Assembly (NCBI GenBank): GCA_016935915.1
Contig: JAFGQB010000009.1
Span: 1 to 64,000, forward strand
Reading direction: 5' to 3'
DNA: 64,000 nt
Origin: Spirochaetota bacterium
GTDB taxonomy: Bacteria; Spirochaetota; GWE2-31-10; JAFGQB01
The first letter of the stretch is position 1, and the number at the start of each line of letters is the position of its first letter. Shown here one piece after another: positions 1-64,000 of the stretch. The notes under the pieces are model-generated. The model worked only from the letters and a program-made list of their open reading frames with translations. It was not told where the DNA came from and did not search any database. Position numbers and translations under genes: made by a program.

Positions 1-221
1 ACTCCTCGCAATGACTTGTAATTTCAATGAATGAGGCGGCATCTCATGAAATTTCTTAGGTTAATCCCTTATTCGACATTCGACCTAGTATTTATAACTG
101 ATTGTTAATAATTCTTCCCTCTCTTTCCTCCGTGTTTATCTGTGATCTCCGCGTTCAATAAATTTAATCAATTGTGTTATCTTAATCTATTTTACATTAT
201 AAAAAACTTATTGAACGATCC
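1..221. other. Left-edge non-coding segment with repeat-like fragments
   Basis: No convincing gene is seen. The stretch has short phrases such as CTCGCAATGAC near position 6 and CTCCGTGTTTATCTGTGATC near 129, which resemble low-complexity dispersed repeats of many environmental genomes. They do not recur elsewhere in this window, so this is only an impression. It lies downstream of the leftward mtnA gene. Confidence 0.3.
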
Positions 222-223
222 AT

Positions 224-263
224 GCTTCCGGTCATCTTTAGTGCGCCAAAAAAAAACAGAAGC
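224..263 (-). repeat. Dispersed hairpin element, copy A
   Basis: This is a 40-base element starting GCTTCCGGTCATCTTTAGTG on the plus strand and ending CAGAAGC. Its ends GCTTC and GAAGC are complementary, so it can fold into a long-loop hairpin. The same core (TTCCGG, then GCGC, then a run of about eight A, then a G-rich end) recurs at 28484, 40838, 45530 and 56113. Relative to mtnA it lies 3' of the stop codon, in the same orientation as copies B, C and E relative to their upstream genes. Confidence 0.6.
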
Positions 264-290
264 TCTTTATATCCTTTAGGTAAAAACTTT

Positions 291-1385
291 TTACACCGAC
301 ATCTTTCCGAAAAACTTTTCCAGTTCATGAGGTTTGCAAATTCCTTTTTCGGTAATAAGCCCTGTAATAAGACGTGCAGGCGTTACATCAAAACCGTAGT
401 TAAGAGCCTTTGTTTTTTCAGCAAAGAGTCTTACATTTTCAACCTTTTTATTAAGATATCCTTCAATGTACAAGACTTCATCTTCTGTTCTCTCTTCTAT
501 GGGAATCTGTTTTCCTGAAATTAAAGTCCAGTCTATTGTAGGCGAAGGAAGTGCTACATAAAAAGGAATATTGTTGTCTGCCGCTGCAAGTGCTTTTTGA
601 TATGTTCCGATTTTATTTGCAACATCACCGTTTGAAGTTGTCCTGTCAGTTCCTACGATTACGATATCCACTTTGCCGGTCTGCATTAAATGTCCGCCGG
701 TATTGTCGCATATTACTGTGTTGGGAACCTGAGCCTGCTGAAGCTCCCATGCAGTGAGTTTGCCCTGATTGCGGGGTCTGGTTTCTTCTACCCAGACATG
801 AATATCGATTTTTCTATTAAATGCTTCATAAATTGATGCTGTTGCTGTGCCTATGTCAACAGTTGCCAGAGCACCTGCATTGCAGTGTGTTAGTATCTCT
901 ACTGTTTTTCCGTTTTTATTTTTTGCGATATTTTCGATTAATTTAACTCCGTTTAATCCGATATTTCTATTAATTTCAACATCCTCATCAGCAATTATAA
1001 TAGCCGTTTTTAATGCGGTTTCTATTTTTTCGTCAATTGTTTTTGTTTTTTTTATTTCATTAAGCATTCTGTTTAATCCCCATTTGAGGTTTATTGCAGT
1101 GGGACGTGTTGATTCGAGCAGTTTTGCCATATTAATGATATAATCATCAAAATCTTTTTTATCTTTGCCGTTGATGCATGCAAGATAGATTCCGTATCCT
1201 GCAGCTGCGCCGATCAAAGGAGCGCCTCTTAAATGCATTTCTTTGATTGCAGCAGCCATTTCTTCAACATTATTTATTTTTTCAATCACAAATTCAAACG
1301 GCAGAAATCTTTGATCTATTATTTCAATGCTTTTTTTATCATCAGCGAGCCATATTGTTCTGTAATTTTTTCCATTTATTATCAT
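291..1385 (-). CDS. mtnA: S-methyl-5-thioribose-1-phosphate isomerase
   Basis: Cytosolic isomerase that converts 5-methylthioribose-1-phosphate to the ribulose-1-phosphate form in methionine salvage. Family members can also serve 5-deoxyribose disposal. Visible signatures are RGAP (about residues 53-56), THCNAGALAT with the candidate catalytic Cys168, EETRPRNQG near 200, and VGTDRTTSNGDVANKIGTY near 244 with the conserved Asp247. I start at the ATG at 1385 because AAGGA sits a normal distance upstream. The in-frame start at 1427 would add 14 residues without a ribosome site. The resulting 364 residues is near normal for the family. No other methionine-salvage gene is nearby, so the pathway must be completed elsewhere or the enzyme serves another aldose phosphate. 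It diverges from osmC across a 199-bp gap. Confidence 0.93.
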   Translation of the reverse strand: MIINGKNYRTIWLADDKKSIEIIDQRFLPFEFVIEKINNVEEMAAAIKEMHLRGAPLIGAAAGYGIYLACINGKDKKDFDDYIINMAKLLESTRPTAINLKWGLNRMLNEIKKTKTIDEKIETALKTAIIIADEDVEINRNIGLNGVKLIENIAKNKNGKTVEILTHCNAGALATVDIGTATASIYEAFNRKIDIHVWVEETRPRNQGKLTAWELQQAQVPNTVICDNTGGHLMQTGKVDIVIVGTDRTTSNGDVANKIGTYQKALAAADNNIPFYVALPSPTIDWTLISGKQIPIEERTEDEVLYIEGYLNKKVENVRLFAEKTKALNYGFDVTPARLITGLITEKGICKPHELEKFFGKMSV

Positions 1386-1584
1386 ATTTATTCCTTGTCC
1401 ATGAATTAATTTAATTGATAAAATCAAACCTGTTAATATAATTAAAAAAAAATTTCATTCAGATATTAAAAAAAAAAAATTAATATATCAAGATTTTTAT
1501 TAAAATTTTTTTGTAAATATTTGTATAATAAATAAATGAGAAATCTTTATTATTGTAAATTATAAAAAAGAAAGGAGATAACTT

Positions 1585-1998
1585 ATGCAAAAAAGCAGAG
1601 TTACATTATTAAATGATATGCATTTTGAAGGTGAACTTGACGGCTTTAAGATCAATCTGGATGCCGATACAGAATTTGGCGGTAAAAACAGTGGTCCCAG
1701 GCCAAAAGGACTTTTACTGACATCTCTAACAGGCTGTACCGCAATGGATGTGATAAGCATATTGAGAAAAATGAGATCAGAACCGGAAGAATTTTATGTG
1801 GAAGCTCAAGCAGAACAGACTGAAACACATCCGAAAATTTTTAAAGCAATAACCGTTATATACTATTTTAAAGGCGGGAATGTAACAGAGGAGAAAGCAA
1901 AAAAAGCAATTGATTTGAGCCTGGAAAATTACTGCGGGGTTTCTGCAATGCTTTCCAAAAGCACTCCTATTGATTATAAAATTGTGATTGATAAATGA
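1585..1998 (+). CDS. OsmC/Ohr-family peroxiredoxin-like protein
   Basis: A 137-residue OsmC-superfamily protein (YhfA/OsmC type). The family reduces organic hydroperoxides with two cysteines in a dimer. Both are present: Cys51 in LTGCTAMDV and Cys117 in YCGVSAML. The glycine-rich FGGKNSGPRPKGLL stretch before the first Cys is typical. The ribosome site AAAGGAG lies 7-8 bases before the ATG, and a plausible -10 (TATAAT at 1524-1529) is upstream without a clear -35. A nitroreductase gene follows after 15 bases with its own AAAGGAG site, so the two are probably co-transcribed as a small thiol/oxidant-response unit. The substrate cannot be told from sequence. Confidence 0.88.
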   Translation: MQKSRVTLLNDMHFEGELDGFKINLDADTEFGGKNSGPRPKGLLLTSLTGCTAMDVISILRKMRSEPEEFYVEAQAEQTETHPKIFKAITVIYYFKGGNVTEEKAKKAIDLSLENYCGVSAMLSKSTPIDYKIVIDK

Positions 1999-2013
1999 AT
2001 TAAAGGAGCTGTT

Positions 2014-2562
2014 ATGGATTTTGACAATGTTGTGAATAAAAGGCGGTCTTTCAGGTCTTTGGAGCAGGTACAAATTTCGGATAATGATATTTTACAGCTT
2101 GCAAAAACCTCATCCCTTGCTCCTTCCTGCTATAACAATCAACCATGGAGATACATATTTGTCAGAGAAAGGAACAAACTCAATGAAATGTTTGATGCTT
2201 TAAGTGAGGGAAATGCCTGGGCTAAATCGTCATCCATGATAATAGTTGTTTACTCAAAAAAAGAGCTTGATTGTGCAATGAAAGACGGCAGGGACTATTA
2301 CAAATTTGACACTGGTATTTCATGCGGATTTTTAATGCTTAAAGCAGCAGAGTTAGGTTTTGTGGCACATCCTATAGCAGGGTATGATCCTGAAAAGGTA
2401 AAACGGATTTTAGATATTGAATCTGGATTTGAGGTTTTGACATTGATAATTGTTGGAAAACATTCTGAAGTCATAAATCCTGTTCTAAAGGATTACCAGA
2501 TTGAATTTGAAAAAAAAAGACCGGAGAGAAAAAAAATTGAGGATTTTATAAAAATTATATAG
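2014..2562 (+). CDS. Nitroreductase-family FMN oxidoreductase
   Basis: A 182-residue protein of the nitroreductase fold, which binds FMN at a dimer interface and reduces quinones, nitro compounds or other electrophiles with NAD(P)H. The N-terminal KRRSFRSL is the usual phosphate-contacting R-R-S-x-R segment. SLAPSCYNNQPWRYIFV near residue 35 is the classic S-x-x-N-x-Q-P-W FMN loop. The C-terminal part (GFVAHPIAGYDPEKV, then LIIVGKH) matches the family. Length is normal. It follows the OsmC gene by 15 bases with an AAAGGAG site. The specific substrate is unknown. Confidence 0.9.
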   Translation: MDFDNVVNKRRSFRSLEQVQISDNDILQLAKTSSLAPSCYNNQPWRYIFVRERNKLNEMFDALSEGNAWAKSSSMIIVVYSKKELDCAMKDGRDYYKFDTGISCGFLMLKAAELGFVAHPIAGYDPEKVKRILDIESGFEVLTLIIVGKHSEVINPVLKDYQIEFEKKRPERKKIEDFIKII

Positions 2563-2750
2563 AATAAATATCATATTTTTTTATCTAATTCTTTTGCTTA
2601 GATTATATAAAAACTCCAAATAATATTTAAAAAAAACAGTTGAAAAATTTTTGCAAAATTAATAATATCATTAAAAATATTAAATATGAAATTAGTTATT
2701 TTGATAAGTGAAAAATAGAATATAATTTTATTTAAAGTTGGAGTGCTTTT

Positions 2751-5510
2751 ATGAGTAAAGGATTTAATTCAATTAAACAATATTTATTATTAAACGATAA
2801 AAGAAGAAATTTAACCAGTATATTTTTAATGCTTGGCTTGATTTTATTGTTTTTTCTTCCTGGATTACTTCAGTTTGAAAAGGTTATGAGAGTCGATGGT
2901 CCATGGCAGGCTTTCCCGAAAATGCTTTCAATTGCCAGGCACATTAAAAACGGTGAGATTCCCTTATGGAATCCAGAAACGTTCCTGGGCGGAAAACCAT
3001 TTTATTCTATGTATGAAGGACCTTTATATAATGTGTTTCTTTATCCTTTTTATCTGATAGCTGATCCTGATAATTACACTCAATCCTATTATGTTTTATA
3101 TCTGATTCCGTATATGCTGTATGTTTTGTTCGGAGCATTGGGCTTTTATTATTTCGGAAGAAAAATATTAAAAATAAATTATATTGGCTCTATTGTCCTT
3201 GGTTTATCTTATTCTTTGGCTCCTCATATTATGCTTTATATTGATTCATTCCATCCCGCTGTTATTTATGCTCTTATTCCATGGACACTCTACAGTATAT
3301 GTCAGTATCTGGAAAATAGAAAATTAAAATGGTGGCTTTTAGGTTTATTGTTTTTAGTTATGATGGAATTGGTCTATGACACTAATACAATTATAAGGGT
3401 TTACTTTGTAATTTCAGTAATTTTATTTTTAATCTGGATATTTATTTATTCAAAAAGAGAAAAACCGATATTAACTCTATTCGGTCTTGGCACTATGTTT
3501 GTATTCAGCATCTGTATATTGGCTTTTATGTGGACTTCAATATTTGAAGGTGTTTCATGGTTTAAAGATTCCAATAAGATGACTTATAAGGAAATCGTAA
3601 AATATTTTACTTCTAATGTATGGCCGGGATTTTTGGTAACATTATTTATACCGAACTTAACCGGATTAAATCCGGGTTATCATGCCTGGGGTAAGGCTAT
3701 AGGAGGAGATCATAATATTATTATGACCGGCGGACTTGCTATAGGTTTCTGTGTATTTATATGTATTATATATGTTATTTATTATAATAAAACAAAAATG
3801 TTTAAAGACATTAAAAATAAAAAGAAGAGAGATGGTCAAGCTGACAAAACAAGAGAAAGTGAATTTGAAAAAAGCCATAATAAAGACAGAATACTTTTTT
3901 CATGGATAATTATCAGCTTGATAATTTATTTTACAACAATACTTGTAATGATGGGCAAAAATACTTTTGTTTATTTTATTTTATGTAAAATACTCCCTTT
4001 TTTATTTGAAGTCCCATATCCGTTTTATTTCAGATTTGCGCAGTGTTTAAGCGCTTCCATCCTTGCAGGGATTGGGATTTCGCTTATATTTGAACATAAA
4101 TATATGAAAGAAAAAATAATAAATATAAAATTTATCACAATATATCTTTTTGTAGTTGTTATTTTTACATTGATCCCTTTTTTTGAAATGATGGATGTTC
4201 AGTTAATTAAGGATAATACAAATAATAATTTACCATATATTAAGTCCTTGCTTGATCATTTTAATTCACAGTCTGTTAAACAAATTCCTGCATATAAGAC
4301 CATTAAATATTTTAATGAACTTAAATGGCTGTTATATAATCCGTTTGCTTATGCTGCATTGTTTTTTGTTTTTTTAATTATTTTTTATAAACTGGAACCC
4401 GAGAGTTTAAAAATTTTCATTTTTATAATAATTTTATTTGATGTGCTTTTCTTCGGTTATATCAGTTTTTATAAAAATGATAACATCGGACGTTTAGGTG
4501 ATAGAACTATTCAGCAAAAAATGAACATGCTCAGAGCTGGTGTTCCCAGGGAACACCCGATCTTTAAGTTGGCAGTGAAACTGAAGGAAAAACTTAAATC
4601 TGATAATTACAGATTTATTTCCCCTGTTTCAGACAGAGACAATGCAGCATGGATTATGGGTGAAAGATCCGCCTGCGGTTATGACGGCAAACCTATTTTT
4701 AAAAATGTTCAAGAAGCTTTAACTGTTTTTATGAATAATTGGCCATATCATATGACCACTATAAATTTTCCTATTCACTTTTTAGATAACATGAACATAG
4801 GGCATCTTGTTATTCCTGAGGGATTGTTAGATGAAAAAGGTATTGAAGATATTGTTTTTTATACAAATAATCCTGAATATTCAAGACTTAATAATTCAAG
4901 GGTTTACAGAATCAAAAACATGGAAGTCGAAAAAAGCGTCAGAAATGAAATAAAATCTTCAAGGCATCATTTAATAAAATTAAAAGAACCAATGCCTTAT
5001 TTATATACTCTTGATAAACTGATTGTTTTACATGAATTTGATCAGTTAAATGAATTGGTTAATAATGATTTGAGAAAGCATATCTGTATTAATTATGATG
5101 ATGCTGCTGAAATTCCAATTAATATATCCTATTTTTCAACCGATCAACCGGATTATTTGGAGTATTTCAAAAAAGAGCAGGCGATAAATAGAATTTTCAA
5201 GTTCAATCGTTCCCTTGCCAATAAATTATCATTAAATGCTGAAATAAATAAAAGCACAATGCTGGTAAGGTCAGAAGCATACCATAAAGACTGGAAGGTA
5301 TTTATTAATGGTAAAAAAACAAAGGTATATAATGTAAATTATCTTCAACAGGGGATTTATCTAGAGCCTGGAGAATATGAAATTGTTTTTGTTTTTTTTC
5401 CTGAGAGTTTAAAAAAAGGATTGATATTATCTTTATATGTTGCCGTAGCTTTGTTATTATTTTCCGCAATATGGTTTATAATTGAGAGGAAAAAAATAAA
5501 AAAGGATTAA
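2751..5510 (+). CDS. YfhO-like large polytopic membrane protein, copy 1
   Basis: A 919-residue integral membrane protein of the YfhO family. It has many hydrophobic helices (first near residues 23-43) and the signature external loop GEIPLWNPETFLGGKPFY near 66-83. Helices extend to about 590. A large extracytoplasmic region follows, and the end is YHKDWKVFINGKKTKV, then QQGIYLEPGEYEIVFVFFP, then a last helix and a basic tail. In Firmicutes, YfhO works with a polyprenyl-phosphate sugar synthase and a GtrA-type flippase to glycosylate surface polymers. That role is only inferred here. A -10-like TATAAT at 2721-2726 precedes it, and GGAG lies 8 bases before the ATG. The next gene, 4 bases on, is a paralogue. 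Confidence 0.85.
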   Translation: MSKGFNSIKQYLLLNDKRRNLTSIFLMLGLILLFFLPGLLQFEKVMRVDGPWQAFPKMLSIARHIKNGEIPLWNPETFLGGKPFYSMYEGPLYNVFLYPFYLIADPDNYTQSYYVLYLIPYMLYVLFGALGFYYFGRKILKINYIGSIVLGLSYSLAPHIMLYIDSFHPAVIYALIPWTLYSICQYLENRKLKWWLLGLLFLVMMELVYDTNTIIRVYFVISVILFLIWIFIYSKREKPILTLFGLGTMFVFSICILAFMWTSIFEGVSWFKDSNKMTYKEIVKYFTSNVWPGFLVTLFIPNLTGLNPGYHAWGKAIGGDHNIIMTGGLAIGFCVFICIIYVIYYNKTKMFKDIKNKKKRDGQADKTRESEFEKSHNKDRILFSWIIISLIIYFTTILVMMGKNTFVYFILCKILPFLFEVPYPFYFRFAQCLSASILAGIGISLIFEHKYMKEKIINIKFITIYLFVVVIFTLIPFFEMMDVQLIKDNTNNNLPYIKSLLDHFNSQSVKQIPAYKTIKYFNELKWLLYNPFAYAALFFVFLIIFYKLEPESLKIFIFIIILFDVLFFGYISFYKNDNIGRLGDRTIQQKMNMLRAGVPREHPIFKLAVKLKEKLKSDNYRFISPVSDRDNAAWIMGERSACGYDGKPIFKNVQEALTVFMNNWPYHMTTINFPIHFLDNMNIGHLVIPEGLLDEKGIEDIVFYTNNPEYSRLNNSRVYRIKNMEVEKSVRNEIKSSRHHLIKLKEPMPYLYTLDKLIVLHEFDQLNELVNNDLRKHICINYDDAAEIPINISYFSTDQPDYLEYFKKEQAINRIFKFNRSLANKLSLNAEINKSTMLVRSEAYHKDWKVFINGKKTKVYNVNYLQQGIYLEPGEYEIVFVFFPESLKKGLILSLYVAVALLLFSAIWFIIERKKIKKD

Positions 5511-5514
5511 TGAA

Positions 5515-8262
5515 ATGAATTTATTTGAATCAGGCTTTTTTAAAAGAATCAATTTAATGTTTACAAAATCAGATGAAAAAAGCGATTTATTTTATATAAT
5601 ATTGATCCTGCTTATAATCCTTTGCTTTATGATGCCTGCGATTTTCGGCAGGGAATATTTATTGCGCGTTGACTCCCATAAGCAGGCTCTCCCCCGGCTT
5701 ATTGCAGTTTCACGTTTTGTTCAATCGGGAGAGATACCTTTATGGGATCCTAACTGTTTTTTGGGAGCCCGTCCATTTTACGCTATGTATGAAAGTCCCA
5801 TTTATAATATATTATTATATCCTTTCTATTTGTTTGCTGACTGCAACAATCAGACTCAAGCTTATTATGTACTTTTTTTAATTCCTTTTATTTTATTTGT
5901 AATGATATCAGCTGTTGGAAGTTATTTATTTTCGCGGCAAATAATCAGGATGAACAAACTCGGGTCGTTGATAACGGGAATTGTATATGCATTAAGCCCT
6001 CATATGGCAATTTCCATGATGTCTCTTCATAATACGGTCGTTTTTGCTTATTTGCCATGGGTTTTATTTGCAGCCTGTAAATTTTTTGAAAAAAGAAATA
6101 TCAGTTGGTGGGTGATAGGTGTCATTTTTTTAGCCATGCTATCTACTGCCTGCAACACCAATTTTACTATAAGAGCATATTTTGTTACAGCGGTAATTTT
6201 ATTCTTTGCATGGATTTTTATTTACAGAAAGAAAGATAGATCATTTATGGCATTTGGTTTGATAATAGCAATGTACATTTTCAGCATTATTTTATCTGCT
6301 GTTATGTGGCTTTCTGTTCTGGAAGGAATATCATGGCTTTTAACAGGTACAAAATTTACTTATGAACAGATAGTAGAATATTTTACCTCAAATGTTTGGC
6401 CTGGACATCTAGTCACTCTTTTTATTCCAACTTTTAGCGGTTTAAATCCCGGGAATAATGCATGGGGAAATGCTATCGGGGGAGATCATAATATTATATT
6501 TACAGGAGGATTGTTCATAGGTCTTGCAATATTTTCCTCTTTGATTTTCTGCATTAATTTTTATAAAAAGCTTGGTAATGATGAAAAAAAGAAAAAAAAA
6601 TCAAGAAAGGTTTTTAAAAAAGATGCGGTTGATGAATTGGATAATAATGAAATAATATATCACTGGTTAATTATTGGTTTTATAATTTATTCCATAACAA
6701 TCCTGGTCATGATGGGTAAATATACGCCGGTGTATAGAATTTTATGCACAATGTTACCGTGGTTTTTTCAAGTTCCGTTTCCTTTTTATTATCAATTTGC
6801 GCAATCATGGGCAGCATCTTTACTGGCTGGAGCAGGGATCTATCTGTTGTTTAATAATGAAAATATAATTGATGTTATTTTTATAAGAAAATATATTTTT
6901 TATTATGCTGCAGTTGTTGTATTTTTGGGATTCATAACTCTAATTGAAAAATTTAATGTAAATCTTCTGCATGATGTGTTTTATTTAAGCAAAAGATACC
7001 CACAAATTGTTGAAATTATCAAACAGTTTAATTCTGATTATATATATTCTTGGCAGTCTTTATTTTTTTTAAATAAGTTCAATTGGTTTATTACAAATCC
7101 TGTTCTTTATTTTTTTATATTTTTGATTTTGTCGATTTTATCCGTATTTTTTATGAAAAATGAAGTTATAAAGAAGATAATGTTGATAGGATTATTATTT
7201 GATTCTTTATTTTTCGGTTATATTACATATTTTAAAAATGATAATATAACATATCTTAATGAAAGAAATTTACATGATTATTGGACGCAGATGAGGTCGT
7301 TTACGCTGGAAGATTATCCGTACTATAAAGTTGCCGAAACAGTAAAAAAGATATCGGAAGAAAATAAATACAGGTGGATGTCTGCAATATCAGACAGGGA
7401 CAACATGGCATGGATTACCAACGGGAGGTCAGCATTCGGTTATGATTCCAAGCCTTTAATAACGGAAATGAATAATGTTATAAATTCATTTATGCAGGGA
7501 TGGCCTTATGAGCTGTATTCCAACTATTTTCCAATAAATTATTTAAGAAATATTAATGTAAAATACCTTGTTGTACCGGAAGGTCTTTTGGATGATGACG
7601 GAATGAAAATAAAAGTAATAAATGGCATGAAGGTATATGAAATATATAACAATGATAAAATAAAAGAAAAAGAGGAGAGGGGATTTAATTTTTTTACTTT
7701 ATTAAAAAATGAAAATATTAATCTTTTAGATCTTCAAGAACCGCTTCCTTATATTTATACCCAGGACAAATTAATTAAGATTGATCATGATAAACAGCTA
7801 GACTATCTTATTAATGAAAATCTTAAAAAATATGCAGTTTTAGATAATGATAATAATAAAATTGTAATACAAAATGATTTAATTTCAAAATCAATAGATG
7901 ATTATGAAGAAAATTTTAATGATCTCCAGAAAGCAAATAATATAGTTGTCATTAAAAGAACCGCAAATACTCTTGAACTTAAAGCTGATATAACAAAACC
8001 CTCATTGCTTATAAGATCAGATATGTACCATAAAGGATGGAGTGTCAGAGTGGACGGAATCAAAAAAGAATTGATTAAGACCAATTATATGCTGCAGGGT
8101 GTCTGGCTTGAAAAAGGGGAACATACAGTGAAATTTTCATTTTTCCCCGATAGCATTAAAAACGGATTAATTATAACTTCAACTGCAGTAGTTATTTTAA
8201 TTATTTTATTATTAGTTGAATTGTATTTAAAAAGAGATAAAATCAGACAAAAAATAAGATAA
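5515..8262 (+). CDS. YfhO-like large polytopic membrane protein, copy 2
   Basis: A 915-residue paralogue of the preceding protein, colinear with it over its whole length. It has the same N-terminal helix, the same loop (GEIPLWDPNCFLGARPFY), a shared GGDHNI segment after a conserved TSNVWPG motif, a shared ISDRDN..AWI segment near 620, and the same C-terminal YHKGWSVRVDGIKKE then LQGVWLEKGEHTV domain. It starts 4 bases after the first gene with AAAAGGATTAATGAAATG, so the pair is translationally linked and surely one transcript. A tandem pair kept at full length suggests either a heteromeric complex or two acceptor specificities. Function is inferred from the YfhO family (transfer of sugars to surface polymers outside the membrane). 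A basic Lys/Arg-rich loop near 355-375 should be cytoplasmic. Confidence 0.85.
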   Translation: MNLFESGFFKRINLMFTKSDEKSDLFYIILILLIILCFMMPAIFGREYLLRVDSHKQALPRLIAVSRFVQSGEIPLWDPNCFLGARPFYAMYESPIYNILLYPFYLFADCNNQTQAYYVLFLIPFILFVMISAVGSYLFSRQIIRMNKLGSLITGIVYALSPHMAISMMSLHNTVVFAYLPWVLFAACKFFEKRNISWWVIGVIFLAMLSTACNTNFTIRAYFVTAVILFFAWIFIYRKKDRSFMAFGLIIAMYIFSIILSAVMWLSVLEGISWLLTGTKFTYEQIVEYFTSNVWPGHLVTLFIPTFSGLNPGNNAWGNAIGGDHNIIFTGGLFIGLAIFSSLIFCINFYKKLGNDEKKKKKSRKVFKKDAVDELDNNEIIYHWLIIGFIIYSITILVMMGKYTPVYRILCTMLPWFFQVPFPFYYQFAQSWAASLLAGAGIYLLFNNENIIDVIFIRKYIFYYAAVVVFLGFITLIEKFNVNLLHDVFYLSKRYPQIVEIIKQFNSDYIYSWQSLFFLNKFNWFITNPVLYFFIFLILSILSVFFMKNEVIKKIMLIGLLFDSLFFGYITYFKNDNITYLNERNLHDYWTQMRSFTLEDYPYYKVAETVKKISEENKYRWMSAISDRDNMAWITNGRSAFGYDSKPLITEMNNVINSFMQGWPYELYSNYFPINYLRNINVKYLVVPEGLLDDDGMKIKVINGMKVYEIYNNDKIKEKEERGFNFFTLLKNENINLLDLQEPLPYIYTQDKLIKIDHDKQLDYLINENLKKYAVLDNDNNKIVIQNDLISKSIDDYEENFNDLQKANNIVVIKRTANTLELKADITKPSLLIRSDMYHKGWSVRVDGIKKELIKTNYMLQGVWLEKGEHTVKFSFFPDSIKNGLIITSTAVVILIILLLVELYLKRDKIRQKIR

Positions 8263-8303
8263 TTTTTTAAAATAGCTTAGTAGACTGTATAAACTTTAAA
8301 ATA

Positions 8304-9368
8304 TTATTCTTCTATAAAATCACTGTTAGGTCTTACGAATATGGATTTATTTATGACCAGGGATATTGTAGGTATATCAAGATTAAATATCAGATTGAAC
8401 ATATTGGCACCTAACTGTTTGCACGTTATGCATGCGGGCATAGGCATTTCTTTCCATGCTTTTTTAAATCCTATTTTATAAGTATTTAAAGGTTTATATT
8501 CTTTCCCGACCCTGCAGCAAGGTAAAAGATAGCCGTCTGTATCAATAATTATTGAAAAAATACCAGCCTGACATTTAATAACCTTAAAATCCTTTGGGAT
8601 TTTTTCACCTTTAAAAATCCTGTATTTATTAAAATCAGGCCATTTTAAGATGTATTCCATGACCTTTTTGCCTATAACAAGTCTTTGATTATAATTTTCA
8701 ATCTGGTAATTTAAAAGCTTTTTTAAGTTTTCTTCAGTAATATCTTCTTTTCTCTGATTAAAACCGGTACCTTCAGTGTATTCTGGAGCAATGATTTCCA
8801 TATTAACTATACAGTCATATTTGTCGGCGATCTTAAAAAGATTTTCTAGTTTATAATCTGTAGCATTTGTTATGGTGCATTGTATCTGTACCTTCGACCC
8901 TTTGCTTTTTGCAAAAGCGATTGCGTCCATTACCTTGTCCCAGACTCCTTTGCCTCTGTGTAATTCGTGCACTTCTTTACTGTCGTCAACACTTATTGTA
9001 AGCTGATCAAGAAGAGGCAGTATATCCTCATGTTTTTTTAACAGCAAACCGTTTGTAGTCAATGATACCATCAAGCCCAGATCGTGTGCATATTTTACTA
9101 TTTCTCTTATATCTTTTCTAATTAATGGCTCACCACCTGTTAATGTTATTCGTCTTGTACCTGATTGCTTCAGTTCTTTTATTAATGTTTTTAACTGTTC
9201 GCTTGTTGGGTCATTATAGCCTCTCTCCGGATAATTGGCAAAACAATATGAGCAGTGAAGATTGCAGTTGTCAGTTACTCTTATATGTGCCTGTATAGGC
9301 ACTCTTTTGCCTCTGATGATTTTTAATAATAATAAAAAGCCGCTAATAAAAAAATTGATTAAATCCAT
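8304..9368 (-). CDS. Radical SAM protein with SPASM-like C-terminal cluster domain
   Basis: About 354 residues. The radical SAM cluster motif CNLHCSYC (Cys35, Cys39, Cys42) is followed by TLTGGEPL near residue 84. The C-terminal part has Cys266, Cys284-285, Cys313 and Cys316, the spacing expected for an auxiliary (SPASM/Twitch) Fe-S cluster. The family generates a 5'-deoxyadenosyl radical to modify peptides, proteins or lipids. The substrate is unknown, and no small precursor peptide gene is visible beside it. An N-terminal hydrophobic stretch (residues 4-18) suggests membrane association. I prefer the ATG at 9368, preceded by GAGGA, over the one at 9380. The gene converges on the YfhO pair. 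Confidence 0.85.
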   Translation of the reverse strand: MDLINFFISGFLLLLKIIRGKRVPIQAHIRVTDNCNLHCSYCFANYPERGYNDPTSEQLKTLIKELKQSGTRRITLTGGEPLIRKDIREIVKYAHDLGLMVSLTTNGLLLKKHEDILPLLDQLTISVDDSKEVHELHRGKGVWDKVMDAIAFAKSKGSKVQIQCTITNATDYKLENLFKIADKYDCIVNMEIIAPEYTEGTGFNQRKEDITEENLKKLLNYQIENYNQRLVIGKKVMEYILKWPDFNKYRIFKGEKIPKDFKVIKCQAGIFSIIIDTDGYLLPCCRVGKEYKPLNTYKIGFKKAWKEMPMPACITCKQLGANMFNLIFNLDIPTISLVINKSIFVRPNSDFIEE

Positions 9369-9420
9369 TCTATTCCTCATTAAATAATATATTTTTTTAC
9401 ATATAAGTAATATTTTACTT

Positions 9421-9592
9421 AATTAGTTCTAGGTGAATAATTCAATAAATTCATTTCCTTGTCATTTCGACCAAAGGGAGAAATCTTTTAAACATTTAAC
9501 GATTTAAGATTTCTCGGGCTTTTAAGCCCTCGAAATGACAAAAAAATTTTTAATAATTCTTACTTAAAATAATTATTCACCATGAACTAATT
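9421..9592. mobile_element. MITE-like non-coding element with 22-bp terminal inverted repeats
   Basis: A 172-bp stretch with no ORF. Its ends 9421-9442 (AATTAGTTCTAGGTGAATAA plus TT) and 9571-9592 are inverted repeats matching at 20 of 22 positions. Inside lies a second, nested inverted repeat: TGTCATTTCGA at 9460-9470 against TCGAAATGACA at 9530-9540, together with GGGAGAAATCTT against AAGATTTCTCGGG. The inner motif resembles a widely dispersed non-autonomous repeat type known from many bacterial genomes. I see no transposase gene in the window and no unambiguous target duplication. It sits between the divergent radical SAM and GtrA-like genes. Confidence 0.7.
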
Positions 9593-9671
9593 AATTTTAT
9601 CTTTACATTAATTTTTATAATATTGTCAACATTTTTATAATTTTTATAATATTTTATTTATTTTTATTAAG

Positions 9672-9700
9672 TTGACAATTTTTGTATTTTTTTTTATTAT
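9672..9700 (+). promoter_or_regulatory. Sigma-70-type promoter for the GtrA-like gene
   Basis: TTGACA at 9672-9677 and TATTAT at 9695-9700 are separated by 17 bases. Transcription would begin near 9707, about 20 bases before the ATG at 9727. A second candidate (TTGTCA at 9623-9628, TATAAT at 9645-9650, spacing 16) lies upstream. Confidence 0.6.
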
Positions 9701-9726
9701 CACCAATATTTTAAACGGAGATTTTT

Positions 9727-10248
9727 ATGAATGAAAAGATTGCTGACCGCCCCAAAACTTTTATTGAAAAGATACTTAAGACAAAGTTCATGAACTGGTC
9801 AATAAATTTATTGGAAAAAATGTTTAAAACAAAAATTACCACACTTATTGCAGAACTTTTTAAAACTGCCGCTGTAGGCGGTCTCGGTGTGGTGGTTAAT
9901 ATGTCATTGTTTTTTTTATTTACTGTTTTAAATGCTAAAATTTTTAATCTGACAGGCGCTGAAGAAAAAATATATTTAATTACATGTCAGGTGTTTATTC
10001 ATATAATTTTAATAACTATGAGCTTTTTTATGCAAAAATATTTTACCTTTAAAAAAGTGGACAATACAAAAGAACAACTGGTAAAATTTATTCTTCAGTC
10101 TATCTCATATTTTTTATTTGATACATTATTTACAATAGGGTTTAATGAATGGTTGAAAATCCCGAAAATGATTTCAAAGCTTATTTCTGTATTTATATTG
10201 TTTTTTTACAGCTTTTTAACTCAAAAGTTATGGATATTCAAAAGATAG
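9727..10248 (+). CDS. GtrA-like four-helix membrane protein
   Basis: A 173-residue protein with four transmembrane helices (about residues 50-75, 87-112, 120-145 and 147-168) and the family's MQKYFTFKK signature after helix 2. GtrA/GtcA proteins move or position polyprenyl-phosphate sugars across the cytoplasmic membrane for surface glycosylation. Its neighbourhood has two YfhO-like proteins, and in Firmicutes GtcA and YfhO act in one pathway, so a shared role is plausible. The polyprenyl-phosphate glycosyltransferase that should complete the set is not in this window. The N-terminal 45 residues are charged and longer than in short GtrA proteins. The ribosome site is CGGAG, 8 bases upstream. 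A methyltransferase follows 26 bases downstream. Confidence 0.8.
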   Translation: MNEKIADRPKTFIEKILKTKFMNWSINLLEKMFKTKITTLIAELFKTAAVGGLGVVVNMSLFFLFTVLNAKIFNLTGAEEKIYLITCQVFIHIILITMSFFMQKYFTFKKVDNTKEQLVKFILQSISYFLFDTLFTIGFNEWLKIPKMISKLISVFILFFYSFLTQKLWIFKR

Positions 10249-10274
10249 TTATATTATCAAATTAAGAGGAATAT

Positions 10275-10964
10275 ATGCAGAATAAGATCAGCCCTTCCAT
10301 CTGGACCATGTTGAAAACGCAATTTTCCAGACTGAAATACTGGAATATATTTATATTTATTAAAATGTCTATCTGGGAAATTTATTATTGGCTGATAAGC
10401 AGGCGCTCTCAAATAAAATATCTTTTTGCAATTGATGACTTGAACAATGAAGTAAAATCCGAAGATGAGACTTTATTCTACAGTCCGGCACCTTTTTTAT
10501 TTTTAAGGCAGTCATTTAATTTTATAAAAAAGGAAATAAAAGGTAAAATTTTTATTGACGCTGGCTGCGGTGCAGGGCGTGTGCTCTTACATGCAATGGA
10601 TTATCCTTTCAGTAAAATATACGGTGTTGATATGTCAAAATATTTAACCGATATAGCACAAGATAATGTAAACAAATACAGGAAGTGCAGAAAAAAACAG
10701 ATGCCTGAAGTTGAAGTCATACAAAGTGATATTTTGAAATTTAAAATCCCGGATGAACCTCTTGTCCTGTTTTTATTTGACCCTTTTAATGACGAAATAA
10801 CCGAAAAATTCATTGATAAACTTGTTAAAGAGAACAAAAAGGAAATTCATGTGATATATCTTTCGCCTCATAAAAAGGAAATGTTTAAAAGCAAAGGGTT
10901 TAAAACAATATGCAGCAAGGCAAATAAATACGGACGCGGATTTGTTGTAATGAATAAAAAGTAA
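10275..10964 (+). CDS. Class I SAM-dependent methyltransferase
   Basis: A 229-residue Rossmann-fold methyltransferase. Motif I is FIDAGCGAGR (about residues 93-102), the acidic end of strand 2 is YGVDMS near 117, and LFLFDPFNDE near 159 fits motif IV. The first 50 residues are hydrophobic and basic, suggesting a membrane-associated start. The ribosome site AGAGGA precedes the ATG. It lies 26 bases after the GtrA-like gene and is probably co-transcribed. The substrate (lipid, glycan or protein) cannot be read from sequence. Confidence 0.8.
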   Translation: MQNKISPSIWTMLKTQFSRLKYWNIFIFIKMSIWEIYYWLISRRSQIKYLFAIDDLNNEVKSEDETLFYSPAPFLFLRQSFNFIKKEIKGKIFIDAGCGAGRVLLHAMDYPFSKIYGVDMSKYLTDIAQDNVNKYRKCRKKQMPEVEVIQSDILKFKIPDEPLVLFLFDPFNDEITEKFIDKLVKENKKEIHVIYLSPHKKEMFKSKGFKTICSKANKYGRGFVVMNKK

Positions 10965-11025
10965 TTTAAAAATGGTGAACAAAAGCTTAATTTCTAATGA
11001 GTAATATCTTATAATGAACTAAAGT

Positions 11026-11619
11026 TTAAAACTTAATTGACAGACCTATTGCATCGGACAAAGGTTCAATCTTATAGCTTATTTCCATTTCATACATTTT
11101 TTTCTGTTTTTCTTTTTTAAGCTGTATAAGAGCGTAAACCATAAATACGATACCCGGTATTAAGATTGAACCTATTCCGCATAGGACATTACCGAATATC
11201 ATTAATAGTGCTGCCTGAGTTGAATAGTCATATCCGTATGTAAAGAATATTATTTTCCATAATACCACCCAGTTAATTACTACAAAGTTTGTGTCGTTAA
11301 GAAGATCAACTATGAAATACCATGCAAATAAATGTGATACACCAATGAGAGTACCGCCCAATAACAACGATGTTGTACCTGCTGATAATAGTCCTATACC
11401 TATTCTTAATAATATTGTATTTGGTCCGGGTTTTATCCTTGTTTTATCTTTAAGAGCAAATAAATTAATGTTTAAGTTATTATTATTAGATGAATAAGCT
11501 GAAATGCTGAAATTAATCTTGGTGCCATTGTCTGTAGGTTCATTTTTTTTTGGAATTTCATTTGAAAATAAAAAAAAAGAAATATTCAATAATACAAAAA
11601 CGTTAAGAATTTTAAGCAT
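11026..11619 (-). CDS. Exported two-helix membrane protein of unknown function
   Basis: A 197-residue protein not matched to a known family. It has a signal peptide (residues 1-19), a short polar region rich in Asn and Lys, and two strongly hydrophobic helices (near 70-95 and 140-170). A Lys/Glu-rich patch follows and the protein ends in a beta-like tail, AIGLSIKF. The same 'two helices plus short beta tail' end is seen in the CsgG-like protein at 32188 and the trypsin-PEGA protein at 50365. It starts 22 bases after the stop of the clostripain-like gene, so the two are one transcript and may act together in the envelope. Confidence 0.6.
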   Translation of the reverse strand: MLKILNVFVLLNISFFLFSNEIPKKNEPTDNGTKINFSISAYSSNNNNLNINLFALKDKTRIKPGPNTILLRIGIGLLSAGTTSLLLGGTLIGVSHLFAWYFIVDLLNDTNFVVINWVVLWKIIFFTYGYDYSTQAALLMIFGNVLCGIGSILIPGIVFMVYALIQLKKEKQKKMYEMEISYKIEPLSDAIGLSIKF

Positions 11620-11641
11620 CTGCCATCCTTGTTAATTGATT

Positions 11642-12910
11642 TTACGGTATATCAAGCCAGTCTATGAAACCTGCCCAGTTTGTGTCATTATTGAAAGCAT
11701 TATTTGGGTATTCAGTATCAATATTAGAAAGTAAAATTGATATGCCTTTTGCTTTTTCTATAAGAAATGGTCCGTGATATTCTTTAATTATTATTCCGCC
11801 ATTATCTATAAAATTTATGATATTATCTGCATGAGTTATTGCAGGATGTGTAGGATTACCCGCATCTATTAGTTTTTGTTTAACGTTTTTCATATAATAA
11901 TAAAGATCTGTATATCCAAAGGGATATCCTGTGGGATTAATTGATGATGGGAAGAACTCAATATCATCCCCTATATGGTCCGGCGTGGTATAATAAAAAC
12001 ATTCTTTATTTGTATTTTCTGTTAAAGTAAATAAGACAAATGAAGTTATATAAGATGAAAGTTCTGTCATTTTTGAAAGGTTAATTGCAGAAAGCGTTAT
12101 CTGAGATGATGATGAGTACTCTGATGCATAAGTAGTTACTATTTTTTTTGCAACTTTACTGATGCTTATAGAAGGGTCGTTATAAATTTCACTTATAAAA
12201 TCATATACTAAGCCAAAACCCGGCACATTATCCTCAGAGCCTACGAAATAATTGGCATAGTTTTTTGCCTGATGCATGATTTCTGCCATTCCCATTAAGC
12301 ATGCATCATATACTAATAAATCAAGCTTTCTGCCTATTTTAGCATTAAGATGCTGCAATATATCTACCTGTTCGCTGTCGCTTAATTCACTAGATCCATC
12401 AGATTCATCTCGCCCGACGGATTTTTGAATATAGGTATCGGAAGATATAATAGATTTATCAACTCCGGTTCCGTGATCCCAGAACACAAATATATAATGA
12501 TCAGCTCTATATCTATCAAGTGTGAAATCAATAAAGTCTTTTACAACTTGAGCATCTCCCATATCAATTTCTCCTGTGTCATATAGGAGTTTAGCTCCAC
12601 TGTATTTTATTAAATAATAACCGTGTCTGTTTCCTCCAACTATTGTAGGGATCTGATCCCATAAAACAACAATATTTATGTTTTCATCATTACACCAGAT
12701 TGGTATTTCGATTTCTATCATTTCATTTATATCATAAACAGAGTAGGGATTTAAATCATTATCTGAGCACATATAAATCATTATTGTCCATTTATCATCT
12801 GAAAAGCCTTTATAGTCAATAGCCTGTACCAATAATTCGTTTAAAGTTTCATCCAGGGAGCATGAAAAGAAAAGAGTTAAAAGTAAAATAAAAAAAATAA
12901 TTCGTTTCAT
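11642..12910 (-). CDS. Clostripain-family (C11) cysteine peptidase lipoprotein
   Basis: A 422-residue exported peptidase of the caspase-like clan CD. The N-terminus is a lipoprotein signal ending LTLFFSC (Cys17), a relaxed lipobox of spirochaetal type. The C11 fold then begins with KWTIMIYMCSDNDLNPY near 40. The catalytic His146 lies in FVFWDHGTG, and the catalytic Cys204 in VYDACLMGMAE, each at the end of a hydrophobic strand as the family requires. The family cleaves after basic residues and often self-activates. The cell target is unknown. The membrane protein at 11026 is the next gene in the same transcript. The ORF ends normally in a predicted strand/helix tail. Confidence 0.88.
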   Translation of the reverse strand: MKRIIFFILLLTLFFSCSLDETLNELLVQAIDYKGFSDDKWTIMIYMCSDNDLNPYSVYDINEMIEIEIPIWCNDENINIVVLWDQIPTIVGGNRHGYYLIKYSGAKLLYDTGEIDMGDAQVVKDFIDFTLDRYRADHYIFVFWDHGTGVDKSIISSDTYIQKSVGRDESDGSSELSDSEQVDILQHLNAKIGRKLDLLVYDACLMGMAEIMHQAKNYANYFVGSEDNVPGFGLVYDFISEIYNDPSISISKVAKKIVTTYASEYSSSSQITLSAINLSKMTELSSYITSFVLFTLTENTNKECFYYTTPDHIGDDIEFFPSSINPTGYPFGYTDLYYYMKNVKQKLIDAGNPTHPAITHADNIINFIDNGGIIIKEYHGPFLIEKAKGISILLSNIDTEYPNNAFNNDTNWAGFIDWLDIP

Positions 12911-13142
12911 AATAAGACTCTCTTAAAAATTTATTAATTTTTGCACTTTTTTTATAGTTATTATACATTATTAATTAATATAATACATTTTTGAAAAAAT
13001 TACTAGAAATTTTATAATTTTTTTATTACAATATAATTAAATTATAAAATTGTTTACAAAAACATAATAAATAATTAAAATATATTAAGACAATATGGAT
13101 AATTGTCATTATTAAAACATTATAAAATTGGACGGATCAATT

Positions 13143-13535
13143 ATGAGCAATAAATTAGGTATTGAAAGTATAACAGGTGATGAAATCAATATTTCAATAA
13201 CTGAAGCGGGAAGCGATGTTATTTTAAAATTTTTCGGCAGAATCGACCTTCAAAATCCTCATATTCTATTAACTCCTTTTTTTAATAATGTCCATGAAAA
13301 AGTAATAGAAAATAATATAAAAAATGTAAAATGCGATATCAGGGAACTTCATTTTATCAATTCCAGCGGAATTAAATGCCTGATATTATGGATATTAAAG
13401 ATACCTGCATTGTCAGTTAAAAACCAGTACAATATAACTTTTATAATAGATAATAATATAACCTGGCAGAAAAACAGTATTTCATTTTTAACGGCTTTAA
13501 TTCCTGATAAAATTTATATAAACGATAAAGCTTAA
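13143..13535 (+). CDS. STAS-domain protein (anti-sigma factor antagonist-like)
   Basis: About 130 residues forming a single STAS domain. The hallmark is INSSGIKCL with the candidate phosphorylatable serine within residues 73-76, after a predicted strand (KCDIRELHF). STAS proteins act in partner-switching cascades with HPK-type kinases and PP2C phosphatases. Neither partner is encoded here, so the target is unknown. I place the start at the ATG at 13143. An upstream in-frame TTG at 13128 is less likely. Fifty bases downstream lies an acyl-CoA ligase gene with its own ribosome site. The domain is somewhat divergent, and a role other than sigma-factor control, such as cytoskeletal or chemotaxis-linked, is possible. 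Confidence 0.75.
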   Translation: MSNKLGIESITGDEINISITEAGSDVILKFFGRIDLQNPHILLTPFFNNVHEKVIENNIKNVKCDIRELHFINSSGIKCLILWILKIPALSVKNQYNITFIIDNNITWQKNSISFLTALIPDKIYINDKA

Positions 13536-13585
13536 ATAAAAATAAAATATATTATTTTTATATTTATCAATAACAGAAGGTATTT

Positions 13586-15520
13586 ATGCATATTAAATTG
13601 CCTGAAAATTTAAAAACATTGATTGAAGTTTTAAAAAATACTGTTAAGGGATATCCTGATAAAATTTTTTTAAAGCATAAAATCGATAATATTTATTATT
13701 CAATAACATATCAGGAATTTTATAATAAGGTTGAAGCATTTACTGCTTCATTAATGCAGTTTGATGTAAAGAAAAATGAAAATATAGCGATAGTTTCTGA
13801 AAATATGCACAAATGGCTTATAGCGGATTATTCTGTGATGTCCCTGGGTGCAAAAGATGTGCCCAGGGGATCTGATTCCACAGCTCAGGAATTATTATAT
13901 ATTTTACGGCATGCCGATATCAGAATAAGCTTTGTCGAAGGTCCTGAACAGGCTGATAAATTGCTGTCGATCATAAAAGATCTTCCAAAATTAAAGATTT
14001 TTATCATGTTCAGCGGTAATATGAAAGATATAAAAACCAGGATTCCTGAAGGATTAAAAATATATTTTTTTGATGATCTTTTAAAAAAAGGTTTTGAGCT
14101 TGTTGAAAAATATAGATCACAGATAGAAAAACTGCAAAATGAGGTAAAAGAAGATGATGTAGTTACAATAATTTATACCTCAGGTACAACAGGTACTCCA
14201 AAAGGAGTAATGCTTACTCATAAGAATATTATGCATAATATCAGGGTATTACCTGAAATAATTCACATATACAGTCAGGAGCGCTGGCTATCTATCCTGC
14301 CGGTATGGCATGTTTTTGAAAGAACCATAGAATATATAATAATTTCAACATTCGGTTTGATGTGCTATTCGAAACCTACAGCAAAGCATCTTTTACCTGA
14401 TTTTGCAGAGATAAAACCTACTTTTATGGTAGCTGTACCGAGAGTCTATGAAGCATTATATCAGGGTATTGTAAGTAAGGTAAAAAACGGTCCCAAAATC
14501 AAACAGATTCTATTTAATTTTTTTATCAAAATTGGTACAATATATAAAAAATGCTTTAAAATTTTAGCTGGTCTGGAACCTCTTTTTGAAAGGGAAAATA
14601 TTTTTAAAATGATATATAAAAAAACCTACTCGTTGTTAGGGGTGATTTTTTTAATGTCTTTATATATGCTTGGGGACATTCTGGTTTATAAAAAGATCAG
14701 AGAAAAAACAGGGGGCTGTTTAAGAGGACCGATATCCGGAGGAGGAGCCCTTCCGGAGTTCGTTGATAAATTTTTTTCTGCGATCAATCTTGAAATACTT
14801 GAAGGCTGGGGTTTGACAGAAACAGCACCTGTCATTGGTGTAAGAATATTCGAAAGACTCGTTCCTAAAACAGTCGGAGCTGCAGCTCCTGAAGTTCAGA
14901 TCAGAATATGTGGTGATAATGGAGTGATGCTACCCAACCAGCATGAAAAAGGGATAGTTTATATAAAGGGTCCGAATGTTATGAAAGGCTATTATAAAGA
15001 ACCAGAAAAGACAAAAGCGGTAATATCAGATGACGGATGGTTCAATACCGGGGATCTGGGAAGATTAACATTGAAAGGCGATCTTCAATTGACTGGAAGG
15101 GCAAAAGATACGATTGTTCTAACCGGCGGAGAAAATATAGAGCCCGGACCTATAGAAGATAAGCTTTTGGAACATCCTTTGATACATCAGGTAATGGTTG
15201 TGGGTCAGGATAAAAAGGTCATTGGAGCACTTATAGTCCCTCATGAAGAGAATTTAATTGAATTTGCACAGAAGCATTCTATTAATTTCAATACCCTTGA
15301 GGATATATGTAATGATACGACTGTTCTGGAAGAATATAGAAAGATATGCAAATCAAAAATTAATATGAAGAACGGATTTAAGGATTATGAAAGAATAGTA
15401 CCGATAGCATTGCTTAAAGATCCTTTTCAGGTTGGGGTTGAAATCACCCATTCATTAAAGTTAAAAAGAAATTTTATACTTGATAAATATATTTCAACGA
15501 TTGAAAAAATGTTCCGCTGA
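13586..15520 (+). CDS. Long-chain acyl-CoA synthetase (AMP-forming)
   Basis: A 644-residue ANL-superfamily ligase of the FadD15/long-chain type, which activates fatty acids with ATP and CoA at the inner face of the membrane. The P-loop-like A3 motif YTSGTTGTPKGVMLTH is at about 197-212. GWGLTETAP lies near 410, NTGDLG near 490, and the hinge/A10 region LTGRAKDTIVLTGGENIEP near 505. A hydrophobic insert around 345-365 (GVIFLMSLYMLGDILVY) is typical of the eukaryote-like branch. The GENIEP end, with Pro rather than the usual catalytic Lys directly following, is normal for this branch. AAGG precedes the ATG. It may supply or salvage acyl chains for phospholipids. Confidence 0.9.
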   Translation: MHIKLPENLKTLIEVLKNTVKGYPDKIFLKHKIDNIYYSITYQEFYNKVEAFTASLMQFDVKKNENIAIVSENMHKWLIADYSVMSLGAKDVPRGSDSTAQELLYILRHADIRISFVEGPEQADKLLSIIKDLPKLKIFIMFSGNMKDIKTRIPEGLKIYFFDDLLKKGFELVEKYRSQIEKLQNEVKEDDVVTIIYTSGTTGTPKGVMLTHKNIMHNIRVLPEIIHIYSQERWLSILPVWHVFERTIEYIIISTFGLMCYSKPTAKHLLPDFAEIKPTFMVAVPRVYEALYQGIVSKVKNGPKIKQILFNFFIKIGTIYKKCFKILAGLEPLFERENIFKMIYKKTYSLLGVIFLMSLYMLGDILVYKKIREKTGGCLRGPISGGGALPEFVDKFFSAINLEILEGWGLTETAPVIGVRIFERLVPKTVGAAAPEVQIRICGDNGVMLPNQHEKGIVYIKGPNVMKGYYKEPEKTKAVISDDGWFNTGDLGRLTLKGDLQLTGRAKDTIVLTGGENIEPGPIEDKLLEHPLIHQVMVVGQDKKVIGALIVPHEENLIEFAQKHSINFNTLEDICNDTTVLEEYRKICKSKINMKNGFKDYERIVPIALLKDPFQVGVEITHSLKLKRNFILDKYISTIEKMFR

Positions 15521-15584
15521 TTTTTATTAATTAATCAATTTTATCATCATCAGAATTAGGTTTATTAAAGGAGGTTAATTATCA

Positions 15585-16019
15585 ATGAGTAAAGAAGAAA
15601 TGGCTATTGATTATTTCAAAAATGGTTTTAACTGTGCGCAATCTGTTTTATCGGCATTTATGAAGGATTTTAATCTTGATGAGATTTCTGCATTAAAAAT
15701 AGCAGGCGGTTTTGGTGCAGGTATGGGGAGACTCATGGAAACCTGCGGTGCTGTAAGCGGAGCTTATATGGTTTTGGGATTAAAGTACGGTAAATATAAA
15801 AAAGAGGATAATGAATCAAAAGAAAAAACATATTCCATGGTAATGGAGTTTAATAGGAGTTTCAGGGAGAAATTTAAATCAACAAACTGCGGTGAGTTGT
15901 TGAATTGTGATTTAAAAACCGAAGAAGGCAGGAAATATTTTAATGATAATAACCTTAAGGAAGCTGTTTGTGAGAAATGTGTAGAAATGGCTGTGTCAAT
16001 AATAAAAAAGATGATATAA
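15585..16019 (+). CDS. C_GCAxxG_C_C family redox-type protein
   Basis: A 144-residue protein with the defining cysteine pattern of this family: Cys17 (FNCAQSVL), Cys54 (ETCGAVSGAYM), Cys102 and Cys108 (NCGELLNC), and Cys129 and Cys132 (CEKC). The glycine-rich GGFGAGMGR stretch precedes Cys54. Members are thought to be redox-active and are common in anaerobes, often beside oxidoreductases. No enzymatic reaction is established. The strong ribosome site AAAGGAGG is about 10 bases from the ATG. The lactonase-like gene begins 4 bases after the stop, so the two are translationally coupled. Confidence 0.85.
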   Translation: MSKEEMAIDYFKNGFNCAQSVLSAFMKDFNLDEISALKIAGGFGAGMGRLMETCGAVSGAYMVLGLKYGKYKKEDNESKEKTYSMVMEFNRSFREKFKSTNCGELLNCDLKTEEGRKYFNDNNLKEAVCEKCVEMAVSIIKKMI

Positions 16020-16023
16020 AAGC

Positions 16024-17034
16024 ATGAACAATAACAGATTTTTTTATGCTGCAAGTTCTGAAGGTAGTATATCATTATATTATTTCAATCCAAAAAATGG
16101 AGAATTAACATTCAAAGAAAAGATTATCACAGACTCAGAGCCCTCATTTTTATCGGGAACTCATGATGGAAAATATCTTTTTGTATCCTTGAGGGATGAT
16201 AATATCCATGATCTTACATCATATAAAATCGACAAAAAAAACGGCAGACTTGAAGCAGTCAACAGAATAACTTTAAAAGGGGAAAGACCAGTTTACATTA
16301 CTGTTGACAAAAGCGGCAAGTTTCTCTTTTATGCCTGTATTAAAGGCGGCATTTTTTCCGTAATAAGAATTAATAAAAACGGAATTTTGCAGGAAGAAAG
16401 TGAAATCCATAAGATATCAGATTTTGCTCATCAGATCAGGATTGATTTAAATAATAAATATGTTTACATACCATGTTTTAAAAGTGATGTAATAGGCATG
16501 TATGTTTTTGATGAAAAAAAAGGTACTTTATCCCCCAATAATCCTGAGTGCTTTTTATGTAAAAAAAACACCGGTCCCCGTCATCTTGACTTTCACCCAA
16601 ACGGCAAATGGCTATATATTTTAAATGAGTTGAGTAATACTGTTACTTTTTTTATGATTAATGATAACGGTACTTTAAAAGTAATGCAGAACATTTCGAG
16701 TTTACCTGCAGGTTTTAAAAATTTCAGCAAAACATCTGATATTCACATTGATCGATCAGCAAGATTCCTTTATGCTTCGAACAGAGGCCATGACAGCATT
16801 GCTGTTTATGGGATTGATCGGAAGAACGGTAATTTAGAGCTTATTGATATTAAAAGAACAATGGGGAATGAGCCCATGAATTTTATCATTGATCCTTCAG
16901 GTAATTATCTTATTGTCGGAAACAGATCATCAGATGAGATAAGGGTTTTTAAAATTGATAAAAAGAGCGGATTGTTAGGTAATTGCCTTCATGTTTACAC
17001 TCATCCTCTGCCTATTTGTCATTATTTTGTATAA
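16024..17034 (+). CDS. Lactonase-type seven-bladed beta-propeller protein
   Basis: A 336-residue protein of the YbhE/Pgl lactonase family, cytosolic, with no signal peptide. Repeats of the form 'Y.x...G.L' are visible, such as YYFNPKNGELTF, SYKIDKKNGRLEAV, YVFDEKKGTLSP, YGIDRKNGNLELI and FKIDKKSGLLGN. PRHLDFHPNGKWLYILNE and GNEPMNFIIDPSGNYLIVG are the conserved blade motifs. Family members hydrolyse 6-phosphogluconolactone, but many homologues are uncharacterised, so the substrate is uncertain. There is no clear ribosome site. The start lies 4 bases after the preceding stop, suggesting coupling. The palindrome array begins about 115 bases after its stop. Confidence 0.82.
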   Translation: MNNNRFFYAASSEGSISLYYFNPKNGELTFKEKIITDSEPSFLSGTHDGKYLFVSLRDDNIHDLTSYKIDKKNGRLEAVNRITLKGERPVYITVDKSGKFLFYACIKGGIFSVIRINKNGILQEESEIHKISDFAHQIRIDLNNKYVYIPCFKSDVIGMYVFDEKKGTLSPNNPECFLCKKNTGPRHLDFHPNGKWLYILNELSNTVTFFMINDNGTLKVMQNISSLPAGFKNFSKTSDIHIDRSARFLYASNRGHDSIAVYGIDRKNGNLELIDIKRTMGNEPMNFIIDPSGNYLIVGNRSSDEIRVFKIDKKSGLLGNCLHVYTHPLPICHYFV

Positions 17035-17061
17035 GATTTACGTTTATATTTCTTGTAGAAG

Positions 17062-17090
17062 TTGCTTTCTTTATATGTATGTATTATATA
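17062..17090 (+). promoter_or_regulatory. Candidate promoter upstream of the palindrome array
   Basis: TTGCTT at 17062-17067 and TATATA at 17085-17090 are 17 bases apart. Transcription would start near 17097, some 54 bases before the first palindrome. The hexamers are weak matches in AT-rich DNA, so this is a tentative call. Confidence 0.25.
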
Positions 17091-17150
17091 AAACTTGATC
17101 TATCAATAAGCTGTTAATTTGAGGAATTGATTGCTAACAGTTTAAAAACC

Positions 17151-17297
17151 TGACAACTGTCAGATACAAGACTTGATAGCAGTCAGGCAAAAAACTGACA
17201 ACTGTCAGATATAAGACTTGATAGTTGTCATGTAAAAATCTTACAACTATCAGATGGAGGAGATGATAGCTGTCATGTAAAAACTTGACAATTGTCA
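17151..17297. repeat. Regular array of seven 12-bp palindromes (45-bp tandem unit)
   Basis: Seven copies of a palindrome of the form TGACAACTGTCA or TGATAGYTGTCA start at 17151, 17174, 17196, 17219, 17241, 17264 and 17286, so the steps alternate 23, 22, 23, 22, 23, 22. The spacers alternate between GATAYAAGACT-like (11 bases) and TGTAAAAAYC-like (about 10 bases), giving a 45-bp unit repeated a little over three times. Neighbouring boxes are also complementary. In the middle unit all 12 positions of 17196-17207 can pair with 17219-17230 (one G-U), forming an RNA hairpin with an 11-base loop. The array lies between the convergent lactonase and rsmD genes. I see nothing else in 17035-17457 apart from AT-rich spacer. 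Confidence 0.85.
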
Positions 17298-17457
17298 TCA
17301 AATTTTACATCGTTGGTAGATGTGTTTACTCATTTTTTGTAAATAATAAATACCTAAATATTGGGAAAAATAATTGAGAATAATTTGAATTTAAAAATTA
17401 TTTAATAGAAATAAAGAATCACGGTCTTCGGACAAATAAAAAGCATTATTAAATTCA

Positions 17458-18012
17458 TCAATCATATCTGTAAAACAACAGCATATTGATACCGTAGAGT
17501 CTCTTGTCATAGCAGGTCAGCCTGCCGATCTTATCTTCTAAAATGTCTTTTTTGTGCAAATGTATTACAATAAAACCATCAGGTGTGAGTAATTCGTTAT
17601 CGCTGATTAAATTTAGAAGCTTTTTCTTTTTATCCCAATTGAATGGAGGATCAAGCATAATAAAGTCATATTTCTTTTTGCAATATGCGCAAAATTTAAG
17701 CGCATCCTGAATAAAGAGGTTTGCATTCTTAAAACCTGCATTTGTCAGGTTTTTTATGATCGTATTTTTTTTATTCCAGTCATATTCTACCATATCCGCA
17801 TCTTCAAGTCCTCTTGAATATGCTTCAATAGCAATATTTCCTGAACCTGTAAAAAGGTCAAGCATTTTTAAATCAGAGCAGTCACCTATGATGCTGAACA
17901 AAGCTTCCTTCACCATTGAAGTCATGGGTCTTATAATGCCCGGGGGACATTCGATAAGTTTGTTTTTTATCCTGCCGGTTATGACTCTTGTTTGAATTTT
18001 TTTTTTCTTCAT
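17458..18012 (-). CDS. rsmD: 16S rRNA (guanine966-N2)-methyltransferase
   Basis: A 184-residue RsmD-family enzyme that methylates G966 of 16S rRNA in the assembling 30S subunit. The N-terminal IRPMTSMVKEALFSII (about residues 27-42) is the family's RNA-side signature. DLFTGSGNIAIEA (52-64) is the SAM-binding motif I, and MLDPPF (119-124) contains the catalytic DPPF. Length is normal. Its ATG overlaps the recG stop codon by 4 bases (ATGA), so the two are translationally coupled, a common recG-rsmD arrangement. Confidence 0.92.
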   Translation of the reverse strand: MKKKKIQTRVITGRIKNKLIECPPGIIRPMTSMVKEALFSIIGDCSDLKMLDLFTGSGNIAIEAYSRGLEDADMVEYDWNKKNTIIKNLTNAGFKNANLFIQDALKFCAYCKKKYDFIMLDPPFNWDKKKKLLNLISDNELLTPDGFIVIHLHKKDILEDKIGRLTCYDKRLYGINMLLFYRYD

Positions 18013-20084
18013 GCTTCGCCTTTATTAGAGAGGTTTTGGAAAGTTTTAAGACGGTTTAAAAAGCTGATTTTTATATTGGCATTTATACTATTTGAAATGT
18101 TCGGGTCTGTTTTAAAGAGTTCCTCGGCATCCTCACTTGCTTCCTTTAAAATGTCAATATCTTTCCTTATATCTGCAAATTTATATTCAGGCAGTCCTGA
18201 CTGCTTTGAACCTAAAAATTCTCCGGGACCTCTAAGCATAAGATCTTCTTCGGCTATCTTAAATCCGTCATTTTCTTTTGTCATTATCTCCATTCTTTTC
18301 CGTCCGGTTTCAGTTAAATTATTAAAGTCAGTGATCAAAACCATATAGCCCTGTTTATTGTTTCTTCCGACCCTGCCTCTCAACTGGTGCAGTGTGCTCA
18401 AGCCGTAATTTTCAGCATTTTCAATAACTATTATATTTGCGTCAGGTACATCAATACCTACTTCCACAACTGTTGTTGCTGCCAGTACTTTGATCTTTCC
18501 GCTATGGAAATCTTTCATGATTTTGTCTTTTTCATTTGTATTTACTTTTGAATGAATGAATCCTGTTCCGAATTCTTTATATGTACTCTCAAGCTTCTTA
18601 TATTCACTGAAGAGGTCCTTGTCCTCGATCTTATCAGAGAATTCTATAAGGGAATATACAAAGATCACTCTACCGTTTGATTCGCTGATCTCTTTTTTTA
18701 TCCAGTCGTGCATTTTTTTTCTTCTTTCATCATTGTCATTTACCAGCCATGTTTTTACGATTTTTCTTCCCTGTATTGTCCCTTTCATAATAGTTAAATC
18801 AAGGTCACCGTATAAACCCATTGCCAGGCTTCTTGGTATCGGTGTTGCTGTCATTAATAAAAGATCAACTGCCTCACCCTTATTTAAAAGCTGATATCTC
18901 TGTTCAACTCCGAATCTCTGCTGTTCATCTATTACAACATATCCTAAACTGTTATATATAACATCATCGCTGAACAGTGAATGAGTTCCAATAATGAGAT
19001 TTATTTCATGTTTTTTAATCTTTTCTAAAATATTATTTCGTTCTAATTTTTTAAGACTGCCTATAAGCAGGGCTGTTTTGATCTGTGTATTTTTTAAATA
19101 ACTGCTGATCACTTTGAAATGCTGTCTTGCAAGCACTTCAGTCGGCACCATTAATGCAGTCTGGCAGCCTGATTCTATTACAGAAAGCATTGTTATTAAT
19201 GCGACAATTGTCTTACCACTGCCGACATCTCCTTGAAGAAGTCTTGAAAAAACATTATCTGAAAAAATATCATTTTCAATATCATTAATTGCCTTTAGTT
19301 GATAATCGGTCAGTGTAAACGGCAGACTTTTAATAAAATTATTTTTCAAGCTGAAGTTTATTTTTTTTCTCTTTTTTTTGATTCCTTTGATCAAGGCTTT
19401 TCTTTTTAAAAGAAAAAGCCGCTGATAGAAAAATTCTTCATAAATAAAAGTCCTTTTTGCCTTTTCATAAGTCCTGAAATTATCCGGGAAATGAACATTT
19501 TTTACTGCATCTCTTTTTTTTAAGAGATTCCTGTTTATAATTAATAATTCTGGCAATTCATCTTCTATGTCAAGTCTGTATTTTTCCAGGGCATCGACTA
19601 TTGCTTTTCTGAATAAGCTTTGATTAAAGCCTTCGGATAACGGATAAATTGGTATGATTTTACCCTTATAATTCACGGTTTCTTCTTCATATTCAAAATT
19701 TGTTGCCTGTATTTCCTGAAAGTTAAATGCGAACTTACCCGTGATATAATAGCTTTTTCCGATTTTGAAAACATTTTGAAGGAAATTTCTGTTGAAGCAT
19801 ATTAGAGCGCCGAATGTGGACCCGTCAAAAATTGTTACTTTAAGAATCTTTTTATATGATTTTCCGATGAATTTATGTTCGATTATTTTTACCTTTACGG
19901 TTGCACTCTCCAGTCTGCATGCTTCTTTTAAGGATATGGCGGTAGTTCTGTCGGAAAAAGCTCTGGGAAAATACTTTAACAGATCACTGACGGTTTTAAT
20001 ATTTATGCACAGAAGAAGTTTTGTGTAATTTCTACCGATCCCGCTTAATGAAGATACAGGGTATTCTAATTTGTCTAAAATCAA
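18009..20084 (-). CDS. recG: ATP-dependent DNA helicase RecG
   Basis: A 691-residue RecG, which reverses stalled replication forks and migrates branched DNA. The N-terminal wedge/OB domain spans roughly residues 1-200. Walker A is GDVGSGKT (285-292). Motif II is IDEQQRFGVEQR, where most RecG proteins have DEQHRFG, motif III is MTATPIPR, and motifs V-VI are VVEVGIDVPDANI and QLRGRVGR. The C-terminal EDLMLRGPGEFLG region is conserved. The start is a TTG at 20084 with AAGGA seven bases upstream. Length is typical. It lies between the yggT-like gene and rsmD in one leftward unit. Confidence 0.95.
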   Translation of the reverse strand: MILDKLEYPVSSLSGIGRNYTKLLLCINIKTVSDLLKYFPRAFSDRTTAISLKEACRLESATVKVKIIEHKFIGKSYKKILKVTIFDGSTFGALICFNRNFLQNVFKIGKSYYITGKFAFNFQEIQATNFEYEEETVNYKGKIIPIYPLSEGFNQSLFRKAIVDALEKYRLDIEDELPELLIINRNLLKKRDAVKNVHFPDNFRTYEKAKRTFIYEEFFYQRLFLLKRKALIKGIKKKRKKINFSLKNNFIKSLPFTLTDYQLKAINDIENDIFSDNVFSRLLQGDVGSGKTIVALITMLSVIESGCQTALMVPTEVLARQHFKVISSYLKNTQIKTALLIGSLKKLERNNILEKIKKHEINLIIGTHSLFSDDVIYNSLGYVVIDEQQRFGVEQRYQLLNKGEAVDLLLMTATPIPRSLAMGLYGDLDLTIMKGTIQGRKIVKTWLVNDNDERRKKMHDWIKKEISESNGRVIFVYSLIEFSDKIEDKDLFSEYKKLESTYKEFGTGFIHSKVNTNEKDKIMKDFHSGKIKVLAATTVVEVGIDVPDANIIVIENAENYGLSTLHQLRGRVGRNNKQGYMVLITDFNNLTETGRKRMEIMTKENDGFKIAEEDLMLRGPGEFLGSKQSGLPEYKFADIRKDIDILKEASEDAEELFKTDPNISNSINANIKISFLNRLKTFQNLSNKGEA

Positions 20085-20111
20085 CTTTTTTCCTTGATCA
20101 AAATGATAAAT

Positions 20112-20720
20112 TTATGTTTTTATATCTACTATTCTCCCGGATACTTTTGCTTCATAAATAAAAATAAAATAATTTAATATCATGTGTCCGAATATCAGTG
20201 TAAAAATAAAAAATATAAGCAATACCGCATAATATCTGTTCTCTGTATTTAAAAACTGAAACTTTATGTTTTTTCTCATAAAGGTCAATATGGGTTGAAA
20301 TTTAGTTTTTGCAAAATTAATTAATATGCTGTTAAAAGGGAATACCCTGTTGTTCGAAAGCATAATCAATATAATGAATGTAATTGCAATGAAGTGAAAT
20401 ATAATATAAAAAATAAAAATAAAGTATAAACTAAAATAAATTAGATAATTTAAACCTATTGTATATTCATTGCTCATATCTGATAAAAATTTTAATAGAA
20501 AATAAATCAGGATGACTGGCAATATTGATGAAATTTCATAAGGACCGACTTTTAAGGGGAATTTTAATTTAAAATAATTGATTAAAGGATCCGTAATTTT
20601 ACATAATAAAATGGTGAAACTGTTCTGTCTGAATTTGAAGATTGAAAGAATTAACCTTGCAATATATGCAAAAAAATAGAAAATCAATATTGTGAATAAT
20701 ATCTGAAATAATATCTTCAT
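20112..20720 (-). CDS. YggT-family integral membrane protein
   Basis: A 202-residue, very hydrophobic protein with two YggT-like halves. The first has ARLILSIFKF, then ITDPLINYFKLKFP and a helix. The second, more degenerate, has INFAKTKFQPILTFMRK followed by a helix. At least four helices are expected. YggT proteins are linked to cell division, turgor or osmotic stress, with no defined biochemical role. The ribosome site AAGGA precedes the ATG. It begins a leftward run with recG and rsmD, 27 bases upstream of recG. The N-terminal half resembles the family better than the C-terminal half. Confidence 0.7.
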   Translation of the reverse strand: MKILFQILFTILIFYFFAYIARLILSIFKFRQNSFTILLCKITDPLINYFKLKFPLKVGPYEISSILPVILIYFLLKFLSDMSNEYTIGLNYLIYFSLYFIFIFYIIFHFIAITFIILIMLSNNRVFPFNSILINFAKTKFQPILTFMRKNIKFQFLNTENRYYAVLLIFFIFTLIFGHMILNYFIFIYEAKVSGRIVDIKT

Positions 20721-20808
20721 AATAATCCTTAAAAATTAAGATTCAAAAATTATAACATAATATATAAATGATTTAAATATATAATTTTGTCTATAATTTA
20801 TATAAATA

Positions 20809-21477
20809 TTATTTATTTAAATAGTTATTTAAAATATTTTCTGCAATGTTTTTCATATTAGTTTCTATCCGGTTTATTTCCTTTTTTTCAATACCGGCAC
20901 CCAGCAAAACGTTTTCTCTCAAATCAGGTGTAAAATAATCCCCTGGTGCATGACTGTCAGTGTTAATGACCAATTTTGCTCCATGTTTTAAGGCAAGTTT
21001 TGCAACATGTCCGTTTGTTAAAGAGTGTCCTCTTCTTGTGGTTATTTCAAGGCTAATCCCCAGCTCTTCTGCTCTTTTTACATCCTCTTCGAGTATCAGT
21101 CCTGGGTGTGCAATGATGTCAGCTTTTGCTTCAATACCTGCTCTGTTAGTTCCCTTTTCTACAGGTTCAACAATGGTTTCTCCGTGAACAACTATAAGAG
21201 GAATTTTCAACTCTCTTGCTTTGAACACAAGACTTTCTATTTTTTTTACAGGTACATGAGTGATCTCTATTCCCGATATGATTTTAATGTCCCAGCCGCA
21301 ATTATGCATGTCTTGAATAAATTTATCAATAGATTCAAAGATGAATTCATAATTGGAAAAGTCGGCATGGTCAGTTATACCGATAATAGTATAGCCGTTT
21401 ATTAAAGCGCGCCTTACGTGTTCAGCGGGAGATAACACGCCATCTGAAAAAAAAGTATGCGTATGCAAGTCTATCAT
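20809..21477 (-). CDS. PHP-domain histidinol-phosphatase-like phosphoesterase
   Basis: A 222-residue protein of the PHP superfamily (metal-dependent TIM-like barrel). Metal ligands are visible in DLHTHTFFSDG (residues 3-13), ITDHADFS near 34, an internal HGE near 99, AHPGLI near 118, and INTDSHAPGD near 172. It lacks the polymerase-type regions, so it stands alone as a phosphoesterase. Histidinol-phosphatase activity is possible, but no his genes are adjacent and related PHP proteins act on nucleotides or RNA. AAAGAGG precedes the ATG. It is transcribed leftward, 88 bases upstream of the yggT-like gene. Confidence 0.85.
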   Translation of the reverse strand: MIDLHTHTFFSDGVLSPAEHVRRALINGYTIIGITDHADFSNYEFIFESIDKFIQDMHNCGWDIKIISGIEITHVPVKKIESLVFKARELKIPLIVVHGETIVEPVEKGTNRAGIEAKADIIAHPGLILEEDVKRAEELGISLEITTRRGHSLTNGHVAKLALKHGAKLVINTDSHAPGDYFTPDLRENVLLGAGIEKKEINRIETNMKNIAENILNNYLNK

Positions 21478-21637
21478 TTTATGCCTCTTTAATAAAAAAG
21501 AAGATATTTTTATTTATATAATATTATTTTGAAAATTTGAATTATAAATTTCAATATTTTCTGCATTTATAGCTCGTTTGACATGTAAGAGCATAAGAAT
21601 TAATGTTATTTTATAAAGTGATGAAATATTTTAATAT

Positions 21638-23335
21638 TTAAAATAATTCAGCACTGTCAATTGAAGCAAGTCCGTGTTTTGTTGCAATCCAGAATCTGTT
21701 TCTTGCTGCATTTCCATCCCATAAAATGAACCTTACAGGTGATGGTCCATGGTTATAAAAGTCTATAGTATTAAAGTCCGGTCTATAAACTAATTTTCTG
21801 GTAGGTATAAAAGGCAATCCGTCCCATACAGTCAGCTCTCTTTCCCTTCCTGTTACAACATTTTTGAAAAAAACCGATTTTGTAGCTGTAACTGCCAGTA
21901 TATTTCCGTCAACTCCCCCTGTTTCAAGAGCTATTATTGGATTGTTCCTAAAGCTTTTCACTCTTTCAATTGTATTGATATCTAAAGTTACAAACGGACC
22001 ATTCCAGAGTTTGCTGCTGAAGCTGACCCATGCTTTTGAGAGTTTATTGATTCTGTACAAGCCGTATCTTGAGCCGAGATAAATATAATTGTCCATTACC
22101 TTGACGCTTGTTATTACAACGCTTTTTCTGGTGTCATAAGGATCGGGAATCCTAATGAGCCTTTTTAAGCCGTTCATTGCGTCATCGTATCTGTCTTCGG
22201 CAAAAGCGTCCAATGTTTGATAGTTAACGTAAAAAAGTCCGATTTTTGAAGCAAAAAAAGTATCCCTTCCGTCATACTCCGGGTCTCTCTCAATATCAAG
22301 TAAAAAAGGCAGATCCGGATGAATTGACTCAAATTTTCTAAAATCTACATTGGTAACAGATGTCCATGTAGGTGCTGCCAGTCCGGTATCTATACTTCTT
22401 AATGTCAGCATTCCGTATTTGTAAATAAAAAAGTAATAATAAAACTCGGAAGTTGAAACATATTTTATGCTTTCAAGCATATGTACATCCTTTAAAAATA
22501 TCTGACTGCTGTTTTTATAGGGTAAACTTCTGTTGTCAATAAAGTTAATGCTGTCCAATCCGGCTATAACATTAATATTTCCGTAATCATATAAGAAATC
22601 TGAATTTAATTTATCTATGTACCAGTATGCCTGACCATTATAACCATCGGGATCATCGACCTTAAAAACACTGCCATAAGCTTCACTACCTATAGATGTG
22701 TTGAAAGGATTAAAGGTATTAAAAGTTAATATATTAAAATAACCGTCTGTCAATCTTTTTGCGGTGAATATGGGATCATTTACTGGTGCATGGTTGTAAA
22801 TTACGGCTCCTGTTATATCAGCCATACCCGGTGCATTAGGATATGGGACATTAGGGAAATTTCTATAGTAATAATCAACTATAGTGGGTCTGTTAAAATC
22901 AAGAATGAAATCAATGTAAATTGTCTGATTTGGTATAGCTACAATATTTTTTTTTAAGTCTGTTACAAGGTAGGCATTGATCAATTCGTCATTGGTGCCG
23001 TTTGCAGCAAGAAATATTCCTAAACCAATATCCAGATTTATACCTGCCGGAATCGATATTTCTGCACTGTCATCACTTTTTAATATAACTGAATTTATTC
23101 TGTTACCATTGTTTTCAACAATCACTTCATATCTTACACTGCCGTTAAGTTTTAATGCTTCTTCTGTTGTCATGCCTGCTATTAATTTATTTAAAGGTAC
23201 TGATTTTGGCGTTATAATAAATGCATTGCCGTATTCTTCTTTTTCATCTTCGGCTATCATGCAATTTATTGATAAAAATATTATTAGTATAAATAAAATT
23301 GAAATATTTGAAATTTTTTTTATTCTGCCTTTCAT
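21638..23335 (-). CDS. Exported beta-propeller-like protein, last gene of the envelope operon
   Basis: A 565-residue protein with an N-terminal signal (about 1-29, LSINC before MIAED), possibly a lipoprotein with a relaxed spirochaetal lipobox at Cys26. I do not recognise the family. The C-terminal 300 residues show repeated sheet-like segments of the type found in sensor beta-propellers, such as FFASKIGLFYVNYQTL, YIYLGSRYGLYRINK, and finally RFWIATKHGLASIDSAELF. It follows the FecR gene by 9 bases with AGGAGG. Neighbouring FecR and barrel genes suggest a periplasmic or outer-membrane-facing role, but no reaction can be assigned. Confidence 0.6.
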   Translation of the reverse strand: MKGRIKKISNISILFILIIFLSINCMIAEDEKEEYGNAFIITPKSVPLNKLIAGMTTEEALKLNGSVRYEVIVENNGNRINSVILKSDDSAEISIPAGINLDIGLGIFLAANGTNDELINAYLVTDLKKNIVAIPNQTIYIDFILDFNRPTIVDYYYRNFPNVPYPNAPGMADITGAVIYNHAPVNDPIFTAKRLTDGYFNILTFNTFNPFNTSIGSEAYGSVFKVDDPDGYNGQAYWYIDKLNSDFLYDYGNINVIAGLDSINFIDNRSLPYKNSSQIFLKDVHMLESIKYVSTSEFYYYFFIYKYGMLTLRSIDTGLAAPTWTSVTNVDFRKFESIHPDLPFLLDIERDPEYDGRDTFFASKIGLFYVNYQTLDAFAEDRYDDAMNGLKRLIRIPDPYDTRKSVVITSVKVMDNYIYLGSRYGLYRINKLSKAWVSFSSKLWNGPFVTLDINTIERVKSFRNNPIIALETGGVDGNILAVTATKSVFFKNVVTGRERELTVWDGLPFIPTRKLVYRPDFNTIDFYNHGPSPVRFILWDGNAARNRFWIATKHGLASIDSAELF

Positions 23336-23344
23336 ATTATCCTC

Positions 23345-24016
23345 CTATTTTTTTACGTAGATCCTGATTATTATTTTAGCTTCAGATTTTATCGAGTTTA
23401 TACCCAATACATCAGAGAAATCGCCTTCTCCCTGTGATGTTCCCAGAGGGTTTGTATTTACAGCTGCAGAAACTACTTTATTATCTGCAGGTGAAGTAAT
23501 ATCACCGAAAGTGCTTATTACTGCAGTTTCATTTTTTTCTACCAGAGCGCTGAAGTTTGAGTCTGATAAAAGATAAACCGTTCCTTCATCAACCAGCAGC
23601 TCTTTATCTCCGAATTCAAAAATTGTACCCCTTACAGACGCTGTTGAGTTTGCGGATCTTACCTTAAAAAGAGTCTGGGTTTGTTTATTTACATTTACCT
23701 CAGCCCGGACTTTTCCGTATTTCAAATAAATGTCTGTAGAGATTTTATCTTGAGATACCAAAAGTGAAGAAATCGTTATTTGTGACAATGGTTTAACTTC
23801 AATAACCGCATTAGGAGTCTGTATAACTGCGGTACTTTTAAATCCGGTATAGATAATATAGCCGGGCTGAAGCTTATCGCCGACCTTTGGTATTATCCAT
23901 TCAGAATTTATATCCTTTTTAAACTGTACAAAACCTATTATTGATTTTATCGTTATTTGAGCATTTAGTGTGTATGTTATAAATATAATTAATAAAATAA
24001 TGATTATTTTTTTCAT
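23345..24016 (-). CDS. Secreted FecR-domain protein
   Basis: A 223-residue exported protein with signal peptide (1-19, ending NAQ) and one FecR domain: VGDKLQPGYIIYTGFKSTAVI near 45-65, YGKVRAEV near 100, then SANSTASVRGTIFEF (about 119-133) and LLVDEGTVYL. There is no transmembrane helix beyond the signal and no sigma factor nearby, so this is not the FecIR regulator. It is a free periplasmic FecR protein of the kind common in spirochaetes. AGGAGG lies before the ATG. It sits 9 bases after the barrel gene and 9 bases before the beta-propeller gene. Confidence 0.85.
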   Translation of the reverse strand: MKKIIIILLIIFITYTLNAQITIKSIIGFVQFKKDINSEWIIPKVGDKLQPGYIIYTGFKSTAVIQTPNAVIEVKPLSQITISSLLVSQDKISTDIYLKYGKVRAEVNVNKQTQTLFKVRSANSTASVRGTIFEFGDKELLVDEGTVYLLSDSNFSALVEKNETAVISTFGDITSPADNKVVSAAVNTNPLGTSQGEGDFSDVLGINSIKSEAKIIIRIYVKK

Positions 24017-24025
24017 AGCTGCCTC

Positions 24026-25696
24026 CTAAAAAGACATACTCATTATCAATCCGATCCGCCAGTAAGGAGTATAATTATCTAAATCAGGGTAGTTGGCATC
24101 ACTGCTGTAGTGGATCTTTCCGTTCGGAATAAATACAGCATTTTTTAACTCAATATTCAGATCGCTGAATACCTGCCATTTTAAAATAATATCAATCTCT
24201 GTACCAAGGTAGGCTTTAATGGGACTGTTTTTTTCTTCACCATCCTTTTGGTATATCGGCTTTTCAGGGAGAAATGAGTCTCCCTTTATAATTGGACGCA
24301 TAAATATTAATAGCGCAGTTTCTATTAAAAATCTAGAAAATACTTCATTTTTTACAAATCCGAATGGTTTTACACTATTTGTCAAAATAATTACAGCAAG
24401 ATTTGATAATTTCGGTTCTAATGCATATCCAAGTTTCGGTGAAGTAGGAGATCTGAAATTATGATCAAATTTATATTTCGGATTTTTTTGTTCCCAGATT
24501 ACCACTGCATCATCTATAAAATCTACATTTTCATCTCCATGACCGTATGCAAATTCAATATGTATGGAAGGAGTAGTAGCATGGTTGAAAAAATATGATA
24601 GTTTGGCATTCAATGAAAAGCTCTGGATTATTTTATCATCAACTATCAATTCGCTCCCTGTATTAAAGCATGAAGCATTTGTTCCAGTCTGATAAACCGC
24701 TTCGAAATTATAATAGAAATTCCCTGCTATCCTTCCATTTGCATTAAAGCTTATATAAAATGAATTGTACTTTCCGCCGAATGTAAATGGTACGTTTGAA
24801 ATGTGAGAGGGATAAACAAGAACGAATTCGTTGGGTATCAAATCTATATTTGCCAGAAATCCAAGCGAAAAATTCTGGAAATAAAACTGAAATAGATCAA
24901 TACTGAAACCTGTAAATATCCTGCCTGCTAAAACTGATGCATATCTTAAATTGTTAAGTCTTTCTTTTTCTTCTATAGAATAATCAGTGTATAATTTATT
25001 TTTAAAGAAAAAGTTATAATCAGGAGTTTTTATATCGCTTATAAAACCGTCATGGTCATTATCCAAAAGTCTATTGCTTAAAGGCGGATATCTTTTTTTA
25101 TCCCATCTGGTAAAAACAGGGACAGAGCTTGGGTCTTCAAAATTAAAAAAAGGCAGGTATTCAAAACTGTTTGTAAATCCGAAGAGCCTTAATTTAAAGT
25201 TCTGTATGGTAAAAAAAGTATCAAGTCCGTCGCCGCGCATTCTTAATAAAAAACCTGATGAATGATTTACATATATCCTTCCGATTTTTAAAAGGAAAAG
25301 ATCGTAATTTACGATTTTTTTGATATTATCGTTCTCATCTAAGATCAATGCTCTGTCTATTTTTTTTGATCTGAATTCAAAGAACAAAAGATCTATGCTT
25401 GGTATAAAATAAAAGTTTTCAAGGTCAATGCTGTATGCTTCCATGTCTTCAGTTCTTAATATGTCAGTATAAAATTTAAAGCCTCCGGTAAATCTTGAAT
25501 AAAAGTATACTTTGTCATTTATTTTCTGACTTAAAAAAAAGGATAGTGTATCTACAGTGTTGAACTTGTCATTTTCAAAATAATTATAAGTATAGAATAT
25601 ACCCCCGAGAAAAGGTTGTGAATTTATATTAAAAACCGTAATAAGAATAAAAATTAAAACCAGTATGTAATTATTGAATATTTTTTTTACTTGCAT
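24026..25696 (-). CDS. Predicted outer-membrane beta-barrel protein
   Basis: About 556 residues: a signal peptide (to about residue 27, INSQP), then long alternation of aromatic-rich strands and polar loops such as FYFIPSIDLLFFEFRS, NFYYNFEAVYQTG and NAKLSYFFNHA. The protein ends in a strand closing with Phe (RIGLIMSMSF), as outer-membrane barrels do. No family was recognised. An Asp-rich DNDHDGFISD segment looks like a calcium-binding loop. I start at the ATG at 25696, which has AAAGGTGG seven bases upstream. The start overlaps the end of the preceding gene by 26 bases, so translation is coupled. Confidence 0.7.
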   Translation of the reverse strand: MQVKKIFNNYILVLIFILITVFNINSQPFLGGIFYTYNYFENDKFNTVDTLSFFLSQKINDKVYFYSRFTGGFKFYTDILRTEDMEAYSIDLENFYFIPSIDLLFFEFRSKKIDRALILDENDNIKKIVNYDLFLLKIGRIYVNHSSGFLLRMRGDGLDTFFTIQNFKLRLFGFTNSFEYLPFFNFEDPSSVPVFTRWDKKRYPPLSNRLLDNDHDGFISDIKTPDYNFFFKNKLYTDYSIEEKERLNNLRYASVLAGRIFTGFSIDLFQFYFQNFSLGFLANIDLIPNEFVLVYPSHISNVPFTFGGKYNSFYISFNANGRIAGNFYYNFEAVYQTGTNASCFNTGSELIVDDKIIQSFSLNAKLSYFFNHATTPSIHIEFAYGHGDENVDFIDDAVVIWEQKNPKYKFDHNFRSPTSPKLGYALEPKLSNLAVIILTNSVKPFGFVKNEVFSRFLIETALLIFMRPIIKGDSFLPEKPIYQKDGEEKNSPIKAYLGTEIDIILKWQVFSDLNIELKNAVFIPNGKIHYSSDANYPDLDNYTPYWRIGLIMSMSF

Positions 25697-26126
25697 AATC
25701 ATCCACCTTTTGTAATAATCGTATTAAATTCAGACCTGAAATTTTTTCATGCTCTGAAGTGTATAATGGGATTATTTTTATAATCATTAGCTCTCTTGAA
25801 GCATATCTTCCGTTTTTGCCTGCAAGATAAAACATGCCGCTTTTCAAATCAAGATATTGTGCTGCAAATAAAGAGAAATCGCCGACAGTTAAAAGCTTTT
25901 TACTATTGTATTTTTTTGGGAAATATTTGATTTTTTGTTTTAAAAGTTCTATATTATCTTTATATTCTTTTTTTACTTCCATTTCATATAAATAGCAGAA
26001 GCTGATTATGCAGTCTTCAAATGTAGCATATTTTTTATCACTCAAGCTGTTCAAGAATTCTCCCTGATTGGCAAAGATAATGTCTGTTATAAATATCAGC
26101 AATATTATTAATGTTGTTTTTTTCAT
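25671..26126 (-). CDS. Small exported protein of unknown function
   Basis: A 151-residue protein with a clear signal peptide (1-19, IIFANQ) and an all-helical mature part rich in Lys and Glu. SLFAAQYLDLKSGMFYLAG near 90 and RYASRELMIIKIIPLY near 112 suggest amphipathic helices. No known family was recognised. It is the second gene of the five-gene envelope operon, 22 bases after the first barrel gene, and its 3' end overlaps the next gene by 26 bases. CGGAG precedes its ATG. Tight coupling with two barrel genes suggests a periplasmic chaperone or partner, but that is a guess from position. Confidence 0.6.
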   Translation of the reverse strand: MKKTTLIILLIFITDIIFANQGEFLNSLSDKKYATFEDCIISFCYLYEMEVKKEYKDNIELLKQKIKYFPKKYNSKKLLTVGDFSLFAAQYLDLKSGMFYLAGKNGRYASRELMIIKIIPLYTSEHEKISGLNLIRLLQKVDDYASKKNIQ

Positions 26127-26148
26127 AGGATGCTCCGTTTTTTTAAAT

Positions 26149-27246
26149 TCAAGTTTTCTTTTTCAATTTTGCAAACTGCCAGTCCTCTACCTGGAACCTC
26201 ATGCCCAATGTCAACATGCCGGTTTGCGAAGCTGCTGCAAAACTTGCTTCCACACCGAACCTGAAAATTTTTATAATGAATTCAAAGCCTAAAGATATGA
26301 TAAAATCAGTTACCGGTATAGTTCTGCCTATTTCGTTTAAAGATGCATCATATCCGGATTTGTTTGAAATTATGATTTCTTCCTTATAGGTGGTTTTAGC
26401 TTCAGCTGTGGCATCGCTTAGATCCAGATTAACTGTGAATTTAGTAAGATTGTAAGATATGGTTTGTACAAATTTAAAACCTGCAAAGGGCTGAAAAAAT
26501 AAAATTCTTTTACTAATTGCAAAATCAAAGAATATCGAAGTATTGCTGTTTTGAGAATAGAATCCCATTGTCGCAGGTATTGACGGATTAAACTCGTCAA
26601 GATTAACATTTCCAATAGGAATATCTTTAAGATCAAAAAGAGTATAACTAAATTGAGTCCCCATTCCGACAGACATGGCTGGAAAGTATTTATAATCCCT
26701 CATTATCGTATATTTAAAATTTGCACCGATGCTCCAATGAAGAATGTCATTTATATATTGTTCTGCTGATGTTGAAGCTTTCTTGACTACAGAACCTAAT
26801 GGTCCGATGTTAAATCTGCCTCCGATGGTAAAACCTCGGGGAAGCCCGATATCAAAGCTGTAATATGATATTGGAATAGGTAAAAAATTCTGATCAAAAA
26901 AATTTACCCCGTCAAGTAATCCTGCATCTTGAAGCTTGTCTGTAACATCAGCCCATTTTAGACCGAAAAAATCAATCGGCTTAATGAATCTTAATGGATT
27001 TTTGAAAAACATGACACCTGCTGTGGCGCCTGCCCTGAAAGCTGGAAAATGACCTACTGAGGCAGAACCTGTTATGTCCCCTCCGGCAGTATAAAGTCCT
27101 GCGATTTTAGAATAATCCAGAGCAAGCATATCTACCATGCCATTGAAATTGTAAAATACATTGTTTATAAAGTGATCCTGGGCAGCATTTGAAAAAATCA
27201 AGGCAGTTAAGAATATTAATAGAAAAGTAAAAAAGAACTTTTTCAT
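26149..27246 (-). CDS. Predicted outer-membrane barrel protein, first gene of the envelope operon
   Basis: A 365-residue exported protein with signal peptide (1-20, IFSNAAQ). The mature part is strand-rich: FPAFRAGATAGVMFF, FDIGLPRGFTIGGRFNIG, MSVGMGTQFSYTL and EFIIKIFRFGVEASFAA, ending LTLGMRFQ plus a short tail. It resembles spirochaetal outer-membrane proteins in texture, but I cannot name the family. AGAGA precedes the ATG, and no strong promoter hexamers are seen in the 213-bp AT-rich gap before the divergent PilZ gene. It heads a leftward run of five genes coding exported proteins, all with gaps or overlaps of 26 bases or less. Confidence 0.6.
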   Translation of the reverse strand: MKKFFFTFLLIFLTALIFSNAAQDHFINNVFYNFNGMVDMLALDYSKIAGLYTAGGDITGSASVGHFPAFRAGATAGVMFFKNPLRFIKPIDFFGLKWADVTDKLQDAGLLDGVNFFDQNFLPIPISYYSFDIGLPRGFTIGGRFNIGPLGSVVKKASTSAEQYINDILHWSIGANFKYTIMRDYKYFPAMSVGMGTQFSYTLFDLKDIPIGNVNLDEFNPSIPATMGFYSQNSNTSIFFDFAISKRILFFQPFAGFKFVQTISYNLTKFTVNLDLSDATAEAKTTYKEEIIISNKSGYDASLNEIGRTIPVTDFIISLGFEFIIKIFRFGVEASFAAASQTGMLTLGMRFQVEDWQFAKLKKKT

Positions 27247-27459
27247 AATTTATCTCTTTTGTTTAAGTGTTTAAAATTATTTTAACAAAAGCATAATGAA
27301 AAAGAAAGTTATTTTTTTTTAGCTATAAAAAAAATTTTTTAATAATTCTTCATTTTTTAAATATTAAAAAAATAGAAATCTATTAAAAATTAGATAAAAA
27401 TTTAAAAAATATTAAATTTTCTTTTAAAAATGACAAAAAAGGTTTAAAATTTACTTAGA

Positions 27460-28485
27460 ATGGAAAAATTTTATATATGGCCTGAGAATACAAGGTTTGA
27501 TTTGTTTTTTATATTTTTATTCATTTTGTTGGTTCTTTTTTTGATTGCTCAAATTTTCAAAATCATCAGGAACTACAGAAAAAAGGGAACTCTTGATTTA
27601 TTGGTTACCTACTGCAAAAGGAATGGACTGAATGACTATGAAACAGTACTTCTTAAGAGGTTATATAAAAGTTATCCTTTTTTAAATGTCAATTCATTTT
27701 TCAATGTTGAAATTTATTTTGATGAATATGTACAGCAGTATTTAAAAAAAACAAGAAATAAATATTATTCAAGAAATACATACAGAAATCTTGAATCAGA
27801 TCTTGTAAAGATCAAATCAAAGATCAATTTTGTAAAAAATGTTCCTTATTCATCGATAGATATTCCTCAAAATCAAAATGTGAAACTGAGATTTGAAAGG
27901 ATAGGCTTTATTACAGGAACTGTTATAAATAATGATAAAGAAGGTATTTTGATCAGAACCTATTTCAGTAATATTGTGAAGAAAGTGAAATCTCAGGATC
28001 GAATATCTATTTATTTCTGGGATGATGTCTATCAATATGAAGTGCATTCTAGTGTAAAAAAAATATCATACGTAAATTTCATACAATATATTATGGTTTA
28101 TCATCACAGCATGCTTATTAAAAGCAGGAATACTAGAGGGTTTCAGATTGATACCATGATCCCTGTATATTTTTGTCATATTTTTAATTTAAAGGAAAGC
28201 GATCATGACATTAAACTGAATTTTTTCAGAGGTAATATTAATACTTTTTCTATGATAGGTGCAGAGGTTTTTACCAAATTTAAGGTCAGTCCTATCGGGC
28301 TTTTTCTATTTGAATTCCATCCTCTAAATAACGAAGAAAAAATATTGCATTTTACCGGTAAAATAATCGAGCATAAAAAAGTGAAAAGAGGCACAATACT
28401 CTTTATCAAATATATTGACATGAATGAAGAGTGTAAAAAATATATAAATGACCTGATCTGTGAAAGGCTTAATGAAATAAAATAG
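27460..28485 (+). CDS. Membrane-anchored PilZ-domain (c-di-GMP receptor-like) protein
   Basis: A 341-residue protein with one N-terminal helix (about residues 12-36). A middle region holds a YcgR-like N-terminal beta domain (KLRFERIGFITGTVINN, near 145-160), and a C-terminal PilZ domain has RNTRGFQIDTMIPV near 225 and TFSMIGAEVFTKF near 265. In canonical PilZ domains the second motif is D/N-x-S-x-x-G. Here the first residue is Thr, so c-di-GMP binding may be weaker. Spirochaetes use similar proteins to control flagellar behaviour. There is no strong ribosome site. The stop codon overlaps the first bases of repeat copy B. Confidence 0.75.
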   Translation: MEKFYIWPENTRFDLFFIFLFILLVLFLIAQIFKIIRNYRKKGTLDLLVTYCKRNGLNDYETVLLKRLYKSYPFLNVNSFFNVEIYFDEYVQQYLKKTRNKYYSRNTYRNLESDLVKIKSKINFVKNVPYSSIDIPQNQNVKLRFERIGFITGTVINNDKEGILIRTYFSNIVKKVKSQDRISIYFWDDVYQYEVHSSVKKISYVNFIQYIMVYHHSMLIKSRNTRGFQIDTMIPVYFCHIFNLKESDHDIKLNFFRGNINTFSMIGAEVFTKFKVSPIGLFLFEFHPLNNEEKILHFTGKIIEHKKVKRGTILFIKYIDMNEECKKYINDLICERLNEIK

Positions 28486-28524
28486 CTTCGCGTTTTTTTT
28501 GCGCAAAAATAATGACCGGAAGCT
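28484..28524 (+). repeat. Dispersed hairpin element, copy B
   Basis: AGCTTC at 28484-28489 and GAAGCT at 28519-28524 are perfectly complementary and flank a run of eight T, then GCGCAAAAAT and GACCGG. It begins within the stop codon of the PilZ gene. On the opposite strand it matches copy A closely, differing mainly in the ATCTTTAG / ATTATTTT segment. Confidence 0.7.
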
Positions 28525-28632
28525 TATGTTTTTCATTTTGATTTTATACCTTATTTTTAAAAAAATAAAAAAAACAATTGAATTATTTGTTAAATATAGA
28601 TATTATATTAAAAATAATATTAAGGAATAAAT

Positions 28633-29115
28633 ATGACTTTAATAGCTTATGGTACAAGATACGGTTCAACCGAAGAGTGTTTTGATATAATGATAAATGA
28701 GCTTAAGGATAAAAATGTAAAGATAATTAATTTAAAAACCGCAAAGGAAAAAGTTAATATCAATGATTATGATAAAATAATCATCGGCGGTCCGATTAAT
28801 GCAGGCAGACTCAATAAATATGTGAGAAAGTTTGTTGAGAAAAATCTGCAGACTTTATTAAATAAGAAAATAGGATTGTTCATAACACATCTGGAACCTG
28901 TAGAATCGGCTTTTAAATATTTTGAAACCAATTATCCATCAAAGCTTTTGGATAAAGCTTTAGTAAAAAGCTGTTTTGGAGGTGCCTTGTATTTTGAAAG
29001 GCTCTCGGTTTTAGAAAGACCTATATTGAAAATGATAACAAAAAGCAGTGCCAATATAAATCAAATCAACAAAGAAAATATAATAAACTTTGCAAAGAAA
29101 ATCAATAATGCATAA
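28633..29115 (+). CDS. Flavodoxin-domain protein
   Basis: A 160-residue flavodoxin-fold protein of the HemG/flavodoxin_5 type. The FMN phosphate loop is YGTRYGSTEE (about residues 6-15), with IIIGGPINAGR near 50 as the second flavin loop and LFITHLEPVES near 82. The family carries electrons to partner enzymes, and HemG-type members oxidise protoporphyrinogen. No haem genes are beside it, so no pathway is assigned. AAGGAATAA lies just before the ATG. A large inverted repeat follows the stop by 4 bases. Confidence 0.85.
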   Translation: MTLIAYGTRYGSTEECFDIMINELKDKNVKIINLKTAKEKVNINDYDKIIIGGPINAGRLNKYVRKFVEKNLQTLLNKKIGLFITHLEPVESAFKYFETNYPSKLLDKALVKSCFGGALYFERLSVLERPILKMITKSSANINQINKENIINFAKKINNA

Positions 29116-29119
29116 AGGG

Positions 29120-29168
29120 ACGAACTGCCTAAATAAGCTTGCTGTGATTTTCTTTTTAGACAGTTCGT
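29120..29168 (+). terminator. Terminator-like inverted repeat after the flavodoxin gene
   Basis: ACGAACTGCCTAAA (29120-29133) pairs with TTTAGACAGTTCGT (29155-29168) with one C-A mismatch across 14 positions, leaving a 21-base loop. It starts 4 bases after the flavodoxin stop. There is no following T-run, so it may be an RNA-stabilising hairpin or a small mobile-element remnant instead of an intrinsic terminator. Confidence 0.45.
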
Positions 29169-29183
29169 ATTAAAAGGAGTTGT

Positions 29184-29231
29184 ATGTATTTAACACATAT
29201 CTCAATTATAATTTTATTCTCTATTCTTTAA
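29184..29231 (+). CDS. Possible 15-residue peptide with a strong ribosome site
   Basis: AAAGGAG lies 6 bases before an ATG, which opens a short frame MYLTHISIIILFSIL and stop. The peptide is mainly hydrophobic. It lies just after the inverted repeat and about 140 bases before the cyclase gene. It could be a leader peptide, a membrane microprotein, or chance. No homology was recognised. Confidence 0.2.
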   Translation: MYLTHISIIILFSIL

Positions 29232-29370
29232 TTCTGCATAAAATTTACATTTTTATTTACAATAATAAACATATTTAATATTTTTATTTTTAATTGATTA
29301 AAATTCTTAATTATTATATGATTTTTTATGGATATTTAAGTTTTTAATATTAATTATCAGGGAAAAATGT

Positions 29371-32169
29371 ATGGCGGAAGTCAAAGAAAGCTTTAAAAAA
29401 AGAGTTAGAAAACTATTATCTAAATATTTCAATGATATTAATTTTCAGAGATTGTTTATAGTTATTTTATCCTTTTTAATTGTCTTAATAATTACAGTGT
29501 CTCCAGTATATTATTTTTTAAATTTAAAATCTTATGATCTTTTTATGACTTTAATCAAAAAACCGATCAAACAGGACGAGTCGCTTGTCTTGATAGATAT
29601 TGATGACAATACTATGAACTGGTTGAAATCAAGCTGGCCCATAGCAAGGAATTATCACGGTGATGTTATTGAAATACTTGCTGATTTTGATGCAAATCTT
29701 GCTGTATTTGATATTGAATTCCTTGAGGAAAGTGTTGTCGGAGCCGACAGTAAAAGGATCGATATTGTTAAACAGGATCTTGCAGAAAAATTTCAGTTGA
29801 TGCTTGATGATTATACAAAAACTACGGAATCATTATCAAAATCACCTGCAGGACATGGAAGGTTGGATCAACTGTGGAACAGCTTCAATGAAAAGATATC
29901 TAAATATTACCTTGATATTGAAGAAAATATAAACAACATAAGGATTGACAATGATCAATATTTTTCGGACAGACTTTTTTATTACAACAGGGCTTACGGT
30001 ACTGTCAATATGCTTATTGATCCAAATCTGTCAAAAACCGATATTAATGAAGCTTCTTACCGGAAACAGATCGAACAATTAAAAAAGTACGGTTATGAAA
30101 AAAAAGAGCTTTTAAATAGTAAAAAAAGTCATCAATCCATTATAAATGTCAATATATCGGAATTTCCGATTGATTCTTTTTTGAATGAATTTAAAGGTGT
30201 TGGCTTTACCTATGTTGAGCGGGATAGGGATGCTACAATAAGAGGTGTAAATCTCTTCATGGAAAGGGATGGTTATGTGATACCACAGCTTGCATTTAAA
30301 CCCTTTTTGGATTTTTTTGATATTAAAATGGAACAGATAGATCTTTCAAATAGCAGATATGTAATTTTGAGGGATGTTAATCTCAAAAATATCAAACAAA
30401 ATATTAAAATCCCTGTTGACAATGGATTAATGAATATCAACTGGCCCAGTGGAGAATACAGGGATATATTTACCAATAAGACGGTTGATGATAAAAAATA
30501 TCACTTTTCTTATTTTGATCTGTTAAATTATAAATATGTAATTGTCAAACAGTTTCTCGACTCTCTTGGAAAAAACTTCACAAAGTATCATGAATTAACA
30601 GAGGAAAATTATTTTTATCAATATTTTACTTTAATGCATACAGAAAAAGAAAGAATGCTTAAAGACATGTCCTTCCGTAGTATAAAGGATCAGTTTTTTA
30701 CAGATTATAATGAAAATCTTGAGAGTTTAAAAATATTTTTAACTGAGGAGAATATTAAAAAAAAGGAAGAAGAGGTAATAAGCAAGGGACTGGGAGAAAA
30801 AAAAGAAGAGATAAGAAAGTCAATGCTTGAAGTAAAGGAATCTCTGGAAATAATGTTAAAAGCAAGGGATGAATTATCCTTTTTAAAGGACAAGATTTGT
30901 TTTATAGGACACACTGCAACAGGTACCAGTGATATCGGTGCAACTCCCTTTGACAGAACATTTGAAAATGTCGGTGTACATCCTTCCTTCTTTAATACGA
31001 TTTTACAGAAAGACTTTATTTATTCGATAAAAACTTTTTTTATATTTATCATTACTTTGCTTATTTTTGGTATTCTGCTGTGGCATCTTGTGAAATTTGA
31101 ATCTGTTTATCTGGCTCCGATAGGATTTATTATTACTTTTTTGACTCTTGCAATTATTATGGTTTTTTACAGATTTACCAATATTTACATTTCGCCGATT
31201 GTACCGGTTTTATACAGTTTTATATCAATAGTCGTCATGATAGCATTTAAGTTCATAATGGCAGAAAAGGAAAAGGCTTTTATCAGAAATGCTTTAGATA
31301 AATATCTTTCTCCAGATTATATTGATGAAATATTGAAGGAGAAGACCAAGCTCAATCTCGGCGGTGAAAGAAAGGTATGCACAGCAATGTTCACTGATAT
31401 TCAAGGATTCAGCACAATATCAGAAAAGTTCATGGATGATCCACCAGGACTTGTATCACTTTTAAAGGATTATCTTTCAAGCATGAGCGACATTATACTT
31501 GATAATAAAGGGACTATCGATAAATACGAGGGCGATGCAATTATTGCATTTTTCGGGGCGCCAAAAGACATGGCAGATCATGCTTACAGAGCTTGTGTTT
31601 CTTCAATAAGAATGAAGCAGATTGAAGATCAGCTTAATTCTTTGCTATTAAACCAAAAAATTATTGATACTCCTTTGCTTACCAGGATAGGAATTAATTC
31701 AGGTGATATGTTCGTTGGGAATATGGGCACAACCAATAAATTCAATTATACGATGATGGGGCATGCTGTTAATCTTGCCTCAAGGCTTGAAGGTGTTAAT
31801 AAGCAGTACAAAACTTATCAGATGATCAGCGAATATACTTATGAACAGGTTAAAAATGAGATCATTGGCAGGAGACTTGACAGGGTTAGGGTAGTGAACA
31901 TCAATATTCCAGTAAGGCTCTATGAACTTATAGCTTTAAAAGATGAAATTAAACCTGAAACCATGGAGTTCTTAAAAGTTTTTGAAAGGGGTCTGGATGA
32001 GTTTGAAAAGAGAAGCTGGAAAGAATCTATGAAGATATTTAACGAAGCATTGAAGATAAAGAAAGACGATCAACCCACATTGATTTACATCGACAGATGC
32101 AATACCTATCTTACAAAAAAAGCTCCTTCTGCATCATGGGACGGTGTTTATAATCTGGGGACTAAGTAA
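29371..32169 (+). CDS. CHASE2-domain class III adenylate cyclase
   Basis: A 932-residue membrane sensor. It has a first helix (about 30-52), then a large extracytoplasmic CHASE2 domain (SLVLIDIDDNTMNWL near 71; LAVFDIEFLEE near 112; FIGHTATGTSDIGATPFD near 510). Three closely spaced helices (about 545-635) and a cytoplasmic class III cyclase domain follow. The metal-binding aspartates are in FTDIQGFS (Asp676) and YEGDAIIAFFG (Asp722). The transition-state pair is Asn801 and Arg805 (HAVNLASRLE). A TPR-like helix pair closes the protein (about 870-915). It makes cAMP in response to an unknown external signal. A coiled-coil insert near 465-495 is rich in Lys/Glu. The gene runs toward the CsgG-like gene with an 18-base gap. 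Confidence 0.92.
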   Translation: MAEVKESFKKRVRKLLSKYFNDINFQRLFIVILSFLIVLIITVSPVYYFLNLKSYDLFMTLIKKPIKQDESLVLIDIDDNTMNWLKSSWPIARNYHGDVIEILADFDANLAVFDIEFLEESVVGADSKRIDIVKQDLAEKFQLMLDDYTKTTESLSKSPAGHGRLDQLWNSFNEKISKYYLDIEENINNIRIDNDQYFSDRLFYYNRAYGTVNMLIDPNLSKTDINEASYRKQIEQLKKYGYEKKELLNSKKSHQSIINVNISEFPIDSFLNEFKGVGFTYVERDRDATIRGVNLFMERDGYVIPQLAFKPFLDFFDIKMEQIDLSNSRYVILRDVNLKNIKQNIKIPVDNGLMNINWPSGEYRDIFTNKTVDDKKYHFSYFDLLNYKYVIVKQFLDSLGKNFTKYHELTEENYFYQYFTLMHTEKERMLKDMSFRSIKDQFFTDYNENLESLKIFLTEENIKKKEEEVISKGLGEKKEEIRKSMLEVKESLEIMLKARDELSFLKDKICFIGHTATGTSDIGATPFDRTFENVGVHPSFFNTILQKDFIYSIKTFFIFIITLLIFGILLWHLVKFESVYLAPIGFIITFLTLAIIMVFYRFTNIYISPIVPVLYSFISIVVMIAFKFIMAEKEKAFIRNALDKYLSPDYIDEILKEKTKLNLGGERKVCTAMFTDIQGFSTISEKFMDDPPGLVSLLKDYLSSMSDIILDNKGTIDKYEGDAIIAFFGAPKDMADHAYRACVSSIRMKQIEDQLNSLLLNQKIIDTPLLTRIGINSGDMFVGNMGTTNKFNYTMMGHAVNLASRLEGVNKQYKTYQMISEYTYEQVKNEIIGRRLDRVRVVNINIPVRLYELIALKDEIKPETMEFLKVFERGLDEFEKRSWKESMKIFNEALKIKKDDQPTLIYIDRCNTYLTKKAPSASWDGVYNLGTK

Positions 32170-32200
32170 TAGAGTCGAAGGGGACAGTTACCAAATGACA
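32170..32200. repeat. REP-like fragment at a convergent gene junction
   Basis: TAGAGTCGAAGGGGACAGTT followed by ACCAAATGAC. It resembles TAGAGTCAAGGGACGGTTCT at 39915 and AAGGGACAGGTACTTGCC at 45212. Such GGGACRGTT phrases are typical of short dispersed palindromic elements. It overlaps the last codons of the CsgG-like gene. Confidence 0.4.
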
Positions 32201-33141
32201 AAATAGCAGAGCATCTTGTCCTTTTCTAAAGCAATGTTAAAATCAATATTCATCACTTTTTTGTTCAATGATGTATATTTGTCTGATGCTTTATAATAGT
32301 TCATTACAACTCTCACAAATCCCAAAAGTGAAAAGCATATAATGGTAGGTATCAGACAGAGAGCCATTGCTATAGTACAGCCCAAAGCTGCGAAACCCAC
32401 ACTTGTTCTTAGTTTGAGTCTTTCTGCAGGATCAGTTATCTCAGGTATCAATTTATAATATTCTTCAGGATTTAAATAATAGTATCCTAAAACAGTAGAA
32501 GGAACCATCAAAGCCAGTGAAGATAAGCCCCATATGTATAAATTTATAGCAATTGCATTTTTGGCATTTCTGGTATAAAGGGCTTTATTCTGCTTTCTTT
32601 TTTCTTCCTTTAATCGTTCTTCCTCTTTCTTTTTTTCTTCTTCCTGTTTTAATTTCAATTCCGCTTCAACATCGGTCCTGCTTTTTCTGCCTGATATTAG
32701 ATCAACGATTTTGGGTACAAGGTCAATCAGCATTTCTTTGGAAGTTGTTTCCAGAGACTGAGCAAATTCCGCTTCGCCTGTCTCAACGTTCACACCCCTT
32801 ACATTTATTGAGTATCTTGTACCTATTTTAGTCAAACTGCCCAGTACCACAAGCTGAGCTCCATACAATTTGCCGAGTTGTTTTCTTAAATCTTCATTGA
32901 AATCATCCGAGTTCTGAAGGTTGAGCTCTCTCATCACCTTATTGAGGTCCTGCCGTTCAACAACCCTGAACTGCTGTGTGTTTATCAAAGCAGTCATTAA
33001 ATGTTCGACTATTGCATCAGCCAGGTATGCTTCATTAATAGCTTCACCTTTTGCAGTAAATTCCAGAACTGCTACTCTGATCTTGTCACTGTAAACCAAT
33101 ACATTTAAAAAAAGCAGTATTCCAATAATGATTTTTTTCAT
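32188..33141 (-). CDS. CsgG/FlgO-like exported protein with C-terminal membrane helices
   Basis: A 317-residue protein: signal peptide (1-18), then a CsgG-type domain (RVAVLEFTAKGE near 22; LADAIVEHLMTALINTQQFRVVERQ near 42-66; AQLVVLGSLTKIG near 95). A Lys/Glu-rich coiled coil (about 162-190) and two hydrophobic helices (about 197-221 and 250-278) follow, and the tail is KVMNIDFNIALEKD. CsgG-fold proteins form outer-membrane secretion pores or periplasmic regulators, but the extra helices make pore formation unlikely. AAAGGGAG precedes the ATG. The last eight or so residues run into a REP-like fragment, so the C-terminus may have been altered by an insertion. Confidence 0.75.
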   Translation of the reverse strand: MKKIIIGILLFLNVLVYSDKIRVAVLEFTAKGEAINEAYLADAIVEHLMTALINTQQFRVVERQDLNKVMRELNLQNSDDFNEDLRKQLGKLYGAQLVVLGSLTKIGTRYSINVRGVNVETGEAEFAQSLETTSKEMLIDLVPKIVDLISGRKSRTDVEAELKLKQEEEKKKEEERLKEEKRKQNKALYTRNAKNAIAINLYIWGLSSLALMVPSTVLGYYYLNPEEYYKLIPEITDPAERLKLRTSVGFAALGCTIAMALCLIPTIICFSLLGFVRVVMNYYKASDKYTSLNKKVMNIDFNIALEKDKMLCYFVIW

Positions 33142-33530
33142 TATACAATCTCCCTTTAATTGAATGCTGTTTAAGATATATTAAAATAATTAATTTTTTT
33201 GTATATTTTTTTATTATTATAAATAAAAAGTTAATTAAATAAATCAATAATTAATAAAATATCATTTTTTTTGATATATTTCTATTTATTTAAAATAAAT
33301 AGTTTTTAAATAAATGAAATTACAAAATTTAACTTTACTGTTTTTTCCAAATTTAAAGTTCATCCAAAACAGCCTTTTTTCAATAAATTATTATTAATGC
33401 TCAATTAATAACAAAAAATAAATGATTTTCATTTTTTGTTATAGTCATATATAGAACCTGCTACATTGTGTTCTGAATTTGTATCATAGAAAAGTCCAGG
33501 ATAAGTTGAAGATTGGTCCTTCGGCTCATA
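33142..33530. other. AT-rich intergenic stretch
   Basis: A 389-base gap between two leftward genes. It should contain the promoter of the CsgG-like gene at its left end, but no hexamer pair is clear. The segment 33482-33541 (CTTCGGCTCA then CATCTCGAAATGA) resembles the inner repeat of the MITE-like element at 9421 and supplies the stop codon of the RND gene. I see no ORF or RNA structure here. Confidence 0.4.
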
Positions 33531-35912
33531 TCATCTCGAAATGAACTTCGGCTTAAAGATATTCAACAATATCGGCAGTATTGTCATAGAAGCCAGTGAT
33601 GAAGTGAACATTGTAAATGCGACAAATGAACCAAAGCTCACCAACGGCAAAAAATTAGAGAAAACAAGTACCAGAAATCCCAGTGCAACTGCAACAGCGT
33701 TGAAAACGATGGCTTTGCCTGAGCTTTCAAGCGATCTTATTGTTACTGTATCGAGGTTGTCTGTTATCTTTCTTTCATGATGATATGCATTCATAAAATG
33801 AATCGTATAGTCTATGCCTATTCCAATTGCAACTGATGCTATCATTGCTGTGCCGGCATCCAGGCGGATTTTTAACAGTCCCATAAAGCCGAAATTTAGA
33901 AAGATCGGAATGGCAAGTGTGACTATACCGTAAATACCTGCATTTAATGACCTGTAATATATTGACAGGATCAAAAAAACCGCCAATAATGATGATAAAA
34001 TATTCATTATCTGGCTTTCTATGATAAAATCTGAAACTACAACCTGTATATTTGCATTTCCTGAAATTCTCATTTCATAATCAGAGGGAAAGTTTTTTAA
34101 TGTCCAGCCATGTATTTCCCTTTTCAGCTCTTTGATAAAATTAAAGTCCGGATTTTTGATTATTACTGAAATTTTTGTTTCTGACGGCTCTATCGGATCG
34201 TCCACATAATCATCTATATTTCCCGAAAATAATAAAAGATATTGGGCAATAAGCTGTTTTAATTTATTTTTATCGCTTAATCTGTATTTTTCAGGATTAT
34301 ATGGTATTTCATAGTAATCTCCTTTTTCATCAACGTTCATAACCTGATTCATTTTCTTTACCAGATCGGCAAAAGACATTACAAATACTGCATCAGTATA
34401 TTTATTTTCCAGATAAGATGAAAGATTATCGATTGCATATAATATATCGGGATTCGTCAATGAACCTGCAGCTTTACCTTTTATAATAATATCGATTATC
34501 GTTGTTCCGTTAAAATTTTCATTGACAAATGCATCTGATTTTCTTATTTCAGTAGATTTCCTGAAATAATTAACCATTGGATTGCCAGTAATGATGTTCA
34601 TTGTCCCGTAAATTGATATTAAGAGTATGACTGACAGCAAAGTTACTGTCCTTAATTTGCTTTTTGAAAAAAACCTGTATATATTAATTAAGACTCCTGA
34701 TATCAACGCCTTATTAATTCCAGATTTATTTAGATTTGTATTTTTTTGTTTATGATTTAAAGCTTTATGTCTTAAAATAAAAACAGCAGGAATTAAAGTG
34801 ATTGCTATAAAAAAAGCAATAAAAACACCTATGGCTGTAAAAAATCCGAATTCCTTTAACGGTTTGATTTTACTTGCTGCAAGGGAGCCGAATCCGCATA
34901 TGGTGGTAATTGCGGCAAGAAATACTGCCCAGCCGATCCTTTTGATCGTTATAAATATGATTTTTTTGTTCCTTTCAATGCTGATTTTTTCAGTAATTAA
35001 AAACTCATTATCAATTTCATCATAATAATGACTTATGACATGTATGCCGTAGGCACTTCCAACGGCGATCATTAAAACCGGCAATGCACTTGCAATCATG
35101 GTAAGATTTATTTTAAAGAAAGCCATAAGTCCCATTATACATACGGTAGCAATCAATACTGTAACAGTAGGCAGTATTACTCCGATTATCTTCTTGAAAG
35201 ATAAAAATAATGTTATCAAAAGTATTATCACGACAAACGGAACAAGTCTTGCAAGATCGTTCCTTAAATTGCCTGCCATGACAACAAGAACCGAAGGAAG
35301 ACCTGCTACGTAAAAGTCAAAGCCTGAGCTTTCATATTTATTGATTATTCTTTTTACCTGTCTGTAAGCTTCCTCAGCAATGACATTTTTAGCTCCGAGT
35401 TTAAGCCTTATTGCGATCATTGTTGATTTGTAATCATTTGAGAACAGGTTTCCTTTATAGATCTTCCATGAATTTAACCTTTCAATAATGGCTTTTTCTT
35501 CAGTTTCATTTTCAGGTATTTTATCAATAAGCTTCATTGTTTCTATGCCATCTTCAGTGCCTGCCAGATAGTCTGCATTTATTATGGAAGTAACTTGTGA
35601 AATGTCTTTGATTTTTTCTATTTCATTAGAGATTTGTTCAATAATTAAGAGGTTTTTTCTTGAATATACATATCCGTCCTTTACTTTAATGCATACAGCC
35701 ATAACCATACCGCCGCCGTAAACATCTTCTATTCTTCGGTATTCTATCCTTGCAGGATTGTCATCAGGCAAAAAATTTGCAGTATCATTGTCTATTACTA
35801 GTTTTCTTATTTGTATGCCGAGCACTATGGTTATTACAGTAATGATTACCAATATCAATAACGGGTATTTAAAAATTTTTTCAAGCAAAGGATTATTGCT
35901 CTTTTTCATCAT
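33531..35912 (-). CDS. RND/MMPL-family exporter
   Basis: A 793-residue inner-membrane protein with the two-fold RND arrangement. The first helix (about 17-37) is followed by a periplasmic domain (to about 215) and five helices (about 220-385), then a second single helix (about 422-442), a second periplasmic domain and five helices (about 640-785). Signatures are MIAVGSAYGIHVISHYYDE in the first helix block and SVAIGIGIDYTIHFMNAYHHE in the second. This small RND type, with no fusion protein or outer-membrane partner here, exports hydrophobic or lipidic compounds in other bacteria. Substrate unknown. AAAGGAG precedes a double ATG. The stop lies in a repeat-like stretch. Confidence 0.88.
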   Translation of the reverse strand: MMKKSNNPLLEKIFKYPLLILVIITVITIVLGIQIRKLVIDNDTANFLPDDNPARIEYRRIEDVYGGGMVMAVCIKVKDGYVYSRKNLLIIEQISNEIEKIKDISQVTSIINADYLAGTEDGIETMKLIDKIPENETEEKAIIERLNSWKIYKGNLFSNDYKSTMIAIRLKLGAKNVIAEEAYRQVKRIINKYESSGFDFYVAGLPSVLVVMAGNLRNDLARLVPFVVIILLITLFLSFKKIIGVILPTVTVLIATVCIMGLMAFFKINLTMIASALPVLMIAVGSAYGIHVISHYYDEIDNEFLITEKISIERNKKIIFITIKRIGWAVFLAAITTICGFGSLAASKIKPLKEFGFFTAIGVFIAFFIAITLIPAVFILRHKALNHKQKNTNLNKSGINKALISGVLINIYRFFSKSKLRTVTLLSVILLISIYGTMNIITGNPMVNYFRKSTEIRKSDAFVNENFNGTTIIDIIIKGKAAGSLTNPDILYAIDNLSSYLENKYTDAVFVMSFADLVKKMNQVMNVDEKGDYYEIPYNPEKYRLSDKNKLKQLIAQYLLLFSGNIDDYVDDPIEPSETKISVIIKNPDFNFIKELKREIHGWTLKNFPSDYEMRISGNANIQVVVSDFIIESQIMNILSSLLAVFLILSIYYRSLNAGIYGIVTLAIPIFLNFGFMGLLKIRLDAGTAMIASVAIGIGIDYTIHFMNAYHHERKITDNLDTVTIRSLESSGKAIVFNAVAVALGFLVLVFSNFLPLVSFGSFVAFTMFTSSLASMTILPILLNIFKPKFISR

Positions 35913-36110
35913 TTCTCCTTTTAATATATAAAATAAATATATGGTACAGCCATTGTCAATAGATAAAAGTTGTATTTAAATATTTCATCGAATGAAATGT
36001 AATGTTCATTGAAAAAAAGTATACTCATAGTATATCGGATTGTTTTTTAAACTGCAAGCAGCAAAAAAAATTAATTAAAAATATTTTAATTAACATTAAA
36101 GTTTTTTTTA

Positions 36111-36139
36111 TTGACATAGTTGATTTCATTTTTTATACT
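36111..36139 (+). promoter_or_regulatory. Sigma-70-type promoter of the MFS gene
   Basis: TTGACA at 36111-36116 and TATACT at 36134-36139 with a 17-base spacer. The predicted start of transcription near 36146 lies inside the palindrome that follows, and the leader would be about 128 bases. Confidence 0.7.
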
Positions 36140-36163
36140 GATAATTGTTCAAATTGTCAGTAT
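36135..36163. promoter_or_regulatory. Palindromic operator overlapping the MFS promoter
   Basis: ATACTGATAATT (36135-36146), five-base centre GTTCA, then AATTGTCAGTAT (36152-36163): an inverted repeat matching at 11 of 12 positions. It overlaps the -10 box and the start site, the classic place for a repressor of the TetR, MarR or GntR type. No regulator gene is adjacent, so the protein must be encoded elsewhere. Confidence 0.6.
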
Positions 36164-36273
36164 TTGCCTTAAAGTTAAAAAACAAACTGTATATAAAAAA
36201 AATTAGTTATTTATATCAAATATAATGACAAAGGATAAAAAACAATTTTTTTAACATTTAATCAATCAGCCGT

Positions 36274-37485
36274 ATGAATAAAAAAACAGCTTTAATCAAT
36301 TTAGTGTTCTGCTCAATAATGCACGGACTTAATCATTTCCTGTTGATTTTTTTTAAGCCCATGTACATTCAGATGTCGAACTTTTATCATCTGCGTGAGG
36401 TGGCTGATATCACAGTCAAGGCGACCATAATATATGCAGGCTACGGAAGCTCCAACTTCATATCAGGCTTTTTATCAAGAAGATATTCCAGGAAGATGAT
36501 CTTATTTATAGGAATGCTTGTTATGAGTCTGGCGGTGATGTTCATTGCTTTTATTCCTTCGGGTTCGTTCAATTTGACGGTCCTTTTAATATTTATAATG
36601 GGTTTAAGCGGTGGAGTTTATCACCCGGCTGCAAATACATTTGCAACTGCAATGTATGAAGAAAAAAAGGGACATGCGATCGGTATGCTTTCTATCGGTT
36701 CAGCGATCGGATTTGTGATAGCTCCTTTTATAGGTGAATATCTGGGAAATAAATTGCTGGGTTTTCAATTGCTTTTTTTTATATGCGGTATTGCCGGTTT
36801 TATTTTTGCAGTTTTATTTTTCATATTTGTTGAAGATGACCTGTTAAAAACTGAAAATGTCAGACCTGATAAAGTCTCAACTTCAGGACGTTCAAAAGTT
36901 AAAATCTTTCCGTTCGCATTTTTATTGATCCTGGTCTGCATTCCGGTTACATTAAAGGAAATATCGAACTGGAGTTTTTATGAGATCACGCCGTTCTGGG
37001 TTAATTTCGGTTTTTCCAGAGGCATAACCATATCACTGATCCAGTCTATGCTGTATTTACCTTCTGTTTTTATTCAGCCGTTTGTAGGAAAGTTATGTGA
37101 CAGGTTCGGTTCTGTAAAAGTTTCAGTGATAACTTTTATTCTCTGCGGGGTTGGTATTGCCTTGTTCAGCATTTCGAATATTTTTACGCTGTGGCTTGCG
37201 ATGATCGTGTTCGGAGCAGGCATGGGAAGTGCCACTGTTGCTGGTGAAACCTATATGGCTGATATGACAACTGTCAAGAACAGGTCTTTGATCTACGGCA
37301 TTGTTCTTTCTGCAGGTCTGGGTATAGGAGGTACTGTAAGTGGGATATCAGGCTGGGTAGTGGATATTTTCGGAAAAAAGAACATAACCGGCTACAATCT
37401 CTGGTACATTTTTTCAGGTGTGTCAGTTGTTTTGTCAGCTTTTATTTTTATATTGATTGAGAAAATCAAAAATAAAAAAACCTGA
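36274..37485 (+). CDS. Major facilitator superfamily exporter (fosmidomycin-resistance-like)
   Basis: A 403-residue, 12-helix transporter. The loop 2-3 signature GFLSRRYSRKMILFIGM is near 63-79, and the symmetry-related QPFVGKLCDRFGSVKVSV near 269. GLSGGVYHPAANTFATAMY near 114 is typical of the Fsr/YfkF drug-export group. The basic central loop is near 192-212. The start at 36274 has no clear ribosome site, so initiation may be weak or leader-dependent. The strong promoter and palindromic operator upstream suggest regulated export. The stop codon lies in a hairpin that probably terminates transcription of the convergent gene. Substrate unknown. Confidence 0.88.
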   Translation: MNKKTALINLVFCSIMHGLNHFLLIFFKPMYIQMSNFYHLREVADITVKATIIYAGYGSSNFISGFLSRRYSRKMILFIGMLVMSLAVMFIAFIPSGSFNLTVLLIFIMGLSGGVYHPAANTFATAMYEEKKGHAIGMLSIGSAIGFVIAPFIGEYLGNKLLGFQLLFFICGIAGFIFAVLFFIFVEDDLLKTENVRPDKVSTSGRSKVKIFPFAFLLILVCIPVTLKEISNWSFYEITPFWVNFGFSRGITISLIQSMLYLPSVFIQPFVGKLCDRFGSVKVSVITFILCGVGIALFSISNIFTLWLAMIVFGAGMGSATVAGETYMADMTTVKNRSLIYGIVLSAGLGIGGTVSGISGWVVDIFGKKNITGYNLWYIFSGVSVVLSAFIFILIEKIKNKKT

Positions 37486-37509
37486 CAGCTTTTTTTAAAG
37501 TCTGTCAGG
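37481..37509 (-). terminator. Intrinsic terminator for the chemotaxis-receptor transcript
   Basis: CCTGACAG (37481-37488) pairs with CTGTCAGG (37502-37509). Read on the minus strand the hairpin is followed directly by seven T and further T-rich sequence. It therefore terminates the leftward MCP transcript about 260 bases after its stop, and it overlaps the stop codon of the rightward MFS gene. The 258 bases between hold no recognisable gene. Confidence 0.65.
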
Positions 37510-37767
37510 ATAAGGAGAACATAAAAGCACCCGCCTGGTATAAAAAGGTTTAATAAAGTATTAAATAAGCCTTAAGTAAGAGGAGAAAACTTACAAGGCA
37601 ATTTAATCAATGATTTTAACTGCAATCCAGTATTATACATTTTAAAAGTCAGCATCCTTTCAATTATATTAATCGCTTGAAACAAGAAAATCATTCGATT
37701 TTTTTTAAAATTATTAAAAATATTTTTCTGAATGGATTTTATATTATTATTAGAACGATTTGATAGG

Positions 37768-39810
37768 TTAGATTTTCTGATTTAAAAATTCGGTATCAAA
37801 CAATTTTATGTTTTTAAAGCCAGCCTCTAACAAGCTTAATTTGTCTGAGACTTCCTTAAAATAATTGTAGAAATTTGTAAAATTCATTTCAAGATTATTA
37901 AAATATTCATACTGTTTCCTGCCAACTGTATTGATGTTACCTGTTGATTCCTCGAGTTTTTTTATTGTTTCTGATAATGTTTGATTGTTTTCATTTTCTT
38001 TTCCGATGTTATCCATGACTGAAGATGTTATGGTTACAAGATTATTTATGACTGTAATGTTTTCTTTAGATGCCGCAAGAAGTTCATCTGAGGATGCATT
38101 GATTTCTGTCATTATCTGATTTGTCGAATCAATACCTTTGGTAATTTCTTTAATAACTTCCGAGAGATTGAAAGATTTTTGAACAGAATTTTCAATTGCT
38201 TCTTTCATGGATTTTAAAAGTGCAGAAATGTCTTTTGTCTGATCTGCGGTGCTTTCCGCAAGCTTTCTTACCTCTTCCGCTACAACAGCAAAGCCCTTGC
38301 CGCTTTCTCCTGCATGAGCGGCTTCAATTGCCGCATTCATTGCCAAAAGGTCGATCTGATCTGTTATTGAAAAGATCGTTGTTACGATTTCAGATATTCC
38401 GGAACCGATCCTGGAAATTTCCTGTATTGAAGCATTCATCTGATTTAAAGCGTTCATTCCGATCTTTGAACTGTTACCGAGTATATTACTTAAGTCAAAA
38501 GCCTTATTTATGATTATTGTGGTATTTTCAATTGATTTTAAGATTTCATGGAGACTTGAGCTGGTCTGTTCGACCATTGCAGACTGGGATGTAATATTTT
38601 CTTTGTTGTTATCCAACAGATCAACTGTGTTTTTTATTGCTTCGGCTGTTATACCTGTTACTTCGCTCTGATTGGATATTTCTTTGATTATTTGTTCTGA
38701 ATTACTGGTTATATCTTTATTGATTTTAATCAGTGATTCGATATCAAGCTGTTCATGCTTTGTTTTATCGATCAATTCTACGGAAACATCATAAATTGAT
38801 TTGAACTGCCTGTTTAAATTTAAGATAAGTTGATTTATATAAACCTGGATTTCACCTATTTCATCATTTGTTGTCTTGGTTAAAAGACGTGTTAAGTCGC
38901 CTTTTATCTCTCCTATAAGCTTTAAATTTTCGGATATTCCATTTATGTGAGAATGCATATAACTTGCAAATAAAAAGGAAAAGCATGCAACCAGAATCAG
39001 CATTAAAAATGAAAACAGTGCCATTTCTATGCTTTTATTTAATGAGTATCTTCCCCAGCTCTCTTTTAATCTTTCGGCTTCTTCTCTGATCTCATTCACA
39101 TTGTCCGATTCTTCAATAATGTCAAGAAGTGGAGTGAAGAACCCATTGGCTTTTTCAAATTTATCCTTTTGCAAACTAAATGCTGTATTGGATATACCTG
39201 CGGTTTGTTCTGCATTTCCTAATCCGGCGAATAAATTAAGGATGGTTGTCAATAATAAAAATGCAATAATTGTTAAGAATATTTTTAATCTCACATTGAA
39301 AAAGGTTTTTTTTATAGAGAATTCAAATAATTTTAATTTCAGCTTAAAGGTTCTGATAACATGGTTAAAATATATGGACTGGATCAATCCTATTGAAGGT
39401 CCAAAGAAGATGGCAACAATGAGAAAACGTATGGTTGACCATCTTATATAACCGATCATAAGCGACCTGGCATAGGTAGAAAGTGATGCAACTACAACCC
39501 ATCCGATCATATTTACTACAATAAAAAAAATCGTAACGTTCTTTTCAATTTTGATTACTTTAAGTTTATATTGTTCAGGATTGGCTGTATCGATCTTATT
39601 CAATGGTTTAAGCAATTTGTAAAGGATGAATAACACTGCTATATATGCGATGCATGCAAATATTAATGGAATTTTAAACTCCGGTATTAATTCTAAAAAC
39701 TTTCTCCCCATAACAGGATATATATAAAAAAAGACCAGGGGAAGGGAAGGTAATTCTGTTGCAAGGAAAAATATTAAAATTTTTTTTATCGTATTATCAG
39801 ATTTGGACAT
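37768..39810 (-). CDS. Methyl-accepting chemotaxis protein with polytopic sensor
   Basis: A 680-residue receptor. The N-terminal half holds six hydrophobic helices (about 10-32, 45-66, 90-110, 120-147, 173-193 and 260-285) instead of the usual single periplasmic domain, with a short external loop between the fifth and sixth. A HAMP-like region follows near 286-335. The cytoplasmic signalling domain has the hairpin tip [19 protein letters not shown] then [19 protein letters not shown], which binds CheA and CheW. Glu/Gln-rich helices before and after are the methylation regions. It should sense something in or near the membrane. AAAGGA precedes the ATG. No che gene is adjacent. Confidence 0.92.
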
Positions 39811-39914
39811 AATTATTTCCTTTTATGATACTTATTCTTTATATTTTAAGAAAAAATCTCTAAAAATAAAATATTTTTTTAAATTTTTAAAAATTTTAAA
39901 TAATTTTTATAGGG

Positions 39915-39940
39915 TAGAGTCAAGGGACGGTTCTGGTAAT
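39915..39940. repeat. REP-like fragment
   Basis: TAGAGTCAAGGGACGGTTCT followed by GGTAAT, similar to the fragments at 32170 and 45211. Short and without a clear partner arm here. Confidence 0.35.
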
Positions 39941-39957
39941 CATAATATAACTTTCAT

Positions 39958-39986
39958 TTGACAATTTATAGCAGTTCTATTATAGT
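39958..39986 (+). promoter_or_regulatory. Promoter of the acyl-ACP thioesterase gene
   Basis: TTGACA at 39958-39963 and TATAGT at 39981-39986 with a 17-base spacer. The transcript would start near 39993, about 27 bases before the ATG at 40020. Confidence 0.65.
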
Positions 39987-40019
39987 TTTATGATAACATT
40001 TTAAAAAAAGAGCGCAGTC

Positions 40020-40748
40020 ATGTCAACGATCTGGAGAGAAAATTTTAAGGTGAGGACATATGAAGCTGATCTTAACAACAATGTCAAGGTCAGTTCATTG
40101 TTTGATTATATGCAGGAAGCTGCGGCAAATCATGCTGAAAGCTTAAATTACGGTTACAATGCTTTGACAAAAAAAAATCAGGCATGGATTTTATCTCGTG
40201 CTGTAATAGAACTCTATGGCAGTGCCGGATTTACAGATGAATTAGTAGTTGAAACCTGGGCACAAAGCATTGATAAACTTTTTGCAATAAGAGATTTTAT
40301 TATTTATGACTGCATGAATAAGATTTTGGCTAAAGCATCTACTGCATGGCTTTTAGTTGACACTGTCAATAAAAGACCTTTAAGACTAACAGAGCTGCAT
40401 CATCATACTCCTCCTGAAGAAAAAACTCCTGTATTCAACGAAAATCCCCCAAAGATCGAATATAATGAAGAAAAAAATCTTATCTGTGATAAAATCGCAG
40501 AATATACCGATATTGACTTAAATCAGCATGTCAATAATGTTAAATTCATTGAATACGGGCTGGACTGCTTAGGCAGGGATTTTTTTGAAAAAAACAGACT
40601 TACCGGAGTAAAACTCAACTTTTTATCCGAATTTAAATTTGGTGAAAAGATCGGTATATACAAAGGGAGCATTAATGGAAGATGCATCTACATAGAAGGT
40701 GCAAGGGGTGATAATAAGATATTCAAGATGATTGTTGATTATAAGTGA
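40020..40748 (+). CDS. Acyl-ACP thioesterase (FatA/FatB type)
   Basis: A 242-residue double-hotdog enzyme that hydrolyses acyl-ACP to release free fatty acid. The first hotdog has KVSSLFDYMQEAAANHAE near 23-40 and AWILSRAVIELYG near 55. The second carries the catalytic Asn168 and His170 in DIDLNQHVNNVKFIEYG, the family signature. The ribosome site is poor but the promoter is strong. With the acyl-CoA synthetase at 13586 the cell can release and reactivate acyl chains. Bacterial FatA-like enzymes are frequent in anaerobes. Chain-length specificity cannot be read. Confidence 0.9.
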   Translation: MSTIWRENFKVRTYEADLNNNVKVSSLFDYMQEAAANHAESLNYGYNALTKKNQAWILSRAVIELYGSAGFTDELVVETWAQSIDKLFAIRDFIIYDCMNKILAKASTAWLLVDTVNKRPLRLTELHHHTPPEEKTPVFNENPPKIEYNEEKNLICDKIAEYTDIDLNQHVNNVKFIEYGLDCLGRDFFEKNRLTGVKLNFLSEFKFGEKIGIYKGSINGRCIYIEGARGDNKIFKMIVDYK

Positions 40749-40837
40749 AAGCTTTTACTTAAATTCAGTTTTTTATCAAGGACTTTATAATCAAAAATGT
40801 AAGATATAAATAATTACAGGGACCATGTTTTAAATGA

Positions 40838-40878
40838 AAGCCTCGTTTTTTTTTCGCTCTAAAGATGACCGGAAGCTT
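40838..40878 (+). repeat. Dispersed hairpin element, copy C
   Basis: AAGCCTCG, nine T, CGCTCTAAAGATGACC, GGAAGCTT. The reverse complement shares GCTTCCGGTCATCTTTAG exactly with copy A. The ends AAGCCTC and GGAAGCTT can pair with one mismatch. It lies about 90 bases after the thioesterase stop, in the same orientation as the gene. Confidence 0.7.
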
Positions 40879-41001
40879 AAAGTTTTCTTTTTTTGTTTAA
40901 GGCATGTATTTTTTGTTTTTTAAATAAAGTGAAATAATGTTTGAAAATTATTGATTTTATAATGATAAGTTTGTAAAATTATCAAAAAAAGGAGGAAATT
41001 A

Positions 41002-41187
41002 ATGAAAAATGAAATTGGAAGATGTGCCGCTCCATCAGGTGCTATTTACGGCTTGGGATTCATAGGTGCTTTTGTATATTTTATTATCCATGCAGCGGGT
41101 TTTTGGATGGGAGTTCTGGGCTTTTTAAAGGCAATTGTTTGGCCTGCTTTTCTTGTTTATGGATTGTTTAAGTTTTTGGCAATGTGA
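41002..41187 (+). CDS. Small conserved two-helix membrane protein
   Basis: A 61-residue protein: short polar N-terminus with Cys8 (GRCAAPSGAIYGLGFIGA), then one long or two short hydrophobic helices (residues 16-34 and 36-60) containing FWMGVLGFLKAIVWPAFLVY. Similar small proteins are widespread as uncharacterised membrane proteins, and the WPAFLVY stretch looks strongly constrained. The perfect ribosome site AAAGGAGG is seven bases before the ATG, so this is a real gene. Function unknown. Confidence 0.75.
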   Translation: MKNEIGRCAAPSGAIYGLGFIGAFVYFIIHAAGFWMGVLGFLKAIVWPAFLVYGLFKFLAM

Positions 41188-41228
41188 TTAAGAAAACTTA
41201 TTATAGAAATGCATTTTCTTTTTAAAAT

Positions 41229-43286
41229 CTATGCATTATTGAACTGTATCTTATAGAGCTTATAATAAAATCCTTTTTTTCTCATCAGCTCTTCATGTTT
41301 TCCTGTTTCGATTATTTTCCCGTGATGAAGAACTATTATTTTATCGGCATTCCTGATTGTCGAGAGCCTGTGGGCAATAATTATCGAAGTCTTGTTTTTA
41401 AGCATTTTCTTTAATGCATTTTGAATGAATTCCTCTGTTTCTGTATCAATATTACTTGTTGCTTCATCAAGGAGAAGTATATCGGGATTTTTGACTACTG
41501 CCCTTGCAAATGCTAAAAGCTGTTTCTGTCCTGTTGAAATTGTTGCACCTCTTTCACTCATCTGGTGATTATATTTATTTTCCAGATTTTCGATAAAGCT
41601 GTCAGCACATACAAAATTCGATGCCTCTCTCACACTTTCATCTGTTATATCATTGTCCTTGACTTTAATATTATCGCTTAGAGAACCTGTGAATATAAAT
41701 ACATCCTGCATGACAAGTCCTGTTTTTGATCTTAATTCTTTGATTGAAAGGCTTTTGATGTCATGGTTGTCAATAAGAATGCTGCCTTTCTGGAAATCAT
41801 AGTATCTTGAAAGGATATTTATAATTGATGTTTTACCGGCACCTGTTGTTCCGACAATTGCCATAGTTTCACCCGGATTAATTTCAAATGAGACATTCTT
41901 TAATACCCAGTCTTTATCATTATATGCAAACCATACATTATTGAATTTTATATGACCGTTTATTTTGTTTATCCGCAAGGGAATATCTTTTTCAATTAAC
42001 TCATTTTTTTCATCCAGAAGGTTGAATATCCTTTCAGCCGAAACCATTGCTGACTGGAATATGTTGAATTTCTCTGCAAGCTCCTGGACAGGTTCGAAAA
42101 ATCTGCCTATATACTGTATAAAGATGAAAAGAGTTCCTATTGTCAAAAGGTTGTTTATCACATCAAATCCGCCGAAAACCAGCACTGAACAGGTAGCTAT
42201 AATGTATGAGAGGAACATGGTAGGTCTGAATATTCCGAACAGGATTATTTCTGTCAGATGAGCCTTGTATGATCCATTTGTGATTTTTTCATACTTTTTG
42301 AATATTTTTTTTTCTATACCGAAAAGCTGTATGATCTTCAAACCTGAAATATGCTCTGAAAGGAACGCATTGAAATCAGAAAGGATCTTCCTTAATATTC
42401 TGTAATTTTTCAATGCAAACTTTCTGTAAACCATTATCAGAAGATAGACGAACGGCAGAACACAGAAGCTTAAAAGAGTCAGTTTAATATTTATGATGAG
42501 CATGATCACAACTATACCGATTATGAGAAAGACATTTTTAAAAAAATTAGCCAGTACTTCGGTGTACATTTCATTGACGTTTTCAGTGTCATTGGTAACC
42601 CTTGTCACAAGTCTGCCAATTGGATTTTTATCAAAGAACCCGAATGACAGGTTAAGTATATGTTTGAATAGATCGAGTCTTATATTAAATATTATTTTCT
42701 GTCCGGTATATTGGTTAATCAGTGATTCCAGATATGTAAAAGTGAATAATAAAATTATTAAAAAAAAGAATAGAAAGGAAAAAAATATTATCCGATTGAA
42801 ATCGTTTTTCCTTAAGATTTTTAGATCATTTTTTGAAAGATATATGCCTGTGATCTTTCTGCCGTTTAGATTTATTACCAGATCATTTTGTGACATGATG
42901 CTTTTTGAAAAATCATAATCTGTCAATGTTGAAAGCTCGTTATCATTGAGATGAGTAAAGAGATAATAACAGTCATTATGATAAATAATTTGTGCTTTTG
43001 GTAAAGAAGGATCATTGACAATAGATTTATCTTTTGTCAAAAAAAGATTATTATACTTAACTGCATCTGTTTTATCTAAAGTAACAACAGCATAGGGCTT
43101 TTTATATCCGTTTATATATCTGTCTATGGATATTCCAATCAATACTGGCTGTAAGAGTTCCAGAGCAGTAATAAAAATAAGCAGAATTATCGATGAAATG
43201 ATTAAGAAAGTATAAGGTTTTGCATATTTGAGTATTTTTTTAAAGATTTTAAAATCTATTTTTTTGTTTTCAATTATTTCCTGCAT
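41229..43286 (-). CDS. ABC exporter half-transporter, catalytically complete partner
   Basis: About 685 residues: membrane domain (about 1-420) and nucleotide-binding domain. Walker A GTTGAGKT is near 480, ABC signature ISTGQKQL near 584, Walker B LLLDEATS with the catalytic Glu near 609, and switch His IIAHRLS near 639. An extra domain of about 110 residues between helices 1 and 2 (roughly 55-165) should lie outside the membrane. It follows the 579-residue half-transporter by 20 bases. The two form a heterodimeric exporter of the TM287/288 or BmrCD kind, moving drugs or lipids. I choose the ATG at 43286, one codon inside an in-frame TTG, with AAGGA upstream. Confidence 0.9.
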   Translation of the reverse strand: MQEIIENKKIDFKIFKKILKYAKPYTFLIISSIILLIFITALELLQPVLIGISIDRYINGYKKPYAVVTLDKTDAVKYNNLFLTKDKSIVNDPSLPKAQIIYHNDCYYLFTHLNDNELSTLTDYDFSKSIMSQNDLVINLNGRKITGIYLSKNDLKILRKNDFNRIIFFSFLFFFLIILLFTFTYLESLINQYTGQKIIFNIRLDLFKHILNLSFGFFDKNPIGRLVTRVTNDTENVNEMYTEVLANFFKNVFLIIGIVVIMLIINIKLTLLSFCVLPFVYLLIMVYRKFALKNYRILRKILSDFNAFLSEHISGLKIIQLFGIEKKIFKKYEKITNGSYKAHLTEIILFGIFRPTMFLSYIIATCSVLVFGGFDVINNLLTIGTLFIFIQYIGRFFEPVQELAEKFNIFQSAMVSAERIFNLLDEKNELIEKDIPLRINKINGHIKFNNVWFAYNDKDWVLKNVSFEINPGETMAIVGTTGAGKTSIINILSRYYDFQKGSILIDNHDIKSLSIKELRSKTGLVMQDVFIFTGSLSDNIKVKDNDITDESVREASNFVCADSFIENLENKYNHQMSERGATISTGQKQLLAFARAVVKNPDILLLDEATSNIDTETEEFIQNALKKMLKNKTSIIIAHRLSTIRNADKIIVLHHGKIIETGKHEELMRKKGFYYKLYKIQFNNA

Positions 43287-43306
43287 CAAACTTATTCCTT
43301 TTTAAA

Positions 43307-45046
43307 TCAGTAAGTATCCAGCTCTTTTTCGATGAGCTGTTTTTTGTATAACTTTGTATAAAAACCGTTATTTTTTAAAAGAGCCTTATGACTGCCGTAT
43401 TCCATGATCCTGCCGTTTTCAATTACCGCGATGTTGTCAACAAACTGTATTGTCGATAGGCGGTGTGCAATTATTATTGTTGTCTTGTTTTTTCTGCTTT
43501 TTTTTAAGCCTTTTATTATTGCCTCCTCGGTATTGGTATCAACTGCCGATAATGAGTCGTCAATTATTAAAATATCCGGATCCAAAATCAATGCTCTTGC
43601 AAGGGTAAGTCTCTGCTTCTGACCCCCTGAGATATTGATCCCTCTTTCACCGATTATGGTTTCATATTTATCGTTTAATTCCATTATGTTTTCATGAATG
43701 CCGCCTGCGATACCTGCATTAATTACATCCTGTTCGATAAAATCATCACCAGCTAAAGTTATGTTGTTCTTGATGCTGTCGGAAAATAAAACCGCATCCT
43801 GGGTTACATAAGAGATCGTCTTTTTAAGTACTGTCAGAGGAATTTTATTTATATCCTGACCTCCGATATAAATTGATTTTTCAGGGGCATTGTAGAGTCT
43901 TGCTATCAAATTGGCAAGGGTTGTTTTACCGCAGCCTATTTTGCCGACAAGGGCTACTGCTTCGCCCTTTTTTATAGATAATGAAATTCCGTTGAGTATT
44001 ATTCTGTCTGTATCAGGATATTTAAAAGTTAATCTGTCTATTGTAATATAAGGATCAACCTTTGTAATACTAAAATCGGCATTTTCATCAGTTATATCAG
44101 GCTTTGTTGTAAAAAGTTCATCAATGCGTTTTTGACTTGCTATACCTTGAGAAAAAATATTTATGCACCAGCCTAAAGCTATCATGGGCCAGATCATTAG
44201 GTCAATGTACTGAATGAAAGCAACGAAGCTGCCTAAAGTAATTGATGAAGTAATGGTGAGCCAGCTTCCGTAAATAAGGGTAATAAGGAGGCTTAAGCCT
44301 ACAATTAAGCCTACAATGGGAAAGAGAAGTGAATACGTTTGAATGAGCCTTAAATTTTTATCAAAGTTATCTTTATTTACCTTCTGATAATTTTTAAGTT
44401 CATTGTATTCCTGCACAAAGGCTTTTATTACACGTATCCCGCTTATTGATTCCTGAACAAAATCCGTCATTTTGGCAAAAGCTTCCTGCTTATCCTTAAA
44501 CCTTTTTTGTATGACCCTGCTGAAAAGTAATGCTCCCAGGCTTATAAGCGGCAGAGGGGTCAATGCAAGGAGAGTTAAAATTAAATTTATGGTTGTTATC
44601 GTTTTGAAGATTATAAAGCTTATCATTATGACTGCATCGAATGCCATTATCAAACCAGGACCTATGAGCATTCTCACTGCAGCAAGATCATTGGTAAAAT
44701 AAGCCATAAGATCCCCTGTTTTGTTTTTATGATAAAAACTCTGCGGCAGACTCTCAAGATGAATGAAAAGATCATTCTTAATATGATATTCAATTTTTCT
44801 TGATGTACCGAATATCATCACTCTCCAGAACAGCCTTCCGATGGTAACGATTGCTGTAATCAGGAGTATATAACCGATGTTAGCCAAAAGGTCATTAAAT
44901 AGGGCTTTGTCTTTCTTTAATATGTCTATTGACTCTCCTATTAATTGAGGTATCAATAATTGAAGATAGTCTATTGCCAGCACTATTAAAAAACCTGTTA
45001 AATAGAACAATGAATATTTTTTAATGTATTGAAATAATTTTTTCAT
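43307..45046 (-). CDS. ABC exporter half-transporter with degenerate ATP site
   Basis: A 579-residue half-transporter, first gene of the pair. It has six helices (about 15-300) and a nucleotide-binding domain with Walker A GKIGCGKTT, signature NISGGQKQRL, Walker B ILIIDDSLSAVD and switch IIAHRLS. The residue after Walker B, normally Glu, is Asp, the mark of a non-hydrolysing consensus-poor site in heterodimeric exporters. Its partner has the Glu and a slightly altered signature, so the composite sites are asymmetric as in TM287/288. There is no strong ribosome site upstream. Confidence 0.9.
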   Translation of the reverse strand: MKKLFQYIKKYSLFYLTGFLIVLAIDYLQLLIPQLIGESIDILKKDKALFNDLLANIGYILLITAIVTIGRLFWRVMIFGTSRKIEYHIKNDLFIHLESLPQSFYHKNKTGDLMAYFTNDLAAVRMLIGPGLIMAFDAVIMISFIIFKTITTINLILTLLALTPLPLISLGALLFSRVIQKRFKDKQEAFAKMTDFVQESISGIRVIKAFVQEYNELKNYQKVNKDNFDKNLRLIQTYSLLFPIVGLIVGLSLLITLIYGSWLTITSSITLGSFVAFIQYIDLMIWPMIALGWCINIFSQGIASQKRIDELFTTKPDITDENADFSITKVDPYITIDRLTFKYPDTDRIILNGISLSIKKGEAVALVGKIGCGKTTLANLIARLYNAPEKSIYIGGQDINKIPLTVLKKTISYVTQDAVLFSDSIKNNITLAGDDFIEQDVINAGIAGGIHENIMELNDKYETIIGERGINISGGQKQRLTLARALILDPDILIIDDSLSAVDTNTEEAIIKGLKKSRKNKTTIIIAHRLSTIQFVDNIAVIENGRIMEYGSHKALLKNNGFYTKLYKKQLIEKELDTY

Positions 45047-45588
45047 AAGAATTGTTTTTTTTGGTTTAAGTCATATAATTAATTATTATTTAATAAAAGT
45101 CAATCGGAAAAACACTTTATAGAATTTTTCTCTTTACAAATAAAAATCAAATTTGCCAGTACAAAAACATAAAGTTTCTCACAAAATACAATTTATATAT
45201 TTATTTAACACAAGGGACAGGTACTTGCCTCATTCCTAAGGTAGTCGGGATAGAAGCGTTTTGTTGTTTGGGATGGGAGAAGGATGGTTTAAAGCAAAAA
45301 GAGGGGATTTATTAAGTCTTAATTGACCTGGTTTGATGATTTTTTTTTATAAGCTTTGATTAAAAATGAAATCCGGCTTCCTTTTGGTCATTCTTTTGCA
45401 TAGAAAAATAAATGCAGGGATTAAAACCTCATATCTCAATACTCTTTTAAAAAGAAAATTAAGAGATCCAAAGCTGGATCTGCTTTTAAAAAATTGCATA
45501 CAGGTTTAAAAGTAAATTGAAAACCGGCCGCTTCCGGAAAGCATTTGCGCCAAAAAAAACGGAGTACATTGGGTTTTAAAAAAATGTC
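45047..45588. other. Intergenic region with repeat debris
   Basis: About 540 bases with no convincing gene. It contains a REP-like fragment at 45211-45229 (CAAGGGACAGGTACTTGCC), a small perfect hairpin at 45464-45481 (AGATCC, AAAGCT, GGATCT) and the fourth copy of the dispersed hairpin element (45530-45565). The left end should hold the promoter of the ABC exporter operon, but I see only a weak TTGACT on the minus strand. Confidence 0.4.
45530..45565 (-). repeat. Dispersed hairpin element, copy D
   Basis: GCTTCCGGAAAGCATTTGCG, then CCAAAAAAAACGGAGT. It shares TTCCGG, GCGCCAAAAAAAA and GGAG with copies A and E. The homology to copy E continues past the element (GGAGTA, then GGTTTTAAAAAAAT), to about 45590. 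It is the only copy not directly 3' of a gene in its own orientation, lying between the ABC operon and tRNA-Glu. Confidence 0.6.
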
Positions 45589-45616
45589 TTGTAAATTATT
45601 TTGATTTTTATATAAT
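45589..45616 (+). promoter_or_regulatory. Promoter of tRNA-Glu
   Basis: TTGTAA at 45589-45594 and TATAAT at 45611-45616, 16 bases apart, placing the start of transcription near 45623, just before the tRNA. Confidence 0.55.
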
Positions 45617-45630
45617 AGTTTTTAAGATAT

Positions 45631-45702
45631 GGTCTCTTCGTCTAGAGGTTAGGACAGGTGGTTCTCAGCCATCAGACAAGGGTTCGATTCCCTTAGGGAC
45701 TA
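45631..45702 (+). tRNA. tRNA-Glu (anticodon CTC)
   Basis: A 72-base cloverleaf. Acceptor arm GGTCTCT pairs with AGGGACT (with G-U at the end and one U-G), and the D arm is CGTCTAGAGGTTAGGACA. Anticodon stem GGTGG/CCATC has loop TTCTCAG, giving anticodon CTC for GAG codons. T arm AAGGG-TTCGATT-CCCTT is perfect. The discriminator is A and no CCA is encoded, so CCA must be added by an enzyme. This CTC isoacceptor complements the usual TTC one, which is not in the window. Confidence 0.92.
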
Positions 45703-45799
45703 ACTTTGTAAAATTTATTAATGTTTATAATAATAATTTTATATAATTAGTTTGTAAGTACATAGAATATGTTATATAATTTGAAGCAAGGAGCCTTAA

Positions 45800-45991
45800 A
45801 TGAGTTCAATAATAATCGATAATGGAAAGAACCTGAAAGTTCTGCTTGATGATATCAATAAGGGAATTGACCTGCTTTATGAAAAAGCGGATAATATCAG
45901 TGACCAGTTTGATAAAAATGATGTTAAGGATATACTTAATGTTTTAAATGAAATAAATAAAAAAATAAAAAAAATAAAACCGATCGGTTAA
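45800..45991 (+). CDS. Small helical protein of unknown function
   Basis: A 63-residue acidic-then-basic protein, predicted almost wholly helical (VLLDDINKGIDLLYEKADN, then KDILNVLNEINKKIKKIKP), with no signal or membrane segment. The heptad-like hydrophobic spacing suggests a small coiled-coil or helical hairpin. A strong ribosome site (AAGGAG) precedes the ATG, so it is probably expressed. It follows tRNA-Glu by about 100 bases and may read from the same promoter. No family was recognised. Confidence 0.6.
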   Translation: MSSIIIDNGKNLKVLLDDINKGIDLLYEKADNISDQFDKNDVKDILNVLNEINKKIKKIKPIG

Positions 45992-46099
45992 GTCAAAACG
46001 GATTATCATAGGGCGAATTGAATTTTAAGAAGCGTTCTCAATAATTTTTATCTTATCTTCATTCAAAATCTAATAAGATATCGGATAATTTTAAGACAA

Positions 46100-47233
46100 T
46101 CAATTGCCAGTTAAAATAAGTGTAGGTTGACGGCTGACCGGATCCCATGCTCCCAGAGAATAACCTGCCCAGCTGTAACATTCGGGTTCCCAATAAAACA
46201 AGCCTACAGCATCAGGCGCCACAGTTTGCGTTAAGACAAGCGCTTCTGTTATTGCATTAAATCCTGGTTTTCCAGAAGTATATTCAACGCCGAATTCAGT
46301 TATTAAACATGGTTTATTAAAAGGCGATGAATTCATTGCTGATATTGTTGTCTTGACCTGATTCAAAAGAGTTGAGAAGTTTGATAGATTGGGATAACTT
46401 GACCATTTAGGATAGAGAGATCCGAAACAGATGTCATATGAATCAGTGGAAAGCTGACTGTAATTCCATTCCCAGAGGTTGATATCATGAATATTTGCAA
46501 CATGTACTCCAACTAATGCAGAAGGGAAAACGTTCTTTGCAGCATCATAACCTGCTTTGACATAAGCGGCATAATTTTCAGGATGACTTCCGTAACCTGC
46601 CGGATAGTTGCAGTTATTCCCTGAAGCCGCTGTTGTTGTCCAGAGCATGCCGCAATTGGTTTCATTTCCGATCTGAATCCATTTGATATAATCAGCGCTG
46701 GTATATCCGACACCGTCTAAAGCCGTTTTTACAGCATTCAAAACTGTTGTGACATGGCTGGTTATTGCATCTTTCATTTGTGTTACATTATAGCCTGACC
46801 ATGCAGCAGGAGGGATCTGCTGTCCTGGATCAGCCCAAGAGTCGCTGAAATGAAAATTTATCATTAGTTTCATGCCTTGAGCCGCAACCCTCAATGCTTT
46901 TGCAACAGTATCAGACTGACCATTCCAGCCGCCTGACGGATTTACCCAAACTCTGAGTCTGCATGAATTAAAGCCTAAATTTTTACAAATATAGAAAATA
47001 TCCTGTGTGTTTCCTTTGGAATTTTTCCATTTGTACCCTGAAGCCTCCATCTGCGTAACCCAGCTTAAGTCACAACCGTAGGGTATAGAATCAGGAACAA
47101 CTCTGCCTGATCCTTTACCGATAATACTGTTTTCTACAGGGCTTTCGCCGCTGTATATCGTACAACCTATTATAAGTAAGAATATCTCGATAATAATAAG
47201 TATGTAGAATTTATTTTTAGAGATGAATTTCAA
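46100..47233 (-). CDS. GH53 endo-beta-1,4-galactanase lipoprotein
   Basis: A 377-residue secreted hydrolase. The lipoprotein signal ends LIIGC (Cys24), followed by a Ser/Gly linker and a GH53 (beta/alpha)8 barrel. The acid/base Glu191 lies in IQIGNETNCGMLW and the nucleophile Glu313 in LITEFGVEY. NSCRLRVWVNP near 89 and MKLMINFHFSDSWADPGQ near 121 are family hallmarks. It cleaves beta-1,4-galactan such as pectin side chains, implying access to plant polysaccharide. Codon and residue use (Trp, Gly, Ser, Asn-rich, few Ile/Lys in the barrel) differs from neighbours and may reflect a secreted fold or transfer. The start is a TTG with no clear ribosome site. Confidence 0.9.
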   Translation of the reverse strand: MKFISKNKFYILIIIEIFLLIIGCTIYSGESPVENSIIGKGSGRVVPDSIPYGCDLSWVTQMEASGYKWKNSKGNTQDIFYICKNLGFNSCRLRVWVNPSGGWNGQSDTVAKALRVAAQGMKLMINFHFSDSWADPGQQIPPAAWSGYNVTQMKDAITSHVTTVLNAVKTALDGVGYTSADYIKWIQIGNETNCGMLWTTTAASGNNCNYPAGYGSHPENYAAYVKAGYDAAKNVFPSALVGVHVANIHDINLWEWNYSQLSTDSYDICFGSLYPKWSSYPNLSNFSTLLNQVKTTISAMNSSPFNKPCLITEFGVEYTSGKPGFNAITEALVLTQTVAPDAVGLFYWEPECYSWAGYSLGAWDPVSRQPTLILTGN

Positions 47234-47468
47234 AATTTTTTCGGTAGTTTAAATAATTACCATAAAACTACCATACTCCTGTAAATTAAGTCTTTTTTTA
47301 AGTTTAAACCTTAAAAGTTTTAACTGTCAATTCAAATAATTGCGAAAAAGTATAGAAATTATAACAGGAACATTATTTATTAAACTTTAAATTTATTGTC
47401 TTTTAAAGCACATTCTAAGAGAAATAAAAAAATTTTATATCAAGCCTTATCATATTTAATATTTCAAA

Positions 47469-47544
47469 TGGAGGTGATGGGAGTCGAACTCACTGCCTTT
47501 TGAATGCCATTCAAACACTTGAGCCCAATTGAGTTTGCACCTCC
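47469..47544 (-). tRNA. tRNA-Ala (anticodon GGC), degenerate
   Basis: A 76-base cloverleaf on the minus strand. Acceptor arm GGAGGTG/CACCTCC is perfect, and the anticodon stem TTTGA/TCAAA has loop ATGGCAT, giving anticodon GGC with U33, A37 and the A32-U38 pair known to mark tRNA-Ala(GGC). The T loop TTCGACT is canonical. However, the T stem has an A-C mismatch, the D stem has only three pairs, and position 3-70 is A-U instead of the G-U that alanyl-tRNA synthetase reads. No CCA follows. It looks like a tRNA-Ala(GGC) that is decaying or has changed role. Confidence 0.65.
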
Positions 47545-47599
47545 GTTAAATAAATAATAAATATATTTTTTTTAAAAATATGTCCAATAATATTATTGG

Positions 47600-47767
47600 T
47601 TAAATTTTTTTATAATTTTTGACTTTTTTATTTTTAAGGCAGAGATTGCACCTTGAGTCGGAACAGAACTGGCATGCAAAGCAGTCTTTGCAGTTTTTCT
47701 TTTTGTTTTGAGTTTTTTCCGGTTGCCATACCAAGCCCTCATCCCCGGGTAATTGCACTAAAGGCAT
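47600..47767 (-). CDS. Small cysteine-rich protein
   Basis: A 55-residue protein starting MPLVQLPGDEGLVW, with a cysteine cluster CKDCFACQFCSDSRCNLC near residues 31-48 (six cysteines in paired CxxC spacing), then a Lys-rich tail. It could bind one or two zinc ions or an iron-sulphur cluster. The ATG at 47767 has AAGGA upstream. An in-frame TTG upstream is less likely. No function is known to me, though similar small Cys-rich ORFs occur in anaerobes. It lies 55 bases upstream of the degenerate tRNA-Ala, in the same direction. Confidence 0.6.
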   Translation of the reverse strand: MPLVQLPGDEGLVWQPEKTQNKKKNCKDCFACQFCSDSRCNLCLKNKKVKNYKKI

Positions 47768-47828
47768 TTTTTTTCCTTGTGCTAAATTATAATACAAAAT
47801 TTTTTTTTCAATTAAATATTTACAAAAA

Positions 47829-47969
47829 ACAGTAATTGTTTCACTGTCCTACTCATTATATCCCTTGACACATCATTAAAACTTTTTATAACAAAAAAAT
47901 AATCTCGAATTGCTTAATAGGCACTCTATAAAGGAGATTAGAATAGAAAATGATAAGGTTTTTTTCTGA
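47829..47969 (+). pseudogene. Relic of the trpB promoter and first codons
   Basis: This stretch aligns with 52760-52893, the promoter, leader and start of trpB. Both contain TATATCCCTTGACAC, a -10 TATAAC, AGGCACTCTAT, and the first codons. In the relic the start codon is ATA (47928-47930). The following frame reads IKEIRIENDKVFF then TGA (47967-47969), against MKDIRIESDKGFFG in trpB. The homology stops there. The -35 (47865-47870) and -10 (47887-47892) are intact with a 16-base spacer, so it may still be transcribed. Codon differences are mostly conservative, suggesting a once-functional copy. Confidence 0.8.
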
Positions 47970-48073
47970 TAATACTGAGGATTGGACATGAAGACTTTAG
48001 TATAATAAGCAGATTGACCTTGCATAGATTAAACAGTTTTAATTGTCTTCTGCTTAGAAGAACAGATCATGAC

Positions 48074-48119
48074 GTAAAAAAAGTTCGCCCGGAGTAAAGA
48101 ACTCCGTTCAGCGAACTTT
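48074..48119 (-). terminator. Strong intrinsic terminator of the PQQ/trypsin-PEGA transcript
   Basis: Nested hairpin: outer arm AAGTTCGC (48081-48088) pairs with GCGAACTT (48111-48118), and an inner stem GGAGT/ACTCC sits inside. On the minus strand the hairpin is followed by a run of seven T. It lies 27 bases after the stop of the leftward PQQ-like gene. Confidence 0.85.
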
Positions 48120-48145
48120 ATATATTATATTGATGTTAATAGTTT

Positions 48146-50263
48146 TTATCTTTTATTAAAGGTCAGAAAGTATGCTTCACTGTTTTTAATATCAGCGTCT
48201 GTCGGGCATGCGTCTGAAGGGAACATCTGATATGCTTCGATTTCTTTTTTACCTGTTGGATGTACCAGCACAATACCTTCTTTATATAGTTCTACTCTCG
48301 GGAAGAAGATGAATCTTCTGTAATCAATATAACTTGTATAAAAAGCAAAAGTATACATTTCTTCTGACGCATAATATACTCCGTGCTTTTCATAATACCA
48401 GTCTTTAAAATCGCCGAGATCAGTATAATAGTGATAACCTATTCTTATCAGATTCAACCTTTTATTTGATTTTAGATCAACAACCGTTAAATACGTTCTG
48501 GAGGGTATTATTCCGCCCTGAATTGATGTAGCCCGTGATATTTGTGTAATCAGGGCATAATTCGCCATTGTTTTTATTTCAGCAAACATCAAAGTATTTG
48601 AAGTTTTTGAAGCAATATCTATAGAAACATCAATTGCTTTTGTGTCCGGATTAAACAGGAAAAAACCTCTTTTGCTGTCAAATATCGCAACTTTTTTCTG
48701 ACTCTTCAGATAGCAGATTGCGCTTATTTTACTGCCAAGTTTTAAATCCTGTTTCAGGAAAACTTCTCCTGTTCGTATGTTGATACCGTAAATATTATTC
48801 CTATCAGCGAAATAAGCTGCATCGCCACTTCTTGTGATATCCACCATATCCCATTCTGTTTCAAGTTTCCAGACTGTTCTTCCTGTGTCAAAGTCAACTT
48901 CCGCAATTCCTTGGGTTTTATTGTAAAATACAAAAAACTTTCTGTCATCCTCATCATAATCAAAATATACTATATTTTTTAATGAGTCATTAGTCCAAAG
49001 ATTTTTGCCTGTCTTTATCTCAATGTTCTGCAGCTTTGTTTTATCAGCAATCACCAGATGTTTTTCTTTTATCAGCCTTGTAATTACATTTTTTTCCGGA
49101 CTTTTTGCTTCCCACTTTACCGTACCTGTTTCCAGATCGTATGCTGTATTGGTCATGCCTTTGTCATTCTCAACAAGGAACAGATCTTCAATCATGATTG
49201 AGTCTGTAATTGATTTACTTTCGACTTTCCATACTTCTCTTCCTGTTTTAAGGTCAATGCAATATACATTGTCCTTATCGGTGATGAAAGCATTATTATC
49301 CTTTTTAAAAGCAGTCAGACGTCGTGTTGTAGTAAAACTTTTGTCCCAGACTATCTCTGCTGTATTGGTGTTAATGCACAATAATGAACAGCTGTTAGTT
49401 CGATCCCACTGCAGGAACAGATAATAATAACCGCCGTATTTTTCAACAACCACATTGTTTAAACTATCAATATTTGATTTTTTTCTGTATTTAATGTTTG
49501 AAATGACTCTGCCTGTGTCAAGACTTAAGAAAGCAATTTGATAAGGATCAACCGACAAGAAATATATATCATTGTCAATCCGGTAAAAATTATAGAAATG
49601 AATTTTTTCGCCGAAACCTTCGATTTTATTGATAAGTTTTCCCTCATCCATAGAATATATTGACAAATTTTTTCCTGTTTCCAATATTACGATTCTGTTC
49701 AAGTCAAAATACATTTTAGGTCTGTGGACATCATATAAAAGAACATAATCAATTTTATAAACCTCATCTCCGTTGGCAATTTTATATGCATAAAGAGCGC
49801 TTTTTTTATTTTTGCTGAAAGTATTCACCAGCAGTAAGTCTTTTAGCAGATAGCATTCTTTTAACGAAGATGCGTCTATTGCTTTTGAAAAAATTTCTTT
49901 ATTATTTGAATCAAAAACTTTTATGCCGTTTTTCTCTTCATTTTTAACATAATATCCGTTGCTCAAGAAGTAGTATTCATCATCATCAATCGACACCTTC
50001 TGATAATCATATGCATATTCGAATTCCAGAGCTGAACTCCTGGAATTTCCTTTTCCATCAAATTTCAATTTATTTGCATAAGGCACTCCGTTTGTAATTC
50101 CGGTGTTTAATACTTCTAAATATTCAGGATTATCCTTTTGATCAAGAAAGGAGAAGTGTTGTCCTTCAGCCGCCTTCTTTTTCCATAAAATTTTACCTTC
50201 TTCCTGTGAAAAAAGAAAAAAGGCACAAGACAATAAAATAAAAATATAGTGTTTTTTTTTCAT
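48146..50263 (-). CDS. Secreted PQQ-type beta-propeller protein
   Basis: A 705-residue exported protein: signal peptide (1-19, FLFSQEE), then many blades of the PQQ-enzyme-like type, recognisable as DTGRVISNIKYRK, NTAEIVWDKSF, KTGREVWKVES, ETGTVKWEAK, KTGKNLWTNDS and DTGRTVWKLETEW. No dehydrogenase active-site residues are evident, so it is probably a scaffold or sensor in the periplasm, not an enzyme. GGGAG precedes the ATG. It is 101 bases after the trypsin-PEGA gene in the same direction and shares its terminator. A role in binding a ligand or in envelope surveillance is possible but not shown. Confidence 0.78.
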   Translation of the reverse strand: MKKKHYIFILLSCAFFLFSQEEGKILWKKKAAEGQHFSFLDQKDNPEYLEVLNTGITNGVPYANKLKFDGKGNSRSSALEFEYAYDYQKVSIDDDEYYFLSNGYYVKNEEKNGIKVFDSNNKEIFSKAIDASSLKECYLLKDLLLVNTFSKNKKSALYAYKIANGDEVYKIDYVLLYDVHRPKMYFDLNRIVILETGKNLSIYSMDEGKLINKIEGFGEKIHFYNFYRIDNDIYFLSVDPYQIAFLSLDTGRVISNIKYRKKSNIDSLNNVVVEKYGGYYYLFLQWDRTNSCSLLCINTNTAEIVWDKSFTTTRRLTAFKKDNNAFITDKDNVYCIDLKTGREVWKVESKSITDSIMIEDLFLVENDKGMTNTAYDLETGTVKWEAKSPEKNVITRLIKEKHLVIADKTKLQNIEIKTGKNLWTNDSLKNIVYFDYDEDDRKFFVFYNKTQGIAEVDFDTGRTVWKLETEWDMVDITRSGDAAYFADRNNIYGINIRTGEVFLKQDLKLGSKISAICYLKSQKKVAIFDSKRGFFLFNPDTKAIDVSIDIASKTSNTLMFAEIKTMANYALITQISRATSIQGGIIPSRTYLTVVDLKSNKRLNLIRIGYHYYTDLGDFKDWYYEKHGVYYASEEMYTFAFYTSYIDYRRFIFFPRVELYKEGIVLVHPTGKKEIEAYQMFPSDACPTDADIKNSEAYFLTFNKR

Positions 50264-50364
50264 ACAATAATCTCCCTTATTATCATTAATTTTTAAACCT
50301 TAATTATGCTTACTCAGGTAAAATCTGCCTGAGTAAGCAATTTAATAATGTTATTGTTTTGTAA

Positions 50365-52509
50365 TTAAAATAAAATATTGATTTCCATTGCTATTGTGTT
50401 ATTGTTTTTAATCTTGATATAACCTGCAGTCTGTATTTGTTTATTATAATATACAAAACATGGTATTGAGCAGAATATCAGAACAAGTCCGGTGCCTAAA
50501 ACACATCCTGCTGCAACTCCAAGTCCTATGGTGTTCTTTTCAATCTGGCTTTCGGATATCATCATCCTTGCAAACGGACCTATATAGTAAATAGGTGTTG
50601 CAATTGCTAAAATCAAACCAATACTGCTGGTAATAATACCGCTTACCAGCAGGCCTGTACCTGCATATCTGTAATTCTTGAGCTTTTCGTAAGCTATTGC
50701 ATATTTTATTACTATTTCAGTATCCTTATTTTGTTGTAAGCTGAATGTTTTTTTAAAAGTGTCATATCCTGATAAATCTACTTTCAATTCATAACCTGTA
50801 CCGACAGGCAATTGAATTTTTTCTTCTTTAACCTTATCCGTATAATCTTTGCCGTTTATGAAAATCTTGGATCCTGTCTTTAAAGATTTTAAGACTAGAG
50901 ATGATGTAATGTATTCGAATGTTTCGGTTATTTCATAATCGCTTTCTTTAACTTCAATATTGATTTTTTTACTTATGATCGCAATACTGTTTACCTGAAC
51001 AGACCATTTACCTGATGATATCAGCAAGGTATCACCTTTTTTATATTTCAATGTTTTATCTTTTCCCGATGTCAATATTATTTCGGCATCATTGGGGAGC
51101 TCTTCTTTGAAAGAAAGCTTATAAGCTTTTTCCAGTTTTACTGCAAATGAAGTTTTTTTAAAATTTTCAACTGTAACTGTTTTTTCTATCTGCACATAAC
51201 CGTCAAGTTTAATGATAATTTTTTTCTCACCACCTTCAATTTTATCCGCTTCATAAGGTGTCTTGCCTACAAGAACATTATCTATATAAATATCAGCTTT
51301 TTCCGGAGTTGATTTTATTGACAATGAACCGGTTATTTTTTTCATTAAAGGCACATATAATGCTGCTCTTCCCCCTGTATTTTCAACATAAACTTTCTCT
51401 TCAGAAATTTCTTTTTTTGACACAATTTTAATTATTGAAGATCCTACAGGGATGTTCATGGTTAACGGGGCAGATCCGATTAATCTTCCGTTTAAATAAA
51501 CTTTGTGATCGCTGCTTTTTTTTATTATTACCCTGCTTGAAAGTATAAGCTCACCTTTAGATGTATATCTTTTTTTTACTATTGATATTGCGTCTTTTTC
51601 ATTATTTTTAAATATGTAGGGAACTTCATATTTTGTTGCGAACTCTCTGATTTTTTTTGTTGGGATTGCAAAAAAGATATTATTAGCCCCCCCAATCATA
51701 GCTGTATTAATACCTATAACTTCACCTTTTGTACTGAACAGTGGTCCTCCGGAGTTTCCGAAGTTAATGCTTGCTGTGTGCTGAATCCCAAGGTTATCGC
51801 TTCTTAAAGATGATATTACACCTTCTGATAAAGTAGATTTAAAATCTTTTAAGAATCCAAGTTTATCAGGCAGCGGATAGCCAATTGCAATGACTTTCTG
51901 ACCGACTTTTAAATTTTCTGTTTCCCCGAAAGGTATTGCCATAAAATTAGCATTTATGCTATCGATCTTTAAAACCGCTATATCCATATCCTTGTCAAGT
52001 TTTATAAGTGTAGCGGTATAATCTTGTGTATTATCGACCTTGACATGATATTTAATCTGATAGTTAAAAGCTAAAGTATAAAGATCGTTTTTTAATTTAT
52101 TGAATTCTGCATCGTTCATAAGTGATAGAGGTATAATTCTGTTAAAATAGGCAACTAATGAATTGTATATTCTGTTTTTAACTATTTCAGGATCAGCCTT
52201 TTCATCTTCCTGACTATCTTCAAAAACATGAGCATTTGTTAAAACAATTCCGTCTTTAGTAACTATAAATCCGCTGCCTGATGATAGAGGTATATAATTA
52301 TCCAGAAATTTTTCCTTAAATTCATTTTCTATCTTCTGGAAAAGATCATGGTTTTTTACCAATTTTGAATCAAAATAGACTGAATGAGACACATAAACAA
52401 CAGCACTACTGTAATAATCAAATACTTCATCAATACCAAAATCCTGGCTTGAAACAAAATTCAGTAAATTTATGATTATTATAATTATTAATACAATTTT
52501 TTTGTTCAT
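50365..52509 (-). CDS. Secreted trypsin-like serine protease with PEGA domains
   Basis: A 714-residue protein: signal (1-21), trypsin-like domain of the DegP/HtrA fold with catalytic His93 (LTNAHVFED), Asp175 (DMDIAVLK) and Ser252 (FGNSGGPLF). There is no PDZ domain. PEGA domains follow (VYLNGRLIGSAPLTMNIPVG near 340; STPEKADIYIDNVLVGKTPY near 398; a third near 540). The C-terminus has two hydrophobic helices (about 615-640 and 664-692) and a short tail AMEINILF. It is likely an envelope quality-control or processing protease that binds peptidoglycan or surface partners through PEGA. It is followed by the PQQ-like gene. AAGGAG lies before the ATG. Confidence 0.88.
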   Translation of the reverse strand: MNKKIVLIIIIIINLLNFVSSQDFGIDEVFDYYSSAVVYVSHSVYFDSKLVKNHDLFQKIENEFKEKFLDNYIPLSSGSGFIVTKDGIVLTNAHVFEDSQEDEKADPEIVKNRIYNSLVAYFNRIIPLSLMNDAEFNKLKNDLYTLAFNYQIKYHVKVDNTQDYTATLIKLDKDMDIAVLKIDSINANFMAIPFGETENLKVGQKVIAIGYPLPDKLGFLKDFKSTLSEGVISSLRSDNLGIQHTASINFGNSGGPLFSTKGEVIGINTAMIGGANNIFFAIPTKKIREFATKYEVPYIFKNNEKDAISIVKKRYTSKGELILSSRVIIKKSSDHKVYLNGRLIGSAPLTMNIPVGSSIIKIVSKKEISEEKVYVENTGGRAALYVPLMKKITGSLSIKSTPEKADIYIDNVLVGKTPYEADKIEGGEKKIIIKLDGYVQIEKTVTVENFKKTSFAVKLEKAYKLSFKEELPNDAEIILTSGKDKTLKYKKGDTLLISSGKWSVQVNSIAIISKKINIEVKESDYEITETFEYITSSLVLKSLKTGSKIFINGKDYTDKVKEEKIQLPVGTGYELKVDLSGYDTFKKTFSLQQNKDTEIVIKYAIAYEKLKNYRYAGTGLLVSGIITSSIGLILAIATPIYYIGPFARMMISESQIEKNTIGLGVAAGCVLGTGLVLIFCSIPCFVYYNKQIQTAGYIKIKNNNTIAMEINILF

Positions 52510-52789
52510 TCATATTCTCCTTGTTTGATATTTAAAATTAATATTAACAAAATTATTTTTATATGTAAATGTTAATAAAATTTAACACAAATTAAATAAA
52601 TTTCTATTTTTTTTTTGAATTTTTTTTTTTTTATTAACTTCAAATCATGTTGATCTCATGTATTAAAGCAGTCTTACCGAAAATTTTTTACAAACTAATC
52701 GGCTGTTATAATAAAATTAAATCATTTGTAATTAAAACTATTTATTGAAAAACTGATATACAGTGATGTCACTGTTCTTCTTATATCCC

Positions 52790-52818
52790 TTGACACTTCA
52801 GTAAAACTTTTATATAAC
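52790..52818 (+). promoter_or_regulatory. Promoter of trpBA
   Basis: TTGACA at 52790-52795 and TATAAC at 52813-52818 with a 17-base spacer. The leader is only about 27 bases, too short for an attenuator or T-box. A decayed copy of the same promoter is at 47865-47892. Confidence 0.75.
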
Positions 52819-52851
52819 AAAAATCATCTCAAATTACTTAAGAGGCACTCT

Positions 52852-54105
52852 ATGAAGGACATAAGAATTGAAAGTGATAAGGGTTTTTTCGGGCAGTTTG
52901 GCGGTAGATATTCGGCAGAGATATTAAGACCGGTTCTTCTGGAGCTTGAAGAGGCTTTTTGTAAATATATAAAAGACAAGAACTTCTTAAATGAGTTCAA
53001 TGATACATTGAAGAATTTTGTAGGAAGACCGACTCCTCTTCTTTTTGCGGAAAATGCAACCAGAGAGCTTGGTGGTGCAAATATCTATTTGAAGCTTGAA
53101 GGTCTTGCCAATACAGGCGCTCATAAGATCAATAATGCAATAGGACAGGCACTTTTGGCAAAAAAAATGGGTAAGACCAGGATCATTGCGGAAACAGGGG
53201 CAGGTCAGCATGGTCTTGCAACGGCATGTGCTTGTGCAAGACTGGGACTGGAGTGTGAAGTTTTTATGGGCGAAGTGGATATCGCAAGGCAGCGCCCCAA
53301 TGTATTCTGGATGGAGCTTTTCGGAGCAAAAGTGACTCCTGTTACAAGCGGAACAAAAACATTGAAAGATGCTGTAAATGCCGCTTTAAGAGAATGGTCT
53401 GAAAGAAAAATGGACACTCATTATCTCTTGGGAAGTGCACTGGGACCCTATCCGTTCCCGGACATGGTGAGGGAGTTTCAGTCTGTTATCGGAAGGGAAA
53501 CAAGAGAGCAGTTCAATGAGCAAAAAGGAGGACTTCCTGAAGTTTTGATCGCATGTGTAGGAGGAGGTTCAAATTCCATAGGTTTTTTTTCTGAATTCTT
53601 AAATGAAAATAGCGTAAGAATGATAGGTGCCGAAGCAGGTGGAAAAGGAGATAAACCCGGTGAAAATGCATCAAGAATCGCAGGACCCGGTACATTAGGC
53701 ATAGTACAGGGATATAAGTCTCTTTTTCTTCAGGATGATGAAGGGCAGCTTCTTCCTACCCATTCGATCAGTGCAGGTCTTGATTATGCAGGGATCGGAC
53801 CACAGCTTGCCTATCTTGCACAGATCGGCAGAGTTGAGTTCACAAGCGAAAAAGACAGCGAGGTTATAGAGGCTTTTAAGTTTTTTGCAAAAACCGAAGG
53901 GATAATTGCAGCATTGGAATCAAGCCATGCATTAAGCTCCTGCATTAAGATAGCAAAAAAGATCGGTAAAGGTAAAAATATTATTGTGAATATATCTGGA
54001 AGGGGAGACAAGGATATTTTTATAACGGCTTCAGCAATGAATGACAATAAATGGTTTCAATTCTTAAAAGACGAGGTTAAGAGGCATGAACAAAAAAACA
54101 AATGA
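52852..54105 (+). CDS. trpB: Tryptophan synthase beta chain
   Basis: A 417-residue PLP enzyme that joins indole and serine. The PLP Lys92 is in GAHKINN, the catalytic Glu114 in AETGAGQHG, and the phosphate loop is CVGGGSNSIG. The segment before the PLP lysine reads LKLEGLANTGAHK where most TrpB proteins have KREDLNHTGAHK, so this belongs to a divergent TrpB branch. AAGAGG lies before the ATG. trpA starts inside its last codons. No other trp gene is here, so this pair alone could make tryptophan from indole or complete a pathway encoded elsewhere. Confidence 0.95.
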   Translation: MKDIRIESDKGFFGQFGGRYSAEILRPVLLELEEAFCKYIKDKNFLNEFNDTLKNFVGRPTPLLFAENATRELGGANIYLKLEGLANTGAHKINNAIGQALLAKKMGKTRIIAETGAGQHGLATACACARLGLECEVFMGEVDIARQRPNVFWMELFGAKVTPVTSGTKTLKDAVNAALREWSERKMDTHYLLGSALGPYPFPDMVREFQSVIGRETREQFNEQKGGLPEVLIACVGGGSNSIGFFSEFLNENSVRMIGAEAGGKGDKPGENASRIAGPGTLGIVQGYKSLFLQDDEGQLLPTHSISAGLDYAGIGPQLAYLAQIGRVEFTSEKDSEVIEAFKFFAKTEGIIAALESSHALSSCIKIAKKIGKGKNIIVNISGRGDKDIFITASAMNDNKWFQFLKDEVKRHEQKNK

Positions 54106-54877
54106 TAAAATTAAAGAAATAAAAAACAGTGGCAGAATTGGATTCATGGGGCATGTTATTGCAGGATTTCCCGATTTTTCAAGTTCACTGCAGGCAGCTA
54201 TGGGCATTTGTGAGGGTGGATCCGATTTTCTTGAAATACAGTTTCCTTTTTCCGACCCAACCGCAGACGGCCCTACCATTGAAGGAGCCTGTTATAAAGC
54301 ATTGGAGAATGGATTTAAAATTAAAGACGGCTTTAAACTCATAGAAGAACTTAATAAAAAAAGTGATACGATTATATTAATAATGACTTATGCCAATATA
54401 ATTTTTAAGTATGGCATAGAGAATTTTGTTGAAAAATCTGTAGACGCAGGAGCATCCGGTTTGATTATTCCTGATGTACCTATTGAAAGGGATGAGGGAT
54501 TGAATGAAATAGCTTCAAAAAATCGGATCGATAATATTTTAATTGCAACTCCAGGGGACAGTGCTGAAAGGATAAGAGAGCTTTCAAAGGCAGGCAGCGG
54601 ATTTCTCTACACTGTTGCCCGAAGAGGAATAACAGGTAAAAAATCCGAGTTCAATAAAGAAGCCAAAGAATGGTTTGAACTTGTGAAAAATAATTCTACT
54701 CTGCCTATAGCTGTAGGATTCGGCATAAGAACAAAAGAACAGATCAGACAGTTAAAGGATTATTGTGATATTGCCATAATGGGCAGCCACCTGGTCAATA
54801 TCATTAATGATGCCTGTCAGAATAAAAAAGATATTAAAAATGAATTGAAACTTACTGTGGAAAATTTATTGAATTAA
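54086..54877 (+). CDS. trpA: Tryptophan synthase alpha chain
   Basis: A 263-residue TIM barrel that splits indole-3-glycerol phosphate to indole. Catalytic Glu50 is in DFLEIQFPFSDP and Asp61 in TADGP. The phosphate-binding motifs are SGFLYTVARRGITG near 171 and IAVGFGIRTKEQ near 211. The N-terminal strand reads FMGHVIAGFPDF, unlike the common PYLTAGDP, matching the divergence of TrpB. It overlaps trpB by 20 bases and has AAGAGG just upstream of its ATG, so synthesis of the two subunits is coupled. Confidence 0.94.
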   Translation: MNKKTNDKIKEIKNSGRIGFMGHVIAGFPDFSSSLQAAMGICEGGSDFLEIQFPFSDPTADGPTIEGACYKALENGFKIKDGFKLIEELNKKSDTIILIMTYANIIFKYGIENFVEKSVDAGASGLIIPDVPIERDEGLNEIASKNRIDNILIATPGDSAERIRELSKAGSGFLYTVARRGITGKKSEFNKEAKEWFELVKNNSTLPIAVGFGIRTKEQIRQLKDYCDIAIMGSHLVNIINDACQNKKDIKNELKLTVENLLN

Positions 54878-55013
54878 TTTTTTAAATATTTTTAAAGTAT
54901 TGAAAATATAATTTAAAAGGTATATATTTATTAAAAATAGCAAAAATTATTATCCCAATAGAATGATAAAAAATCTTTTTTTATTTTTATGAAAGGAAAG
55001 GATTTTTATACCT

Positions 55014-55856
55014 ATGAAGATTATATTTTGGGGTACAAGAGGATCTATCCCTACTCCAGGTAAATGGACCAATATATTCGGCGGCAATACTACCTGTGTT
55101 CAGATAATTTTGAAAAACGGAAAAACCTTGATAATTGATGCCGGCACGGGAATAAGACTTCTGGGCAATTACCTTGCAAAAAGGGAATTCCAAAAAGACA
55201 TTGTTGTTTTATTGACACATTCACACTGGGACCATATTCAGGGTTTTCCTTTTTTCGGACCTGCTTATGATCCTAAACAAAATATAATTATAAAAGGTTT
55301 TTCTTCATCATTTTCCATCTTAAAGGATATTTTTACCAATCAGATGCTGACCGCTTATTTCCCCATAAATTTTTCGGATTTAAAGGCACATTTTAAGTTT
55401 GAAGAATTATCTTTTGGAGTTGATCATACTTTCGGTTTGACAATCGAAGTGATCCAGAATGTCCACCCTGGGGGGAGCATAGGTTTAAAAATCATTGAGG
55501 ATGATAAGATTTTTACTTTTTTGACCGACTGTGAACTTGAACCTGTTATCAAGAACCAGACTATGTGGAACGATCTATTAAAATTCTGTAAGGATTCTGA
55601 TATATTGGTTGTCGATGGACAGTATCTTCCCGAAGAATTGGGTAAATTTGACGGATGGGGACATTCGACTTATGAACAGGACTGCAAGCTTGCCATTGAA
55701 TCCGGTTCAAAAAAACTATTAATGACCCATCATGATCCTAGAAGAAATGATGTTGGTATTTTTCAGCTTGAAGAAAGAGCAAAAGCATTCATGAAAAGTC
55801 AAAACAGCAGTATTAAAGTCCGTGCTGCCAAAGAACAGGTTGTTTATAATGTATGA
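55014..55856 (+). CDS. Metallo-beta-lactamase-fold hydrolase (RNase Z/PhnP-like)
   Basis: A 280-residue hydrolase with no signal peptide. The metal motif is THSHWDHIQG (His69, His71, Asp73, His74), with VHPGGSIG near 157, FLTDCELEP near 178 and LMTHHDPRR near 242 supplying further ligands. GTRGSIPTPG at 7-16 and FGGNTTCV near 22-29 match the PhnP/RNase Z/cyclic-nucleotide-phosphodiesterase-like branch. The substrate could be a cyclic nucleotide or phosphodiester. Its ribosome site is far from the ATG, so the start is slightly uncertain. It follows trpA by 136 bases and may be independent. Confidence 0.85.
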   Translation: MKIIFWGTRGSIPTPGKWTNIFGGNTTCVQIILKNGKTLIIDAGTGIRLLGNYLAKREFQKDIVVLLTHSHWDHIQGFPFFGPAYDPKQNIIIKGFSSSFSILKDIFTNQMLTAYFPINFSDLKAHFKFEELSFGVDHTFGLTIEVIQNVHPGGSIGLKIIEDDKIFTFLTDCELEPVIKNQTMWNDLLKFCKDSDILVVDGQYLPEELGKFDGWGHSTYEQDCKLAIESGSKKLLMTHHDPRRNDVGIFQLEERAKAFMKSQNSSIKVRAAKEQVVYNV

Positions 55857-56192
55857 TTTAAAATTTTTGCAATTAAAGAGAGAGTATAGAAATTTTATTT
55901 CATATCAACGTCATTATTTATTGTTGAAAAAGATTTCTCATTTTTTTTGAAATAACATAAGTAAAAATGAAATGATAAAAAAATCAAGGTTAGGTAGATA
56001 TAATTTAGTTATATCAAATAAAAAATAGCATAATAAATTGAATTAAGTAATATCAGATAATGGAATAATGTGATAATAAAATACAGTATAAAATAAGTTA
56101 GAAAATCGGATTTTTCCGGTTTTGCCTTTGCACCAAAAAAAAGTGGAGTAAAGAACGGTTTAAAAAAATCATTTTTTTTAGTCTGGGTTTGT
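55857..56192. other. AT-rich gap between convergent genes
   Basis: 336 bases with no recognisable gene. It holds the fifth copy of the dispersed hairpin element at 56113-56149. The rest is AT-rich with no clear terminator. Confidence 0.4.
56113..56149 (-). repeat. Dispersed hairpin element, copy E
   Basis: TTTCCGGTTTTGCCTTTGCA then CCAAAAAAAAGTGGAGT. It shares TTCCGG, the G-C-rich centre, the A-run and GGAG with the other copies, and an extension (GGTTTAAAAAAAT at about 56157-56169) with copy D. It lies directly 3' of the leftward GH57 gene in the orientation seen for copies A, B and C. Confidence 0.6.
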
Positions 56193-58727
56193 TCAAATCT
56201 TTTTTGATATATCAATAGAAGATAAATTATTCAGCATTTTGAAATGTTTGAAGAAACTTCGTTTTTCTTCTTCTGTGTCAATATTAAAAAGATCGGAGAT
56301 CAGTATTAGATTCCTGAACTGCATTAGATAGTGCATTTTTGTTTGTTCGTTTTGTTCAGTTTCTAATTTTTCTATCAGTTTGGGTGCCTGGATTTTTAAA
56401 AGTTTGAATATTTTATTTTCGGACCTTGATTTTTCGATTTTCATTTTTACTTTATAGGAGAACTCAATAAGTATCAAGGCTTTTTTATATATATCCGCTT
56501 CGAAATCATTATTTTCAGTTTGCAATAATTTATCATTAAGTATCAAACTAAACAGATTTGATAATTCTTTTGTATTGACTGTTATACCGAAATGATTGAT
56601 GAAATCAAAGATTTCAATCAATGTTTTATAAGTTTGTTTTTCAGGAAAATCTACTGTTGTATTACATATATCATAAAAATAGGACTCGGCTATAAAACTA
56701 ACTTGAGTTTTATAAATGTCTGGAAGATTTAAATTGTTTTTCAGATAAAAATCAAGAATGTTTTTAATATCATTGAAAAGTTTTTGAGTATATGAAATGA
56801 TTTCAGAAAATTTATCCTTGAAATTAAGTTTTACAATATAATTTTTTATCTCTTCGATAAGATCTTTTTCCGTATAAATTTCAGCATTTTTTTCTTTATA
56901 ATAATTATCATCTGTTCTGTTTTCAATAATATCATTTTTGATTTTATTCAATAATTCAAAATCATCCTTGTTTACCAAATAACTAGTAAAATTAAAGCAT
57001 CCGTTTTTTATGAAAATAAATAAGTATTCTCTGTTAACATAGCCCTGTTTATTAAACACTTTGATTGTTCCTTCATAAATGTTTTTATTATTGTCAATGC
57101 TATGTTGTATATTGAGGTTTTCAAAGCCGTATGCTTCGAATATTTCAAAATTTTTGATATTTATATCTTTATTTAAAATAAATAAAGTGATTATATTATT
57201 GGCAATGTGCGGCAGATTCTGGACATTGGGATATACCCAGTTATATAGTATCCATTTACCGTTATTTATTTCTTTTATATTTGACTCTGCTTTTTCAAGC
57301 ATGTTTTCAAAGTTTGTTTTTATCCAGTCAATGTTGTTTTTCAAAAGATATATAGCTTTATATGCATATTTAATGTTCTGTACAGTTTCAATTCCTGAAA
57401 GTTCGGTAAAAAACCAACCGCATGAAGTGTACATAAACATTGCATTTTTCTGGCTTTCCAGAAGGGAAAGTATTCTGATAATTTCTTCCTTATTCAAAGT
57501 TTTATTTATATGTTTGCGTAAGAAATCCATATCCGACAGTTTATAATTGCTCAATATCAGCTCTATGTAATCATTTCGAAGAGCCCACGGATCATCGACA
57601 TAATTTGATATTTCGTTTTCATAAATAACATCTATTTCTTTTTTCAGATAATCAAAAGCATCTCTTAAAGGCTTTCTCCATTCCTGATTCCAGCTTTCTT
57701 TACCCCCTGTCTGACAGCCGCAGTTTTTGTACCATCTGCCTACACCGTGATAACAACTCCATGATGAACCCAGATCATCATCGCCGAGATTCAATTTTGT
57801 TTCATATTCTGCAGGATGCATTTCAAGATATTCTGCAAAATTTAGCAGCCTGATTTTTTTCTGATTCAAATGATATTCTTTAATAAGATGTGCCAGACAC
57901 ATATCTGCAAAGGGTTCATGATGACCATATATTTCACCGTCTGCAGCAATAACTATAATGTCCTTGTCATGTGATGCAGTATGCATAATAGACCTTGCGA
58001 AATTATCCGAGCTTTGCAGAAGGTGCTCAAAACTAACTGCTGTTGAGAGTCTTTTATCAAAATAAAAAGCCGTGATTTCTCCATGTTCAGTATATATTTT
58101 ATAGGGACGCTTTGCCGGCAGATGATGGTGAGCCGTAACATCGTTCCATTTGTCTTCATGTATCTTTTTAAATGATTTTGCCTGATCAGGTGACAGTATC
58201 ACAAACTTTATGCCCTGATCTATCAATAGATTGACCGTTTCATAATCTATTGCGGTCTCACTCAACCATATACCTTCGCTATCTCTTCCGAATCTATATT
58301 TGAAATCTTTTAATCCCCAGATTATCTGTGTGATTTTATCCTTTGTACTCTGCAGGGGCATTATAACATGATTATATATTTGAGCTATTGCATTGCCATG
58401 ACCGTTGTGTTCGGGAATAGATAATTTGTCGGCTTCGATTATAAGATCATAAATTTCCTTGTCTTTTTTTTCAAGCCAGTTTAAAAGTGTAGGTCCGAAA
58501 TTGAAGCTTATGTATCTGTAATTGTTGATGATGTCAATAATCTTTCCTTTACTGTTAAGTACCCGTGAAAAACAGTTAGGAGCATAACATTCACTCGTGA
58601 TCCTTATGTTCCAGTTTTTAAAAGGATATGCTGAAGACTGAGTACCGATCTGATCCGTCCATGGATCTTCTCTTGGGGGCTGATAAAAATGACCGTGTAT
58701 TATTGTATTTACCTGAAAATTATGCAA
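56193..58727 (-). CDS. GH57-family alpha-glucan enzyme (DUF3536 type)
   Basis: An 844-residue protein with no signal peptide. The GH57 barrel begins HGHFYQPPREDPW. The nucleophile is probably Glu157 in GIWLSETAIDYE and the acid/base Asp263 in IAADGEIYGHHEPF. HNGHGNAIAQIYNHVIMPL near 107 is a further signature. The C-terminal half (from about 420) is a helical DUF3536-type extension, the arrangement seen in spirochaetes and other deep-branching bacteria. It should cleave or branch alpha-glucan such as glycogen in the cytoplasm. The start is a TTG with GAGGAG upstream. An ATG alternative is absent. Confidence 0.85.
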   Translation of the reverse strand: MHNFQVNTIIHGHFYQPPREDPWTDQIGTQSSAYPFKNWNIRITSECYAPNCFSRVLNSKGKIIDIINNYRYISFNFGPTLLNWLEKKDKEIYDLIIEADKLSIPEHNGHGNAIAQIYNHVIMPLQSTKDKITQIIWGLKDFKYRFGRDSEGIWLSETAIDYETVNLLIDQGIKFVILSPDQAKSFKKIHEDKWNDVTAHHHLPAKRPYKIYTEHGEITAFYFDKRLSTAVSFEHLLQSSDNFARSIMHTASHDKDIIVIAADGEIYGHHEPFADMCLAHLIKEYHLNQKKIRLLNFAEYLEMHPAEYETKLNLGDDDLGSSWSCYHGVGRWYKNCGCQTGGKESWNQEWRKPLRDAFDYLKKEIDVIYENEISNYVDDPWALRNDYIELILSNYKLSDMDFLRKHINKTLNKEEIIRILSLLESQKNAMFMYTSCGWFFTELSGIETVQNIKYAYKAIYLLKNNIDWIKTNFENMLEKAESNIKEINNGKWILYNWVYPNVQNLPHIANNIITLFILNKDINIKNFEIFEAYGFENLNIQHSIDNNKNIYEGTIKVFNKQGYVNREYLFIFIKNGCFNFTSYLVNKDDFELLNKIKNDIIENRTDDNYYKEKNAEIYTEKDLIEEIKNYIVKLNFKDKFSEIISYTQKLFNDIKNILDFYLKNNLNLPDIYKTQVSFIAESYFYDICNTTVDFPEKQTYKTLIEIFDFINHFGITVNTKELSNLFSLILNDKLLQTENNDFEADIYKKALILIEFSYKVKMKIEKSRSENKIFKLLKIQAPKLIEKLETEQNEQTKMHYLMQFRNLILISDLFNIDTEEEKRSFFKHFKMLNNLSSIDISKKI

Positions 58728-58898
58728 GGCTAAATCTCCTCTTTTAAGAAATTTCTAAAAAAAGGTCACTCTGTTAAAAAAAAGAATTATATTTTTATAC
58801 TGTTTAATGTTCATGGCAATGAAAATTTTTGTGATTTTTAAGATATATTTAATTAAAAAGGTAGATATCTTATAGATCATTAAGTTCCCTTGTCCGAT

Positions 58899-60653
58899 TT
58901 AGATTTTTCTTTGAAAAATTTTTTCCAGATATTCATTTGTGATTTCAAAATGAATAGGACGTCCATGCGGACAGTTATATACCTTATTTTCAAAATATTC
59001 ATTCACGATCTCATTTAATTCAATTAATGATAATTTGTCCCCTTTTTTTACCGCTTCTTTACATGAAAGCTCTATTAATATTTCATCAAGCAAATTTATC
59101 TTGTTATAATTATTTACATTTTCCAAAAAATTTTTAATGATTTCAACGATTATATCATAATTTTTTCTTTCCAGAAGTATTGATGGTGCTTCTTTTATAA
59201 CAATGGTCAGACCTTCCTGAAGCTCTATAAGAAAACCATTTTTATTTAAAGAGATGATTCTCTCTTCAAGGTCATCCCCGGGATTGTCCAGATCAAAAAG
59301 TATTGGAATAATCAACTTTTCTATATCAGGATTTTTCTGGTATTTATTTTTTTTTCTATTAAATATTACTGATTCACAGGCTGCATGCTGATCTATGAAA
59401 ATAACTTTATCCTCTTTTTGTACTATTATATAAGTGTCAAATACCGTAGCGAGTATATTAAATTTATTTAATCTTTCATTATCATTTTTTATATATTCAT
59501 TGACAATGTCTTCAACCGGATTTTTTATGTAACCTGTATTTAACACTTCATTGAAATATTTTGAGTTTTTGTCATTTTCATTAATTCCGAATGAAAATTT
59601 AAGCTGGTTGTTTTGTTCTGTAATTTCATAATTTTCATTTATCAGTTCCCTATTTAATTTTTTATTTAAAAGATGTTTAAGCGAATCATGAATAATTTTA
59701 AATATCTCATTTTGATCAAAGAATTTGATCTCTCTTTTTGCAGGATGTATATTTATATCTATTAATCTGGGATCAATATCAAGGTTTAAATAAACAAGAG
59801 GATATCTTCCGGGTGACAAAAAGCTGCGGTAAGCGCTGTCCACTGCGGCATAAAAAAAGTTAACCCAGACAGGTCTTTTATTGACAAATATTTCCATGTA
59901 TTTTCTGTTTTGAAAAAAGACGTCAGGATCGGTATAGTATGCATGTATTTTTATGTCATCATTTATTTCAATTTTTTCTTCATTTATTAAAAAAGGATTT
60001 TCATTGCCATATATATTGAAAAAAGCATTTGTGAAGTTTCCGTCCCCCATAGTTGCGAATATCCTCTGGTTGTTATGATATAGATTAAAAGAAATGTTTA
60101 GATTTGAGAGTGCTTTAGCCGCAACAGTTTTTTTTATGAAATTCCATTCTGAAACCGGGGATTTAAGAAATTTTTTTCTTGCAGGGAGATTGTAGAACAA
60201 ATCAGAAATTTCAACCTTTGTGCCTTTTTTAAAAGGTACGTTTTCAATAACATCAAGCTTTCCTTTTAAATTGGATATCCTGCTGCCTGCGAGTTTTCCT
60301 GATGCATCTGTATTGGTTGTTAAAGTTATTTTTGAAACAGTCTTTATGGAATGAAGCGCCTCTCCTCTAAATCCCATTGAATTTATTTTAAAAAGATCGT
60401 CAATATTTTTTATCTTGCTTGTTGCATGCATCGAAAAGGCGAGTTCAATATCATCTTTGTCAATACCTGATCCGTTATCCGCAATGATGATCTTATCGAT
60501 GCCGCCTTTTTCAATCATTATACTTATCTCATCTGCAAGGGCATCAATGGAATTATCGATAAGTTCTCTGACAACTGAGGCAGGCCTGTCTATTACTTCG
60601 CCCGCTGCTATTTTTGAGTAAACTTCTTTTGGTAAAAGTTTGATCTTATTCAT
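58899..60653 (-). CDS. mutL: DNA mismatch repair protein MutL
   Basis: A 584-residue MutL. The GHKL ATPase has IAAGEVIDRPASVVRELIDNSIDA (about 15-38), DNGSGI (59-64) and MGFRGEAL (93-100). The linker spans about 330-395. The C-terminal dimerisation/endonuclease domain has FIDQHAACESVIFN, SCKEAVKKGD and CPHGRPIHFE, so it should be a nicking MutL of the non-methyl-directed type. In the DQHA motif the usual final Glu is Asn. No mutS is in the window. The start overlaps the stop of the upstream FecR-barrel gene by 8 bases, so it is co-transcribed with envelope genes. Confidence 0.93.
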   Translation of the reverse strand: MNKIKLLPKEVYSKIAAGEVIDRPASVVRELIDNSIDALADEISIMIEKGGIDKIIIADNGSGIDKDDIELAFSMHATSKIKNIDDLFKINSMGFRGEALHSIKTVSKITLTTNTDASGKLAGSRISNLKGKLDVIENVPFKKGTKVEISDLFYNLPARKKFLKSPVSEWNFIKKTVAAKALSNLNISFNLYHNNQRIFATMGDGNFTNAFFNIYGNENPFLINEEKIEINDDIKIHAYYTDPDVFFQNRKYMEIFVNKRPVWVNFFYAAVDSAYRSFLSPGRYPLVYLNLDIDPRLIDINIHPAKREIKFFDQNEIFKIIHDSLKHLLNKKLNRELINENYEITEQNNQLKFSFGINENDKNSKYFNEVLNTGYIKNPVEDIVNEYIKNDNERLNKFNILATVFDTYIIVQKEDKVIFIDQHAACESVIFNRKKNKYQKNPDIEKLIIPILFDLDNPGDDLEERIISLNKNGFLIELQEGLTIVIKEAPSILLERKNYDIIVEIIKNFLENVNNYNKINLLDEILIELSCKEAVKKGDKLSLIELNEIVNEYFENKVYNCPHGRPIHFEITNEYLEKIFQRKI

Positions 60654-62841
60654 TTTTGTTCTTTATTTTTTGATACATTACAAGTGGTTTTATCTTTACG
60701 CCGCAGTCAAACATGAAACCGGTATGCCAAGGATTTGAAAGTACAAAGATTTCAGGGAAAATGCTTGCCCGTAAATCGATGTCCAGTCCTGTTAACGGAG
60801 AAATTGTCAAGCCCATATGTAATATGCTGTTTTTTCTTAAATTAGAAAGCCCCTGAAATGATACTCCGATATATTCAAGTTCGAATAGTGTGAAAAATGC
60901 AAATCTGACCTTCCATTCATCATTTGAATCCAGAAGAAGTTTAAAATAAATTTTATCGTAATATTCAAGGAATGTCATCTGATATGAGAGGTCGATAAAT
61001 ATGAATTTTGTGATTTCAAAATTGAAAAGCACTCTGAATCCGTAATGCTGATCTGTGTGAACTATTCCTCTTTTCAGCATTAATCTCATCCAGTCTTCAA
61101 TATAATCAGGGTTTAATTCTCTTTTTATCATGTATAAATTATCAAAAATTCCAACTTTATTTAATCCGGAATCATATACAAACTCACTTTGTATCGCAAA
61201 TCTTAATACTCTGAAAACAAATCCTGTGGATGCAGAAAAGTTGTTTAACATTGCAGGTGGCATTTCATCCAGTAAAGTTTTGAAAAGCGAGGTTTTAGTA
61301 TAATTGTTATATGAGAAAGGCATATATGCCCCGAATGATGAAAAAAGAGAAAATCTCATGAAATTGACATTAAATGCATCATAGTCGACTGTTGCATTGA
61401 ATTGCCCCGGGAAGAACGACTCTTCTGTTTCAAACTTCATGAAATTATAGAAGTCAAAAAATGATGAGAGCCTGAATCTCAAACGATTGCTTGTAAAAGG
61501 GGTCATGAACATCAGTTCCAATCCGTACAAACCTTTAGGCAGTACATCTTCGGCATAAATCGTTCCTTCAAACCACCTGAAATTTATTTTAAAAGACATG
61601 GATGATTTTCTATATTCGGGATGGAAAATGAACGAGTTGTAACTTACGAGAGAATAAGTTAAGAAGTCTGAAATATCGTAAATATCACCGTAATTAATTA
61701 TAAAAAGTTTATCCGGATGGGTATATTTTATTTTATTTATTTTTAAAAGAAGGTCTGAAAATATATCAAAAACCATTCTGTCCGCTGCTCCACCCTGATC
61801 TGAACCGAAAGACCATTCATTATTGACTCCGTTGACTTTCATGAAACGGTTTTCATTCATTGTATTGTATGGGGCGTAATAAACAGGCAGATACAGTCCA
61901 AGTTCAAACCTGTCATTAAAATTGATCGACGGGTCCAATGCAAATTTGATTCCGATATCATTGTTAAATCCTATTGCCGAAATTTGAATAGACAATAGAT
62001 CTGCAAGAAGTTTAGCTTTATCGATTTTCCTGATGTCTGATGTTTCATCTTTTGTTTCGCTGATAAGGGGTTCTTCTCTTTTTAAATCTATATCCTTATT
62101 TACAGCAATCATTTTATCAAGATCGCTGAAATTCATTTTTTCCAGATATACATTTTTATCTTCTATAATTGAGTTCACTGAAAAGATCATCCTGCTTTTC
62201 CACAGACTGAATATTTCCCTGCTGATTTTTTTCGGTTTTAAAACATTGAATCCCGTAAACTGGCACATGTAATATTTTTGGACGATTTCTTTGTTTGAAG
62301 CATTTCTCAATGAAGTAACTTCAAGACTGCCGTTGAATACGATGAAATATCCTTCTCTGATATTTGAGTTGATATCGACCTTGCTAATTACACCAAATTC
62401 GGCATTTGTGGAAATTGATCTGACTGTTTCGGAATTATAATTTATCTCTCGTTTTTCCCTTAAGGATACCCTGATACCGCCGTATTTTACATTCAGGCTG
62501 ATCAGTGATTTAACCTGATCAATATTGAATGTTAAATCTGTATTTTCAGCAATGAATATATAGGAATGTATCTCTTCTCCCTGATATAAAATCAGTTCTA
62601 TTTTTTGATTGTCTTTAGTGATTATTACGACATTGGAAGATATAATGTCGTTGTCCATTATCTGTGCGCTTTCATTTTCAATATAAACTGCCGGCATATC
62701 ATTGTTTGATGATGTTATCCTGGTAACTATTGCATAAATTTCTTTTTTTTCCTGCTGTGTTTGAGCATTTACAAAAGAAGTTGAAATTAACAAAATAATA
62801 ATAAATATATATATAATTATTTTATTATATGACAAATGCAA
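60646..62841 (-). CDS. FecR-like domain fused to a predicted outer-membrane barrel
   Basis: About 731 residues: signal peptide (1-26, SFVNAQ). A FecR-like N-terminal part follows (ESAQIMDNDIISSNVVIITK near 58; VKYGGIRVSL near 119; SISTNAEFGVISKVD near 142; REGYFIVFNGSLEV). A linker rich in charged residues (about 240-290) leads to a long strand-rich region to the end (SFKINFRWFEGTIYAEDV, RFRLSSFFDFYNFM, ILHMGLTISPLTGLDIDLRA). No family name fits the whole. It combines the two functions found as adjacent genes at 23345-25696. The start is a TTG (62841 or 62835, the latter better spaced from GGAG). It overlaps both neighbours, 17 bases upstream and 8 bases with mutL. Confidence 0.65.
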   Translation of the reverse strand: MHLSYNKIIIYIFIIILLISTSFVNAQTQQEKKEIYAIVTRITSSNNDMPAVYIENESAQIMDNDIISSNVVIITKDNQKIELILYQGEEIHSYIFIAENTDLTFNIDQVKSLISLNVKYGGIRVSLREKREINYNSETVRSISTNAEFGVISKVDINSNIREGYFIVFNGSLEVTSLRNASNKEIVQKYYMCQFTGFNVLKPKKISREIFSLWKSRMIFSVNSIIEDKNVYLEKMNFSDLDKMIAVNKDIDLKREEPLISETKDETSDIRKIDKAKLLADLLSIQISAIGFNNDIGIKFALDPSINFNDRFELGLYLPVYYAPYNTMNENRFMKVNGVNNEWSFGSDQGGAADRMVFDIFSDLLLKINKIKYTHPDKLFIINYGDIYDISDFLTYSLVSYNSFIFHPEYRKSSMSFKINFRWFEGTIYAEDVLPKGLYGLELMFMTPFTSNRLRFRLSSFFDFYNFMKFETEESFFPGQFNATVDYDAFNVNFMRFSLFSSFGAYMPFSYNNYTKTSLFKTLLDEMPPAMLNNFSASTGFVFRVLRFAIQSEFVYDSGLNKVGIFDNLYMIKRELNPDYIEDWMRLMLKRGIVHTDQHYGFRVLFNFEITKFIFIDLSYQMTFLEYYDKIYFKLLLDSNDEWKVRFAFFTLFELEYIGVSFQGLSNLRKNSILHMGLTISPLTGLDIDLRASIFPEIFVLSNPWHTGFMFDCGVKIKPLVMYQKIKNKNE

Positions 62842-64000
62842 TCTCCAGTCTTATAAATTTTTGAATTTCATTTTTAAATTGATCCATGTTCATTTCCCAC
62901 AGATATTTATTATTTCCGTCTGGCAATATCTCTTTTGTATTAGTTATTATACCGCCGTTTGCCAGATATTCATAGGCATTTTTTTGTGCAGGATTATTAA
63001 TTTCATCAGTGACCTGAGGAATGCACCATGCAGGCCTTTGTATGCCGATCTGAAGGCTGAAGCGCGCACTGTAAAATTTCAGGCTTGCTTCAGTATAAAA
63101 TCTGAAATCCCTTGTCAATGAATCTATTGTCCCTCCTCCCCCTGATTCTATATAGATTAAATTTACACCTGTTTCATAAAACATACTTATCGACAATCCC
63201 TTAATAACTGTGTCATCCAGTGTAAATTTCATGGAAAATCTTGATGCAAAAACATCCTGAATTGGCATTTTTAGTACTGTTATAAATTTTATTTTTTCAT
63301 TCAGCGCATAAATCCCGAAACCAGCCATGATAAAAGGTGTAAAATCAGTATTGTCTTCCAATCTGGTATATTGTTTGACCCTTAAAATTTCATAATTTGA
63401 TGAGAAATAATCAATAAAAAAATGAGGCGACTCAAGTATAAAGCCGGCAATAATCCCCAGAAGAAATCCTGAATTTTTTAAGTTTATTACTTTTATTTCA
63501 CTTCCTATATTAAAGGAACCGCCGATACCGAAATTTTGTTTGTTGTCCAGCAGTAATACGTTTTCATTAAAAACATTCAGTTTAAAATGATCATAGGGCC
63601 ATGTAAATATTTCATATATTGACCAGAATAAAGGAAATGAAGTGACATAATTATAAGGCGATCTTGTAAAATTCCTGTGATTTGTTAATTTTTCATTATC
63701 GCTTAATTTTTCAACATTTCCGTAAGTAAAAACACTTAAATCTTTTTTTAAACCGCTTACCCTGTTTGATTCCGTTGCATTTATGTCAGCAGCAACAGAT
63801 GTACCGGTTTTTAGGGAAAAAACATCCCTGAAAGGGGTAAAATGAAATATGTCAATATTGGCATCCAATGCAAATATGTCGGGGTCCAAAAGATCGTTTA
63901 TTATAAAAACCGCTTCAATAGGAAGAGCTGGAAGTTTAAACTTATCAAGATTATTTGCGTTGAATTTTAAAAACAAACCCTGTTCTTTATCAATAGGCTC
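62825..64000 (-). CDS. Partial exported/envelope protein, runs off the right edge
   Basis: At least 391 residues of a leftward gene whose reading frame stays open to position 64000, so the true start lies outside the window. The visible part is strand-rich with aromatic ends, such as NFGIGGSFNIGSEIKV, GFLLGIIAGFILESPHFF, ITVLKMPIQDVFASRFSMKF and FRFYTEASLKFYSARFSLQIG, and a Gly run ESGGGGTID. It ends EIAFVI. This fits an outer-membrane barrel or surface protein, but no family was recognised. It overlaps the next gene (FecR-barrel fusion) by 17 bases, so the two plus mutL form one leftward transcript. Confidence 0.55.
   Translation of the reverse strand, partial: EPIDKEQGLFLKFNANNLDKFKLPALPIEAVFIINDLLDPDIFALDANIDIFHFTPFRDVFSLKTGTSVAADINATESNRVSGLKKDLSVFTYGNVEKLSDNEKLTNHRNFTRSPYNYVTSFPLFWSIYEIFTWPYDHFKLNVFNENVLLLDNKQNFGIGGSFNIGSEIKVINLKNSGFLLGIIAGFILESPHFFIDYFSSNYEILRVKQYTRLEDNTDFTPFIMAGFGIYALNEKIKFITVLKMPIQDVFASRFSMKFTLDDTVIKGLSISMFYETGVNLIYIESGGGGTIDSLTRDFRFYTEASLKFYSARFSLQIGIQRPAWCIPQVTDEINNPAQKNAYEYLANGGIITNTKEILPDGNNKYLWEMNMDQFKNEIQKFIRLEIAFVI

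Follow-up and report, generated by a model that had tools for sequence, protein, structure and literature searches.

A candidate split signalling module linking outer-membrane barrels, a predicted SLH-fold protein and a CHASE2 cyclase in Spirochaetota

The outer-membrane barrel receptor NsrA acts together with CHASE2 cyclases, as set out in the accessible portions of two reports (PMC13001267, PMC7529298), and in Campylobacterota a CHASE2 cyclase is clustered with a FecR-domain outer-membrane protein, according to the available part of PMC9239204. SMc02177, a FecR protein encoded beside cyaD1 in Sinorhizobium meliloti, is dispensable for signal perception (PMC5498481). A further described protein, OmpM, carries an SLH domain and a barrel in one chain and is said, in the available text of PMC10628300, to be absent from Gracilicutes. 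On S. meliloti pSymB, we found that a single protein of 1216 aa carries FecR and TPR together with a C-terminal part that would fit a barrel, and that its gene overlaps a CHASE2 cyclase gene, which makes the pair similar to plant-signal receptors of the NsrA/CyaK type; FecR also adjoins CHASE2 cyclases in Shinella and Ruegeria. Azospirillum cyclase H7 was considered as a parallel and rejected, as it is a dCache rather than a CHASE2 protein and has no FecR neighbour.

Here we describe a locus from a Spirochaetota bacterium (assembly GCA_016935915.1, contig JAFGQB010000009.1, positions 1 to 64,000; this 64,000-nucleotide stretch as a whole is referred to as the window) that is best read as a split, SLH-containing variant of known outer-membrane-to-cyclase signalling.

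Operon layout and the exported proteins

The locus comprises the following features:

W1, 26149-27246, minus strand, 365 aa: ORF for a probable outer-membrane barrel, exported
W2, 25671-26126, minus strand, 151 aa: ORF for an exported protein with a predicted SLH fold, core part
W3, 24026-25702, minus strand, 558 aa: ORF for a putative outer-membrane barrel of the Alginate_exp type, core part
W4, 23345-24016, minus strand, 223 aa: ORF for an exported FecR-domain protein, core part
W5, 21638-23335, minus strand, 565 aa: ORF for a probable lipoprotein with an N-terminal beta domain and a C-terminal beta-propeller
Cyclase, 29371-32169, plus strand: CHASE2 plus class III adenylate/guanylate cyclase domain, the predicted output of the module

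From W1 to W5, consecutive genes are spaced by a 22-base gap, a 32-base overlap (W2 and W3 being separate, overlapping genes) and two gaps of 9 bases each, and a hydrophobic export segment stands at the N-terminus of all five proteins; both results bear out the first-pass annotation, which had read five tightly packed exported ORFs as an envelope operon.

W3 matches Pfam Alginate_exp (PF13372) with 31.9 bits (cut-off 25.2), the same family scores above its cut-off in all three barrels scanned, and W3 homologues occur in 13 of 100 relatives. By a strand-alternation heuristic, W3 ranks first and W1 second of the 43 window proteins. W1 has no Pfam family, even at E 10, and is probably an outer-membrane barrel by this sequence heuristic, so that, of the two barrels originally claimed, W3 has the backing of Pfam and W1 that of the heuristic alone. 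Close homologues of W1 were found only in the window genome and in three genomes of the same order (G001, G004, G007). The Alginate_exp matches could be taken to mean that W3 is an AlgE-like exporter, part of a pore that exports or takes up polysaccharide and bears a propeller at the surface, the cyclase neighbourhood then reflecting co-regulation by cAMP. We consider this very doubtful, as the match spans only residues 321-526 of W3, no alginate synthesis genes turned up in Pfam scans of 41 of the 43 window proteins (all except 10275-10964 and 54086-54877), and the barrel is constantly accompanied by FecR and W2 rather than by glycan enzymes.

With regard to W4, Pfam FecR (PF04773) is matched over residues 55-135 (30.2 bits, cut-off 24); FecR is its sole domain and the export segment its sole hydrophobic stretch, and neither an anti-sigma part nor a further transmembrane part was detected by Pfam or hydrophobicity. 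The NCBIfam model for the Leptospira adhesin Lsa33 gave 36 bits against a cut-off of 420, and an assignment of W4 as Lsa33 was rejected on this score, which was taken to reflect the shared FecR domain only. Given this FecR domain and the numerous FecR copies in the phylum, the operon could also be a FecR-based sigma-factor signalling set with its sigma factor elsewhere in the genome; we hold this to be extremely improbable, because W4 consists of a single export segment and a FecR domain, with no anti-sigma part, and because Pfam revealed neither a sigma factor nor a TonB receptor in the same 41 of 43 window proteins. The classic Fec-type arrangement (FecI-FecR-FecA) was rejected, as no ECF sigma gene lies by fecR, these 41 proteins include no TonB-dependent receptor, W4 has no cytoplasmic anti-sigma part, and W3 matches Alginate_exp instead of a TonB-dependent receptor; the first-pass annotation had rightly set the locus apart from the classic iron-signalling set.

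For W2, the AlphaFold2 model (pLDDT 89.6) predicts an SLH fold: ranks 1-15 of its Foldseek search are all SLH structures, and comparison with SpaA-SLH (7sv3; VIA) gave Z 12.5 over 130 aligned aa at 3.0 A, while the first row without an S-layer title scored Z 5.7. W2 had been noted as a small helical protein; it is small and exported, and its fold is now predicted to be SLH. The Pfam SLH family (PF00395) is matched by none of the 10 members of the W2 family, up to E 10. Elsewhere in the genome there is one weak Pfam SLH match, and there is one PS_pyruv_trans match, which is not specific for SLH-type wall-glycan binding.

In W5, Cys25 is invariant in four of four sequences, and the protein is probably a lipoprotein. 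Its N-terminal domain resembles lipoproteins near the module at other loci (hhalign 95.9%, controls at most 6.8%). Fold comparison supports a WD40-like propeller at residues 229-565, in keeping with the propeller proposed at first; the confidence of the model as a whole is low (pLDDT 58.3). Foldseek matches of W5 include the BT4663 and BT3049 propeller sensors (PDB 4a2l, 3v9f); the likeness, at the fold level only, is to bacterial extracytoplasmic sensing propellers, from which W5 differs in being a separate lipoprotein that is not fused to a kinase. Sequence searches against solved structures with all four alignments yielded no useful relative, and a weak penton base match (E 0.056) was ignored.

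Linkage of the core proteins to a CHASE2 cyclase

The cyclase at 29371-32169, which the first-pass annotation did not include, has Pfam matches to CHASE2 (100 bits) and Guanylate_cyc (62.5 bits), with CHASE2 as a periplasmic sensor domain (the CHASE2 part covering about residues 54-546) and four membrane segments predicted; all 9 of the 9 cyclases compared retain the active-site motifs. In the window, this gene is encoded on the opposite strand, 2.1 kb from the operon, and two unrelated genes separate them; in each of the three relatives that share the five-gene order (G001, G007, and G004 at a contig end), the cyclase is the next gene. These relatives belong to the same order as the window genome at 30-50% protein identity, and the retention of the gene order at this identity places it beyond chance. 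A search for the same gene order in spirochaetes, which had been proposed as a check, thus found it conserved.

Across 36 distinct spirochaete loci, the FecR protein, W2 and the barrel occur together in 34, the remaining two being cut by contig ends, and each of the three has a gene of its own, both in the window and in all 34; the core is therefore not scattered in relatives, as the first-pass annotation had considered it might be. The cyclase is linked in 25 of the 36, none is near in 6, and contig ends fall within 1 kb in 5. As this set was seeded by the barrel, linkage of W2 and FecR within it is conditional on the barrel, and the independent linkage test is the one seeded by W2: at least 21 of 45 W2-family matches lie 10 kb or less from a CHASE2 gene, versus 0.69 expected, while 24 of the 45 have no CHASE2 gene within 10 kb among the matches listed. 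These neighbour counts, taken from FecR and CHASE2 matches over the phylum, are lower bounds. Composition stays constant while gene order is shuffled in L106, L107, L109, L110 and L111, which hold all four parts; in L113 and L115 (same order), only W2 and the barrel are kept. In the genomes G002 and G005, the parts present are W2 and the barrel.

The pairing of W2 with the barrel, found in 35 of the 36 loci (a contig end truncates the remaining one), and in L113 and L115 without the other parts, could also indicate a split outer-membrane-to-cell-wall tether or porin, in which W2 and W3 jointly fill the role of OmpM, with FecR, propeller and cyclase loosely associated as regulators. The predicted fold of W2 agrees with this, and we nevertheless regard it as unlikely. 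TRAE is the SLH ligand motif; its T-R pair is kept in only one of 10 W2 sequences, with the window W2 reading T-V-G-D. In addition to this and to the lack of a Pfam SLH match in W2, the cyclase linkage is far above chance, and the W2 family, with members in 117 of the 296 genomes from the phylum, has a patchier distribution than would be expected of a structural tether. What the tether reading retains in its favour is the SLH-plus-barrel make-up of OmpM, as given in the accessible text of PMC10628300.

The proposed module

From the gene set, linkage, domains and predicted folds observed above, we consider it fairly probable that the operon works together with the cyclase at 29371-32169 as a single signalling module spanning the envelope, for which we infer protein contacts, a direction of signal flow, a ligand and cAMP as product. 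A surface assembly, with barrel W3 and with W1 and the propeller W5 as lineage-specific additions, would detect either a signal from outside or the condition of the envelope; the periplasmic FecR protein W4, together with W2 and possibly in contact with the cell wall, would connect the barrel with the CHASE2 domain in the periplasm; and the inner-membrane cyclase would then make a cyclic nucleotide, probably cAMP, to be read by CRP-type proteins. The genome has 11 cNMP_binding matches; CRP-like sites (at most 2 mismatches to the consensus) number 28 in the window versus 29.4 expected, with no excess. This counts against the module, as do the strand and spacing of the window cyclase, the loci with no cyclase nearby, the W2 matches with no CHASE2 gene listed within 10 kb, the W2-barrel pairs of L113 and L115, and the dispensability of SMc02177. 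By analogy, the module would work like NsrA-CyaK of Sinorhizobium, with the FecR, helical and barrel parts as separate proteins.

The conservation of a CHASE2 cyclase as partner favours signalling over the self-contained surface complex or secretion system suggested at first, and neither a transport energiser nor a secretion part was detected in the operon; a secretion system was rejected, as no ATPase, usher, secretin or energiser is present in the operon or among its conserved neighbours. The suggestion that such a set was not yet described holds for the split form, of which we found no description in the literature searched. It does not hold for the overall design, because FecR plus barrel plus CHASE2 output has precedents in the available portions of PMC9239204, PMC7529298 and PMC13001267. 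What is new is the division into separate proteins, the presence of a predicted SLH-fold protein and of a propeller, and the distribution among spirochaetes.

A more specific version, which we think quite improbable, is that the module senses the state of the envelope, with wall-held W2 and the barrel as a split tether and FecR informing the CHASE2 cyclase when that tether is under tension or comes loose. If so, the tether would double as a signalling device, in Spirochaetota, where OmpM-type SLH-barrel tethers are said to be absent (in the source text available), and CHASE2 input would be mechanical or wall-derived instead of a soluble ligand.

The proposed module bears on what CHASE2 domains sense and on how an outer-membrane protein controls an inner-membrane cyclase. 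As the spirochaete parts (barrel, SLH-fold linker, FecR, propeller) are separable, they allow the steps to be studied one at a time, which the fused 1200-residue proteins do not. The locus also sets protein families unnamed by Pfam in a context linked to function, and it places an SLH-fold protein (predicted) paired with an outer-membrane barrel in a Gracilicutes phylum.

Comparison with known systems

The Burkholderia BiofilmReg operon likewise encodes a FecR-domain periplasmic protein beside a CHASE2 receptor; it differs in its histidine kinase output and in the LysM on its FecR protein, and the available part of the source describes no barrel (PMC5192318). The Campylobacterota cluster also includes a phosphodiesterase and a TPR protein, and the accessible text mentions neither an SLH-fold protein nor a propeller (PMC9239204). 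OmpM, as presented in the available sections of PMC10628300, shares the pairing of an SLH domain with an outer-membrane barrel, but in one chain there and in two proteins (W2 and W3) here, where the SLH ligand motif is not kept. NsrA with CyaK, CyaD1 and CyaD2 of S. meliloti is alike in placing a barrel receptor upstream of a CHASE2 inner-membrane cyclase (PMC7529298, PMC13001267, accessible portions), and pSymB of strain Rm41 in encoding a FecR-TPR-barrel protein next to such a cyclase. The window shares with this type a linked inner-membrane CHASE2 cyclase, 2.1 kb away and not adjacent, and, judged by the Alginate_exp match, an outer-membrane barrel in W3. By contrast, the one-chain fusion of FecR, helical repeat and barrel seen on pSymB is replaced by separate parts, a predicted SLH-fold protein stands in place of the TPR repeats, and the order in the window adds a second, probable barrel and a lipoprotein propeller.

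The operon and its predicted folds

The first-pass annotation had described a five-gene envelope operon, and all five open reading frames were found at the coordinates that it claimed, on the minus strand, tightly packed (successive spacings of 22 bases, a 32-base overlap, 9 bases and 9 bases) and each with a hydrophobic export segment at its N-terminus.

26149-27246, minus strand: W1, open reading frame, probable barrel
25671-26126, minus strand: W2, open reading frame, small protein
24026-25702, minus strand: W3, open reading frame, barrel, Pfam Alginate_exp
23345-24016, minus strand: W4, open reading frame, Pfam FecR
21638-23335, minus strand: W5, open reading frame, probable lipoprotein with a predicted propeller

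Pfam assigned W4 to FecR (30.2 bits; cut-off 24) and W3 to Alginate_exp (31.9 bits; cut-off 25.2), while a Pfam scan of W1, W2, and W5 gave no family match. An alternating-strand ranking of 43 window proteins, a weak heuristic on which several W3 relatives score near chance, placed W3 first and W1 second. The AlphaFold2 model of W2 (pLDDT 89.6; 10-sequence alignment) retrieved SLH structures at Foldseek ranks 1 to 15, none of which reaches E 0.001; a second aligner matched it to SpaA-SLH (Z 12.5, 3.0 A, 130 residues superposed), followed after the SLH rows by an S-layer cytochrome (Z 8.3) and then a row at 5.7. No member of the W2 family matches Pfam SLH by sequence, and TRAE, the SLH ligand motif, is not retained; on both grounds, W2 may or may not bind the cell wall. 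The pairing of an SLH-fold protein with a barrel could also be read as a wall tether whose own state is the signal, which is the boldest reading and one that we consider unlikely. OmpM, which combines SLH and a barrel, is described as absent from Gracilicutes (PMC10628300).

The model of W5 is weak overall (pLDDT 58.3); its residues 229-565 resemble propellers, with 581 structure matches at E 0.001 or better, a best Z of 14.8 in a second comparison, and the sensing propellers BT4663 and BT3049 among the best 50 of the 581. Cys25 of W5 is invariant in all four sequences, preceded in the window by an unusual Asn. The N-terminal domain of W5 is related to lipoproteins encoded near FecR in distant loci (hhalign 95.9%), as compared to at most 6.8% against the five other part families in the same comparison. 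Tandem paralogous lipoproteins that share this domain lie near the FecR gene in three such loci (L089 782-3437, L026 460-6121, and L085 4028-6937) and are perhaps interchangeable surface sensors.

Elsewhere in the window, two YfhO-family membrane proteins, each about 917 residues long, are encoded in tandem (2751-5510 and 5515-8262), and there is a Clostripain-family peptidase with a lipoprotein-like start (11642-12910, minus strand). A 341-aa protein (27460-28485, plus strand), divergent from the operon and located on the stretch that separates it from the cyclase described below, has an N-terminal segment that is hydrophobic by eye and no Pfam family.

Relatives of the operon and a CHASE2 cyclase

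Among 100 relatives' genomes (the window genome, an incomplete assembly of 310 contigs that total 3.72 Mb, with a completeness of 77.9%, counted as one), W3 homologues were found in 13, W1 matches in nine (five weak), and W5 matches in five (one weak). Close homologues of all three were confined to the window genome and three others (G001, G004, and G007) of the window's order, which contributed nine genomes to the sample. The five-gene order was identical in these three at 30-50% identity, with W1 of G007 truncated by a contig end; the scattering among relatives that the earlier annotation had named as refuting its proposal was thus not what we found.

In G001 and G007, the gene directly after W5 is a homologue of a window protein, and the G004 contig stops inside such a homologue.

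29371-32169, plus strand: cyclase with Pfam CHASE2 (100 bits) and Guanylate_cyc (62.5 bits)

In this cyclase, one membrane segment at the N-terminus is followed by some 490 periplasmic residues, a further three membrane segments, and the catalytic domain in the cytoplasm. Its CHASE2 domain was matched by Pfam as two stretches, which suggests that it contains an insert. The metal-binding, substrate, and transition-state motifs, which we take to be those of class III cyclases, are retained in 9/9 aligned homologues. As the window cyclase lies 2.1 kb upstream of the operon on the opposite strand, the window operon no longer directly adjoins it. The end of a CsgG/LpoB-family protein (32188-33141, minus strand) is 18 bases away from that of the cyclase gene. 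In G001, the intact cyclase is closely followed by another copy of CHASE2, which is degraded and contains four stop codons (L017 15520-16197; G001:C11:103633-104553).

Linkage of the four parts across the phylum

Six-frame searches with one profile per part covered 13 relatives' loci, 28 genome-collection loci (27 from spirochaete metagenome assemblies, one titled "uncultured bacterium"), and the window; 36 distinct loci were left after dropping six rows that represented the same contig as another. FecR, W2, and the barrel occur together in 34 of these, and the two others (L090 and L091) are truncated where their contigs stop. The core order is FecR-W2-barrel in 30 of the 34 loci and W2-barrel-FecR in four, all from the window's order. 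A cyclase is linked in 25/36 loci; five (L020, L024, L075, L076, and L089) have a contig end no more than about 1 kb away, and no cyclase was found nearby in six (L019, L021, L091, L093, L094, and L097).

Because the 36 loci had been found through the barrel, a W2-seeded test was also made. The W2 family was matched in 117 of 296 genomes of the phylum; among the CHASE2 matches listed, 21 of 45 W2 matches (genomes G000-G099), including 10 of the 15 strongest, have a CHASE2 gene no more than 10 kb away, against 0.69 predicted by chance on the basis of gene number and genome size. Another ten regions were picked from the W2 matches and read. Five (L106, L107, L109, L110, and L111) contain all four parts in varying orders and orientations, L108 and, on a short contig, L112 contain W2 and the cyclase, L114 contains FecR, an ORF without assignment, and W2, and two from the window's order contain W2 and the barrel only. 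Membership is constant while order changes, and this is the pattern expected of a functional unit. The bare W2-barrel pair without FecR or cyclase (L113 5362-7475; L115 4836-6913) is possibly a minimal unit.

Comparison with known CHASE2 systems

Searches of the open-licence literature on CHASE2 with FecR, adenylate cyclase, and spirochaetes yielded no account of the spirochaete module. Published reports describe a FecR-domain outer-membrane protein clustered with CHASE2 cyclases in Campylobacterota (PMC9239204), FecR associated with a CHASE2 histidine kinase (PMC5192318), and a FecR protein near cyaD1 that is dispensable for signal perception (PMC5498481); the last finding argues against an essential role for FecR in all sets of this kind. 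NsrA is described as an outer-membrane barrel receptor, with its barrel at residues 600-1200, that acts with CHASE2 cyclases (PMC13001267, PMC7529298). What was observed is the genes present, their linkage and domains, and the folds predicted for them, and the operon and cyclase are best explained as a split version of this outer-membrane-to-cyclase signalling; the module proteins would then contact one another and pass a signal inward in response to something sensed, with cAMP as the presumed product. Readers of cyclic nucleotides probably exist in the window genome, since it has 11 cNMP_binding matches.

When the cyclase was used as a tblastn query against plasmid records, 551 records matched, and the 30 listed include alphaproteobacterial cyclases; four regions were read. 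The Azospirillum region has a cyclase of another type and no FecR neighbour, while in Shinella and Ruegeria a FecR protein precedes the CHASE2 cyclase. After the Shinella pair come genes for NHLP bacteriocin export and for a protein that binds cyclic nucleotides (L103 8312-15142), a possible output of that pair. On S. meliloti Rm41 pSymB, a 1216-residue ORF that overlaps the start of the CHASE2 cyclase gene contains FecR (85-179) and TPR repeats, and its C-terminal half would fit a barrel. The fused protein and its cyclase read FecR, helical part, barrel, cyclase, the same order in which the separate genes stand in most spirochaete loci.

Follow-up and report, generated by a model that had tools for sequence, protein, structure and literature searches.

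Pseudogenes of prokaryotes have been surveyed (PMC522871). Some 4.9 kb before the intact trpB gene of a Spirochaetota bacterium, within the 64-kb stretch of DNA analysed as a whole (the window), lies a segment that resembles the partial gene duplications and pseudogene fragments of bacterial genomes in that it is a short, disabled gene start near its parent, with a lost start codon and a premature stop. It differs from them in that it also carries the promoter, with both boxes intact, and in that it comprises 13 codons only, which is likely too short for protein-based surveys. The locus further resembles the repeats created by Campbell-type (single-crossover) integration, with a truncated copy on one side, the complete gene on the other side and both in the same orientation. 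Unlike such an integration, the DNA between the repeats contains no mobility gene, the region of the truncated copy matches no known plasmid or phage, and an empty site was seen in none of the relatives examined, which do not include members of the same family or genus. Literature searches revealed nothing specific. The upstream segment, in the following called the left copy, is a real feature and most probably no more than an ordinary scar left when a piece of DNA was partially duplicated.

The two copies of the trpB 5' edge

The features of the two copies and of the adjoining genes are as follows.

47829-47966 (+): left copy, the decayed version of trpB codons 1-13 with their promoter and leader (alignment; two copies only in the genome)
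47865-47870 (+): -35-like box TTGACA of the left copy (sequence)
47887-47892 (+): TATAAC, the -10-like box that follows after a 16-bp spacer (sequence)
47928-47969 (+): remnant of trpB codons 1-13, with ATA in first place and G11V, up to the TGA at codon 14 (sequence, alignment)
48077-48125 (no strand assigned): stem-loop behind the PQQ gene, predicted to be able to end transcripts both ways (sequence, fold)
52760-52890 (+): right copy, in which promoter, leader and trpB codons 1-13 are intact (sequence, alignment)
52760-52775 (no strand assigned): perfect palindrome ACAGTGA-TG-TCACTGT (7-2-7, ACAGTGATGTCACTGT), the leftmost part of the right copy (sequence)
52790-52818 (+): trpB promoter-like TTGACA-17-TATAAC (sequence)
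52852-54105 (+): trpB, tryptophan synthase beta chain, intact (NCBIfam TIGR00263, 570 bits)
54086-54877 (+): trpA, tryptophan synthase alpha chain (NCBIfam TIGR00262)

Alignment of 47829-47966 with 52760-52890 yields 116 matches, 14 substitutions and 9 gap columns, which corresponds to 89% identity without gaps and to a divergence of about 0.12 substitutions per site. All gap columns lie upstream of about position 47897 and none falls within the 13 codons. The local alignment score of 154 is far above that of every one of 1000 dinucleotide shuffles (mean 17.5, maximum 28). The homology to trpB is thus well beyond chance, which bears out the claim of the first-pass annotation that the start of trpB down to codon 13, together with its promoter and leader, recurs at the left. 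A BLAST search of the whole genome (3.7 Mb in 310 contigs, a 78% complete draft) identified these two places only, the query itself (E 3e-67) and the other copy (E 9e-32), followed by a next-best match with an E value of 0.005. Since there are only two copies, the segment does not belong to a dispersed repeat family; a MITE-like element, which requires more than two copies, was rejected. In a self-comparison of the window, the pair is the second strongest repeat, the strongest being formed by two paralogous membrane-protein genes. The latter (2751-8262, plus strand) are large tandem genes encoding 919 and 915 aa, the DNA of which is about 66-73% identical over parts.

In the right copy, the palindrome is followed by the promoter, a short leader with the Shine-Dalgarno-like site AGAGG, and the trpB start. 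In the left copy, the palindrome is broken and AGAGG is replaced by ATAGG. The start codon reads ATA (47928-47930), and IKEIRIENDKVFF precedes TGA at codon 14 (47967-47969); both the changed start and the stop, which had been annotated initially, are read directly in the sequence. Gly11 of TrpB, which is Gly in 82 of 85 aligned relatives, is Val in the left copy. Because of the exchange of ATG for ATA, the replacement of Gly11 by Val and the stop at codon 14, the left copy is unable to make TrpB. As the start, the Shine-Dalgarno-like site and Gly11 are changed and a stop occupies codon 14, the left copy is the derived, broken one at these sites. The promoter boxes had been described as still intact, which holds for TTGACA and TATAAC but not for their distance, since the spacer comprises 16 bp in the left copy versus 17 bp in the right copy.

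The sequence has been duplicated and the copy is broken. With high probability, the left segment goes back to a partial duplication of about 135 bp at the trpBA 5' edge and has since drifted to a non-coding fragment; we infer both its origin as one piece of roughly that length and its present neutral drift. The promoter, the leader and the 13 codons would have been copied as one segment, for which template switching and single-crossover integration of DNA carrying the piece are candidate routes, and the left copy would then have drifted neutrally into a non-coding fragment. Its boxes may still start a short RNA of about 230 nt, which the terminator following the PQQ gene would halt; a function is not needed to explain the left copy. 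The restriction to two copies in the genome speaks for this explanation, as do the alignment score, the lost start codon and the other defects of the coding start, the altered Shine-Dalgarno-like site, the even spread of the substitutions, the sharp ends of the homology and an RNA fold that, with the terminator excluded, does not surpass shuffles. Against it count the intactness of both promoter boxes despite about 0.12 substitutions per site and the usual loss of junk this old from the genomes of bacteria.

The palindrome, which lies shortly before the -35 box of trpB, is a possible operator of a local regulator. It was rejected as the operator of a regulon, being a single site in the genome at up to one mismatch. 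Conservation of the trpB promoter in the relatives did not exceed chance. trpC is separated from trpBA in the genome and resides on another contig (C123); a promoter common to trpBA and that contig was dismissed, the matches being AT-rich only.

The two-gene block between the copies

Both copies are located on the plus strand and, as the initial annotation had it, form direct repeats around two genes; these lie on the minus strand.

48146-50263 (-): PQQ_2 / BamB-like beta-propeller gene, within the direct repeats (Pfam)
50365-52509 (-): trypsin-like (HtrA-type) protease with a PEGA domain (Trypsin_2 + PEGA), within the direct repeats (Pfam, NCBIfam)

The initial annotation had considered an insertion of this block at the trp locus. 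The block might be foreign DNA that arrived on a circle bearing the trpB 5' segment and integrated through a single crossover, leaving direct repeats at the trp promoter. Such an event would be a mechanism for the duplication and is compatible with the partial duplication proposed above, but we regard it as improbable. A truncated left copy and a complete right copy in the same orientation are the geometry that such an integration leaves, and no full-length orthologue of the PQQ gene was found in 40 relatives, all of them outside the family and genus of the host. However, the block consists of the PQQ_2 and Trypsin/PEGA genes only, with no transposase, integrase or relaxase, its GC content of about 0.30-0.35 is like that of the surroundings, and full-length relatives of the PEGA protease are encoded elsewhere in the host genome as well as in one further genome of its order (G004). 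Nor did region 47400-48146, to which the search for plasmid and phage sequences was confined, match any of them, and a phage or plasmid origin of that region was rejected.

Among the relatives whose TrpB is closest, none shares the gene order of the window around trpBA. In one of them (G001), trpBA is positioned behind what look like anthranilate-pathway genes, and in two others (G002 and G008) it has other neighbours; the TrpB of G002 is 77% identical to that of the host. Given closer genomes, this scar of a small rearrangement adjoining trpBA may help to reconstruct the scattering of the trp genes in this spirochaete order.

Extent of the duplicated segment

The homology stops sharply at both ends of the segment of about 135 bp. 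Downstream, the flank 47970-48145 scores 19 against the continuation of trpB beyond codon 13, compared with a shuffle mean of 18.0. Upstream of 47829, only AT-rich runs align, with a score of 26 (shuffle maximum 30) and, for a wider flank, of 35 (shuffle maximum 43); a longer duplication was rejected on these shuffle-level scores. Since homology ends on both sides, the evidence points to the duplication of some 135 bp of 5' sequence and not to a lost second trpB.

The loss of a second trpB had been considered in the first-pass annotation, and is not supported by these comparisons. According to this scenario, a whole second trpB, or trpBA, was once present at the left and was deleted save for its first 13 codons, which we consider unlikely. 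The left copy does include the true start region, and a 12-base match to trpA (AAGAACAGATCA) occurs at about 48058 with a score of 27. A score as high is reached by 8.5% of shuffles (P = 0.085) and by 2 of 25 control stretches, so that the match was rejected as a trpA relic. The downstream flank does not rise above the shuffles either, and in the loci of relatives that were examined trpBA occurs once per locus. Conservative codon changes had been taken to suggest that the left copy once coded for a protein; they provide no evidence for it, as four of the six codon substitutions are at third positions (binomial P = 0.10) and only 13 codons are present. Even if real, the excess at third positions could stem from constraint on the intact copy alone. 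A Trp-containing leader peptide at 47950-47991 (MIRFFSDNTEDWT, one Trp) was taken as a chance occurrence because it precedes no trp gene on that strand and the AGGAG lies at a distance of 13 bases.

The promoter of the left copy and neighbouring features

RNA from the left promoter would, as judged from the predicted fold, stop at the stem-loop 48077-48125. That the left copy serves as the working promoter of a small RNA (about 47898-48125) sharing the trpB leader is very unlikely, even though TTGACA and TATAAC are intact at a 16-bp spacing and a terminator is located downstream. No plus-strand gene follows, and the core promoter, with 2 substitutions in 37 positions versus 12 in 93 elsewhere, shows no significant excess of conservation over the remainder (Fisher P = 0.35, no outgroup); the substitutions in the pair thus seem evenly spread. 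When the terminator is excluded, the predicted RNA folds no better than shuffles (z = -1.2), and the segment has no match in Rfam. There is no sign of remaining function or of selection for a short RNA from the left copy. A duplication of a promoter together with a gene start shows how promoters can reach new places; here, no gene stands behind the copied promoter.

An assembly error that joined the trp promoter regions of two strain variants is likewise very unlikely, though the fragmented draft (310 contigs, 78% complete) might provide the opportunity; the damage to the left copy does not resemble what a strain allele of a functional gene would show, and the flanks of the left copy are wholly different from those of the right copy. 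It is highly improbable that the left copy is kept as the promoter of a short untranslated RNA that mimics the trpB leader, titrates a binder of the leader or palindrome and thereby tunes trpBA.

Two further features are found to the left of the left copy. A tRNA-like sequence at 47469-47544 (minus strand) with the anticodon loop GGC attains 27.1 bits versus the Rfam gathering score of 29, was missed by ARAGORN and is unique in the genome; it is probably a decayed or odd tRNA. At 47600-47767 (minus strand), a Cys-rich open reading frame encodes 55 aa (KNCKDCFACQFCSDSRCNLCLK) that match no Pfam or NCBIfam entry. Because it has relatives in G004 and in a second genome (G031), with 56-58% identity, it is probably a real small protein, of a size that a length cut-off would miss.
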